From Deltaproteobacteria bacterium (GTDB taxonomy: Bacteria; Desulfobacterota; Syntrophobacteria; Syntrophobacterales; Syntrophobacteraceae): a DNA stretch of 44,561 nt. The notes under the pieces were generated by a model. The model did not search any database, was not told the DNA's origin, and saw only the letters and a list, made by a program, of their open reading frames with translations. The stretch covers positions 1 through 44,561 of the forward strand of contig JAAYVE010000036.1 in assembly GCA_012517315.1 (NCBI GenBank), given 5' to 3'. Both the position numbers and the translations under genes were made by a program. Every line of letters starts with the position of its first letter. Position 1 is the stretch's first letter. Positions 1 through 44,561 of the stretch are shown here, piece after piece.

Positions 1-289
1 TGGGGGATAGCTGTTCCCGGAAATGGCCTCGGACCCTCCAAAAAAAACGCTCAAGCATCGCCCCGCATTCACTCAACCTTGCCTTCCACTCCGATGAATG
101 CCAATTTACTGCTCGATAACGGGCGCTCCGGGAATTGCTGCGCAAGAAACGAAATAGATCCAGCAAGTTCGACTTCCCCGACGCGTTCGGCCCCACGAGA
201 AACACCCGCATGGGCAATGTTGCCTGGGCACTCGTGAAGTTACGCCAGTTCTTCAGTTGGAAGTAGGTGATGTAAAAGGGTGGTATCAT
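1..289 (-). pseudogene. AAA ATPase (AAA_15/21-like), 5' fragment, probably disrupted
   Basis: The frame starts at an ATG at 289 and stays open to the window edge. Residues 1-50 look like the start of RecF/SMC-type AAA ATPases of unknown cellular role: a short 'LKNWRNF' strand, then the Walker A motif GPNASGKSN at about residues 33-41, then 'LLDLFRFLR'. Family members known to me continue with a conserved glycine-rich segment. Here the similarity stops sharply after residue 50, near position 140, and the rest is basic and Trp/Arg-rich and unlike the family. I infer truncation or an insertion at about 139/140, but the gene's far end is outside the window, so an intact divergent gene is possible. 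Confidence 0.5.
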
Positions 290-540
290 GGGAACCCTTC
301 TTTTCACGCTTGACACTCCATTTTCCAGGTCCTGTGGATGTCACGTCCTGGGGAAAAGCTGCTCTCTCGACTTCTCGAGTGCCGGTTTCCCCGAGTTGAG
401 AAGCCAAACGAATATCTCCTTCTCTCGTGTGACCCAATAAGAATCTATTCCCGTTATTTTTAAGAAGAATAAATCAATTCAAGAAAACATATAGCGGAAC
501 ATCTTCCTGAAAAAGCGTGAATTGAACGTGCAGGAGGAAC

Positions 541-615
541 ATGGATAAGGAAGACGGGATATGGGTGGATTGCGGGGACCTTTGTTCCGGACCGGACCCG
601 ATGCATAAAGACTAA
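541..615 (+). CDS. possible 24-residue peptide
   Basis: This short frame (ATG 541, TAA 613-615) is preceded by a good ribosome binding site, AGGAGG, 4 bases before the ATG. The peptide is acidic and has two cysteines. It runs 4 bases into the convergent btuD stop. I recognise no family and it may be chance. The rest of 290-611 holds nothing else I can support. Confidence 0.2.
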   Translation: MDKEDGIWVDCGDLCSGPDPMHKD

Positions 616-1412
616 AGGACTCGGGTCAGCCTCTTAGGGACAAGGGTCACGCGGGGAACGTCCTTGAGTGGGTTTCTGTCCACGAGGAGAACGCATCCGT
701 ACGTCTTTTCCAGCATATGGAATTCCACGACCTCATCGGGGGTCCCCACGCTCATGACCTGTCCGCCCTTCATGAGGAGGAGGCGGTCGGCATACAGGCA
801 CGCCAGGTTCAGGTCGTGGGAAACCATGACGACACTCACCCTCTCCCCATGTCGGAGGTCTTCCATGAGATCCATGATGAGCAGTTGATGCGCCAGATCC
901 AGGGAAGCGGTGGGTTCGTCCAGCAGAATGATCCGGGGCTGCTGGCACACGGCGCGGGCGATGAGAACCCGCTGGCGCTCCCCCTGGCTCAGTTCGTCCA
1001 ATCGTCGCCGTGCAAGGTGCTCCACTCGGGTGAACTGCATGGCTTGAAGGGCGATTTCCTGGTCGGTGCGCTTCTCCAGTTCAAGGAGTCCAAGGTGGGG
1101 GGAACGCCCCATGAGAACCACCTCCTCCACCGTGAAGGGAATGTCTGCCGGGACTGTCTGGGGCACCAGGGCCACGATCCGGGAAAGAGCCCTGTGGGAA
1201 TAATCACCGAGCGACCGCCCCAGGATTTCCACTCCGCCGCCCTTGGGCTTCAGGGCGCCCGAAACGGCCTTGACCAAGGTCGTCTTACCTGAACCGTTGG
1301 GTCCGATGACAATGAAGAACTCCCCTTCCTCCACGGAAAAAGAGACGCGATCCAGCACCGTCCGGTTTCCATAGGCATGGGTGAGTTCGCTCACCCGGAG
1401 GGATTCCCTCAT
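612..1412 (-). CDS. btuD: corrinoid/iron-chelate ABC transporter ATP-binding protein
   Basis: This is a 266-residue ATPase of the BtuD/FepC family that drives import of cobalamin or other metal chelates across the inner membrane. It shows Walker A GPNGSGKTT near residue 38, a Q-loop (VALVPQ), the signature LSQGERQR, Walker B IILLDEPTASLD and the H-loop VSHDLN. The ATG overlaps the stop of the upstream permease gene by 4 bases, so the two are translationally coupled. A siderophore role cannot be excluded from the ATPase alone. The cobalamin assignment rests on the neighbouring PduO gene and riboswitch. Confidence 0.85.
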   Translation of the reverse strand: MRESLRVSELTHAYGNRTVLDRVSFSVEEGEFFIVIGPNGSGKTTLVKAVSGALKPKGGGVEILGRSLGDYSHRALSRIVALVPQTVPADIPFTVEEVVLMGRSPHLGLLELEKRTDQEIALQAMQFTRVEHLARRRLDELSQGERQRVLIARAVCQQPRIILLDEPTASLDLAHQLLIMDLMEDLRHGERVSVVMVSHDLNLACLYADRLLLMKGGQVMSVGTPDEVVEFHMLEKTYGCVLLVDRNPLKDVPRVTLVPKRLTRVL

Positions 1413-2434
1413 CGCCTAGACCTCTGGAGTAGGAAGATGAAGAGGGGGGCGCCGATCATTGCGGTGATCACCCCCACGGGCATTTCTCCCTGTGTGGGAA
1501 GGGACCGGGCCAGGAGATCGCACAGAATGAGGTAGGCGCCACCGCCCAAAAGGCTTGCCGGCACCAGGAGGCGATGATCCGGGCCGAATCCGAGGCGCAG
1601 GAGATGGGGCATGACCAGCCCAACGAAGCCGAGCAGCCCCGAATGGCAGACGGCCGCGCTCACCATGAACGAGGTGACGACGAGAAGGGTCACGGAAACG
1701 GCCTGCACGTTCACTCCCATGTTGGCGGCCATTTCCTCCCCCATGAGAAGCAGGTTCATGGGACGGGCCAGGACCATGATGCCCGCGAAACAGGGAATCA
1801 TGGCCCATCCGAGGATGAAGGTCTGACCCGCATCGGCCATGGACAGGTCTCCCATGAGCCAGAAGAGGATGTTGTAGAGCCTGGAGTCCTGGGTGACCGA
1901 AACCAGGAACATGATGACGGACGAGCAGAAAGCGTTGACCATGACCCCGGCAAGGATCAGGCCGTCCTTGCGCATGGCCTTCCCGGTGGAGGAAATGACC
2001 AGAACGAGGAGCAGGGTGGCCATGCTCCCCGCAAAGGCGAGCAGAGAAACGCCGGGGAAGCGGGCGAAACCCAGGAGAATCCCCGCAATCGCCCCCACGG
2101 CGGCCCCCCCCGAGATGCCCAAAATGTAAGGCTCCGCGAGGGGGTTTCTCAGGAGGGCCTGGAAGACCAGACCCCCCAGGGAGAGAGCGGCTCCCACCAG
2201 GGAGGCGAGGAGAACCCTCGGCAGGCTGAGACGCCAGATGATGTCGGCCATGATGGGGTCCACGCCTCCCTGATCCCACAGGATGGCCGCCACCTGGCCG
2301 ACGGCGAAACCGGAGGACCCCGCCGCGAGCCCCAGGAAGGCGGCCACTGCGAGCAGCAGTGCCATCACAAGGGAAACCCCCATGATCCGTCTCATCAAGG
2401 GACGTGGGTGATCGGCGGTGGTCTCTGCTTCCAT
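1409..2434 (-). CDS. btuC: corrinoid ABC transporter permease, FecCD/BtuC family
   Basis: A 341-residue polytopic membrane protein of the FecCD family, forming the channel of the BtuCDF-type importer. It has the family's 'NPLAEPYILGISGGAA' segment and the cytoplasmic 'FVGLVMPHLLR' loop that contacts the ATPase. I chose the ATG at 2434 although the frame is open further upstream. It overlaps the btuF stop as TGATG, and it gives the usual family length with a first transmembrane helix soon after the start. It ends in a 4-base overlap with btuD. Confidence 0.88.
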   Translation of the reverse strand: MEAETTADHPRPLMRRIMGVSLVMALLLAVAAFLGLAAGSSGFAVGQVAAILWDQGGVDPIMADIIWRLSLPRVLLASLVGAALSLGGLVFQALLRNPLAEPYILGISGGAAVGAIAGILLGFARFPGVSLLAFAGSMATLLLVLVISSTGKAMRKDGLILAGVMVNAFCSSVIMFLVSVTQDSRLYNILFWLMGDLSMADAGQTFILGWAMIPCFAGIMVLARPMNLLLMGEEMAANMGVNVQAVSVTLLVVTSFMVSAAVCHSGLLGFVGLVMPHLLRLGFGPDHRLLVPASLLGGGAYLILCDLLARSLPTQGEMPVGVITAMIGAPLFIFLLQRSRR

Positions 2435-3336
2435 CAAAAGAGATCCGGGTGAATGATCCTTGCGAGAATCTCCAGGCCTTGCACCAGCCGTGGAGTGGGC
2501 CGGTCGAAGAGGTTCGAGTCCACCACGTGGAGACGCCCGTTGCGAACGGCGGGCACCCCATCCCAGCGTTTCCACTCCTCCTTCACCTGTTCGAAGTCCT
2601 GTCCCCGGGTCATGGAAGTGATGACGAGAATCTCCGGTCCCAGCGCCAGGACCTGCTCACGGCTGTAGCGGGGATATGCCGTGGGACCGCGGGTCAGGTT
2701 GGAACCTCCCGCCGTCTCGATGAGTTCGTGAATGAACGTGTTGGTTCCCACAGCCACGATGGGAACCACGCCGATTTGAAAGAAAACCCCCGGCCGATGC
2801 GTCGCCCGGGAAACGGTGTGTTTCACTGTATCGATGCGGTTTCGCATGTCTGCAGCCAGTTCCAGTGCCTTGCCGTCCGCCCCCAAAAGCCTTCCCATTT
2901 CCACGACGGTCTCCACGGCCGTACGGAGGTCTTTGGGGTTGACCACGTAAACGGGAATCCCCAGTCCGGTCAACCGATCCACCAGTTCTTTGGGATTGCC
3001 GTCCCGGGTCCCGATGCAAAAATCGGGTTTGAGGGCCACGATGCGTTCCAGGTCCGGATGCACATAGGAACCGATCCTGGGCAGGCCCAAAGCCTGGGGG
3101 GGAAAGTCGCAGTGATCGGTCACACCCGCAAGGCGCTTCCCTTCACCCAGGGCAAACACGATTTCCGTGATGCTGGGGGCAAGGCTCACCACGCGCACCG
3201 GGTTCTCCGGAACCGCCACCGGCCGCCCCACCTGATCATGCTGTAACCCGGCCGGGCATCCCAACGGCGGCCAAATCAAACACACGGACAAAAGCGCGGC
3301 TGCAATGAAGAACCGAAACATGTCCAACCACCCCAT
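2434..3336 (-). CDS. btuF: periplasmic corrinoid-binding protein (BtuF-like)
   Basis: A 300-residue class III substrate-binding protein. It has an N-terminal hydrophobic export signal (about residues 6-28), then the BtuF/FepB fold opening 'RVVSLAPSITEIVFALG' and the segment 'HCDFPP', typical of cobalamin-binding BtuF proteins. It should capture corrinoid in the periplasm and deliver it to BtuCD. AGGAA lies 6 bases before the ATG at 3336; an ATG at 3321 is an alternative. It leads the btuFCD operon. I see no cobalamin riboswitch on its own strand upstream, unlike the other corrinoid genes here. Confidence 0.82.
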   Translation of the reverse strand: MGWLDMFRFFIAAALLSVCLIWPPLGCPAGLQHDQVGRPVAVPENPVRVVSLAPSITEIVFALGEGKRLAGVTDHCDFPPQALGLPRIGSYVHPDLERIVALKPDFCIGTRDGNPKELVDRLTGLGIPVYVVNPKDLRTAVETVVEMGRLLGADGKALELAADMRNRIDTVKHTVSRATHRPGVFFQIGVVPIVAVGTNTFIHELIETAGGSNLTRGPTAYPRYSREQVLALGPEILVITSMTRGQDFEQVKEEWKRWDGVPAVRNGRLHVVDSNLFDRPTPRLVQGLEILARIIHPDLF

Positions 3337-3594
3337 GAAGATTCCTGGCGTCTTCCCGCCGGCAGGCCTTGTCCATCAAGCACCGGTGAGCAAGATCAAA
3401 AAAATACCGGCAGCACCTGGAGGGCACCCTTCGAATGTACCGGAGGCCCTGCCGCCCGCCAACCCCTGTCTCGGCGAGAGTCTGTTGACCGGGAACCAGC
3501 AGATCTGCAGCTTTCTTATCTCAAAGCGCTTCCACTCATCAAGCCACTTGTTGAACAACTGGCGCACTGTTGCGGTCAGCGCACGAAAAAAGTA

Positions 3595-3623
3595 TTGACA
3601 ACGCACCAGCAATTGGGTAGACG
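3595..3623 (+). promoter_or_regulatory. sigma70-type promoter candidate for riboswitch/pduO operon
   Basis: A perfect -35 hexamer TTGACA (3595-3600) is followed after 17 bases by a partial -10, TAGACG (3618-3623). Transcription from here would begin just before the riboswitch. The divergent region 3337-3594 between btuF and this site holds nothing else I recognise. Confidence 0.4.
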
Positions 3624-3641
3624 TATTTTCACATACGGAAA

Positions 3642-3808
3642 CCAAGGGGCATCAGGCACCGCGAGGTTTAAAAGGGAATCCCGTGAGAATCGGGAACGGT
3701 CCCGCCGCTGTAAACGGGGACGAAATCCGAAAAAGCCACTGAATTGCCGCAAGGCAACGGGAAGGCTCGGAGAGTAGGGTGATCCGTGAGTCAGAAGACC
3801 TGCCTGAG
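3642..3808 (+). promoter_or_regulatory. cobalamin riboswitch 1
   Basis: The conserved core of the cobalamin aptamer can be read in order: AAAAGGGAATCCCGTGAGAA, GGTCCCGCCGCTGTAAACGG, GCCACTG, CGGGAAGG, and GATCCGTGAGTCAGAAGACC ending in TGCC (the B12-box side). It precedes a terminator at 3879-3910 and then the adenosyltransferase operon, so it most likely terminates transcription when adenosylcobalamin is plentiful. Confidence 0.95.
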
Positions 3809-3878
3809 GGCCGACGGATCCATGGCACGTGGAAATGCCGGGGGATTCTTTGAAGGACCAAGCGAAACAGGGTGCAAT

Positions 3879-3910
3879 CCTCAGAGTCAAAAGCTCTGAG
3901 GTTTTTTTTT
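3879..3910 (+). terminator. rho-independent terminator of riboswitch 1
   Basis: A perfect 8-bp stem CCTCAGAG/CTCTGAGG (3879-3886 with 3894-3901) with a 7-base loop is followed by nine T. It lies about 70 bases after the aptamer and is the likely expression platform. Confidence 0.85.
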
Positions 3911-4062
3911 GGGCTGAACTCTTGGGCCCGGCACCAACTCCTCATCGCGAACCTTCAACCCCTTTCCTGCCCGGAGGCGGTCTCCGTCTCCGGGCAGCCC
4001 CAAAATGACCGTCACGGCATCCTGCCGCGGCGAAAGACCGACGGAGCATGGAGGAGGAGGCC

Positions 4063-4395
4063 ATGAGAGACGCCTCGGGGCTTCACAGCCCCTTTGTCCG
4101 CTGCACGGTGATCCTGTCCGGGGGCAGGGAGAACGTCACCCTGGGAGGAGTGGGGAACCTCGGGATCGGGTCCCTCTCGGGGTGCGATCCCCCCAACGGC
4201 CCTTCCCCTATCCTTCGATATCAAAACGGCCCGGATGAGAGGGAACCGGCGGGTAAGGTGTTCTTCAAGGAGGATGACTCGGGAGAACGAGAACACCTTG
4301 TCATTCTGGACATGGGGGATGGCCGGGTTTATCGCTTGAGGCCCGGCAAGGCCCCCCTTCGTGATCCGCTGGGCGCCCGGGACCCTTATCCATGA
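4063..4395 (+). CDS. hypothetical protein in the pduO operon
   Basis: A 110-residue frame with no family I recognise. The ATG at 4063 has a strong GGAGGAGGAGG binding site just upstream, which I prefer to the earlier in-frame ATG at 4048. The product has no signal peptide or membrane segment. Its middle is Gly/Asn/Pro-rich and its C-terminal half is charged ('HLVILDMGDGRVYRL'). It is the first frame after riboswitch 1 and its terminator, so if real it is corrinoid-controlled. The 223 bases to pduO contain no other convincing gene. Confidence 0.4.
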   Translation: MRDASGLHSPFVRCTVILSGGRENVTLGGVGNLGIGSLSGCDPPNGPSPILRYQNGPDEREPAGKVFFKEDDSGEREHLVILDMGDGRVYRLRPGKAPLRDPLGARDPYP

Positions 4396-4618
4396 ACACC
4401 ACCGGGTGGCCCGTGCTCCTTACCGGGCTCACCTCCCATCTGCGTGTCCCATGAGCGAAATCCAACCCAAACCGATGCCACATTGTCCATCGACATCCAC
4501 AAGCGGTTGCTTACTCGAGAGGATGAGACGACAGCGCACGCCCGTTTTCCATTCCCGTTGCCGACCTGCCGTCAGCGAACGTGCCACAGATCCTGCAAAA
4601 TCGGAGGAAAGCCAGGCC

Positions 4619-5278
4619 ATGCGGATTTACACAGGAACCGGAGATCAGGGGTATACTAGTCTTTTCAGCGGGGAAAGGGTCCCCAAATGCCATGAGCGTT
4701 TGCACGCATACGGAGACCTGGATGAACTCAGTTCCATCCTGGGTGTCCTCATCACCAAGCTGCCCGATTCGGAACAGGAAATCCGGAATGATCTCCTGCA
4801 GATCCAGTCCAACCTTCTGAGCATGGGCGCCTGGCTGGCCACCACTCCCGATTCCACGTCCGAATGCGTCCTGGAGGAAATCCCCGATTCCGTTCACGAA
4901 GCTCTGGAGCACTCCATTGACATTTTGCAGGAAGATCTGCCCCTTTTGACTCAGTTCATCCTGCCCGGCGGCCATGAATCGGCGGCCGTGGCACACGTGG
5001 CAAGGACCGTCTGCCGCCGGAGTGAAAGACATGTTGTGGCCATGATGGCATGTCTGCCGGAGGAAGAAAAACCTCCCCAACTGGAGAAGTTCCTGATCTA
5101 TCTCAATCGGCTGTCGGACTACCTCTTCGTCCTGGCCCGGCATTGCAACGCCGTTCATGGCTTTTCCGATGTCTTATGGCCCCACCTGCAGAATGCAGGC
5201 AAACGGTCTGTCGCCGCAGGGGACAGGCGATCCCCCTCCCTCTCCGTGGTTTCGTCCTCCTGCGGCGAAAGGGGATAG
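4619..5278 (+). CDS. pduO: cob(I)alamin adenosyltransferase, PduO type
   Basis: A 219-residue cytoplasmic enzyme that transfers the adenosyl group of ATP to cob(I)alamin, giving adenosylcobalamin. It starts with the family motif 'YTGTGDQGYTSLFSG', continues with 'AYGDLDELSS', and has the C-terminal active-site segments 'CRRSERH' and 'YLNRLSDYLFVLAR'. The frame is open further upstream, but homology begins exactly at the ATG at 4619, preceded by GGAGGAAA. The last 30 residues are a low-complexity Ser/Arg tail. Riboswitch 1 upstream fits feedback by the product. Confidence 0.92.
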   Translation: MRIYTGTGDQGYTSLFSGERVPKCHERLHAYGDLDELSSILGVLITKLPDSEQEIRNDLLQIQSNLLSMGAWLATTPDSTSECVLEEIPDSVHEALEHSIDILQEDLPLLTQFILPGGHESAAVAHVARTVCRRSERHVVAMMACLPEEEKPPQLEKFLIYLNRLSDYLFVLARHCNAVHGFSDVLWPHLQNAGKRSVAAGDRRSPSLSVVSSSCGERG

Positions 5279-5304
5279 TTTTTCCATCCCGAGGGGAATG
5301 AATC

Positions 5305-5892
5305 ATGAAAGTTGAAGCCGTGTGCAAAGAGTGCGGCAAGGTATTCGTCAAGTATTCCTACAGCAGGACGACCCGCTGCGACACATGCCTGGCGAGGAGC
5401 CGTCCGGTTGCCCGCGGACCCGTGAACGAGAGAGCCTTGCAGGTGCTGATGCTTTCCGCCAGGGGCCGGAACATCGACCGCATCCTGGGCGTGGAACTGG
5501 GGGCCGACGATTATGTGGTGAAGACCTACAGTCCCCGGGAACTGACGCGGCGTTTGATAGACGTCCTGGGGCATTCCACTTCGGAAACCTTCCTCGAATT
5601 CTCTTACTGGCAGGAAGAGGGCCTGCATGTCGATTTTGAAGCCCACCGGGTGCTTGTGGAAGGGGTGGAGGTGCAGCTCACCGCAACGGAATTCAAGCTC
5701 CTGGCGGAACTCATCCGGAGCCGGGGGGTGGTCTTGTCCCGGGAAGACCTCCTGGACAAGGTCTGGGGATATCGCTACGACGGATACAACCGGACCATCG
5801 ACACCCACGTGAGAAGACTGCGGCACAAGATATCCCCCTATTCCCAATGGGTGGAGACGGTACGGGGCGTGGGATACCGCTTCAAAACGTAG
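5305..5892 (+). CDS. zinc-ribbon / remnant receiver / OmpR-type winged-helix DNA-binding protein
   Basis: A 195-residue protein with an odd build. Residues 7-29 have two CxxC pairs (CKEC, CDTC) like a zinc ribbon. Residues about 46-88 match only the last third of a response-regulator receiver ('LMLSAR', 'LGADDYVVKTYSPREL'). Residues about 100-195 are a complete OmpR/PhoB winged helix ('LTATEFKLLAEL', 'TIDTHVRRLRHKI', 'VRGVGYRF'). The acidic pocket and phospho-acceptor Asp are missing and the usual Lys-Pro is Lys-Thr, so classical phosphorylation is unlikely. It starts 26 bases after pduO with a GAGGGGAA binding site, so it is probably in the same riboswitch-controlled transcript. Confidence 0.85.
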   Translation: MKVEAVCKECGKVFVKYSYSRTTRCDTCLARSRPVARGPVNERALQVLMLSARGRNIDRILGVELGADDYVVKTYSPRELTRRLIDVLGHSTSETFLEFSYWQEEGLHVDFEAHRVLVEGVEVQLTATEFKLLAELIRSRGVVLSREDLLDKVWGYRYDGYNRTIDTHVRRLRHKISPYSQWVETVRGVGYRFKT

Positions 5893-5981
5893 CCTTATCC
5901 AATCGCTCCGGGAGCACTCTGGTTGAAAGGCGTCCGGGCCGGGGACCCTCTCCGGCCAGGATGCCGCCCCCTGCTTTACTC

Positions 5982-6242
5982 TCACTGAGGAGTGCCACTC
6001 CGCCCCCCCTGCCGGTAGACCACGTCCGTCACGTTGCGACAGTCGTACACGGTGCAGAAGCCGCTGCGATCGGAGGCGGGGAAAACGCCAACCACCTCCC
6101 GGTACCAGTCCCCGTGATCGTCCACACGCTCCACCAGAGCTATCCCAGCAAGGGGCCGCAGCTCCCTGCTTCCGTCCTCAAAAAAAAGCTCCACTTCCCA
6201 TCCTTCGGCGGGAATGAGCTGCACAATCCGATAGGCGACCAT
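5982..6242 (-). CDS. hypothetical protein, 86 residues
   Basis: A small soluble-looking protein with alternating charged and hydrophobic strands ('WEVELFFEDGSRELRPL', 'GDWYREVVGVFPASD') and two cysteines near the C-terminus. I recognise no family. The start at 6242 has a strong purine-rich binding site (GGGGGGAAGGGA) directly ahead, which favours it over upstream ATGs in the same frame. It is convergent with the winged-helix gene and stands alone on its strand. The following 6243-6810 holds no gene I can support. Confidence 0.5.
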   Translation of the reverse strand: MVAYRIVQLIPAEGWEVELFFEDGSRELRPLAGIALVERVDDHGDWYREVVGVFPASDRSGFCTVYDCRNVTDVVYRQGGRSGTPQ

Positions 6243-6810
6243 TCCCTTCCCCCCTTGCACGTCCCAAAGGGCACCCTGCCGTTGTGACACACGGCAGCCT
6301 AGCATAACTGGGATTTCCGCGGCAATGGCCACCCCCCCGATTATTTTCATGGAGAGCAATATCCTCCCAATTTTGAGCAATATCGACCGAGCATGCCGTC
6401 CTCGATTCAGGTATCAGTCCTCTTAGATGCCATCCTCGAGGGCGGGAGCGGGTGCTGGCCGCTTCCGTTACCAGGCGCAGGGCCGGTGGATTGTCCCCGG
6501 CCCGAAGCCCTCCGGGGTTTTCCTCTGTCTGCTGAAAGGAAGGATCCCCCGGGAAACCCGTCGGCGCGACGGCCCCGCGCCACACGCAGGTTTTGAAGCA
6601 GAGGGGGAGATGGCGGGGCCTCAAACCCAAGCAGGTGTGGAAAGAGGACTGTCCGGCTTTTCCCCGTGTTAGCCCGAAACGGGGAGGATCAGGCGGGAAG
6701 CGGCCCCGGTGCTGCGGAGGGACCCCGCAGCCATGGGCCTGGTGATTCCGTCCCACACCGACGGAAAGGAGGTGAGAGGGCTTTGCGTCACCCGGGCGAC
6801 GGCCGCCTGG

Positions 6811-7061
6811 CCGGTGCCTGAGATGTAGACGAGCAGTCGATGAAAAGCCCGGAGCTGTTCAAGGGAATCGGGTGCAAATCCCGAGCGGACGCGCCGCTGT
6901 GAACGGTGACGAGGGCCGCGGAAAGCCACTGAGGGAGACTTGGTGAACAGAGGAAGGAGTGAGACCGGGAACTGAGGACATGTCGTTTTGGCCTCCTCAC
7001 ATATCAAGACTCACCGGGAAGGCGCGGCCTACAGGTTGACCCGTCAGCCAGAAAACCTTGC
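6811..7061 (+). promoter_or_regulatory. cobalamin riboswitch 2 (extended form)
   Basis: The aptamer core is readable: CCGGTGCC at the 5' side, CAAGGGAATCGGGTGCAAAT, GCGCCGCTGTGAACGG, GCCACTG (6925-6931), CCGGGAAGGCG (7014-7024), and TTGACCCGTCAGCCAGAAAA followed by CCTTGC. About 80 bases separate CCACTG from GGGAAGG, where the other copies here have only about 10-45, so a peripheral arm is enlarged. A terminator follows at 7151-7180 and the surface-protein operon after that. Confidence 0.85.
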
Positions 7062-7150
7062 AGTCTCATGGGAGCATGGTCCGAGTCAGACCTCGCGAGA
7101 CGGGTCCAATGGACTTATTGCAGAGGGTGCGAGTGCCTCTGCGGCGAGGT

Positions 7151-7180
7151 CCCGATTCCGGACGGAATCGGGTTTTTTTT
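7151..7180 (+). terminator. rho-independent terminator of riboswitch 2
   Basis: A 9-bp perfect stem CCCGATTCC/GGAATCGGG (7151-7159 with 7164-7172) with a 4-base loop is followed by eight T. No gene lies between it and riboswitch 2, so it is the likely off switch. Confidence 0.85.
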
Positions 7181-7394
7181 GGTCCTGCGAAACGGCCGGG
7201 TGAAAGGGCCTCCAAGGCCTGGTGTTCAAGGATCGAAGAAGGGGGGTACTGCCGGAGCGGCCCCACCCAGGGGCGCTCCCCGCCACGGTTCTACGTCGAA
7301 GCTCATGCGAAGGAGGGAGACGCAGATCACCATGGCGCTGAGTCAGAGAGCGGTGATTCCAATGAAATGATGCACCGGAACCTCGATCGCACTT

Positions 7395-7486
7395 TCCAGT
7401 AAAACGCCAGTTCCGTCAAAGCCACACCCCGGGCGACCGGGGGCCGGAAAGCCACGGGTCTCGCAGGAGACGGCCGGGTTGCCGAA
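7395..7486 (+). promoter_or_regulatory. GEMM-type (cyclic dinucleotide) riboswitch candidate
   Basis: The segment reads CGTCAAAGCC, a CCCCGG-GCGA-CCGGGG hairpin with a GNRA loop, GGAAAGCCACGGG, a TCTC-GCAG-GAGA hairpin, and GGCCGGGTTGCCGAA. The 3' half closely follows the GEMM-I consensus ('AAAGCCACGGG...GCCGGGTTGCCGA'). The 5' half is more divergent. GEMM-I RNAs bind c-di-GMP, and a subset binds cGAMP; which applies here cannot be told by eye. The terminator at 7473-7506 shares the aptamer's 3' strand, a direct mechanism for ligand-controlled termination. Confidence 0.7.
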
Positions 7487-7506
7487 AAGCAACCCGGCTT
7501 TTTTTT
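7473..7506 (+). terminator. rho-independent terminator overlapping the GEMM aptamer
   Basis: A perfect 10-bp stem GCCGGGTTGC/GCAACCCGGC (7473-7482 with 7489-7498), loop CGAAAA, is followed by eight T. Its 5' arm is the 3' edge of the riboswitch, so ligand-bound aptamer and terminator compete for the same bases. It ends 55 bases before the first surface-protein gene. Confidence 0.9.
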
Positions 7507-7561
7507 GGGGCGGCGGCAATGCCCGTCGAGAGCACAAACCTGCATTGAAAGGGAGGAAATG

Positions 7562-8380
7562 ATGCGGTTCAAGGTGTTTTTCGTGGCTGTGCTCCTGGTC
7601 TTCTCAGGGGCGACGGCTCATGGCTACGTGACCCATTTCGACGATTTCGCCCTCACCGTGCCGCCGGCGACCGATTACACCGGTCCCGGCGGGGGTCGGT
7701 ACTACAACGGTTCCGACGGGGCTGGCGGCTTCACCAGCGGCGGGGCCTATTTCAGCAACAATTACAATGCATCCTGGGGTTCCTGGGACGGCTGGTCCGT
7801 CTCCAACACCACGGACACCACCACCCCCGGTTACACCAACCAGTACAGCGCCTTCACCGGGGGGGCTCAGAGCGGCACCCAGTACGGCGTCTATTACCAG
7901 CCCTGGATGGGGGGGCCCACGGTGAGCTTCACCTCGCCCGACCCCGTGACGATCGAGGGAGCCTATTTCACCAACACTACCTATGCGGCCCTTTCCATGC
8001 TCAACGGGGATTCCTTCGCCAAGAAGTTCGGGGGAGCCACCGGCGATGACCCCGACTGGTTCAAGCTGACCATCCGGGGGGTCGACGGAGGGGGAGGCTA
8101 CACGGTCAACTCCGTGGAGTTTTACTTGGCGGACTACCGCTTTGCAAATAACGCCCTGGATTACATCGTGGATGACTGGACCTGGGTGGACCTGGCCGTC
8201 CTGGGACACGTCTATGGCCTGGAATTCCAGCTCACCTCATCGGACATGGGGGAATGGGGGATGAACACCCCGGCCTACTTCGCCATGGACTCCATGAGCG
8301 CGGTGCCCCTGCCGCCCGCCGTCTGGCTGCTGGGCAGCGGGCTGCTGGGTCTGATCGGCATTCGCCGCAGGCGATCCTGA
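7562..8380 (+). CDS. DUF4465-like exported protein with VPLPA-CTERM tail
   Basis: A 272-residue exported protein. It has an N-terminal signal peptide (about residues 1-20), a Gly/Tyr/Trp-rich beta domain and a C-terminal sorting tail VPLPPAVWLLGSGLLGLIGI followed by Arg residues. That is the motif, hydrophobic helix and basic end of VPLPA-CTERM/exosortase substrates. The segment 'DTTTPGYTNQYSAFTGG' and the overall pattern resemble DUF4465, which from memory occurs in cobalamin-uptake loci of Bacteroidetes. GGGAGG sits 5 bases before the ATG at 7562; the adjacent ATG at 7559 is an alternative. It heads the operon behind riboswitch 2 and the GEMM candidate, so a corrinoid-binding surface role is plausible but inferred. 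Confidence 0.8.
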   Translation: MRFKVFFVAVLLVFSGATAHGYVTHFDDFALTVPPATDYTGPGGGRYYNGSDGAGGFTSGGAYFSNNYNASWGSWDGWSVSNTTDTTTPGYTNQYSAFTGGAQSGTQYGVYYQPWMGGPTVSFTSPDPVTIEGAYFTNTTYAALSMLNGDSFAKKFGGATGDDPDWFKLTIRGVDGGGGYTVNSVEFYLADYRFANNALDYIVDDWTWVDLAVLGHVYGLEFQLTSSDMGEWGMNTPAYFAMDSMSAVPLPPAVWLLGSGLLGLIGIRRRRS

Positions 8381-8409
8381 ACGGCAGCATACAGAAAGGG
8401 AACTTCCAG

Positions 8410-9219
8410 ATGAGACGAAACGTCATCCTGACAGTGCTGGCGGTCCTCCTGACCGCCATGAGCTGGGTGACCTCCGCCCAGGCGGGGCCATACGCCCCCG
8501 CAGCGGGACAGCCGGGCTCGACGGCCATTCACAAGGACGACGCCGCCTTTGTGGGCTGGGCCACGGGCTGGCAGAATTACATCGTGGGCACTTATGACAA
8601 CTCGACAACCCCTGTGGACAGCCGCTGGCAGACTCCTGAAAAGGCCCTGGGTAAGGCTGTGGGGGATTCCTACGACATCGTCACCCTGGGTAAGGGGGGA
8701 TCCATCACTCTGACCTTCGCGAGCGGTATCGGCGACGGGGTCGGCTGGGATTTCGCCGTTTTCGAAAACAGTTTCAATGACACGTTCCTGGAGCTTGGTT
8801 ACGTGGAAGTCTCCTCCAACGGGACCGACTTCTTCCGGATGTTGAACGACTCGCTGACACCCGGCCCCATAGGTGCCTTCGGGTCGGTGGACTCCACCAA
8901 CATCGACGGGCTGGCGGGCAAGTACCGTCAAGGCTACGGGACTCCCTTCGATCTGGCTTCACTGGCCGGGGTCAGTTCCTTTCTGGACATCCATAACATC
9001 CTTTATGTGCGCATCGTGGACATCTGCGGGGACGGCACCTACCTGGACAGCTCCGGGAACGTCATCTACGACCCCTACCCAACAACGGGCAGCCCGGGCT
9101 TCGACCTGGACGCCGTCGGGGTCCTTCACGCGGCCAACCCCGTGCCGGTCCCCAGCGCGGTCTGGCTCCTGGGAACCGGCCTTCTGGCTCTGATGGGTAT
9201 CCCCAGGCGGGAGGCTTGA
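8410..9219 (+). CDS. exported surface protein with VPLPA-type sorting tail
   Basis: A 269-residue protein with a signal peptide (about residues 1-25, ending SAQA), a beta-rich body and a C-terminal sorting tail VPVPSAVWLLGTGLLALMGI plus a short basic end. The segments 'GVGWDFAVFENSF', 'LELGYVEVSSNGTDF' and 'GFDLDAVGVLHA' resemble beta-sandwich cell-surface proteins that, as I recall, sit next to DUF4465 genes and btuB in Bacteroidetes. No enzyme motif is seen. It starts 29 bases after the previous stop and should share its transcript and riboswitch control. Confidence 0.8.
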   Translation: MRRNVILTVLAVLLTAMSWVTSAQAGPYAPAAGQPGSTAIHKDDAAFVGWATGWQNYIVGTYDNSTTPVDSRWQTPEKALGKAVGDSYDIVTLGKGGSITLTFASGIGDGVGWDFAVFENSFNDTFLELGYVEVSSNGTDFFRMLNDSLTPGPIGAFGSVDSTNIDGLAGKYRQGYGTPFDLASLAGVSSFLDIHNILYVRIVDICGDGTYLDSSGNVIYDPYPTTGSPGFDLDAVGVLHAANPVPVPSAVWLLGTGLLALMGIPRREA

Positions 9220-9259
9220 GAAACGCAAGAGGCAATTCGTGAACAAAGGAGACGGAACC

Positions 9260-10726
9260 ATGAGATGGAAAGGAAGGCTCAAAACGTTCGGAGCCGTTCT
9301 GGCATCCCTGCTCGTGGCGTCGGCCCCTGCGGGGGCCGGCCTGGTGGGAGGCACCGGCTACGGCGTCAATGAGCCCACCATGGACACAAGGACCGGCAAA
9401 TCCTATGCCGGCGGCATGGATGTCGTCTATGCCCAGATCGCCACGGGAACGGCCGCCGCCAAGACACGCAGCTTCTTGAAGTGCGAAGACGGCGATTGGT
9501 CAGGCAATTGGGGCGTCCAGGTGGCCATGTACGATTACCGGGGCAAGTTCGTCGGCACTCTGGGTTCGGCGGTCAATCCCTACGGCTCGGGCATGTACAG
9601 CGTCTTCGCCCAGGGACTCAAGGTGGACCCTACTCCCGACGGCGGCGGCAACCGGGCCGTCTGGTTCTCCATGACCGGGAGCGGAGCCGATGAAGGGGAC
9701 TGGTACACGGTGACCGTCAACCCGGACTTCAACACCGTGGTGTCCGGTCCCACGGCACAGTTCTCCCAGGCGGGGAATTGGGAGGTGGAATGGAACCCGG
9801 TGACCGGCCAAGGCTTTTTTGCGGGCAAGGCGACCGATGCCTGGGTGGAGCCCCATGCCATTTACATTTGGACGGGAACCAAATTGCAAAAGGTGGTGGA
9901 CGTGGGGGGCTATTCCTGCGGGTTTGCCTTTGACCCGGACGGAAACCTGTACACCGGCACCTACACAGATTCCGGGCCGGCGAGCCAGCAATACGTGAGG
10001 ATGTACACGGCGGCCCAGGTGGCTGCCGCTGTTTCGTCCGGCACACCCCTGACCCCGGCCGCCGCCGCCAATACCATCGCCATCCCCAGCCCCAACGGAG
10101 TTTATCTTGGGGCCAACGACCTGGAAGCCGATGTGGACGGCAACATCTACCTCACGGCCAACGGGGCCTGGGACGACACCTACCAGTCGGATGTGGGCTA
10201 TGTCTTCCGTATCGACGCGTGGAACCCGTCCAGCCCGCCGACCACCATGACCCGGATCGCCGCGGGAACCATGGACCCGTCCAATCCCGACTGGCAGAAG
10301 GCCATGGCCTTCGACGGCAGTTCGAACCTGGCGGAGGGGGGACATTACGACCCCACCAACCCTTCCCAGATGGGCAACCGGCTTTACGTGGACCAGGATT
10401 TCTGGTGGGGCAGCGGCGGGCCGGATGTGGTGTCCGGTTTGTCAACCAGTACCGACACGGATGCGGACGGCGTGCCCGATGCCCTGGATAACGCCCATCT
10501 CACGGCCAATGCCGCCCAGCAGGACGCCGATCAGGACATGTACGGCAACATCGCCGACGCCGATTTCAACAACGACGGCCTGGTTGGAACCACCGACATG
10601 GCGATTCTAAAGGCGAACTGGCTGGGGTCCAATCCAGTAGTAGATATGGACGGCAACGGCACCGTCGGCACTTCGGATTTCACTCGCTTTAAGAGCCGTT
10701 GGCTTGCATCTGCGCCGTTCTTTTAG
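9260..10726 (+). CDS. exported propeller-like protein with C-terminal dockerin-like module
   Basis: A 488-residue exported protein. The ATG at 9260 has AGGAG 8 bases upstream; a GTG at 9239 is possible. A signal peptide covers about residues 1-25. The middle has repeated Asp/Gly-rich blades ('CGFAFDPDGNLYTGT', 'DLEADVDGNIYLTANG') like a beta-propeller. The C-terminus carries calcium-loop repeats: 'TDTDADGVPDALDN', then two dockerin-type loops, 'DFNNDGLVGTTDMAILKANW' and 'DMDGNGTVGTSDFTRFKSRW'. It has no VPLPA tail, unlike its neighbours, so it may be held at the surface by protein-protein docking. A BtuG-like corrinoid-binding propeller is possible but unproven. Confidence 0.8.
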   Translation: MRWKGRLKTFGAVLASLLVASAPAGAGLVGGTGYGVNEPTMDTRTGKSYAGGMDVVYAQIATGTAAAKTRSFLKCEDGDWSGNWGVQVAMYDYRGKFVGTLGSAVNPYGSGMYSVFAQGLKVDPTPDGGGNRAVWFSMTGSGADEGDWYTVTVNPDFNTVVSGPTAQFSQAGNWEVEWNPVTGQGFFAGKATDAWVEPHAIYIWTGTKLQKVVDVGGYSCGFAFDPDGNLYTGTYTDSGPASQQYVRMYTAAQVAAAVSSGTPLTPAAAANTIAIPSPNGVYLGANDLEADVDGNIYLTANGAWDDTYQSDVGYVFRIDAWNPSSPPTTMTRIAAGTMDPSNPDWQKAMAFDGSSNLAEGGHYDPTNPSQMGNRLYVDQDFWWGSGGPDVVSGLSTSTDTDADGVPDALDNAHLTANAAQQDADQDMYGNIADADFNNDGLVGTTDMAILKANWLGSNPVVDMDGNGTVGTSDFTRFKSRWLASAPFF

Positions 10727-10799
10727 GCTTGCGGGCACAAGTGGGTCGTTCACTCGGTGGGAACAAAAACCAGTCATTTACAAGAAAGGAGAAGACCTC

Positions 10800-11441
10800 A
10801 TGAAACGTCTCTTCACCAGCTTCTGTTTGCTACTCCTTGCCGGTGTGTGTTTTTTGCCTGGGGGTGTCCAGGCAGCCTACGTCGATTTGCGGCCTGACGG
10901 GATTGCCATGACATCCGACGGGCAATCATACGATCCGGGTGACAACGATGTGATGCTGCAGGTGTGGGTCATGCCCTCGGGACCGGAAGATGTCACCCTG
11001 GACGGATGGGCCATCGACATTTGGTTCGACGCTTCCGAAACCCTCGACTATCAAAGGACTCAGAGTCAGAACATTCTGCCGGGGCCTAGCTGGTTCACTA
11101 TTACTTCGCCCGGTAATGTCATCAAGGATGCGTCTCCGTATGTCCAGAACCTTGAGGGATTCACTTTTGATCTGGAGACGATTCCTTTCACCCCTTCAGG
11201 TGTGCATATCGCCGACTTGTTCTTCACTTTCGATAGAGCCTCACTGGGTGCCGATGGACTCCCCGATTTTACTGTTTACTACCGTCCCGGCCAGTCCCTG
11301 CTTGAGAACGGTTCATTCGAAGAGTTCAAACCCGGCAGTATCGGCCCGGACCTGGCCCCGGTGCCCATCCCGGCAGCGGTCTATCTCTTCGGCTCGGGCT
11401 TGATCGGCTTGGTAGGCATCCGTCGGCGGATGGCGGCGTGA
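10800..11441 (+). CDS. cohesin-like exported protein with VPLPA-CTERM tail
   Basis: A 213-residue exported protein. AAAGGAG lies 8 bases before the ATG at 10800 and a signal peptide covers about residues 1-23. The body has short beta strands such as 'LQVWVMPSG', 'LDGWAIDIWFDASETLDY' and 'HIADLFFTFDRAS', a pattern reminiscent of cohesin domains. The tail VPIPAAVYLFGSGLIGLVGI followed by RRR is a clear VPLPA-CTERM sorting signal. It directly follows the dockerin-like protein gene, which suggests an anchor for it. The cohesin assignment is tentative; the export and sorting signals are clear. Confidence 0.75.
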   Translation: MKRLFTSFCLLLLAGVCFLPGGVQAAYVDLRPDGIAMTSDGQSYDPGDNDVMLQVWVMPSGPEDVTLDGWAIDIWFDASETLDYQRTQSQNILPGPSWFTITSPGNVIKDASPYVQNLEGFTFDLETIPFTPSGVHIADLFFTFDRASLGADGLPDFTVYYRPGQSLLENGSFEEFKPGSIGPDLAPVPIPAAVYLFGSGLIGLVGIRRRMAA

Positions 11442-11496
11442 TCTGGGCTTGACAGCATACGGCCCGATGTCGTTTCCTTTGCCGTGAGAAATCACC

Positions 11497-11526
11497 GGCG
11501 GGGCTCGATTCCTCGGGCCCTGCCTT
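11497..11526 (+). terminator. terminator candidate after the VPLPA operon
   Basis: An 8-bp stem GGCGGGGC/GCCCTGCC with one G-U pair is followed by TTTT. It lies 55 bases after the cohesin-like gene and would close the operon. Confidence 0.5.
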
Positions 11527-11587
11527 TTGCTCTGGGAGGGCTTCAACTCACTGAAGGGCCGACTCAGGCATGCCGAGGACTGGCGAC

Positions 11588-12292
11588 ATGCAGGTCGATA
11601 AAAGGAATGCATCTTTTGGGAAATGGGCGCCCCTGGCCGTGTTGATTGTGGCGGCAGGGGCTTTCCTGATCCACTTCCTGAACAAACCATCAAAAGAACC
11701 GCCTCAGGTGAAACCACCGGCTCAGTCCCGGTCAAAACCGGCCGACTCCGGGCCTTCGCAGCGGACCGGAAGGCAAGCGGCCCTCAGCAACAACGAGTCG
11801 AAGATGTCCTTCCATGACCCCGCCGACGACCTCAAGGAAGAGACCGCCAAGCGCATCGCCGCATTCGAGTCCAACGTGCTGTGGGAGACTCGCGCCAGCC
11901 GCGTCCGGGTGGAAACGCCGCAGCTTCTGGCCCTTTCGGGTAGGACCCCGGCCCAGCAGCCTGCCGGGTCCCAACCGGGTCTGGCAGACCGCTCGGCTTC
12001 CTCGGGGGCGTTGGAGGAGAGCGGCTCCCCCTTCGGAGGGCCCGGTTACGTGGCCTTCATGATCCGCCCCGAAGGCATGGCGGAAGGGGTTCACCTCACC
12101 ATGGAAAACATCGCGCGTCACTACTTCGAACAGTTCAAGGATGCTCCCCAAGTGACGGTATCCCTCATCGTCGGCGGAGGGGTCAGGGACAGGCGGACGT
12201 TTTTCAACAATGGAGACGGAGCGGTGAGCGCAGCGGGGGGAGACCTGACTTCGACAGACAGCCAGGATCAGGGCTTCCACGAAGCGAGGTAG
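11588..12292 (+). CDS. hypothetical membrane-anchored protein
   Basis: A 234-residue protein of no family I recognise. One transmembrane segment (about residues 12-31) is followed by a Pro/Ser/Lys-rich linker, a helical stretch ('LKEETAKRIAAFESNVLWETRA') and a C-terminal part ('GYVAFMIRPEGMAEGVHL', 'VTVSLIVGGGVRD'). The topology is that of a type II membrane-anchored periplasmic protein. ATG 11588 follows a GAGG; ATG 11570 is an alternative. Its end overlaps the convergent tadG-like gene by 25 bases. It may belong with the VPLPA genes or the Tad locus, or with neither. Confidence 0.55.
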   Translation: MQVDKRNASFGKWAPLAVLIVAAGAFLIHFLNKPSKEPPQVKPPAQSRSKPADSGPSQRTGRQAALSNNESKMSFHDPADDLKEETAKRIAAFESNVLWETRASRVRVETPQLLALSGRTPAQQPAGSQPGLADRSASSGALEESGSPFGGPGYVAFMIRPEGMAEGVHLTMENIARHYFEQFKDAPQVTVSLIVGGGVRDRRTFFNNGDGAVSAAGGDLTSTDSQDQGFHEAR

Positions 12293-13599
12293 AGGATGCC
12301 GGGTCCGCAGGGCGGCCCAAATCGCCCGTCCAGGGTGGTCTCGGCGGATTGCACACTCTTTTGGCCGTACAGCAGGATGGCCCTGTCTGCGATGATGCGC
12401 ATGCGGTAAGTCGTCTGTTTGGCGGAGTAGAAGGCCGGCACACGGGCAGTGAAGGTCTTTTCGGTGCGGTAGATCACCCCCTCGTGGAGGAAGTTGGCCA
12501 GGGTCGGCACGGAGCCGCCGATGGCCTGTCGGCAGTAGATGTAGGCCATCTGTTCGCCGGGCCCGCCCAGGGTGTGCCGGACCATGGGGTTGTCAAAGGT
12601 GAGGGGTAATTCCGAGGCCACCACGAAACCGGTGATCTGACTGCCGTATTCTTCGCTGATTCCCGTGATGGAGATGGAGTATTCTTCCACGGGGTGCTCC
12701 AGTGGTCCTTCCGCGCTGATGTAATAAACGGCGCCGCTGTGGTCCCCTTCGCGCAGCCCTAGAGCGAAGCCCTTGCCGTCGGCTTTCACGGCGTAGCAAC
12801 GGTTGCCGTCATATTCCAGGTAGTTCTGATCGGCCGGTATGCCCGTGTCACGCTTTGGGAAATCGCTCATGCGGAACACACGCCCCGATGTCTCGGCTTT
12901 CGCCCTCAAGGCGCTCCAGTCCACCGGCCGAACGTCCCGGACAGTCTCAGCGCCTTCAATGCCCGAGGGGAGATTCACGACCTCCCCCGAGGCCGTCGCC
13001 ACCGTGTCCCCGGCAAAATCCGGGCTCCCTGTAAACCGCATGTCCCCGTTGGCATGCATCCTGCCCATGTCTTGGAAGACCGGGTAGCCTGCGGGGAATC
13101 TTTCCCGGGTCTCGATATCGGGGTCGTCATCCGGCTCACCGCCGGCCAGGAGGCCGTACGGTTCCTTAAAGGCAATGGCGGAAGCGGTGACGGTCATGTC
13201 CCCTTCCCCCCCGAAGATGGGAACCAGGCTCTGCTCCTTCACCGACAGGGTTACTCTCACGGCATTCTCGAATTCGTCTTCGCCCAGTTCGTCGACGTGC
13301 CGGAACTCTCCACTATCCTTGTCGTAGTGACCCACCTCGGCCCATTCTTCGGGCGCCTCCCCTTCCGGCCACTCACCTCCGAAAAGGGTCTGCCTCAGTA
13401 CCCTGAGAGCCGTCTCGACAGGATCCCCGCACAGCTCCAAGGCCCCGGCCATGGCCGCCTCTTCCGCAGCGTTTTGATAGCGGTTTTTTTCAACGTAGAG
13501 GTGACCGGAATTCACGGTGAACGCCAGCACCGCCACGAGGGCAAACAAGGAAACGGCGGTGACGATGGCGACGCTCCCCTGTTCATCGGATAGAATCAT
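12268..13599 (-). CDS. tadG: TadG-like pilus assembly protein
   Basis: A 443-residue protein whose N-terminus ('DEQGSVAIVTAVSLFALVAVL', about residues 5-25) is the pseudopilin-like membrane segment of the TadE/TadG group. It is followed by a large extracytoplasmic domain that I cannot assign. TadG-type proteins are minor pilin-like components of the Flp pilus machine. The frame is open well upstream of the ATG at 13599, but family similarity begins there and a GGGAG site precedes it. It is the last gene of the Tad operon. Confidence 0.75.
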   Translation of the reverse strand: MILSDEQGSVAIVTAVSLFALVAVLAFTVNSGHLYVEKNRYQNAAEEAAMAGALELCGDPVETALRVLRQTLFGGEWPEGEAPEEWAEVGHYDKDSGEFRHVDELGEDEFENAVRVTLSVKEQSLVPIFGGEGDMTVTASAIAFKEPYGLLAGGEPDDDPDIETRERFPAGYPVFQDMGRMHANGDMRFTGSPDFAGDTVATASGEVVNLPSGIEGAETVRDVRPVDWSALRAKAETSGRVFRMSDFPKRDTGIPADQNYLEYDGNRCYAVKADGKGFALGLREGDHSGAVYYISAEGPLEHPVEEYSISITGISEEYGSQITGFVVASELPLTFDNPMVRHTLGGPGEQMAYIYCRQAIGGSVPTLANFLHEGVIYRTEKTFTARVPAFYSAKQTTYRMRIIADRAILLYGQKSVQSAETTLDGRFGPPCGPGILYLASWKP

Positions 13600-13691
13600 G
13601 GCCAGGCTCCCGCAAGCTAACATGCCCTGGCAAGAGACGGCGGCGTCCTCAAAGGGCCGCCGGAGCCTCCGCCCGTACCTCCTTCTCACCC

Positions 13692-13967
13692 TCAGTCCCC
13701 GTACTGGGATTCCATTTTTGCCCTCTCTTCCTTTTTCTTTTCCGTCATGGCCGGGATATAGCGCTTCTCGTAGATCTCCGCAGCCACTTTGCCGGGAAGG
13801 ACCATGGCGGGGGTCGGGTCCGCCGGGGCATCGGGGTTCAAGACCTGGGCGCTGAACCAGAGGTGGGTGCACTGGCCGTAGGGGGGGCCCGAGGGTCCCT
13901 GATCCGTGCAGCAACCGAAAAGACCCAGCAGGAAAAACAGGCTGAAGGCTGTGAAGAGTTGTCGCAT
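13692..13967 (-). CDS. small lipoprotein in the Tad operon
   Basis: A 91-residue protein with a short signal peptide ending in a lipobox (LFGC), followed by a 70-residue charged domain with a helical Lys/Glu-rich end. I recognise no family. Its ATG overlaps the stop of the TPR protein gene as TGATG, so the two are coupled. By position it may be an outer-membrane accessory of the Tad secretin, a TadD/RcpB-like role, but that is inference. Confidence 0.65.
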   Translation of the reverse strand: MRQLFTAFSLFFLLGLFGCCTDQGPSGPPYGQCTHLWFSAQVLNPDAPADPTPAMVLPGKVAAEIYEKRYIPAMTEKKKEERAKMESQYGD

Positions 13968-14830
13968 CAAGGTTTCTCCTCCGAGGCATCGGGTTTACCC
14001 TTTTGGGGGCTTTCTCCGTGTTGTGCCAGGTTCTCCCTGGCATCCCGGAGCGTTTCGTCCAGGTTCAGGGCGGCGCGATAGCACTCCACGGCGGCCTCCC
14101 GCTCTCCGTTCACGTCGTGCAGGACCCCCAGGTTGTTGGCCGCCGCCGCTGCGGAAGCACGCGCCTTCAAGAGGGCCGATGCCTCCTCGTAGCGGCCCTG
14201 CGCGGCCAGGCACAGGGCAAGATTGTTCGCGGCTGCTTCCAGGTCCGGCCTGAGGGACAGGCTCTCCCGCAGGTGCCTTTCCGCCTCGGGATACCGCCCG
14301 GACAAAAGCTTGGAGAAACCGAGATTGTTGTGGAAATCGGCCCTTGCGGGATCCAGTTCGATGGCCCTCCCGTAGGCTTTCCAGGCAAGCTCCCGTGACC
14401 CCGAAAGATCGTAAGCCAGTCCCAGTCCATTGTGGGAAGGGGCATGCCCTGCATCCCGTTCGAGGGCCTTGCGAAAGCTCTCCACGGCCTTGTGGTATTC
14501 CGAGAGACCCAAATGACATCTCCCCATGAGGTGGAACACCTCGCAGCCGCCTTTTTCCGCATCGCGGGCCTGCTCCAACTGCACCAGGGCCACCCTGTAC
14601 ATGCCTTTGGCCACGAGTTCGCGGGCCAACTGGAGGTGGTTCGCCTGGGGCCTTTCCTTTTCCCGTTTTTCCTCGTTCTGTGCCGAAGCCTTCTGAATCA
14701 TGGCAGCCAGCTGCCGCTCCTGGCTCGAGGTGTTGCGGACAGCGCACCCATGGGCCAGGAGAGCGGGTAAGAGAAGCATCACGGGCAGAATTGGCGGGGT
14801 GGTCCGGTGTTTACTTTCTCTGGGAATCAT
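13967..14830 (-). CDS. tadD: TadD-like TPR lipoprotein
   Basis: A 287-residue protein with an N-terminal signal and likely lipobox (LAHGC, near residue 29), then an Ala/Glu-rich helix and about five tetratricopeptide repeats ('ALVQLEQARDAEKGG', 'AVESFRKALERDAGHAPSHN', 'AIELDPARADFHNNLG'). TadD proteins are TPR lipoproteins thought to help assemble the Flp pilus secretin at the outer membrane. It sits between tadC and the small lipoprotein, as expected for a Tad operon. Confidence 0.8.
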   Translation of the reverse strand: MIPRESKHRTTPPILPVMLLLPALLAHGCAVRNTSSQERQLAAMIQKASAQNEEKREKERPQANHLQLARELVAKGMYRVALVQLEQARDAEKGGCEVFHLMGRCHLGLSEYHKAVESFRKALERDAGHAPSHNGLGLAYDLSGSRELAWKAYGRAIELDPARADFHNNLGFSKLLSGRYPEAERHLRESLSLRPDLEAAANNLALCLAAQGRYEEASALLKARASAAAAANNLGVLHDVNGEREAAVECYRAALNLDETLRDARENLAQHGESPQKGKPDASEEKP

Positions 14831-14922
14831 AGGCGTCCGCCTTGGTCGATCATGGGATCCTTCGAGCCTCAGTTTCGTGCTGCCAGGGGGACGAGAATAG
14901 AGCGAACCGCCCCGCGGCCGCG

Positions 14923-15861
14923 TTAAAAGACCCGCTCCAGTCGTTCCAGCATGTTGATGAGGGCCGGGCCCAGGATCACGATGAGGAGAGCCGGCAGGAT
15001 GAAGAGGATCATGGGGAAGGTCAGCTTGGTGGAGATTCTCGCACCCTGCTCCTCCGCCGCCTGCATCCGTTCGGTCCTGAGGGAAACGGAATAGACCTGC
15101 AGGGCCTCGGCGATGTCCGTCCCCAGCCGTGTCGATTGGAGCAGCACGTTCACCACACCTGTCAGGGCATTCACCTGGTTTCTTTCCGCAAGCTTCACGA
15201 ACACCTCTTTTCGGGGAAGTCCTCCCTGGATTTCCAGGAAATACTGGGCCAGTTCCCTGGAAAGGACGGGGGCGATGTCCTTGAGTTCCCGGCTGACCCG
15301 GTGGAGGGCGCTGTCCAGGCTGAGGCCCGCTTCAATACAGATCTTGAGAAGGTCCAGCACATCGGGCAGTTCCTTCCAGATCTTTTTGCTCCGAACAGAT
15401 GCCTGACCGCGCAACACCGCGGCGGGCGCATAGTATCCAGCCGACAGGGGCAAAAACGTGTACAGGAGGCTCTTCCCCCCCCACTCCCCGCCCCAGATCA
15501 ACCCGGCGAGGTAAAGAAACCCCAGCGCCAGCCCCAGCACGACCCGCAGTCCGAAATAGAATTCCACGGCGGGATATGCGGTGGCTCGATAACCCGCTTG
15601 CCTCATGGATCGTCTGAGGGCCGAAAGGGCGCCCTCATCCCTGGGAGCCGCCACCTGCCCCAGGGGCACCAGGACCCGGGAAACCGCCGCCTGGAACCAT
15701 TCGCCGGTGAGGAGGCGCAGGCCCCTCTCCCGCTCCGGCTCAAGGCGCCTGAGAAGAGAACGGGCCCGAAACTCCCTGTCCGCCCACCGGTAGAGGAAAA
15801 GGAACGTGAAGGTCACCCAGGCGAATGAAAAGACCGCTGCGGCAAGACTCAGGGGTTTCAT
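14923..15861 (-). CDS. tadC: Tad inner-membrane platform protein TadC
   Basis: A 312-residue type II secretion F-domain protein with transmembrane segments near residues 5-25, 110-130, 135-155 and 285-305. The F domain includes 'LPDVLDLLKICIEAGLSLDSAL' in the middle. With TadB it forms the inner-membrane platform driven by the TadA ATPase. The ATG at 15861 overlaps the tadB stop by 4 bases. A longer frame upstream is ruled out by that overlap and by the position of the first membrane helix. Confidence 0.88.
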   Translation of the reverse strand: MKPLSLAAAVFSFAWVTFTFLFLYRWADREFRARSLLRRLEPERERGLRLLTGEWFQAAVSRVLVPLGQVAAPRDEGALSALRRSMRQAGYRATAYPAVEFYFGLRVVLGLALGFLYLAGLIWGGEWGGKSLLYTFLPLSAGYYAPAAVLRGQASVRSKKIWKELPDVLDLLKICIEAGLSLDSALHRVSRELKDIAPVLSRELAQYFLEIQGGLPRKEVFVKLAERNQVNALTGVVNVLLQSTRLGTDIAEALQVYSVSLRTERMQAAEEQGARISTKLTFPMILFILPALLIVILGPALINMLERLERVF

Positions 15862-16820
15862 ACTCTGACCTTGGACAGGGCGCGCATGAGGAGAAAGCCC
15901 GTCAGTTCCATGACGATCACCACCATGAGGAGCTTTCTCCCCGTGGGATGGTGCAGGAACATATTCACGTAGTCGGGTTTGAGGAACCACACCAGGAGGG
16001 CGAAGCCCGCCGGCATGATCCCCAGGATGACGGCTGTGGCTCTCCCCTCCGCTGTCGCCGCCTTCACCTGCCGCTTGAGCCGGAACCTCTCCCGAATGGT
16101 GGCGGCCAACCCGGCGAGAATCTCCGTGAGGTTCCCTCCTGTCTCTCGCTGGATGATGAAGGTAACGCAGAGGATCCGCACGTCGGCGAGCCTCGGGAAT
16201 CGCCGTTGGAAATTCTTCAGGACCGTTTCGAAGGGCAGCCCCATGGCCATCTCCTCGTGCAGATTCCGGAACTCCGTCCCGATGGGGGGCGGGAAATTTC
16301 GCGCGACCTCCAATGTCGCCGCATCCACCGAGTGCCCGGCCCGGAGACTGCGAACAATGGTGTCAATGGCATCCGGAAGCTGCGCCACCATGGCCTCGTC
16401 TCTGCAGGAGCGCATGACCATCAGAACAGCCGTAGGAGTGGAGAAGCCGACGGCGAGGGCCATGAAGAAGAGGAGAGGGTGGAAGAAGAGAAACAGGGGA
16501 AAAAGGGCGAGGATGAGGCCGCAGCACGCAGAAAGGGCCAAGAACCGCCGGGGGGAGATGTTTGCGCGGGTGGACCGGATGAACGCCTCCAGCCGGTGGA
16601 CATCCAGGCATTTCGCAAGGAGTCGCTCCATCCTGCTCTCCTTGACGACCGGCTCCCCGTTTTCCGCGAGGACTCCCTGGGACCTGAAAGGGGCGGAAAT
16701 CCCAGCCAGGAACCTTTCTTTCCTCATCTGCCTCAGGTCCAGGGCCATGAGATGGATGGAGAGGACCAAGAGGAAGACAGCCGCAAAGAGGAGGGCAGCG
16801 ATGAGCACGGGCACGGACAT
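15858..16820 (-). CDS. tadB: Tad inner-membrane platform protein TadB
   Basis: A 320-residue type II secretion F-domain protein with transmembrane segments near the N-terminus, at about 95-135 and at the C-terminus. The conserved segments 'LPDAIDTIVRSLRAGHSVDAAT' and 'QRETGGNLTEIL' are readable. It partners TadC in the pilus assembly platform. The ATG at 16820 overlaps the tadA stop as TGATG; a GTG one codon earlier is an alternative. Confidence 0.9.
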   Translation of the reverse strand: MSVPVLIAALLFAAVFLLVLSIHLMALDLRQMRKERFLAGISAPFRSQGVLAENGEPVVKESRMERLLAKCLDVHRLEAFIRSTRANISPRRFLALSACCGLILALFPLFLFFHPLLFFMALAVGFSTPTAVLMVMRSCRDEAMVAQLPDAIDTIVRSLRAGHSVDAATLEVARNFPPPIGTEFRNLHEEMAMGLPFETVLKNFQRRFPRLADVRILCVTFIIQRETGGNLTEILAGLAATIRERFRLKRQVKAATAEGRATAVILGIMPAGFALLVWFLKPDYVNMFLHHPTGRKLLMVVIVMELTGFLLMRALSKVRV

Positions 16821-18175
16821 CACCTCACCTCCCTCTGGAAAGAGAAGATCTCGGTGCCCACGTCCAAGCCGTACGCCTTGAACTGATCCATGAACGCGGA
16901 CACCACCCCGCTCCCGCGGAACACGCCGTAGGCGTTTCCGTCATTGTCGATGCCCATCTGTTCGAACACGAAGACGGAATGGGTCGTGATGGTTTCCCCC
17001 TGCATGCCCGTGACTTCGGAAACACTCGTGACCCTGCGTTTTCCGTCGGCGAGTCTGCTCAGCTGGACGATCACGTTGACGGCGCTCGCCACGAGTCCCC
17101 GGAGGGCCCGCTCGGAGAAGCTGGACTCCCCCATGTCCGCCATCACTTGAATGCGGCTCAGGGCATCCCTGGGGGAATTGGCATGGATGGTGCTCATGGA
17201 GCCGGGATGCCCGGTATTCATGGCCTGCAGCATGTCCATGACTTCACCGCCTCGGGCCTCCCCCACGATGATCCTGTCCGGGCGCATGCGCAGGCTGTTT
17301 CGCACCAGGTCCGTCAGGGTCACGCCTCCCCTGCCCTCCACATTGCTCTGCCTGGCTTCCAGGCTCACCACGTGGGGCTGATGCAGCCTCAGCTCGGCAC
17401 TGTCCTCAATGGTGATGATGCGTTCGGCTTCTGGAATGAACCCGGAGAGCACGTTGAGGAAGGTGGTCTTCCCGACACCCGTTCCACCGGAGATGAGAAT
17501 GTTGAGTTTGGCTCTGACGGCCGCCCGCATGTATTCGTGCATCTCCGAGGTGAGGCTCCCCATTTCCACGAGGGTCCGCATGGTGAGGACCTGGTGGGCG
17601 AACTTGCGGATGGAGACGACCGGACCCTTGAGGGAAAGGGGAGGAATGATGACGTTCACCCGCGATCCGTCGGGAAGTCGGGCGTCCACCATGGGGGACG
17701 ATTCGTCCACTCTTCTTCCCACCGCTGACACGATTCGGTCGATCACCTGCATGAGATGGTCGTCGTCCCGAAACCGAACGGGAGTGAGTTTCAGGAGACC
17801 GTTTCTTTCCACGTAGACCGCGGCATGGCCGTTCACCAGGATGTCCTGCACCGTAGGGTCGGCCATGAGCGGCTCCAGGGGTCCCAGCCCCATGATTTCG
17901 TTCATGAGGTCGGAAACCAGCAGGGACCGTTCGGTCTGGTTCAAGGGGAGGTACTCGGTACTGGTGATCTCCTTCAGCGTCTCCCGGACCGCTTCGGCCA
18001 GTGCGTCCCGGGGCAGGTTGGTGATGGAGGTGAGGTCGAGCTGCTCCACGAGACGCAGATGCACCATGGACTTGACGGCATTGTAAGTGCTCAGGTCGAC
18101 CTGCTCGTCGGCCTCATCCCGCACCTCTTCCACGGAGGCGGATCGACCGTCTTTCAGGCTCTCACTGAGTTTCAT
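16820..18175 (-). CDS. tadA: Tad pilus assembly ATPase TadA (CpaF)
   Basis: A 451-residue secretion ATPase of the CpaF/TadA family that powers Flp pilus extension, and in some systems retraction. It shows Walker A GGTGVGKTT, an Asp box ('IITIEDSAELRL'), Walker B-like 'RIIVGEARGGEVMDML' and the His box 'HPGSMSTIHANS'. The start at 18175 follows an AGGGG site 12 bases after the tadZ stop. The frame extends upstream, but a start there would overlap tadZ and lacks similarity. Confidence 0.93.
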   Translation of the reverse strand: MKLSESLKDGRSASVEEVRDEADEQVDLSTYNAVKSMVHLRLVEQLDLTSITNLPRDALAEAVRETLKEITSTEYLPLNQTERSLLVSDLMNEIMGLGPLEPLMADPTVQDILVNGHAAVYVERNGLLKLTPVRFRDDDHLMQVIDRIVSAVGRRVDESSPMVDARLPDGSRVNVIIPPLSLKGPVVSIRKFAHQVLTMRTLVEMGSLTSEMHEYMRAAVRAKLNILISGGTGVGKTTFLNVLSGFIPEAERIITIEDSAELRLHQPHVVSLEARQSNVEGRGGVTLTDLVRNSLRMRPDRIIVGEARGGEVMDMLQAMNTGHPGSMSTIHANSPRDALSRIQVMADMGESSFSERALRGLVASAVNVIVQLSRLADGKRRVTSVSEVTGMQGETITTHSVFVFEQMGIDNDGNAYGVFRGSGVVSAFMDQFKAYGLDVGTEIFSFQREVR

Positions 18176-18186
18176 GGGCTTTCCCC

Positions 18187-19383
18187 TCACCTCTTGCCGT
18201 TTGACCCTGGAAGACAGCGCTCGATCGTGCGCCGCCAAAAGGGCTTCAGAGGTTCCACCACGGGCACTCCCGTGAGCCTGCCTGCCAAGGCCCTGACCTG
18301 GACATTGAACGGGCTGTTTTCCACAACCATGTCCACGGTTTTCCCCTTGGTGAGGCTCTCCATGACCCCGTCGTAATCGTTATCCAGGGTGCCGAAGACA
18401 GGCTGGTGCAAAACCTTGGAGAGGTCCTCCACATCCAGGTATGCTTTCTGGTTGTAACGGTTGAGAACCAGACGCACCTTGTCCTTCCCGTACCCCGATT
18501 CATCGAAGAACTGCAGCACCCTCAGGGTGAGTTTGACCGCTGCAAGATCCTGCTGAAACACCAGAAGGACGGCGTCGGATGCCTCCAGGGCGGCCAGGGT
18601 CTTTCCGGAGAAATCATGGGGGAGGTCCAGCACGATGTAATGCATGAAGGTCGTGAGGACCTCGAGCATTCGGGCGACGTCGTCCCGGGCGATCCGATCG
18701 GCATCGCTGATCTCTTCAGGACAGGGAAGAAGGTAAAAACCCCTTTCGTGCTTCAAGAGAGAGGAGAAGAGGAGATCCTGGTCCAGCCGCTTGAGGTCCC
18801 TCTGGAGATCGAACGGCGTGTATGCGGCGCCCGTGTCGAGGAATGTCCCCGCTTGTCCCGCATAGAGGTTGAGGTCGAACAACAGCACCTTTTCCCCCGT
18901 TAGCTGCCGGATGTGGTCCACGAGGTTGAGGGCGACGGTGGTGACCCCCTGCCCGCCCTTCATGCTGAAGATGGAGTACACTTCCCCCTTGGAACGTCGG
19001 GCTCCAAGCTTCTCCACCGCACGCCGGACCGCCGTACCCGCCTGACCCTCATCCCCGGGCCAAACGAGGAAATCGGCCACCCCAACGCGAAAGGCCTCCA
19101 ATATAAGGTCCGGGGACTTGGTGGAGCACACGGTGAAAACGAGCGTCGAGGGGGCGGCCTTCACAATGCGGCTCGCGAGATTGAGGCGGGTGAACGGGTC
19201 GTCGGCAAGGTCCACAAAGACGACGGGCGGCGGCGCACTCCGGATGGCGCCGTAGCCCCGGGAGGGGTCTGTCTGCCACTCGGTGATTTCCACCACCGGC
19301 CGCACCTCCGCGGCAAACCGTTCCAAGATCCCGTCCTTCCTGCCGACAAACATGCCCTTGAGGGTGGCGGACTGCCTGGACAC
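18187..19383 (-). CDS. tadZ: Tad localisation ATPase-like protein TadZ (CpaE)
   Basis: A 398-residue protein with an N-terminal receiver-like domain lacking an obvious phospho-Asp, followed by a MinD/ParA-like domain. TadZ/CpaE proteins position the Tad machine at the pole. The deviant Walker A reads 'SMKGGQGVTT': the Lys normally after the second Gly block is Val, so ATP hydrolysis may be weak or absent. I chose GTG 19383 because GGGGAG precedes it and family similarity starts about 12 residues later; ATG 19353 is the alternative. Confidence 0.85.
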   Translation of the reverse strand: MSRQSATLKGMFVGRKDGILERFAAEVRPVVEITEWQTDPSRGYGAIRSAPPPVVFVDLADDPFTRLNLASRIVKAAPSTLVFTVCSTKSPDLILEAFRVGVADFLVWPGDEGQAGTAVRRAVEKLGARRSKGEVYSIFSMKGGQGVTTVALNLVDHIRQLTGEKVLLFDLNLYAGQAGTFLDTGAAYTPFDLQRDLKRLDQDLLFSSLLKHERGFYLLPCPEEISDADRIARDDVARMLEVLTTFMHYIVLDLPHDFSGKTLAALEASDAVLLVFQQDLAAVKLTLRVLQFFDESGYGKDKVRLVLNRYNQKAYLDVEDLSKVLHQPVFGTLDNDYDGVMESLTKGKTVDMVVENSPFNVQVRALAGRLTGVPVVEPLKPFWRRTIERCLPGSNGKR

Positions 19384-19501
19384 TCGACTCCCCTTCTTTT
19401 GTTCAAATCCTGTTCCAGCCCCTCGCGGGGACTGCTGTGCATGCTCCCTCTGACGGGAGACGGGATCACCGGGGCGGAGGCTGATCCCGGCCCGACCTTT
19501 T

Positions 19502-20983
19502 TCACCGCGTGAACCCGATTTGCCCGATGAACCTCGGCACTCGCACGGTCTTGCCATTCCCATGAGCCGCCTGTCTTGGCTCCGCGCGATTCAGAAGGAA
19601 GAAATCCAGGTCCGTCACTTCCCTCGCCATGGTTTCCCCGGGCAGGGAAGGAACTTCCTGGGGGTTCAGGGCTCGAACGATCCGCGGCTTCACCACGATG
19701 ATCAATTCCGTTTCGTTGTTCTGGAACTCCTTGCTGGTGAACAGGGCACCCAGAACAGGAATGTCCCCAAGCAACGGGATCTTGCTCACGGCGGAACGGG
19801 TCTCCTCCTTGAGGAGGCCGGCCATGGCGAAGGTCTGGCCGTCTTTGAGCTGAAGGGTGGTCTGCCCGCGCCGCGTGGTGAGGCCGGGAACGCCCGTGCC
19901 TCCGGATATGGCGAGGACACTGTAATCCAGGGCGCTCACTTCCGGCTCCACGGCGAGGGTGATGGTTTCATCCCCCACAAGGTAGGGAGTGAATCGAAGC
20001 AAGATCCCGAATTGCTTGAACTGAATGTTCACATTGCCGTTTTCGTCGGTCACCGGGTAGGGGTATTCACCTCCCACCAGGAACTGGGCCTGCTGGCCGC
20101 TCATGGTGACCAGCGTGGGGCTGGCCAGCAACCTGGAAAGCCCTTGTCCCTTGAGGAGGCTGATGAGACCCAGTAGGTCGTCCTCGACCCCGTGCGCCAG
20201 CACCTGGAAGGCGGAACTGTAAGGGGACGACAAAATGGCGGCCGAACCCAGGGAGGAGAGAATGGTGTCGGTGTTCGAGGTCGACGTCTCGGCACCCCTC
20301 TCACGAACGGCGTTGAGGCTCCCGGCCGCGGTCCCCGCCGGAAAAACGGCCACTTTCCAGTCCTTGTCCAGGAGAAATCCCAAGCCGATCTCCTTGATGC
20401 CGGAGCGGGAAACCTCCGCGATCTTCACCTCCAGTTGGATCTGCTGCGATCCCCTCACAGAGAGCAGATTGGTGAAATTGGGCGTGAGACCTTTGACAAT
20501 CTCCAAAACCCGCTCCAGGTCCCTCTGGCTTTCCACCGTCCCGTCCAACACCACCCCGTCGCCTACGCGTTCGACTTTCACCCTCGCATCAGGGACGAGG
20601 CGCCGGAGGGCATCCCGGATTTCGTTCCACACCTTCTCTTGAAGCCTCACCTCGATCTCGTACACATCCGCTTGACTGTCGCCATGCCACAGAATGAGGG
20701 ACGTGGTCCCCAGCTTCTCCTGGGCGACGATGAGCACCTGGGTCGGCGTGAGGAGCTCGGCGTCGGCCAACGTCGGGTCCGCCACAGCGATCCGCGTGAT
20801 GGGAGCGGTCGTGCTCTTGACGAAAGACATGTGCGGAGCGATGACGACCTTGCATCCGGTGCTCGCGAAATCGGAGCAGTTCGCCGCATGAACGATTCCC
20901 CCGGGAATCGTCATCAGAAGAGCCAAAAGCATACACGCCGGAAGATTCACGTTGAAGCGTCTCCCTGTTGGTTTGGTCTCCAA
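19502..20983 (-). CDS. rcpA: Tad outer-membrane secretin (RcpA/CpaC)
   Basis: A 493-residue secretin. It has a signal peptide (about 1-33), an N-terminal domain ('KSTTAPITRIAVADPTLADA'), a BON-like segment ('DALRRLVPDARVKVERVG'), and the C-terminal secretin domain with 'ASPTLVTMSGQQAQFLVGGE' and 'LPLLGDIPVLGALF'-type motifs (here 'IPLLGDIPVLGALFTSKEF'). It forms the outer-membrane channel for the Flp pilus. About 200 bases without a recognisable feature separate it from cpaB upstream. Confidence 0.92.
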   Translation of the reverse strand: METKPTGRRFNVNLPACMLLALLMTIPGGIVHAANCSDFASTGCKVVIAPHMSFVKSTTAPITRIAVADPTLADAELLTPTQVLIVAQEKLGTTSLILWHGDSQADVYEIEVRLQEKVWNEIRDALRRLVPDARVKVERVGDGVVLDGTVESQRDLERVLEIVKGLTPNFTNLLSVRGSQQIQLEVKIAEVSRSGIKEIGLGFLLDKDWKVAVFPAGTAAGSLNAVRERGAETSTSNTDTILSSLGSAAILSSPYSSAFQVLAHGVEDDLLGLISLLKGQGLSRLLASPTLVTMSGQQAQFLVGGEYPYPVTDENGNVNIQFKQFGILLRFTPYLVGDETITLAVEPEVSALDYSVLAISGGTGVPGLTTRRGQTTLQLKDGQTFAMAGLLKEETRSAVSKIPLLGDIPVLGALFTSKEFQNNETELIIVVKPRIVRALNPQEVPSLPGETMAREVTDLDFFLLNRAEPRQAAHGNGKTVRVPRFIGQIGFTR

Positions 20984-21187
20984 AGGGGGGGAACCGTCCC
21001 TCCGTCTGTCTCCCGGCGGGAGAAGGGTTCCTCACTGTTCATGGTCCATGCCCGATCCTTCCGCCGGCCCACAGTCTCCCCCGGGATGGGGAATTCGGCA
21101 AGTGCCCGGGGGAATCGCCACGACCCTGGGTTCACATGGGAATGGGTTGCGTGTGAAGGCAGCAGAGGGGGGACTCATGGGTCCCGA

Positions 21188-22255
21188 CTAATGGAAAAAG
21201 GGTTTCACCTGCGCTTTCGTCCCCTTGTACACTTCGATCCGGCTGTATTCCCTCTTCATGGTCAGGAGTTCGGCCAGATTCTGACCGGGTGTGCCGACCC
21301 GCTCCGTGTCCCTGGAGTTCCTCGCGGCCAGCCGAAGGAGACTCTTTCCGGTGGCGTCCATGACAACCGCCAGTTTCTCCGCCTCCTGCGGCGTCACCTG
21401 GATGGTGACCCGGCTCACCGGCTGGTTTTCGCCGGCACTCACCTCGAGGCTTCTCTCATTGGCCATCACTTCCACATTTTGCAGGAGAGTGACCGAACGC
21501 ATGGCGAACTCGGTAACCACCCCTTGAGCCCCCGCAGAGACGTCGCCGCCACTGGCGAACTTGCTGATGGGACAGGTCACGATCACGTCCACGCGATCCC
21601 CGCGCCTCAAGGCGCCACAAATCCCGTCCGTATCCTGCACGGCTACCGTGACCGCTCTCATGCCGGGACGGATCCAATCCCCCATGTTGTTCTCGGGCCT
21701 GTGAAGAGGCACTGCTCCCTTCTCCTGGCTGAAGGCGACTTCCCGGAAGCTTTGGGGGTCGCTGTCCCCGCCGTGCCTGGCCAAGAGGCTGATCTTCGCC
21801 AGAGAGGCCGCTGCCACAAGGGATGCCCCCTGCTCGGGGGTGACCAAAAGGGTCACGATCCAGTCTCGGTTCCCCTTGATCTTGCTCTGAGTCCGTTCCG
21901 ACTTGTCCCCCGTCACATCCATGACCCGAACCCGCTCGAGCACGACCCGCGCAACCCCCGCATCCTGAGCACCGGGAAGGGAAGTGGTCGCCAGCACATC
22001 CACCCAATCGCCCTTCTGGACTTTCCTGGACACACCGGTCACCTCATCCACCTTGATGCTTACCGCACGCATACCGGCAGGAATGGAATCGGTGAAGGCC
22101 ACATCATCGGCCGGTGTTTCGTGCCTCGCCGCCGCAACGGGTTGTGCCGCCTTTTGGGGTTTGGAGCCATCCAGGTAAACGAGAACGGCCTTGGCCGCCA
22201 CCAAACCCAGAAGGAGCGCGATGCCCAATACCACGAGTCCCCGAACGCCACGCAT
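21188..22255 (-). CDS. cpaB: Flp pilus assembly protein CpaB/RcpC, atypical
   Basis: A 355-residue protein with one N-terminal transmembrane helix (about residues 5-28). The RcpC/CpaB domain is present twice: 'SIPAGMRAVSIKVDEVTGV...GDWVDVLAT' near residues 60-95 and 'IRPGMRAVTVAVQDTDGI...GDRVDVIVT' near 200-240. The SAF domain that normally lies between the helix and the first 'IPxGMRAV' motif appears to be missing: only about 30 residues lie between them. The ATG at 22255 has GGGAGG 5 bases upstream. It is a periplasmic stabiliser of the Tad secretin. Confidence 0.85.
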   Translation of the reverse strand: MRGVRGLVVLGIALLLGLVAAKAVLVYLDGSKPQKAAQPVAAARHETPADDVAFTDSIPAGMRAVSIKVDEVTGVSRKVQKGDWVDVLATTSLPGAQDAGVARVVLERVRVMDVTGDKSERTQSKIKGNRDWIVTLLVTPEQGASLVAAASLAKISLLARHGGDSDPQSFREVAFSQEKGAVPLHRPENNMGDWIRPGMRAVTVAVQDTDGICGALRRGDRVDVIVTCPISKFASGGDVSAGAQGVVTEFAMRSVTLLQNVEVMANERSLEVSAGENQPVSRVTIQVTPQEAEKLAVVMDATGKSLLRLAARNSRDTERVGTPGQNLAELLTMKREYSRIEVYKGTKAQVKPFFH

Positions 22256-22278
22256 TGTTCCTCCCCCATTACGGTTCT

Positions 22279-22423
22279 CTGAGAGGGTGTCCAAAAAGTG
22301 GAACCCGTATTGTCGCCCCTCCGAGGACGGGGGCCGGAAACCTCATCAAAATCAAATCCGGATTCCCCCTTCGCGGGAATGACGAAACGTCGGAATTGGA
22401 GCCTTTTTCGGCACGCTCCTAAG
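22279..22423 (-). repeat. intergenic MITE-like element with imperfect terminal inverted repeats
   Basis: The 145-base spacer between tadE and cpaB has ends that are imperfect inverted repeats: 'AGGGTGTCCAAAAAG' at one end and, read inward from the other, 'GAGCGTGCCGAAAAAG'. It also contains the palindromic 'ATTCCCCCTTCGCGGGAAT', of a kind common in mobile intergenic repeats of deltaproteobacteria. No coding frame. Strand is arbitrary. Confidence 0.5.
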
Positions 22424-22841
22424 GAAAAGCGGACAGCGACTTGGCACTCAAGCGTCTGGGCAGCAGAGAATCGGGAAGGTAGCCGGTGAGGGACCGGAAG
22501 GAGAGATCCACCACCTTCACCTCCAGCATGCGCGCACCCGATGGGCCCAACCGGACCTCCGCATCCGTCTGGATGTTTCCTTCGGGCAGATCGAAAAGCC
22601 AGAAGCCCTCCCGCACCACCCGCCGCGCCTCTTCCTCCGGATCTCCAGGGTTTTCCGGATCCCAGTCCCTCACTTTCACACCCGCCCGTGCGCCTGCTGC
22701 CACTGCGTTGGCCAGGGTGAGCTGATGCGTCATGTACCACCCGTATTCCAGAATCGCGAAAAGGATCAGCATCAGCACGGGCAAAACCAGTGCGAACTCA
22801 ACGGCGGACCCCCCTCTTTCACCCTCGGGCCCTCTCCTCAT
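22419..22841 (-). CDS. tadE: TadE-like minor pilin
   Basis: A 140-residue pseudopilin. The N-terminus reads 'GERGGSAVEFALVLPVLMLI', with the prepilin peptidase site after Gly and the conserved Glu at +5, followed by the membrane helix and a periplasmic domain. The ATG at 22841 overlaps the tadV stop by 4 bases and has GGGAG ahead. It is presumably processed by TadV and incorporated as a minor component of the Flp pilus. Confidence 0.85.
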   Translation of the reverse strand: MRRGPEGERGGSAVEFALVLPVLMLILFAILEYGWYMTHQLTLANAVAAGARAGVKVRDWDPENPGDPEEEARRVVREGFWLFDLPEGNIQTDAEVRLGPSGARMLEVKVVDLSFRSLTGYLPDSLLPRRLSAKSLSAFP

Positions 22842-23452
22842 GGCTCCCAAAGAAGACCTCCCAGGATAAACTCGAAAAAGGCGCCGGCAGCGATGGGGAG
22901 GGAATAGCGAAGAGCCACGCCGTCCTTTTCCGGTTCCACTCTTCCCCCGGCCAAGGTGAACTGGATCAAATCCCCCAGCACCTTTCTGAAACCGGAAAAC
23001 CTGCCTCCAATCAACAGGAGGAAGAGACTCAAAATCCCACCGGCCAGGGCCGCAAAGAGGAATACGCCGAATACCCGCCTGGGCCCGAGAAAGGCCCCTA
23101 TGGAACCCAGCAGCTTCACATCCCCTCCCCCCATGCCTCCCAGGGCGAAGAAAGGAAGAGACACGAGCACTCCCATGGCAAGCCCGGCAACCGCAAGCCT
23201 GAAGCCCTCTGCAGGGCCATGCGCGAGGACGTTCACGGCCACCCCTCCCAAAGCTCCCGCAACGGTCAGGCAGTTTGGGATCCGATGGTGGCGGAGGTCG
23301 GCAAAAACCGCTGCCGCCACCAGGAATGACACTACCCATTCATGGATTTCCAACGCTTCCGGAACTCCTGCAAAGACGACAGCCCGACTGAAGACCGGCC
23401 TCGTGCAAACCGGCTGATCCGCCTGGATAAACCACCCCGCATGGAACCACAT
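22838..23452 (-). CDS. tadV: prepilin peptidase TadV/CpaA
   Basis: A type IV prepilin peptidase of the short A24 form, up to 204 residues. The two catalytic aspartates are in 'FADLRHHRIPN' (D52 from the listed start) and 'GMGGGDVKLLG' (D111), in an otherwise hydrophobic protein. It cleaves Flp and TadE prepilins at the inner membrane. The start is uncertain: similarity begins about residue 40, and a TTG near codon 34 with AGGAG upstream is an alternative to the ATG at 23452. It lies just after flp, the usual order. Confidence 0.85.
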   Translation of the reverse strand: MWFHAGWFIQADQPVCTRPVFSRAVVFAGVPEALEIHEWVVSFLVAAAVFADLRHHRIPNCLTVAGALGGVAVNVLAHGPAEGFRLAVAGLAMGVLVSLPFFALGGMGGGDVKLLGSIGAFLGPRRVFGVFLFAALAGGILSLFLLLIGGRFSGFRKVLGDLIQFTLAGGRVEPEKDGVALRYSLPIAAGAFFEFILGGLLWEP

Positions 23453-23519
23453 ACTCCGTTGCAGGAGACCAGTTCATCCTCTCCGGCTTACACCGGAACA
23501 GAGGGCGGAATCGGCCGAA

Positions 23520-23726
23520 CTACGGCTCCGTCGACCCCGACTGCCTGATTTTGTCGGCACTGGAGCCGAGTTTTTCACTCATGGCGGAAAAGAGATCCGA
23601 CAGCTTGTCTCCGAATCCGCTGAGGGCACCGATAAGCAACGCGGCCATCAACCCGGCGATCAATCCGTATTCGATCGCCGTCACGCCCGATTCATCCCTC
23701 CACAGGGAAACGAGAAGTCCTTTCAT
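23520..23726 (-). CDS. flp: Flp family type IVb pilin
   Basis: A 68-residue prepilin and major subunit of the Tad pilus. After a short leader it has the processing site and Flp motif 'DESG/VTAIEYGLIAGLMAA', with Glu and Tyr at +5 and +6, then a hydrophobic helix and a polar C-terminus. The start at 23726 has GGGAG 6 bases upstream and gives the typical leader length; a longer start at 23744 is less likely. It is the first gene of the Tad locus and lies directly downstream of the cNMP/AraC regulator. Confidence 0.93.
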   Translation of the reverse strand: MKGLLVSLWRDESGVTAIEYGLIAGLMAALLIGALSGFGDKLSDLFSAMSEKLGSSADKIRQSGSTEP

Positions 23727-23861
23727 GAGCCACTCCCTTTTCATCGACCCTTGCACCCGCGCAGGACCCCGAAGGTTTTTCGCGCCGAGAACGCTACGAG
23801 GCGTTTCCCACCCCTTGGGATTCAATGAACGCATATTAACTGAGGAGATGAGGCAATTCTC

Positions 23862-23895
23862 GGACTGAATTGCTAAGAATTAGGACAGAATTGCT
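23862..23895. promoter_or_regulatory. direct-repeat operator candidate upstream of flp
   Basis: GGACTGAATTGCT (23862-23874) and GGACAGAATTGCT (23883-23895) match at 12 of 13 positions and begin 21 bases apart, two helical turns. A related GCAATTC lies inverted at 23853-23859. The pair sits between the AraC-type regulator and flp. The spacing and direct orientation suit an AraC-family operator, but binding is inference. Confidence 0.45.
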
Positions 23896-23918
23896 CCTCT
23901 TCACCATTCAACCGTTCC

Positions 23919-24719
23919 TCAAGGACACGAGTAACCCCTTCGGATTCTTCTGAACTGGGAGGGACTCTTTCCCTCGATCTTTCTGAACACCCTGCCGAAA
24001 TAGGAAAGGTCGCCGAATCCGACTGCGTAACAGGCTTGGGAGATATTCAAACCGTCGCGGGTCATGAGCACCTTTGCCTCCTCCACTCGCTTGCGGTTGA
24101 GGTATTCCTTGAAGGACAGGCCTGTTATTTCCTTGAATTTCCTAATAAAGTGAAACTTGCTCATGTTTCCGATACGGCATAGGTCATCCAACGCTATGGG
24201 ATCCTGGTAGTTTTCATCGATGAAACTAAGGACTCTCGCCATGATGTGGTTCTGATCCCGGTCTCCCTTCTCGACAGCCGGGGGACGATCCCCCCCGGTG
24301 AGAGCCCGGCAAAGCTTTTGGAGCCTCCGGGCATTCAACTGGTATGCGTTTCGCTCCAGTGCCATGTGTCGCTTGAGGTGCTCCAGGAAGGTGAATCGCG
24401 GCTGAACAAGGGCTCTCAGGGACGTAACGGATTCCATGTCGTAAAGGGAAAACCCGTCGTCCAAGGCGGCCATTTCTCCAAAAAACTCACCCGCACCCAG
24501 GATCTCGAACGGGATGGAATGGCCCAATCTTTCCTTTGTCCTCAACTCCACCGACCCGGAGATCAAGACCCCGATGTGATCCACGCGCCGTCCCGAACAC
24601 GCGAGGGGATATCCTTCGGGAAACGAGGCTACATGAAAAGAGGAGGACAGAGCCTGCAAATCAATAGTGGGGATTCCGCAATACATGCCGTTCGCGGTCA
24701 AGATGTCTAGGGAGTGCAC
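23919..24719 (-). CDS. transcriptional regulator, cNMP-binding-type domain fused to AraC HTH
   Basis: A 266-residue regulator. Residues about 20-130 resemble a Crp/FNR cyclic-nucleotide-binding domain ('FPEGYPLACSGRRVDHIGVL', 'LISGSVELRTK', 'LGAGEFFGEMAALDDG'). Residues about 160-262 are an AraC-type double helix-turn-helix ('IALDDLCRIGNMSKFHFIRK', 'ISQACYAVGFGDLSYFGRVF'). I chose GTG 24719 because GGAGGG lies 5 bases ahead; the frame upstream runs through the riboswitch terminator and is not coding. The gene follows cobalamin riboswitch 3, and the Tad operon starts about 190 bases after its stop, so it is a candidate Tad regulator. Confidence 0.85.
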   Translation of the reverse strand: MHSLDILTANGMYCGIPTIDLQALSSSFHVASFPEGYPLACSGRRVDHIGVLISGSVELRTKERLGHSIPFEILGAGEFFGEMAALDDGFSLYDMESVTSLRALVQPRFTFLEHLKRHMALERNAYQLNARRLQKLCRALTGGDRPPAVEKGDRDQNHIMARVLSFIDENYQDPIALDDLCRIGNMSKFHFIRKFKEITGLSFKEYLNRKRVEEAKVLMTRDGLNISQACYAVGFGDLSYFGRVFRKIEGKSPSQFRRIRRGYSCP

Positions 24720-24862
24720 CGAGACCCTCCGATGTGAAACCTGTTGAGCCGGATCGCCTATGAATCCGCTTCGCCCACGTGGACAAGGACCGCAGTCGCT
24801 CCGGGCGACCCGGCATCCGGCTGTCCTCTGGATTCCAGAGCCCGCAGGGACGGCCGGGGGAG

Positions 24863-24909
24863 AAAAAAAGGACCAAGCTCCCAGGATCGCACCCAGTTTC
24901 GCTTGGTCC
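24863..24909 (-). terminator. rho-independent terminator of riboswitch 3
   Basis: Read on the minus strand, GGACCAAGC (24909-24901) pairs perfectly with GCTTGGTCC (24878-24870) and is followed by seven T. It lies between riboswitch 3 and the cNMP/AraC regulator gene. Confidence 0.8.
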
Positions 24910-24966
24910 CTCTTGAACAATCGCTGCATCGGGCAGAACATCGCCGTGCTGCCCATGCGACGAAAA

Positions 24967-25110
24967 GGCGGGTCTTCTGGCTTACGGATCGTCCTAATCG
25001 CCCGGCCTTCCCGGAATTGTCCAGTGGCGTGATCGGCTTTCGTCCCCGTTTACAGCGGCGGGACCGCTCCCGAATCCAACGGGATTCCCCATTGAGCCTT
25101 ACGGCACCTT
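24967..25110 (-). promoter_or_regulatory. cobalamin riboswitch 3
   Basis: On the minus strand the canonical elements follow in order: AAGGTGCCG, ATGGGGAATCCCGTTGGATT, AGCGGTCCCGCCGCTGTAAA, GCCACTGG, CCGGGAAGGCC, and GATCCGTAAGCCAGAAGACC ending in CGCC. It leads to a terminator and then to the cNMP/AraC regulator, the only gene before the Tad operon. The stretch 25111-25383 between it and btuB shows no gene I can support. Confidence 0.93.
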
Positions 25111-25383
25111 ATCGTCGTGCATTTCTTCGATGAAACTCCGGCCCAGACGTGTCGCACAGTGCAGTGCTTCGGGAAGACCCGGAGCAAATCGATTTTACAC
25201 GCGTCCTTCTGTAGTTTGATGACTGATCAGAGAAATCGATGTTACGATTTCGTGACGAAAAGCTCGCCCCGGCAGCATTCCCCCCTGCAAAGCAGAGGTC
25301 GGGTTTGAGGGAAGACCCGGATTTGCCCGGCACGGTTTTTCGCCATCTTTCGGTATTCTCTTTGCCGCCTCATCCAGCCGTGG

Positions 25384-27402
25384 TCAAAATCTGAATTTCA
25401 CACCGCCGTAAAACCACTGGCCGGGCATGGTGTAGCCGCTCTCGGAATAATGGGTGTCGAAGAGGTTTTCAGCCCTCACCCAGAGTTCACATTCCTTATA
25501 GAACCGGTAGGTCAGGGATGCATCCACCGTCCAACGGCTCGGCTCCTTCCACCGCACCCGATTGAAGAAGGGGTCGTAGAGAGGCACGATCTTCGTGTCC
25601 AGCCAGTTGAGGCGAAGGGCTACCGTCAAGGGCTCGAGGGGAACGATGGTCGCTGTCGTGCTCACCTTGTGCTTGGGCAGGTATTCCCTACGCACCCACC
25701 GTTCGCCCCTGAAGTCTTCGTACTGGGCATCCACATAGGTGTAGGCGGTATGGAAACGCAGGCAGCTGAAAGGCTTGAACCCCACGTAGGTTTCAAAGCC
25801 CTCGGACTTCGCCTGGGAAGCGTTCATGTACTTGTTTTCAAAGCCGTCGAAAATGATGAGATCTTCGAAGTCCGTGTGGAACCAGGTGAATCCTAGGGTG
25901 ATTTTGTCGTTGAAGAAGGACTGGTCGATCCCCGCCTCGAAGCTCGTGCTCTCCTCGGGCTTGAGATCCTGGTTGCCGATGGTGACGAGCCTCCCCAGGA
26001 AAAGGTAACCGCCGTACGTCTCGTAAAGGGAGGGGGTTCGGTAACCGGTGCCGAACGCCGCATGGATCTTGGTGCCCCATGGCTTGAAAAGATAAGCCGC
26101 AGAAGCCTCCCCCACGAATTTTGGGTCGAACACTTGATGGTGGTTGTAACGCCCCCCTCCGGAAATCAGGAGCGACTCGTCGAATAGCTTGACGTTGGCT
26201 CCTCCGAAGATATCCCACACGTCCCAGTCCTCTTCGAATGAAACTGGCGTGTAGTCACCGAAGAAGGGGTCCAGAGGTTCCCGGCCATCGTAATACGCAT
26301 GCTCATAGTTTGCCCCCACCACCAGGGTGAGCCAGGGGGTGGTATGGATATTGTGCTGCATCTCCAGGTAGTTGGTCGATCCGTCGTAGTCGGACTGGTC
26401 ACCCCGATTGTCCGACCAGAAGTAGTGTCGCTCGGTGCCAGTGTATGCCCCTTTCAGCCGGTAGTCCCAGCAGGGGTTCACTTCGTGGGTGAAAGACAGC
26501 CCGTATTGCTGCAGGAGCCCTTCCCGGTGAGCATGGGGGTCTGCGAGGTTCTTGATGAGTCGCCCTCTCGAATCGAGACCGGGCACGACCTCACTCATGG
26601 CGAGATCCGAATCGTAGTAGAGGGAGCTGAACTCGAGGGCCATCCCCGGCCCGAATTTCACGCCGGCCCCACCAAGGAATCCGAGATTGTCGTAGAAATA
26701 GTCGTGACGCCCCCCGTTTCTGTCCCCGTCCGTGTGGACGAACAACGGATTGATGTCCAGGTAGAAACGATCCTGCCCGTAGTAGACGCGGCCGTTTTCC
26801 AGGAACGTGTTGTGATCGCCCACTTCGCTGCGGAACTCACAGCCGAAGCCCCTTTTCCACTTCTGCGGGATGATGTTGACCACCCCGCCCATGGCCTGGG
26901 AGCCGTAGAGGGTGCTCTGAGTTCCCTTGAGGATTTCCACCTGTTTCAGATTGCTTCCGCTGTAAAGATCCTGAAGGAGGTACTGGAGAGTGCTCTGGGT
27001 ATCGGCCGCATCTCTCAGGGGAAAGCCGTTGTATTGGAACTGGGTGTGCTGGGTTCCGGCACCCCGGATGCTTATCGAGGAAAACTGACCGGGGCCCCCG
27101 TTGCGAATGGTGAAGACCCCCGGTTCGTCATCAAGGAGTTGGGGAAGGAAATACTGCTGCTGTTCGTTCCGGTCTGCGGCCGTCACCACTCCGATGCTCT
27201 TGGTCGCCTGGGATACCGGTTCCTCCAGTCGCGTGGCGGTGACCACCACGGGTTCGAGACTCTCGGTTTCGGGGTTTGCCTCCTTGGCCTCCTGAGGGGA
27301 AGTCCACTCCTTTGTCCCCAGCTCTTGACCATGACCGAGAAGGGGAATTCCCCAACAAACCATCCATGCACAACAAATCGCAACACACGGCGCTCTCTTC
27401 AT
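25384..27402 (-). CDS. btuB: TonB-dependent corrinoid receptor BtuB
   Basis: A 672-residue outer-membrane receptor for active uptake of cobalamin or other corrinoids with energy from TonB. It has a signal peptide (about 1-23), a TonB-box/plug start ('EPVVVTATRLEEPVSQATKS'), plug motifs ('SISIRGAGTQHTQFQYNGFP', 'QVEILKGTQSTLYGSQAMGG') and a barrel ending in aromatic Phe ('GGVKFRF'). I chose ATG 27402, with GGAGG about 9 bases ahead; the upstream in-frame ATG lacks a signal peptide context. It is preceded by riboswitch 4 and a terminator. Length is close to known BtuB proteins. Confidence 0.92.
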   Translation of the reverse strand: MKRAPCVAICCAWMVCWGIPLLGHGQELGTKEWTSPQEAKEANPETESLEPVVVTATRLEEPVSQATKSIGVVTAADRNEQQQYFLPQLLDDEPGVFTIRNGGPGQFSSISIRGAGTQHTQFQYNGFPLRDAADTQSTLQYLLQDLYSGSNLKQVEILKGTQSTLYGSQAMGGVVNIIPQKWKRGFGCEFRSEVGDHNTFLENGRVYYGQDRFYLDINPLFVHTDGDRNGGRHDYFYDNLGFLGGAGVKFGPGMALEFSSLYYDSDLAMSEVVPGLDSRGRLIKNLADPHAHREGLLQQYGLSFTHEVNPCWDYRLKGAYTGTERHYFWSDNRGDQSDYDGSTNYLEMQHNIHTTPWLTLVVGANYEHAYYDGREPLDPFFGDYTPVSFEEDWDVWDIFGGANVKLFDESLLISGGGRYNHHQVFDPKFVGEASAAYLFKPWGTKIHAAFGTGYRTPSLYETYGGYLFLGRLVTIGNQDLKPEESTSFEAGIDQSFFNDKITLGFTWFHTDFEDLIIFDGFENKYMNASQAKSEGFETYVGFKPFSCLRFHTAYTYVDAQYEDFRGERWVRREYLPKHKVSTTATIVPLEPLTVALRLNWLDTKIVPLYDPFFNRVRWKEPSRWTVDASLTYRFYKECELWVRAENLFDTHYSESGYTMPGQWFYGGVKFRF

Positions 27403-27487
27403 GATCCCATCCTCCAGAAGAAGTCTGTGCGTCCCGGAGAAGACCATGAAGATCTGAACCCGCGGATCCCGCCATCGAAGGCGGCAA

Positions 27488-27521
27488 TAAAAAATCCCGG
27501 CTCGGAAACAATCCGACCCGG
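27488..27521 (-). terminator. rho-independent terminator between riboswitch 4 and btuB
   Basis: Read on the minus strand, TCCCGGGTCGGA and TTCCGAGCCGGGA form a long stem with one mismatch or wobble, followed by TTTTTT. It lies about 65 bases after the aptamer and 85 bases before btuB, so it is the likely regulated terminator. Confidence 0.75.
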
Positions 27522-27585
27522 GACTCCCTTTATATCCTCAGATCCTTCAGGCCTCACCCTGCCACGAAAGCGACCTGATTGTCCA

Positions 27586-27760
27586 GGCAGGTCTTCTGAC
27601 TCTCCCCTTCTCCCCGCAGCCTTCCCACTCCGTTCCACGGAACAGTGGCATTCATTGCAGGGAGGTTCCCTCTCCACCGGTGGGAAAGGGCAGGATCACA
27701 GCGGCGGGTCCGTCCCCGAATCACACGGGGTTCCCTTTTACGCTCCTGCGAGCACCTGAA
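27586..27760 (-). promoter_or_regulatory. cobalamin riboswitch 4 (btuB leader)
   Basis: On the minus strand: TTCAGGTGCTCGC, GTAAAAGGGAACCCCGTGTG, GGACCCGCCGCTGTGATCCT, GCCACTG, GTGGGAAGGCTGC, and GAGAGTCAGAAGACCTGCC. This is the classic arrangement upstream of btuB. The divergent interval 27761-28288 to the cytochrome gene shows no further gene or clear promoter. Confidence 0.94.
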
Positions 27761-28288
27761 CAAAAAAACAGAAGATGAATAGATGAGAGGTTAGGAATTC
27801 GCTGGCTCTCATAAAAACTTGAAACACAGCCTTACAGGCCTGTCAAGGAATATTTTCGCGGCCGCCGATACCCTGAGCCCCTCCAATCTGTTCGTGCTCT
27901 TCCCAGTTCGATGCCGTAAGGCTGAACCGGCACTTCCTGCCCCGCTTCCCATCCGGAACTTTCACACCGAACCTTTCCGCCGATTCTCCGCTCCCATCCA
28001 TCGTCCCCCCGCTACTACAACGATTTCATCGCAGGTGTTTCCCTCTGTATTGAGTTCGTACACAGTCATTGCGGTTCATTGGCGTCAACTTCCTCGTCGT
28101 TTTATGGACAGGCACGGGTTTTTCTGCTAAGCGATTTTGCATGAGCCCAAGGGACCCGGGCCAAGGGGTCCATGCCGCTCCCCTCTGTTGCGCCAGGTGG
28201 CTGACGGGCGCGGCATGTCTCGGGAGCATCCCAACATGTCACACAGAACGAGGAATTGTCTGGACCGTTGCAGCAAGGAAGGGAATAC

Positions 28289-29782
28289 ATGAAAGTGCTG
28301 TTTGCCATCGCATGGGCCGCATTGATCGTCTGTTTCGGCCTGACCGAAGCTCGGGGAGAGCCCTCCCTGAGTGCAGCCACGGAGGAGTGCCTGGGCTGTC
28401 ACGCGACCATTCACCCGGGCATCGTGGAGAGTTGGAAAAAGAGCCGCCATGGGTCCGTCACGCCGGGACAGGCCTTGCAAGTGACCGGATTCGCAAAGAA
28501 AGTGAGCAGCCAGGCGGTGCCGGAGAATCTGAGCAACCACGTGGTGGGCTGTGCCGAATGCCACACACTCAACCCCAAATCCCACCCGGACACCTTCGAC
28601 CACAACGGATACGACATCCATGTGGTGGTGAGTCCTAGGGACTGCACGGCCTGTCACGCCCAGGAGGCGGAGCAGTACGATCGGAACCTCATGGCCCATG
28701 CGTACGGAAACCTCGTGAATAACGATGTTTACCAGCTGCTGGTGCGGGCCGTCAACGAGACCCCCGTGTTCGAAAAGGGCAAAATGGGAACGAAACCCTC
28801 CACCCCCCTGACGGAAGCCGAGTCCTGCCTGTACTGCCACGGAACGAAGCTCTCCGTTACGGGCACCGTAACCCGCGACACGGAAATGGGGGAAATGACC
28901 TTCCCGGTGATCTCCGGCTGGCCCAACCAGGGCGTCGGACGGATCAACCTGGACGGGAGCAGGGGTTCCTGTGCCGCCTGCCACACCCGTCATCAGTTCT
29001 CCATCGAAATGGCAAGGAAACCATACACCTGCAAGGAATGCCATGTGGGGCCCGACGTTCCGGCCAATAAGGTCTACGAGGCCAGCAAGCACGGCAATAT
29101 TTTTTCCTCCCTCCACAAGGATTGGAACTTTGCCAACGTCCCGTGGACGGTGGGAAAGGATTTTACCGCACCCACATGCGCCGCATGTCACATGAGCCTG
29201 CTCGTGAATACGGAGGGCACCCTGGTGGTGAAGCGGAGTCATGAGGTGAAGGATCGCCTTCCATGGCGCATCTTCGGCCTCATCTACGCCCACGCACACC
29301 CCAGAGAACCGGACACGACCATCATCCGCAACAAGGAAGGTCTCGCCCTGCCGACCGATTTCTCAGGTGGAAGCGCAGACCCGTTCCTCCTGGACGAAAA
29401 GGAGCGGGCTGCAGCCCGGAAGCAGATGCAGGCAAGCTGCCTCGCGTGCCATCACCAGAGCTGGGTGGACGGTCACTGGGAGCGATTTGTCAACACCATC
29501 GCGGAAAGCAACAGGAGCATCCTCGCTGGCACGGGCATCATGGAGGAACTCTGGAAACGGGGGCTCGCCGCCGGGATCCGGACGGGAGGGAATCCCTTCG
29601 ACGAGTATATCGAACGCGTTTGGAGCGATTCCTGGCTCTTTTACGCAAATAGCGTCCGCTTCGCATCCGCCATGGGGGGGGGAGGGGACTACGGTGTTTT
29701 TGCCGACGGCCGGTACCAGCTCACTCGCAGCATCCGTCACCTGCAAGACCGGCTCGACCAGAGCAGGACTGCAAAGAAATGA
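28289..29782 (+). CDS. octahaem cytochrome c, hydroxylamine oxidoreductase (HAO) family
   Basis: A 497-residue exported protein with a signal peptide (about 1-22) and eight CxxCH haem sites (CLGCH, CAECH, CTACH, CLYCH, CAACH, CKECH, CAACH, CLACH). The start 'TEECLGCHATIHPGIVESW' and the extra His residues are typical of HAO-family octahaem cytochromes. Known members oxidise hydroxylamine or, in non-nitrifiers, reduce nitrite or hydroxylamine to ammonium. I cannot tell by eye whether the catalytic tyrosine crosslink is present; a reductive role in nitrogen detoxification or respiration is more likely here. ATG 28289 follows GGAAGGGA. A DUF72 gene follows within 85 bases. Confidence 0.88.
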   Translation: MKVLFAIAWAALIVCFGLTEARGEPSLSAATEECLGCHATIHPGIVESWKKSRHGSVTPGQALQVTGFAKKVSSQAVPENLSNHVVGCAECHTLNPKSHPDTFDHNGYDIHVVVSPRDCTACHAQEAEQYDRNLMAHAYGNLVNNDVYQLLVRAVNETPVFEKGKMGTKPSTPLTEAESCLYCHGTKLSVTGTVTRDTEMGEMTFPVISGWPNQGVGRINLDGSRGSCAACHTRHQFSIEMARKPYTCKECHVGPDVPANKVYEASKHGNIFSSLHKDWNFANVPWTVGKDFTAPTCAACHMSLLVNTEGTLVVKRSHEVKDRLPWRIFGLIYAHAHPREPDTTIIRNKEGLALPTDFSGGSADPFLLDEKERAAARKQMQASCLACHHQSWVDGHWERFVNTIAESNRSILAGTGIMEELWKRGLAAGIRTGGNPFDEYIERVWSDSWLFYANSVRFASAMGGGGDYGVFADGRYQLTRSIRHLQDRLDQSRTAKK

Positions 29783-29865
29783 GAGGGCGGCCCGCCGCCT
29801 GTCTGTGTGCATCACCACGGATGCCTCAGAACTTGCGATGGCGAGATAAAGGGGAGGAGGCAACC

Positions 29866-30873
29866 ATGAGTCAGCGGCCGGTTGATTTCGACCCGGAGAA
29901 CTTCCGCTTTCGGGGCCTCCATCCCCAGGTCTTTCTGGGAACGGCGAGTGACCGCTATGCTGCGTGGATGGGGCAGATTTACTCCAGGGAGCGCTTCGAA
30001 AAACGTGTTGCGACCCGCACGAAAGCCTTCTCAGGCCATACCTACCGCGAAGACGTGCTGCCGCTGGAGAGCGTCTCGGAATACTTCGACCATTTCCGGA
30101 CCCTGGAAATCGACTTCACCTTTTACCAGCTCCTTCTGGACGCTGAGGGCAACCCGACGCAGAGCCATCGAGTCCTGGAAGGCTATCGCCGTCACCTTGC
30201 ACCGGAAGACCGCCTTTTGCTCAAGGTGCCCCAAGTCATCTGCGCACGGAAAATCTCTCGCGGCGGAAGCCATGTCGAGAACCCCGATTTTCTGGACCCG
30301 GATGTTTTCACAAACCGGTTTTTCGAACCTGCTGTGGCGCTCTTGGGAAGCCACCTGGAAGGCATGATCTTCGAGCAGGAATATCACAGGAAGCAGGAAC
30401 GCATGACACCGGACGCAGTGGCTGAGGCGTTCGACGCCTTTTTCGGCAGCATCCCCGCGGACTCCCGATACCACCTGGAACTGCGCACTGATTCTTACCT
30501 TTCCAAACCTGTCTTCACTGTCCTGGAAAAACACGGGGTCGGGCAGGTGCTCTCCCACTGGACCTGGCTGCCCCCCCTGGATCGGCAGTTCGCCAAGGTA
30601 GGCAGACGCGTGCTCAATGCCGGAGGACGGCTGGTTGTCCGCCTCCTCACCCCTGCCGGCACCCGTTACGAAGAGGCTTACGCCGCGGCCTACCCTTTCG
30701 ACAAGCTTGTGGAGGGTATGCTCCAGCCCAAGATGATCGACGACACGGTAGCTATCGTGAAAGCTGCAATCAGCCAGGGAGTGCGGGTCCACGTCGTCGT
30801 GAACAACAGGGCTGGAGGCAACGCCCCCCTCATCGCACGACTGCTCGCGGAGCGTTTCCTGGAATCGGACTGA
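29866..30873 (+). CDS. DUF72 (YecE) family protein
   Basis: A 335-residue cytoplasmic protein of the DUF72/YecE family, a TIM-barrel-like fold of unknown biochemical function. Family features include an early 'FLGTASDRYAAWMGQIY', the 'YFDHFRTLEIDFTFY' strand-helix and 'LLLKVPQVICARK'. At 335 residues it is longer than the usual 240-280. The ATG at 29866 has GGGGAGGAGG just upstream. It lies 83 bases after the octahaem cytochrome and is probably cotranscribed. Confidence 0.82.
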   Translation: MSQRPVDFDPENFRFRGLHPQVFLGTASDRYAAWMGQIYSRERFEKRVATRTKAFSGHTYREDVLPLESVSEYFDHFRTLEIDFTFYQLLLDAEGNPTQSHRVLEGYRRHLAPEDRLLLKVPQVICARKISRGGSHVENPDFLDPDVFTNRFFEPAVALLGSHLEGMIFEQEYHRKQERMTPDAVAEAFDAFFGSIPADSRYHLELRTDSYLSKPVFTVLEKHGVGQVLSHWTWLPPLDRQFAKVGRRVLNAGGRLVVRLLTPAGTRYEEAYAAAYPFDKLVEGMLQPKMIDDTVAIVKAAISQGVRVHVVVNNRAGGNAPLIARLLAERFLESD

Positions 30874-30970
30874 AGGAGAGGGGCAGGCTCTCCAGAAAAG
30901 GGGGTTGTTCGCCGATGGACCTCCTCAGGCTGGAATGGTGTTGCACAGCCAGGTGGGTTTCCACCCGCCT

Positions 30971-31573
30971 TCAGGGACGATCCCACCAGTTTTTCCGCGT
31001 TCCCTGAGTGAACTCGAGCCCCTCTCCCGGATAAACCCTCCGCTCCTCAAGGGGAGGTGGTTTCTCGGCGGAAAGCCATTTCCCGGCCTGGGGTTCCGGG
31101 CCTTCCAGGGTGACAGGCGTGGGCCGGGTATCAAGCATCATGGGATGTCCGCGCAAATCCACCGTTTCCACGGGGCAGCTGAATTCGATGGCGATGCCGT
31201 TGGGGTCAAACGAGTACAGGGAATGAATGAAACCGTGATCGATGATTTCAGAAACCCAAAAACCGGCCGCGTCCAATTTTTCCCGCAAAGACCAGAGGAA
31301 TTCGGGCGATTCCAACTGAAAGGAGACATGATCAAAAACCAGCGGCCCATAGGCAGGATAGCCGTGATCCTTCTCGGGAACCGGTTCTACCGTCGTCCAT
31401 TCGAAAAACCCCAGGAGACTGCTCTGGGATATCTCGAAGAAATACTGCCTGGAGCCGGGCTTGCCGAGTCCCGCCACCAGTCGCATGCCCAGCAGGTCTC
31501 TCCAGAAACGGATCGTCTTGTCCATGTTGTTGGTCGCCATGGCGAGATGATGAATACCATGATATTTCAGCAT
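30971..31573 (-). CDS. VOC-fold (glyoxalase/dioxygenase superfamily) protein
   Basis: A 200-residue protein with the vicinal oxygen chelate fold. It begins 'YHGIHHLAMATNNMDKTIRF', with a metal-binding His, and continues with 'LVFDHVSFQLES' and 'LYSFDPNGIAIEFS', placing His and Glu ligands in the usual strands. The reaction cannot be assigned; the family includes glyoxalases, epimerases and extradiol dioxygenases. The C-terminal 50 residues are an extension outside the core. The start at 31573 has GGAAGGAAA upstream. It is convergent with the DUF72 gene. Confidence 0.8.
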   Translation of the reverse strand: MLKYHGIHHLAMATNNMDKTIRFWRDLLGMRLVAGLGKPGSRQYFFEISQSSLLGFFEWTTVEPVPEKDHGYPAYGPLVFDHVSFQLESPEFLWSLREKLDAAGFWVSEIIDHGFIHSLYSFDPNGIAIEFSCPVETVDLRGHPMMLDTRPTPVTLEGPEPQAGKWLSAEKPPPLEERRVYPGEGLEFTQGTRKNWWDRP

Positions 31574-31738
31574 ATTGGCATTTCCTTCCAGCAGCTTGAA
31601 CAGAAGACGCAGCCGTGGAGGGGCAAAAAAGCCCTCCCTCACCGGCGTTTCTTTCCAACTTGACACGGCCTGTCAGTTTAGTTTAAAGCACCAGTATTCC
31701 AAAATTTATAAAATAATTTTTTGCGTTGAGTCAATCGG

Positions 31739-31767
31739 TTGACGGATTGACTTCATCCAGGAGATAT
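31739..31767 (+). promoter_or_regulatory. sigma70-type promoter candidate for the dsr operon
   Basis: TTGACG (31739-31744), a 17-base spacer and AGATAT (31762-31767) lie in an AT-rich stretch about 120 bases upstream of the first gene of the dsr operon. Confidence 0.4.
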
Positions 31768-31886
31768 CGGCAGGGTTTTGATGACGGCATTTTTCTGAGT
31801 GAGAGGGGGGATAGCAGGGCATTGACCGGTCGTTTGTGCTTTGATGCGTTTTATTGGGGTAACCTTCTAGGGAGGCGCCTAGGCTG

Positions 31887-32438
31887 ATGACAATGGATCT
31901 CAAAGAGCGAATGTTGAAGAGCAAGGGCGTCATTTTGCGTAGCTGGTATGAACACCTTCTGAGCACCTATCCTCCCGAAACAGCACGGTTCATGAAAAGG
32001 GAACCGAATCAGTTCGCCAATCCCGTAGGGCACACGATACGCCGGGGAATGGAAGCCGTTCTCGAAGGATTCCTCCAGGGTTCGGGCGAAGACAGCATCA
32101 GCGCACCCCTGGACAGCATCATCCGGATCCGGGCTGTTCAGTCTTTCACTCCTTCTCAGGCTATCGCGTTTGTCCTCCACTTGAAATGGATCCTCCGGGA
32201 CTCCCTGCGTGAGGACATCATGGAGAATCGGGTATCGACGGCGGAACTGGAGACATGGGATTCCCGAGTGGACCGAATCGCTCTTCTCGCCTTCGACATC
32301 TACATGAAATGCCGCGAAACAATTTATGAAAACAGGGTGAACGAGGTCAAGAACCAGTCTTTCAGGCTGCTGAAGAGAGCGAATCTGGTGGTCGAACTGC
32401 CGGACACCAAGATTGACCCCGACCCTGGAAACACATGA
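31887..32438 (+). CDS. RsbRD N-terminal-like sensor domain protein
   Basis: A 183-residue all-helical cytoplasmic protein resembling the RsbRD_N sensor domain ('LLKSWYEHLLSTYPPETARF'-type start, here 'ILRSWYEHLLSTYPPETARF', and 'RAVQSFTPSQAIAFVLHLKW'). The domain is a putative signal sensor linked to stressosome-type proteins, but there is no STAS or kinase part here. It lies 40 bases before dsrM in the same orientation, an association I recall from other sulfate reducers. A regulatory or maturation role for the Dsr complex is inferred. GGAGG lies 11 bases before the ATG. Confidence 0.75.
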   Translation: MTMDLKERMLKSKGVILRSWYEHLLSTYPPETARFMKREPNQFANPVGHTIRRGMEAVLEGFLQGSGEDSISAPLDSIIRIRAVQSFTPSQAIAFVLHLKWILRDSLREDIMENRVSTAELETWDSRVDRIALLAFDIYMKCRETIYENRVNEVKNQSFRLLKRANLVVELPDTKIDPDPGNT

Positions 32439-32478
32439 TCACCTAACTTCCTAACACCTTGAAACGAGGGATTGTTAC

Positions 32479-33471
32479 ATGGGCATACAGTTTTCCTTAA
32501 TGGCAGTCGTCGCGCTCGTTCTGGTTGCATTCCTGGGAGTGCAGGTGGCTGGGCTGAACTATGTCTTTGGGGTCATCGTTCCCTACATCGCCATCTTCAC
32601 TTTCATCGCCGGTTTCATCTACCGGGTGATTGGCTGGGCACGATCCCCTGTGCCCTTCCGCATTCCTACCACTGCAGGGCAGCAACACTCGTTGCCCTGG
32701 ATCAAACCCAACAAGTTCGACAACCCTTCCACCAAGTGGGGGGTTTTCGTCCGCATGGCCCTGGAGATCCTCGTCTTCCGGTCTCTTTTCCGGAACACGA
32801 AGATGGAGCTCCACGAAGGTCCCAAGATCACCTATCATTGGGAGAAGTGGCTCTGGTTGGCAGCTTTGGTGTTTCACTGGTCATTTCTCGTTATTCTGGT
32901 GAGGCATCTGCGCTTTTTCACGGAACCGGTGCCGGGCCTCGTACACACCACCGAGAGAGTGGATGCGTTTCTACAGCTGGGTCTCCCCGGCCTCTATCTC
33001 ACCGACCTCCTCTTTCTTGCGGCGGTCACGTATCTTTTCATCCGGCGCGTCATCATCCCCCAGTTGCGCTACATTTCTCTGCCGGCCGACTATTTTCCCC
33101 TTTTTCTTTTCCTGGCCATCGGGATCACGGGTGTCCTCATGCGCTATTTCACCAAGGTGGACCTTCTTAAGATCAAGGAGTTGGCCATCGGTCTCGTGAC
33201 CTTTCATCCCACGGCCCCGGACGGGATCGGAGTCCTCTTTTACCTGCATCTTTTCCTCGTGAGCACGCTCTTGTTCTACTTTCCGTTCAGCAAGCTCATG
33301 CACCTGGGCGGGGTCTTCCTCAGCCCCACGAGGAATCTTCCCAACGACAGCCGCATGGTCAGGCACGTCAACCCGTGGAACTATCCCGTGAAGACCCACA
33401 CGTACGAAGAATACGAGGACCACTTCAGGGAGAAGATGATAGAAGCCGGATTACCCGTGGAGAAGGAGTAG
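32479..33471 (+). CDS. dsrM: DsrM, haem b membrane subunit of the Dsr complex
   Basis: A 330-residue membrane protein of the NarI-like family with about six transmembrane segments. It is the cytochrome b-type subunit of DsrMKJOP, the menaquinol-linked complex that passes electrons toward DsrC trisulfide in dissimilatory sulfite reduction. Conserved features include the N-terminal 'VIGWARSPVPFRIPTTAGQQ' and His residues in helices ('VFHWSFLVILVRHLRFF', 'LHLFLVSTLLFYFPFSKLMH') for haem b. First gene of the Dsr complex set, 8 bases before dsrK. Confidence 0.95.
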   Translation: MGIQFSLMAVVALVLVAFLGVQVAGLNYVFGVIVPYIAIFTFIAGFIYRVIGWARSPVPFRIPTTAGQQHSLPWIKPNKFDNPSTKWGVFVRMALEILVFRSLFRNTKMELHEGPKITYHWEKWLWLAALVFHWSFLVILVRHLRFFTEPVPGLVHTTERVDAFLQLGLPGLYLTDLLFLAAVTYLFIRRVIIPQLRYISLPADYFPLFLFLAIGITGVLMRYFTKVDLLKIKELAIGLVTFHPTAPDGIGVLFYLHLFLVSTLLFYFPFSKLMHLGGVFLSPTRNLPNDSRMVRHVNPWNYPVKTHTYEEYEDHFREKMIEAGLPVEKE

Positions 33472-33479
33472 AGACAGCG

Positions 33480-35108
33480 ATGGCTAAGATCCCTAAAGCA
33501 AGTGAGTTGCCCCTGGGTCACAGCATTCCCCAGACGCCCTGGATGGAGACTCCCGTCGAGTTCAGGCCGGGAACCTGGTGCTATGGCGGAAAGCCCAAAA
33601 ACCTGGAAGTGGTGGGGCTTCCCAACCCCAGAGAGTGGTCCCCCACGGACGAGGATTGGAAGCTTCCGGACAACTGGAAGGAAATCGTCATGGATGGCTT
33701 GAGGGAGAGGCTGGAACGCTTCCGCACCCTCAAGGTTTTCATGGATATCTGCGTGCGCTGCGGCGCGTGTGCCGACAAATGCCATTTTTACATCGGCTCG
33801 GGCGATCCCAAGAACATGCCCGTCCTCCGGGCGGAGCTCCTTCGATCGGTGTACCGCAAGGATTTCACCACGGCGGGGAGAATCTTCGGAAAGATCGCCG
33901 GCGGCAGAGAAATGACGCTGCAAGTCCTCAAAGAGTGGTGGTATTACTTCTTTCAGTGCACCGAGTGCCGCCGTTGCTCCGTTTTCTGCCCCTACGGCAT
34001 CGACACGGCGGAAATCACCATCATCGGACGGGAACTGCTGAACCTTCTGGGTTTGAACATCGACTGGATCGCCGGACCGGTGGCCAACTGTTACCAGACC
34101 GGAAATCACCTGGGGATCCAGCCCCATGCCTACAAGGACATGATCGAGTTCTTCGTGGACGAGATCGAGGCCGTCAACGGGGTGCGGGTGGAACCGACCT
34201 TCAACCGGAAGGGGGCCGAGGTCCTGTTCATCACCCCGTCGGGAGACGTGTTTGCCGACCCCGGTACTTACACCCTCATGGGCTATCTCATGCTCTTCCA
34301 CGAAATCGGTCTCGACTACACTTGGAGCACCTACGCGTCGGAGGGGGGTAATTTCGGTTTCTTCACCTCCCATGAGATGATGAAGCGTCTCAACGCCAAG
34401 ATGTACGCCGAGGCCAAGCGTCTGGGGGTGAAGTGGATCCTGGGGGGTGAGTGTGGGCACATGTGGCGGGTCATCAACCAGTACATGGACACCATGAACG
34501 GTCCAGCCGATTTCCTGGAGGTTCCTAAATCTCCCTTCACGGGCACGGTCTTCGAGAATGCCCGGTCCACTAAGATGGTCCATATCACCGAGTTCACTGC
34601 GGACCTCATCCGCAATGGAAAGCTCAAGCTGGATCCCAGCAGAAACGACCATCACCGGGTGACCTTCCACGATTCATGCAACCCAGCCAGAGGAATGGGC
34701 CTGTTGGAGGAACCCCGCTACATCATCAAGAATGTATGCAACAACTTCTTCGAGATGCCGCCCAACACCATCCGGGAACAGACTTTCTGTTGCGGCGGCG
34801 GTGCAGGACTCAATACGGACGAGTACATGGAAATGCGCATGCGGGGGGGGCTCCCCAGGGCCAACGCCGTGAAATACGTCCATGAGAAGCACGGAGTGAA
34901 CATGCTCGCCTGCATCTGCGCCATCGACCGCGCGGTGCTGCCGCCTCTCATGAATTACTGGGTCCCGGGTGTCAATGTGACGGGTGTCCACGAACTGGTG
35001 GCCAACGCCCTCATCATGGAAGGGGAGACGGAGAGGACCACGGACCTGCGCGGTGAGCCTCTGCTGGGCTTCGAGGAGACGGAGGACGGTGACGATGAAG
35101 ATATATAA
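33480..35108 (+). CDS. dsrK: DsrK, HdrD-like iron-sulfur catalytic subunit
   Basis: A 542-residue cytoplasmic-facing iron-sulfur protein related to heterodisulfide reductase HdrD. It has two [4Fe-4S] motifs, 'CVRCGACADKCHF' and 'CTECRRCSVFCPYG', and the C-terminal cysteine-rich CCG domain ('DSCNPARGMG', 'FCCGGGAGLN', 'CICAID') that holds the special cluster thought to reduce DsrC trisulfide. The ATG at 33480 lies 8 bases after the dsrM stop. A longer open frame upstream overlaps dsrM and is not coding. Its end overlaps the dsrJ start by 14 bases. Confidence 0.95.
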   Translation: MAKIPKASELPLGHSIPQTPWMETPVEFRPGTWCYGGKPKNLEVVGLPNPREWSPTDEDWKLPDNWKEIVMDGLRERLERFRTLKVFMDICVRCGACADKCHFYIGSGDPKNMPVLRAELLRSVYRKDFTTAGRIFGKIAGGREMTLQVLKEWWYYFFQCTECRRCSVFCPYGIDTAEITIIGRELLNLLGLNIDWIAGPVANCYQTGNHLGIQPHAYKDMIEFFVDEIEAVNGVRVEPTFNRKGAEVLFITPSGDVFADPGTYTLMGYLMLFHEIGLDYTWSTYASEGGNFGFFTSHEMMKRLNAKMYAEAKRLGVKWILGGECGHMWRVINQYMDTMNGPADFLEVPKSPFTGTVFENARSTKMVHITEFTADLIRNGKLKLDPSRNDHHRVTFHDSCNPARGMGLLEEPRYIIKNVCNNFFEMPPNTIREQTFCCGGGAGLNTDEYMEMRMRGGLPRANAVKYVHEKHGVNMLACICAIDRAVLPPLMNYWVPGVNVTGVHELVANALIMEGETERTTDLRGEPLLGFEETEDGDDEDI

Positions 35109-35517
35109 TGGTAAACCCATCATCATTGGCTTGATCATCTTTGTGGGAGTCGCCCTGTTCCCCGTCTTCTACAACGGGGGGAAGGCCTCTCCCCCGCCCG
35201 AAATCAAGCTCGACACACCGGTTATCCAGCAGATGACTGAAAAGCAGTGTGTGTTGCCCAAGGGTGAGATGCGCACAGGGCACATGCAGGTCCTCAACGA
35301 GTGGCGGACGGAGGTGGTCCGAAACGGTCACAGGGTTTACGTGGCCGCCGACGGCAAGCAGTACAACATGAGCCTCCAAAACGAGTGCATGAAATGTCAC
35401 TCCAACAAGAGCCAGTTCTGTGACGCATGTCATGTGTATGCAGGATTGCAGCTGGGCGCCGTTCCCTATTGCTGGACCTGTCACATTGAGCCCAAGGAGC
35501 CGAAGGAGACTAAGTGA
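35095..35517 (+). CDS. dsrJ: DsrJ, trihaem cytochrome c
   Basis: A 140-residue periplasmic trihaem cytochrome with an uncleaved-looking N-terminal membrane anchor (about residues 8-25) and three CxxCH motifs (CMKCH, CDACH, CWTCH) in the last 50 residues. It is the periplasmic cytochrome of DsrMKJOP. The start codon lies inside the end of dsrK and the stop overlaps the dsrO start as TGATG, so translation is coupled. Confidence 0.93.
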   Translation: MKIYNGKPIIIGLIIFVGVALFPVFYNGGKASPPPEIKLDTPVIQQMTEKQCVLPKGEMRTGHMQVLNEWRTEVVRNGHRVYVAADGKQYNMSLQNECMKCHSNKSQFCDACHVYAGLQLGAVPYCWTCHIEPKEPKETK

Positions 35518-36299
35518 TGGAAAGCAGCAGAAGAGATTTGCTGAAACTGGGCGGGGCCTGTGCGTTGGGACTGACGACGTTGCCACTGGTGAAGGCCCAT
35601 GCCAAGAGTGACCTCCCCAAGGTCATGGACAACCCCGACGCATTGAAGGGAAAGCGCTGGGCCATGGTCGTGGACGCCAAGAAATGCTGGGAGAAGGGCA
35701 AGGAGGGCTGCAAGGATTGCATCGACGCCTGTCACAAGATCCACAACGTCCCCGACATCGGAAACGTGAAAGAAGAAATCAAGTGGATCTGGAACGAGAA
35801 GTTCCAGCATGTCTTCCCCGGTATGGAAAGTCCCCACATGGCCCATGACTACCATGAAAAACCCTTCATGGTTTTCTGCAACCACTGCGGAAACGCTCCT
35901 TGTGTGCGTGTCTGCCCGACACAGGCCACCTTCAAAAGACCCGACGGGATCACCATGATGGACTTTCACCGGTGCATTGGGTGCCGCTACTGCATGGCGG
36001 GCTGTCCCTACGGAGCCAGAAGCTTCAATTTCAGAGACCCCAGAGCCTTCATCAAGACGGAACTCAACATGACGTTCCCCACGCGGGAGCGGGGTGTCGT
36101 GGAAAAGTGCAGCTTCTGTGAGGAGCGTCTTGCGGTGGGACTGCTCCCTGCTTGTGTTGAGGCCTGTAAGCACGGAGCCCTGGTGTTCGGTGATCTGGAA
36201 GATCCCAATTCCCCGGTGCGAAAGCTTCTGGCCGAACATTTCACCATTCGTCGCAAACCCGAGCTCGGCACCGAGCCCGGCGTTTACTACATCGTATAA
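35517..36299 (+). CDS. dsrO: DsrO, periplasmic iron-sulfur subunit
   Basis: A 260-residue ferredoxin-like protein with a twin-arginine signal ('SRRDLLKLGG', residues 4-13) and four [4Fe-4S] cysteine clusters ('CKDCIDACHK', 'CNHCGNAPCVRVCP', 'CIGCRYCMAGCPYG', 'CSFCEERL...CVEAC'). With DsrP it forms the periplasm-facing half of the Dsr complex. ATG 35517 shares a base with the dsrJ stop. Confidence 0.94.
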   Translation: MESSRRDLLKLGGACALGLTTLPLVKAHAKSDLPKVMDNPDALKGKRWAMVVDAKKCWEKGKEGCKDCIDACHKIHNVPDIGNVKEEIKWIWNEKFQHVFPGMESPHMAHDYHEKPFMVFCNHCGNAPCVRVCPTQATFKRPDGITMMDFHRCIGCRYCMAGCPYGARSFNFRDPRAFIKTELNMTFPTRERGVVEKCSFCEERLAVGLLPACVEACKHGALVFGDLEDPNSPVRKLLAEHFTIRRKPELGTEPGVYYIV

Positions 36300-36309
36300 G
36301 GGGTGGCTT

Positions 36310-37476
36310 ATGCTTGAAAGGGCTTTGTACGGAAGTCAAAGATACTTCAGATGGGTGCTGGGTCTGCTGATCCTCATCGGTATGGGCTTCGGGGCTTACA
36401 TGATCCAGCTCAACAAGGGTCTGACCATCACCGGAATGGGCCGGGACGTCTCCTGGGGGTTTTACATCGCCCAGTTCACCTTCCTGGTCGGTGTCGCGGC
36501 ATCCGCCGTTATGGTGGTCCTCCCTTATTATCTCCACAACGTGAAGGTGTTCGGACGGATCACCATTCTAGGGGAGTTCCTGGCCATCGCCGCAGTCACC
36601 ATGTGTCTTCTCTTCATCATCGTCGACCTTGGTAAGCCCATGCGACTCCTCAACGTGCTCCTCTACCCCACGCCCAACTCCATCCTCTTCTGGGACATGG
36701 TCAGCTTGAACGGCTACCTGTTCCTGAACATTTTCATCGGATGGAACGTGTTGGAGGCTGAAAGAAAAGGGGTTCACTACCCCAACTGGGTCAAGCCCCT
36801 CATTTACATTTCCATTCCATGGGCTGTCTCCATCCACACGGTCACCGCGTTTCTCTACGCGGGGCTTCCCGCCCGCCATTACTGGTTGACGGCAATCATG
36901 GCAGCACGATTTCTCGCCTCGGCCTTCTGTTCAGGTCCCGCCCTCCTCATCCTGCTGGCCTATCTGGTGAAGAAATACACCAAGTTCGACCCGGGTCAGG
37001 AAGCCATCGACAAACTCACCAACATCGTGACCTACGCCCTCCTCATCAGCGTCTTCTTCGTGGGCCTGGAGTTTTTCACGGCTTTCTACAGCCAGATCCC
37101 CGGGCACATGCACTCCCTGGTCTATCTTTTCGTGGGCCTTGAAGGTCACGGCAAGCTGGTGCCCTTCATGTGGCTCTTCGCCATCCTGGCAGTAGCTGCA
37201 TTGGTGCTGCTCCTGAACCCCAAAACGCGGCGCAACGAGAAGACCCTCAAGCTCGCCTGCCTTTTCACCTTCCTCTCCATGTGGCTGGAAAAAGGCATGG
37301 GTCTCGTCATCGCCGGTTTCATCCCCAACCCATTGGAGCAGGTGAGGGAATACTCCCCCACCATCCCCGAACTGACCATCGCCCTAGGCGTCTGGTCTAC
37401 CGGGGCGTTCATCTTGACCATCCTCTACAAGATCGCCACATCGGTGAAAGAAGAGGTGGGGGAAGCTTCTCACTGA
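36310..37476 (+). CDS. dsrP: DsrP, NrfD-like membrane subunit
   Basis: A 388-residue integral membrane protein of the NrfD/PsrC family with about ten transmembrane helices, which should exchange electrons with menaquinol together with DsrO. Readable family segments include 'GMGRDVSWGFYIAQFTFLVG', 'IVDLGKPMRLLNVLL' and 'WAVSIHTVTAFLYAGLPARH'. ATG 36310 lies 10 bases after the dsrO stop with AAGGGG ahead. Last gene of the operon, followed by a strong terminator. Confidence 0.94.
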   Translation: MLERALYGSQRYFRWVLGLLILIGMGFGAYMIQLNKGLTITGMGRDVSWGFYIAQFTFLVGVAASAVMVVLPYYLHNVKVFGRITILGEFLAIAAVTMCLLFIIVDLGKPMRLLNVLLYPTPNSILFWDMVSLNGYLFLNIFIGWNVLEAERKGVHYPNWVKPLIYISIPWAVSIHTVTAFLYAGLPARHYWLTAIMAARFLASAFCSGPALLILLAYLVKKYTKFDPGQEAIDKLTNIVTYALLISVFFVGLEFFTAFYSQIPGHMHSLVYLFVGLEGHGKLVPFMWLFAILAVAALVLLLNPKTRRNEKTLKLACLFTFLSMWLEKGMGLVIAGFIPNPLEQVREYSPTIPELTIALGVWSTGAFILTILYKIATSVKEEVGEASH

Positions 37477-37516
37477 GGTTTTGCGGGGGCAAGACCTTCC
37501 TTTGAACATGCAAAAA

Positions 37517-37548
37517 GGCTCGCTCCAGTCACGGAGCGAGCCTTTTTT
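37517..37548 (+). terminator. rho-independent terminator after dsrP (bidirectional)
   Basis: A perfect 10-bp stem GGCTCGCTCC/GGAGCGAGCC with a 6-base loop is flanked by a T run on the plus strand and five A on the other side. It can end both the dsr operon and the convergent SEC-C gene. Confidence 0.93.
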
Positions 37549-37579
37549 CCGGTCGGGAAAACGTGAGGAGGCGAACCAA

Positions 37580-38884
37580 TCACCCGAGTCCCCCCTTGAC
37601 CAAGTCTTCGATAGCTCCTTGGATCTTGCTCAATTCCCCCACCCTTTCCCTAGCCCTTTCCAGGTAGGGCAGTGCCTCCGGATTCCCCTGTCTCCCCAGT
37701 GCTTCCGCCACCCAGTTGACGACGTAGCGGTTTTCGTGCTCCGTAAGGCGGGTGAGCATTTCGAAGCTCCGGCGGCTGGGGTTGCGCCCGAGGACCATGA
37801 TGAGCCCGACCTTCAGTTCGTCGAAAACCGGGTTGTTGACCAGAGTATCCTCGATGAACGGGATCGCACGGTCTCCCATCGCCTCAAGGTTCAGGAGACA
37901 CTTCTGGGCGAAATAAGGAAAACGGAACATGGAGAGTTCCGCCAGGAGTCGGACGGAATCGTCCGTTGCGTATGCCATGAGAAGGTCGGGCACGAAGAGA
38001 CTGGCCCAGGAGAAGCAATATGTCAGCGGCAAGAGGTAAGGAACGGCAGAAGGCCCCTCCCCCTCCAGGCGCTCCAGGACCGGCGCCAGGGCCGCGCGCC
38101 GTGCAGCATAGCCCTCCTCGTGCTTTTCCGGGAATCGCTTGACGTCATTGGCCACTTTGAGGTCCCGGACCGCTTTTTCCAAGGCTTGATTGGGCGGGGA
38201 GGCAAAGCGCTCCCGGTAATGCCTGGCACGCTCGGCCATCCAGAATTTCTCAAGCCACGTGGAGGGGGAGTAGAAATGGACCAGCCCGCCCTGCTCTCTC
38301 CCTTCACGTTTGTGGGAACCGTGCTCCTGGAAGTACGCCTTTTCTTCCTGAGACACTTGCCAGCGGCGCCGTGCCGTGAAGAACGCGGTGTCATAGTCCC
38401 CTGAGGCGATGGCCGACGTGAAGAGAATGTCATGGGCACGGTCATCTTCGGGATGCTGCTCCAGGACTCGCTGGGCCAGTTTGCGCGCCTTCTCCAGTTC
38501 CTGCCCGAACAACAGGTCGAAGCCCCTTTCGATCTCCTTCTGGAGCGTTTCCCGGAGCCGTGCACGCTCCTCCATCGCCTGGAGACGGTCCTTTGGAATG
38601 GACTTCCTTGCTTCTTCGTGGACGGGGAGGCAGCATTTCTTGTACTTCTTGCCCGATCCACACGGGCATGGGTCATTCCGCCCAGCATTGGAGAATTGGA
38701 GGTTTTCCGCGAGAGCGGCACGGGAGCGGTTCACCTGATATTCGTGGAGTCGTCTGCCGAGTTCTTCTCGACTGACACCATATTTGCGGCTGATCGCATC
38801 CGGGTCCCCCCCCTGCAGGAGCTCGACCACCGGCTGCATGGGATTCCCCCGGGCAGTTCCGGGGCCCGTTTCTTTTGCCACCAT
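37580..38884 (-). CDS. SEC-C motif and HEAT-like repeat protein
   Basis: A 434-residue cytoplasmic protein. An N-terminal helical region is followed by the SEC-C zinc motif 'NDPCPCGSGKKYKKCC' (about residues 69-84). The rest is helical and ends in HEAT-like repeats ('RAIPFIEDTLVNNPVFDELK', 'VVNWVAEALGRQGNPEAL'). SEC-C motifs bind zinc and often mediate contact with protein partners; no specific function can be given. ATG 38884 has AAAGGAAG upstream. Convergent with dsrP and monocistronic. Confidence 0.8.
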   Translation of the reverse strand: MVAKETGPGTARGNPMQPVVELLQGGDPDAISRKYGVSREELGRRLHEYQVNRSRAALAENLQFSNAGRNDPCPCGSGKKYKKCCLPVHEEARKSIPKDRLQAMEERARLRETLQKEIERGFDLLFGQELEKARKLAQRVLEQHPEDDRAHDILFTSAIASGDYDTAFFTARRRWQVSQEEKAYFQEHGSHKREGREQGGLVHFYSPSTWLEKFWMAERARHYRERFASPPNQALEKAVRDLKVANDVKRFPEKHEEGYAARRAALAPVLERLEGEGPSAVPYLLPLTYCFSWASLFVPDLLMAYATDDSVRLLAELSMFRFPYFAQKCLLNLEAMGDRAIPFIEDTLVNNPVFDELKVGLIMVLGRNPSRRSFEMLTRLTEHENRYVVNWVAEALGRQGNPEALPYLERARERVGELSKIQGAIEDLVKGGLG

Positions 38885-39083
38885 GGCTCTTCCTTTCAAA
38901 AGCCGGATTGTACTCCGGCGGTCTGCAGGTTGGATGGAATGCCCTGCCCAAGGGTAAGGTGTAAAGCTTATTAACAGCTTTCTGTGCCTGTGTCAAAACC
39001 TGGAGGGGAGGAGGGGCGGCAATGAACAGCCGATGCGCTGCACAAACCGGGTTGGGACCCTTATTGACGGACCGGCTTTGATC

Positions 39084-39112
39084 TTGACGCAGTGGGAAGA
39101 AACGGATAGGTT
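39084..39112 (+). promoter_or_regulatory. promoter candidate of the DtxR-type regulator
   Basis: TTGACG (39084-39089), a 17-base spacer and TAGGTT (39107-39112) lie 27 bases before the start codon at 39140. The rest of 38885-39139 shows no gene. Confidence 0.4.
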
Positions 39113-39139
39113 GCAAGAAATACGCTGTTGGGGGAAATC

Positions 39140-39667
39140 ATGGCCAGCGATGCTACGGAAGGGCTTTCGGCCAGCCTGGAAGATTACCTTGAGGTCATCT
39201 TTCATCTCGAGAAATGCAACAGGGTCGCCCGCGCCAAAGACATCGCCGAGCAGATGAATGTTCAGAGGGCCTCCGTGACCGGCGCTCTGAAAACCTTGGC
39301 CGGCAAAGGCCTCATCAACTACAGTCCGTACAGTTATATCACCCTCACTCCCTCAGGACGGGTCATCGCTGAGGACATCATCCGGCGTCACGATACCCTG
39401 AAGGAGTTCTTCATCGTCGCTCTCCAACTGAGCCCCGACGAGGCGGAGGCCAACGCCTGCAGGATGGAGCATTCCATTGATCCCAACGCGGTGAACCGAC
39501 TGGTCAGCCTTCTCGAGTTCATGAAACTTTGCCCGCGATTCGGGACGGACTGGTTCAACGCCTTCGCCCGTTACTGTCAAAAGGGTTCTCAGACCTCCGA
39601 CTGCGAGACGTGTGTAAAAGAGTGCCTCGAGCGCATCATGGCGTCGGATCCCGAGAAGACCCGCTGA
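39140..39667 (+). CDS. DtxR/MntR-type metal-dependent regulator
   Basis: A 175-residue regulator. The N-terminal winged helix ('LEDYLEVIFHLEKCNRVARA', 'DIAEQMNVQRASVTGALKTL') and dimerisation/metal-binding helices ('RHDTLKEFF', 'DEAEANACRMEHSID') are those of iron- or manganese-responsive DtxR-family repressors. The C-terminus has extra cysteines ('CQKGSQTSDCETCVKEC'), as in many iron-linked delta- and gammaproteobacterial members. The metal cannot be decided by eye. ATG 39140 follows GGGGGAA. No adjacent transport gene indicates its target. Confidence 0.85.
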   Translation: MASDATEGLSASLEDYLEVIFHLEKCNRVARAKDIAEQMNVQRASVTGALKTLAGKGLINYSPYSYITLTPSGRVIAEDIIRRHDTLKEFFIVALQLSPDEAEANACRMEHSIDPNAVNRLVSLLEFMKLCPRFGTDWFNAFARYCQKGSQTSDCETCVKECLERIMASDPEKTR

Positions 39668-39771
39668 ATTCTTCCGAAACGCCTGCCGGGCAAACGCATC
39701 TCAAGGTGCAATTCATGAAAGTGGTTAGCCGCAGTGGATGTCCTCGGTTCAAGAGAGCGATCAAGCCCCTT

Positions 39772-40701
39772 TTACTCACCCTCTTGACAGGCGTTGTTCA
39801 TCCGCACGGAGAAATCCAGGATGGTGGAGCTTTCCCTGTAAGCCTGCCGGCAGAAGTCCCCAAGGTGCAGGGCGCTCTTGTGAAAGTCCTGGACGAAAGC
39901 CTCGAGATCTTCCTCGTCGTACCACCTATCGTAATGCTCAAGGCTTTCTCTCAGATGCTCGAGAATTTCCTTGGTGTAAGGGTTCATCTGTGTGATGGCG
40001 GAGTAGAGGGCTCCGTTTTGAGCGAATATTCTCCCCAGGAGATTGATCTCCAGCCGGTAGCTCGGGCTTGTGTACTGAAGCGTTTCGGCGATGTCCACTC
40101 CCAATCCCCTCAGTACCCTTCCAATCAGCATGGTGGTCATGTGAAAAAGCACCTGGATGATGCTCATCATGCGGTCATGCTCCTCGGGGGTGCATTCCTT
40201 TACCCGGATTCCCCGGGCGGTGAAAAGTCGGCGCAGACCTTGCCAGTCGCGGGGATCGATTCTTGCGGGGCACGCCACAAGGGTTTGACCCCAAAAGGAG
40301 TTAATCCGTCCTCCGAACATGGGATGCAGTCCCACAACCGAAGCGGAAGACGCCATCATTTCCCGGACAGGTGATGCCTTGAGGCTGGAGAGATCCATCA
40401 CCAGCTGGTCGGGCCGCGTAGAGCAAATCGACTCACGGATGATGGTCACGGTCTCGTGGAGAGGGACGGCAAACAAGACAATGTCCGCAGTGCGGAGCAC
40501 TTTGTCTCTTGTCGGCCAGGTGTCCTTCTCCACGACCTGGATTTCATATCCGGCATCCTCGAAGAATCTCGAAAAAAGGCGTCCCATTTCCCCATGGCCG
40601 CCAATGACCGCCATCCGCCTGGGTGGCGCCCACCTGAACGGAGCCGCCCCGGAATGCGAGCCGCTAAAGTCAGAACCCTCCAAAACCTCGCTCATTCTCA
40701 T
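39772..40701 (-). CDS. tyrA: prephenate dehydrogenase, TyrA family
   Basis: A 309-residue cytoplasmic enzyme that oxidises prephenate (or arogenate) toward tyrosine. The NAD(P)-binding Rossmann motif '[20 protein letters not shown]' follows a 30-residue N-terminal extension. '[10 protein letters not shown]', with the conserved His, and '[20 protein letters not shown]' are typical of TyrA. There is no fused chorismate mutase. It follows the DAHP synthase gene by 137 bases in the same direction and probably shares its tyrosine attenuator. Start ATG 40701; ATG 40695 is also possible. Confidence 0.88.
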
Positions 40702-40838
40702 TCACCATTTTCAAGTTTCAAGGCTCTGCTCCGAGCCGCTATGTCAGAGACACCCTCGCTACTCCCGAAAACGCGCGCAGCCTTCTCTCGGAACAGGACA
40801 GGTTCTCTGAAAGGCAGAACGTTTTCTCCCTCTCAGGA

Positions 40839-41852
40839 TCACAGTTCCCGACCGACCACCTCGGCGATGCGGCCGCATTCCTCCAGCAAGGTCGCAAATT
40901 CTTTCGGCCGGAGGGACTGTGGACCATCGCTCAAGGCTTCCTCCGGCCTCACATGGACTTCGATGAGCAGACCGTCGGCACCGGCTGCCACAGACGCTTT
41001 TGCCATGGAGGGAACCAGGTCGGCACGCCCTACGGCGTGGCTTGGATCCACGATCACCGGAAGGTGAGTCAGTTGCTTGAGCAGGGGGACGGCAGAAATG
41101 TCCAGGGTATTCCTCGTTTCCGTGTCGAAAGTGCGTATCCCCCTCTCGCACAGGATCACCCGGTCGTTCCCCTGGGCGACGATGTACTCGGCGGACATGA
41201 GAAACTCTTTGATGGTAGCGCTCATGCCCCGCTTGAGAATGATGGGTTTCTCGATGTTTCCCACTTCGGTGAGAAGCCTGAAGTTCTGCATGTTGCGCGT
41301 GCCGATCTGAATGATGTCCGCATATTTGCACACCAGGACCGTATCTCTGGGGTCCATGAGTTCGGTCACCACGAGCATTCCTGTCCGTTCGCGCACTGCG
41401 GCCAGGTATTTCAGAGCCTTCTCCCCCCAACCCTGAAAACTGTAAGGAGATGTGCGGGGCTTGAAAGCCCCTCCGCGCAGGAAATGCACCCCCAGGGGAT
41501 GAACGGCATCGGCAATCTCCTCGAGAACCTCGCGGCTTTCCACAGCGCATGGCCCGGCGATTGTCTGGATTTTTCGCCCGCCGATTTCCTGCCCATTGAC
41601 ACGGATCACGGTGTCCTCGGGCTTGAACTCCCGGCTGACGAGTTTGTAGGGCTTGAGGATGGGCAGTACCGATTCCACGCCGGGAAGCGACTCCAAGGGC
41701 ACTTCCCTCAGGATGCGCTCGTCCCCAATGGCACCGATAATGGTTCGATGTTCGCCCTTGGAAATATGCGCCCGAAGGCCCAAGTCTTCCAGGCGCCTCA
41801 CGATGCGATGCATTTCCTCTTCTTGATGATTGGGTTTGAGTACGATGATCAT
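40839..41852 (-). CDS. aroF: 3-deoxy-7-phosphoheptulonate (DAHP) synthase, type I-beta
   Basis: A 337-residue enzyme for the first step of the shikimate pathway, condensing phosphoenolpyruvate and erythrose 4-phosphate. It has an N-terminal ferredoxin-like regulatory region (about 1-70), then '[12 protein letters not shown]', '[11 protein letters not shown]', '[20 protein letters not shown]' and '[12 protein letters not shown]', the metal- and substrate-binding segments of the AroF/KdsA-like class. ATG 41852 has AGGAG 9 bases upstream. A tyrosine-rich leader peptide and attenuator lie upstream, and tyrA follows, so the operon is devoted to tyrosine supply. Confidence 0.93.
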
Positions 41853-41885
41853 GGGATCGTCTTCTCCTTTCCGACCAAAACAAAA

Positions 41886-41916
41886 GGCCATGGTTGCTTG
41901 TGCGAAACCCACGGCC
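41886..41916 (-). terminator. second hairpin in the aroF leader
   Basis: On the minus strand GGCCGTGG (41916-41909) can pair with CCATGGCC (41893-41886), with one G-U, followed by TTTTGTTTT. It lies between the attenuator and the start of aroF. It may be a weak second terminator or part of an alternative fold. Confidence 0.4.
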
Positions 41917-41943
41917 CTGCAGTCAGGAGAAATCCCCTGGAAA

Positions 41944-41980
41944 CAAAAAAGCCGCGGGTGACATCGGGTGACCCACGGCT
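41944..41980 (-). terminator. attenuator terminator of the aroF-tyrA leader
   Basis: On the minus strand AGCCGTGGGT (41980-41971) pairs with ACCCGCGGCT (41959-41950), with one G-U, followed by TTTTTTG. It begins 24 bases after the leader-peptide stop, the distance expected for transcription attenuation. Confidence 0.8.
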
Positions 41981-42003
41981 TCCAACTTTCATGACCAATC
42001 CAG

Positions 42004-42084
42004 TCAAAGGCTGTGCATACCCGAAGCGCTCCACGCCCTGCGGCAAAAGTAATAATAAAAATAGGAGGAATAATTCTGATACAT
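42004..42084 (-). CDS. aromatic attenuator leader peptide (Tyr/Phe-rich)
   Basis: A 26-residue peptide starting MYQNYSSYFYYYF. Six of its first twelve residues are Tyr and two of the first thirteen are Phe; a single Trp occurs later. GGGGAG lies 5 bases before its ATG at 42084, and a TTGACA promoter is 70 bases upstream. A terminator hairpin follows the stop by 24 bases, then DAHP synthase. Ribosome stalling at the Tyr codons when charged tRNA-Tyr is scarce would be expected to prevent termination. I did not work out the antiterminator fold. Confidence 0.85.
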   Translation of the reverse strand: MYQNYSSYFYYYFCRRAWSASGMHSL

Positions 42085-42130
42085 CTGCTCTCCCCTGGAT
42101 TGAAACGATGTTCCGATACGACAATGATGT

Positions 42131-42159
42131 TTTTAGCTCATGGATGCGGAGCCTGTCAA
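42131..42159 (-). promoter_or_regulatory. promoter candidate of the aroF-tyrA operon
   Basis: On the minus strand, TTGACA (42159-42154), a 17-base spacer and CTAAAA (42136-42131). Transcription would start about 40 bases before the leader-peptide ATG. Confidence 0.55.
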
Positions 42160-42351
42160 TCTTTTTTTCAACCGCACCAGTTTCACCCCCCACAGGTGTT
42201 TCACCCGACCTTCCACTCGGTCTGCGGGTCGATTAGGTTTTGTACATTGTATAAAATGTGGTAGTTTGTGAGAGGTCGTAATCAGAATGCCCTGTGGTGG
42301 CAGATTGAGCCCTCTCGCCAACAATGGACCCTAAGACCACATCCAGGCAAT

Positions 42352-43746
42352 ATGAAAGTGGCATCCCGAATACTGGTAGTAGATGATGAACCCAACACTC
42401 TTTCGGCTATCGTCGACCTGCTGGAGGAGGAGGGCTACGAAGTGAAGCTGGTTTCCAGCGGAAAGGAGGCCGTTGCACAACTGCAGCAGAAAGACCACGA
42501 CATCGTCATCACCGATCTGGCCATGCCCGAAATGAACGGCATGGAGTTGCTGGCCCATGTAAAGGAACACTATCCGGATACGACCGTCATTGTCCTCACG
42601 GGCGTAGGCACCATTGAGAATGCCGTGGAGGCCATGAAACAGGGAGCATTCGACTATCTCACCAAACCAGCCAAAATCGACGAAATCCTTCTGGTCCTCA
42701 AGCGCTCACAGGAAATGAGGGCGCTGAAAGACGAAAACGTCCTGCTGCGCTCTCAACTACAGGATCAGTATCGATTCGACCGGATCATTGGACAGAGTGC
42801 CCCGATGCAAAACCTCTACCGCATTGTCAAGAGGGTGGCCAAGACGGACTCGACGGTCCTCATCACGGGAGAGAGCGGAACGGGGAAGGAACTCATCGCA
42901 AACGCCATCCACTACTACAGTGACCGGAAAGACAAGCCTTTCGTGCCCATCAACTGTGGAGCCATTCCAGAGGAGTTGCTGGAAAGTGAGCTGTTCGGCC
43001 ACGAAAAAGGAGCTTTTACGGGGGCGTTCAAGGATCGGAAAGGTCGTTTCGAAATGGCGGATAAGGGGACTATCTTCCTCGACGAGATCGGTGAGATGAG
43101 CCCCAAACTGCAGGTAAAGCTTTTGCGCTTTCTTCAGGAAACCAAGTTCGAGAGGATAGGAGGATCCCGCACAATCCAAGTGGATGTTCGCATCATCGCG
43201 GCCACCAACAAGAACCTGGAGAAAGCCGTCGCGGCTGGGGAATTTCGGGAAGACCTCTTCTACAGACTCAACGTGATTCCCATCCAGGTGCCGCCCCTGA
43301 GAGACCGGGAGGGGGACTGCCCTCTTCTGGTGCGTCACTTTTTGAAGCAACACTGTCTGAAGAAGGAAATCCCCTTGAAGAGGATCTCGCAGGAAGCCCT
43401 CGAGAGTCTGGAGAACTACGCCTGGCCCGGAAACGTGCGGGAACTGGAGAACGTCATTGAACGACTCGTCATCTTGACCGAAGGTGAAGAAATCGGGCTT
43501 GAGGACCTCCCCAGTCGAATGCGGCCGGAGCGGCAACCCACTCCGAGAACTCCTGTTGAAATCGGGGAATCGGGGATCAACTTGAAGGACTACCTGGAAG
43601 AACTGGAAAACCGCCTCATTCTGGATGCCCTGAAAAAAGCTGGAGGAGTCAAGAACAAGGCAGCCAAGCTCCTCGGGCTCAATCGCACAACGCTCATCGA
43701 AAAGATGAAAAAGAAGAAAATGAACCTTCCTTTTGCCCCCAATTGA
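42352..43746 (+). CDS. sigma54-dependent response regulator, NtrC family
   Basis: A 464-residue activator. The receiver domain (residues 1-120) has acidic pocket D11/D12, phospho-acceptor D55 and K105. The AAA+ domain (about 143-370) has Walker A GESGTGKE (173-180) and the sigma54-contacting GAFTGA loop (220-225). The C-terminal Fis-type HTH ends 'NKAAKLLGLNRTTLIEKM'. It activates sigma54 promoters when phosphorylated. The cognate kinase is not in the window, so the signal is unknown. The binding site before ATG 42352 is weak. An AMIN-domain-like gene follows. Confidence 0.92.
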   Translation: MKVASRILVVDDEPNTLSAIVDLLEEEGYEVKLVSSGKEAVAQLQQKDHDIVITDLAMPEMNGMELLAHVKEHYPDTTVIVLTGVGTIENAVEAMKQGAFDYLTKPAKIDEILLVLKRSQEMRALKDENVLLRSQLQDQYRFDRIIGQSAPMQNLYRIVKRVAKTDSTVLITGESGTGKELIANAIHYYSDRKDKPFVPINCGAIPEELLESELFGHEKGAFTGAFKDRKGRFEMADKGTIFLDEIGEMSPKLQVKLLRFLQETKFERIGGSRTIQVDVRIIAATNKNLEKAVAAGEFREDLFYRLNVIPIQVPPLRDREGDCPLLVRHFLKQHCLKKEIPLKRISQEALESLENYAWPGNVRELENVIERLVILTEGEEIGLEDLPSRMRPERQPTPRTPVEIGESGINLKDYLEELENRLILDALKKAGGVKNKAAKLLGLNRTTLIEKMKKKKMNLPFAPN

Positions 43747-44007
43747 CCCATCAAAAGCGGTTCAGAACCTCCGAGCATCCTTTCCGCCCCCGGAATCAAG
43801 CTTTCCACTGCTTACCTCCCACCCTTTCAGTCCTTGGCATACACTTTGCTCAAAGGGACTACCAAGACAGGCGTCTCAATCGAATAGATCCTAGGTTGGA
43901 TTTCCCGGAGGCAAGGAACGAGCGGCGTGCCTCAGCCGCCGCGATGCAGCTTCTCCCTGCGGGACCCTCAACAGGGTTTCCAATCTTCAGGCGGGAATGG
44001 AAACACG

Positions 44008-44561
44008 ATGGCAACCACGAGAGCGCACGGCCCCTGCAGACTTGCCGCCGCAATGATTGCGGGGTTTCTTGTCATACTTCTGGCGAACCTTCGAACGGCC
44101 GAAGCCGACACCATCATTCATGATATCCGGACGGGGATCACCTCGGAGAAAACACGTCTTGTTTTTGACGCCTCAGGAGACAAACCGTCTCGAATCCTTC
44201 CTCCAGCCCAGAACGTCCTGGTAGTGGAATTCCCCCGGCCCGTATCCAACCGGTCTGCAAGACAGCCTCACTTCAAGCACGCCAAGACGATCGCCGACGT
44301 GAGTCTCAAGAATCGAGACGGGAGTTTTCAAATCGTCATCGGTCTCACGAACCCGGAGGTCGGTGTCAAACACGAGATCCTACCCGGACTCAAAGGCAAA
44401 GCCGGCCATTACCGGCTTGTCCTGGACTTCTATGTTGGAGGCGCTGGCACGGCGGTGGAAACTCCGGCCATCACTCCTTCGTCCCAAGAGCCACATAGGA
44501 ACCGAAACCTGTCATCTGCCGGCATCTCTCCTCCCCACCATGAGAAGAGCCAGAACGCAAA
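44008..44561 (+). CDS. AMIN-domain-like exported protein, 5' part
   Basis: The frame starts at ATG 44008 and runs off the window after 184 codons. It has a signal peptide or anchor (about residues 10-32) and then a domain like AMIN ('IIHDIRTGITSEKTRLVFDA', 'VLVVEFPRPVS', 'HYRLVLDFY'), which targets periplasmic proteins to peptidoglycan or the septum. This is followed by a Pro/Ser/His-rich linker. N-acetylmuramoyl-L-alanine amidases (AmiC-like) share this layout; a PilQ-type protein is an alternative. The 261 bases upstream contain no recognisable feature. Confidence 0.65.
   Translation, partial: MATTRAHGPCRLAAAMIAGFLVILLANLRTAEADTIIHDIRTGITSEKTRLVFDASGDKPSRILPPAQNVLVVEFPRPVSNRSARQPHFKHAKTIADVSLKNRDGSFQIVIGLTNPEVGVKHEILPGLKGKAGHYRLVLDFYVGGAGTAVETPAITPSSQEPHRNRNLSSAGISPPHHEKSQNA

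Follow-up and report, generated by a model that had tools for sequence, protein, structure and literature searches.

Cobalamin and c-di-GMP-I-type riboswitches in series ahead of a putative surface B12-capture operon in Thermodesulfobacteriota

Why would the 5′ leader of a single surface-protein operon carry two riboswitches with distinct classes of ligand, one after the other, and what would the cell decide by making transcription pass both? This question is raised by a leader, placed by the original prediction from position 6811 on, in the 44,561-nucleotide stretch of DNA analysed here (henceforth the window), for which that prediction proposed a cobalamin aptamer and a GEMM-type aptamer, each with its own terminator, with no gene between them and a surface operon downstream. 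Using cmscan with gathering thresholds, we found both aptamers above their curated Rfam cut-offs: the core of the cobalamin aptamer matched RF00174 at 6862–7058 (+; 70.1 bits against a cut-off of 31.5), and the second aptamer matched the c-di-GMP-I-GGC model RF03167 at 7412–7487 (+; 66.2 bits against 59) and the GEMM-I model RF01051 (59.7 bits against 35). The serial arrangement of two ligand classes is therefore confirmed, as is the presence of a GEMM-type aptamer, although the latter had been expected to start at 7395 and its match begins at 7412. Each aptamer is also followed by a terminator-like hairpin, as proposed (7151–7172, then T8, and 7472–7499, then further T). Given that the terminator scan of positions 5800–8600 returned 4 sites compared with 2.2 ± 1.6 in shuffled sequences, and is thus not significant alone, the case made below is built on position and on homologous leaders.

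Homologous leaders were available from a published system. In the parts considered here, PMC9481103 describes three cobalamin/GEMM tandems of Desulfobacca acetoxidans, predicted to act as “NOT A AND B” gates, lists them in its Table 2 as two AdoCbl/c-di-GMP-I tandems and one AdoCbl/c-AMP-GMP tandem, and reports seven riboswitches in 7 kb as well as a figure of about 320 bases. In genome G261 we found three cobalamin and four GEMM elements within ~6.5 kb, with 323 bases separating the end of the first GEMM match from the first cobalamin match downstream. This array fits the published arrangement, from which we infer the name Desulfobacca for G261, and the order of the elements suggests that its tandem aptamers 1–3 are clusters 1–3 of PMC9481103.

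The leader's cobalamin match is the weakest of four such matches in the window and is partial, covering model positions 45–169 only, with the outer helices outside the model match. By eye, comparison with the Desulfobacca leaders places the likely 5′ strands of these helices, beyond the Rfam model, at 6839–6857 (+; GATGA at 6839–6843 and GCTG at 6854–6857, with partners at 7061–7069). Shortly 3′ of the aptamer lies a hairpin of 5 bp with an 8-base loop (P13/L13; 7089–7106, +). In cobalamin riboswitches, loop L5 forms a kissing interaction with loop L13 of the expression-platform hairpin, and in the window the L5 region (ACGCG; 6889–6893, +) appears able to pair in this way. A P13-type hairpin occurs just 3′ of the cobalamin aptamer in six out of six leaders compared (the window, Desulfobacca 1 and 3, and leaders from genomes G001, G298 and G324, described below), and the L5/L13 complementarity, judged by eye, reads CGCG–CGCG in the window and Desulfobacca, GGGG–CCCC in G298 and G324, and extends over three bases in G001. 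The 5-bp/8-base shape itself is not rare, with up to nine occurrences per leader, so the argument is carried by the place of the hairpin and by its loop sequence.

We then considered how this hairpin might act on intrinsic terminator 1 (7151–7180, +), which combines a 9-bp stem at 7151–7172 with the T8 run. When the nascent RNA was folded without P13, a long helix sequestered part of the terminator's 5′ arm; the predicted antiterminator spans 7079–7163 (+), pairing 7079–7087 with 7154–7163 and 7089–7096 with 7144–7151. With P13 forced, the lead of the terminator state over its competitor grew: in the window it went from 2.3 kcal/mol (or 3.0, with the bottom pair of the terminator left free) to 7.1 kcal/mol, in Desulfobacca 1 (the stretch is identical in Desulfobacca 2) from 3.4 to 7.4 kcal/mol and in Desulfobacca 3 from 1.2 to 2.4 kcal/mol, values which constitute a thermodynamic argument with a forced hairpin. 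Because forcing P13 favours the terminator state, we argue that the cobalamin element is an OFF switch. To our knowledge, cobalamin riboswitches are OFF switches. Even without P13, the terminator-1 state had the lowest energy for the full-length RNA of the window, meaning that the choice between OFF and ON must hinge on folding order. The lowest free folds of Desulfobacca 1 and 3 lacked the terminator. The terminator-1 arms of Desulfobacca leaders 1 and 2 are the same as in the window; leader 3 has, by eye, an imperfect form. Folding z-scores were −4.3 for 7085–7180 and −1.3 for the first terminator alone (7140–7180). Pairing of the aptamer core with terminator 1 was also considered as a candidate and rejected, the complementarity not being kept in Desulfobacca when inspected by eye.

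An opposite reading, in which the cobalamin element turns expression on or has lost its function, would accommodate both the partial model match and the existence of several alternative pairings in the expression platform. We nevertheless consider it very unlikely: P13 tips the energy towards the terminator in the window and in the Desulfobacca leaders, the hairpin and its loop complementarity (the pairing assigned by eye) recur, and PMC9481103, in the sections consulted, predicts OFF for the Desulfobacca cobalamin elements.

The second gate is built differently. Intrinsic terminator 2 (7472–7506, +) consists of the 7472–7499 hairpin found by the scan and a continuing T run identified by reading, and its 5′ arm (7472–7482) lies inside the aptamer. 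The proposal that this terminator borrows the aptamer's own 3′ strand thus holds, the stretch common to the two being 7472–7487. The same overlap was found in all seven tandem leaders, six of them by scan (the window, G001, G298 and the three Desulfobacca tandems) and G324 by eye, its loop being too long for the scan. Not counted is the GEMM element standing alone at the head of the Desulfobacca array, whose aptamer 3′ strand and terminator do not, by eye, keep the complementarity. Since the terminator overlaps the aptamer's 3′ strand, we argue that the GEMM element is an ON switch. Folding z-scores were −3.7 for 7405–7500 and −0.8 for the GEMM aptamer alone (7412–7487).

Which cyclic dinucleotide this aptamer would bind is less immediate, given that the Rfam model it matches best is that of the GGC variant of c-di-GMP-I. 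The variant is named after three pocket bases. In our alignment the RF03167 consensus has G at one position where the window has A. Of its 76 positions, the window's aptamer shares 62 with each of Desulfobacca aptamers 1 and 2 and 63 with aptamer 3. Sensing of 3′,3′-cGAMP, or of both dinucleotides, in place of c-di-GMP would be in line with the separate naming of the matched variant, and also with the statement in the consulted part of PMC9481103 that one Desulfobacca tandem has a second aptamer shifted towards c-AMP-GMP, which is the aptamer sharing 63 of 76 positions with the window. The position that sets the shifted aptamer apart argues against this: in our own alignment it corresponds to 7421, which is A in aptamer 3 and G in the window and in aptamers 1 and 2, so the c-AMP-GMP specificity base is absent from the window's aptamer. 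We accordingly regard cGAMP sensing as improbable and c-di-GMP as the likely ligand. The window's genome contains ten GGDEF matches.

For the two gates to act on one RNA, transcription would have to run through the spacer between them (7181–7411, +), in which we recognised neither a gene nor a promoter. A reading frame across part of the spacer (7058–7402) gave no hit in Pfam (E up to 0.01), in agreement with the expectation that no gene separates the aptamers. By eye, the spacer also contains a 12-codon frame from ATG to TGA (7332–7370, +) with an AGGAGG-like stretch ~15 bases upstream, which may be a leader peptide or a chance occurrence. If the spacer held a promoter, the operon would be controlled by the GEMM switch only, leaving the cobalamin switch to govern a separate short RNA or nothing. 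Room for such a promoter is greater in the window, where 354 bases separate the end of the cobalamin match from the start of the GEMM match, than in the six other tandem leaders, where the shorter distance of 117–208 bases leaves less. A scan for sigma-70-like sites gave none in the stretch between the two aptamers, but also none anywhere in 5800–8600, making this absence weak evidence. Considering as well that the order of cobalamin then GEMM recurs, we hold an internal promoter to be unlikely and favour a single transcript passing both gates.

What, then, would the two gates control? The first gene (7559–8380, +) encodes a DUF4465 protein (PF14717, E = 3.1e-55, 187.7 bits against a cut-off of 25) with a signal peptide and a VPLPA-CTERM-like tail that scores under the cut-off (22.7 against 25.35 bits). 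Its closest PDB match is the DUF4465 structure 9hmu (E = 6.9e-32), and it carries both an HI-loop motif of the TPAYF type (NTPAYF) and a DE-helix tyrosine motif (TNTTYA), whose tyrosine, by motif, probably corresponds to Y146 of BtuJ1. The sections of PMC13398666 considered here report B12 binding in eight distant DUF4465 members, a B12 complex (9HMU) and conserved tyrosines in two loops; c-di-GMP is not mentioned in those sections. For the second gene (8410–9219, +), neither Pfam (E = 0.01) nor a sequence search of the PDB (E = 0.1) gave a match. The AlphaFold2 model of its product, built from 21 sequences (pLDDT 85.8), had a single PDB match at E ≤ 0.001, BtuG1 (8blw_B), followed by 7biz_B, a B12-binding lipoprotein of B. 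theta (E = 2.3e-3). In structural comparison the best match was residues 318–593 of 7biz_B (Z = 13.0, rmsd 3.3, 164 aligned), followed by 8blw_B (Z = 11.4), with the next row at 9.7. The model therefore resembles the C-terminal domain of BtuG1/BtuGH, and the matched part is probably their H domain. By eye, this protein also ends in a VPLPA-CTERM-like tail.

The third gene (9260–10726, +) encodes a secreted protein that shows, close to the C-terminus, weak similarity of the thrombospondin-3/dockerin type, below the Pfam cut-offs; its structure model was unusable (pLDDT 30). The fourth (10800–11441, +), probably the last of the operon, encodes a protein with a VPLPA-CTERM tail above the cut-off (TIGR03370, 26.7 against 25.35 bits). 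Together with the signal peptide of the DUF4465 protein, this tail agrees with the predicted surface-protein operon; the genome has two exosortase matches.

We also examined the leaders of other DUF4465 genes. Among 55 genomes of the class two contain DUF4465, as do 8 of the 395 in a phylum sample, nine genomes together; with G426 excluded, where the contig ends at the gene, eight leaders were readable. A cobalamin riboswitch lay upstream on the same strand in all eight (~2.7 kb away in G235), and in four of these, belonging to four families, a GEMM element stood between the cobalamin element and the DUF4465 operon: the window's own genome (G000), G001 (68% complete, with the contig ending inside DUF4465), G298 and G324. 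The other four lacked it. Under a simple uniform model, about 0.0065 GEMM neighbourhoods would be expected in eight leaders, compared with the 4 observed. The G298 leader (L102 4951–5906, −) contains two cobalamin elements, then GEMM, then DUF4465, and in G324 a relative of the window's second gene precedes DUF4465. The scan found no intrinsic terminator after the cobalamin elements of G001, G298 and G324, which means that the first gate there differs or was missed. In G235 a row of GEMM elements occurs at L130 4183–4510 (−), two of which match the c-di-GMP-I-UAU variant RF03168, with a fourth between them.

We ran Rfam over 31 of the 36 named DUF4465 loci from the genome collection (all except L044, L045, L048, L049 and L050), and 23 of these had a cobalamin riboswitch upstream on the gene's strand, while GEMM scored above the cut-off in none of the 31, including the deltaproteobacterial L016 and L021. 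In L023 (3893–7144, +) and L027 (559–3372, +), relatives of the second gene are fused with DUF4465 domains in one open frame. No cobalamin element was found in the stretches of at most 1.5 kb on each side of 33 other GEMM loci (13 loci, L053–L065, plus 20). Cobalamin–GEMM pairs were sought through individual loci, among the class and phylum matches listed, and a pattern scan for cobalamin cores served as triage, being less sensitive than Rfam. A Fisher comparison of these figures (4/4 versus 0/33) was set aside, as it omitted D. acetoxidans with its three cobalamin–GEMM tandems lacking DUF4465. So far, the additional GEMM gate has been seen in part of one phylum.

G261 was not among the DUF4465 matches of the phylum sample (395 genomes), and the reading frames right after each of its tandems encode surface proteins with V-P-x-P-G-A-type tails. 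These proteins, rather than the conductive pili guessed at in the consulted part of PMC9481103, follow the tandems, and we rejected the pilus link for this reason. (The window does contain a Tad-type cluster at ~12268–23339 (−), beyond the operon and not under the tandem leader.) A reading frame downstream of the Desulfobacca array is 45% identical over 93 residues to the end of the window's third gene. In G298, the operon comprises DUF4465, a relative of the second gene and further reading frames like those of Desulfobacca (one aligned at 46% identity, the other likened by eye), and so ties the DUF4465 and Desulfobacca gene sets together. In profile comparison, two Desulfobacca surface proteins aligned with the second gene over 224 columns (E = 1.6e-16) when signal peptide and tail were kept; for a control family, the tail by itself gave an alignment at E = 3.2e-6. 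Trimming signal peptide and tail from the Desulfobacca side left 47 aligned columns (probability 78%, E = 1.8e-5), which is no more than suggestive of a relationship between these proteins and the window's second gene.

One could propose that the cargo serves adhesion or a matrix and that the DUF4465 protein is a minor part of it. The third and fourth genes have no B12 link, the Desulfobacca tandems precede anchored surface proteins without DUF4465, and the portion of PMC12530212 considered here places c-di-GMP riboswitches ahead of PEP-CTERM genes in Methylophaga. Set against this, the first two genes of the operon belong to B12-linked families and lie beside cobalamin control in every readable DUF4465 leader. 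We thus treat an adhesive or matrix function as possible, if on balance doubtful, and our best reading of the operon is that it serves B12 capture at the cell surface and would be switched on by scarce B12 together with high c-di-GMP.

The surroundings of the operon also concern cobalamin. The window has three further cobalamin riboswitches, and its genome has nine cobalamin and three GEMM matches in total. One of the three (3637–3821, +) lies upstream of a cobalamin adenosyltransferase gene (4361–5278, +) and another (27569–27774, −) upstream of a gene for a TonB-dependent receptor (25384–27447, −). The last (24950–25126, −; 114.7 bits) directly precedes a gene (23919–24956, −) whose product combines an AraC-type HTH domain with a cyclic-nucleotide-binding domain and may be a transcription factor under B12 control. 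BtuCDF-like ABC genes are found at 612–3336 (−). Taken together, the further riboswitches, the adenosyltransferase, the receptor and the ABC genes mark the window as a B12-uptake region; a multihaem cytochrome gene (28256–29782, +) lies near the B12 genes. Elsewhere in the genome, one GEMM element (L087 3080–3159, +) has a VPLPA-type tail match downstream in its locus, and another (L086 3186–3276, +) precedes a gene for a 731-residue secreted protein.

We propose that the leader is a two-input transcriptional gate, which would switch on surface proteins of B12-binding families when B12 is absent and c-di-GMP is present; we put this forward with moderate confidence, as somewhat better than an even proposition, the directions of the switches being drawn from folding and homology. 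Specifically, with no adenosylcobalamin the nascent RNA past the first aptamer would fold into the antiterminator and RNA polymerase would continue, while bound cobalamin would hold the P13 hairpin against loop L5, block the antiterminator and stop transcription at ~7180. A polymerase that passed terminator 1 would then make the GEMM aptamer. With c-di-GMP present, the aptamer's 3′ strand would be held, terminator 2 blocked and the operon read through; with no c-di-GMP, the overlapping terminator would form and transcription would end at ~7506. The cell would in this way invest in surface B12 capture when it is short of B12 and in a high-c-di-GMP, probably attached, state. The original prediction is thus supported in its sequence-level parts and, as far as folding and homologous leaders can indicate, appears right in its logic.

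Beyond this locus, we see roughly even chances that the leaders represent a recurrent RNA circuit of Thermodesulfobacteriota, in which surface B12 scavenging is conditional on c-di-GMP (i.e., B12 low AND c-di-GMP high) as part of an attached or biofilm programme, with the Desulfobacca tandems belonging to the same circuit. If true, this would be a direct RNA-level link from c-di-GMP signalling to corrinoid acquisition, B12-binding surface proteins elsewhere having been found under B12 control alone. Leaders from several lineages are available for comparison, one of them with two cobalamin elements in a row.

This kind of tandem is already published (PMC9481103), and what is new here is its cargo and its recurrence; besides that paper we found no other description of a cobalamin/c-di-GMP tandem in the openly licensed literature, and we make no claim of its absence from print. 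The window resembles the Desulfobacca tandems in the order of the elements, in the terminator after each aptamer, in the GEMM sequence (62–63 of 76 positions identical) and in the anchored surface proteins downstream. It differs from them in having one tandem copy rather than an array of three, a longer spacer, and DUF4465 and BtuG1/BtuGH-like proteins as its first genes. The consulted text of PMC9481103 could only guess at the purpose of the tandem, suggesting conductive pili as the link, whereas a B12-related cargo gives the same logic a testable meaning. As described in the sections considered of PMC13398666 and PMC12751083, the btu operons of Bacteroides thetaiotaomicron (BtuJ, BtuH, BtuG) likewise have a cobalamin riboswitch before DUF4465 and BtuG/BtuH-type surface proteins; unlike them, the window adds a c-di-GMP-type gate and has a VPLPA-CTERM-like tail in place of a lipoprotein anchor. 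Finally, the c-di-GMP riboswitches of Methylophaga precede PEP-CTERM/VPLPA-CTERM genes with exosortase-type sorting tails, as in the window, but in the table considered from PMC12530212 they stand without a cobalamin element in series.
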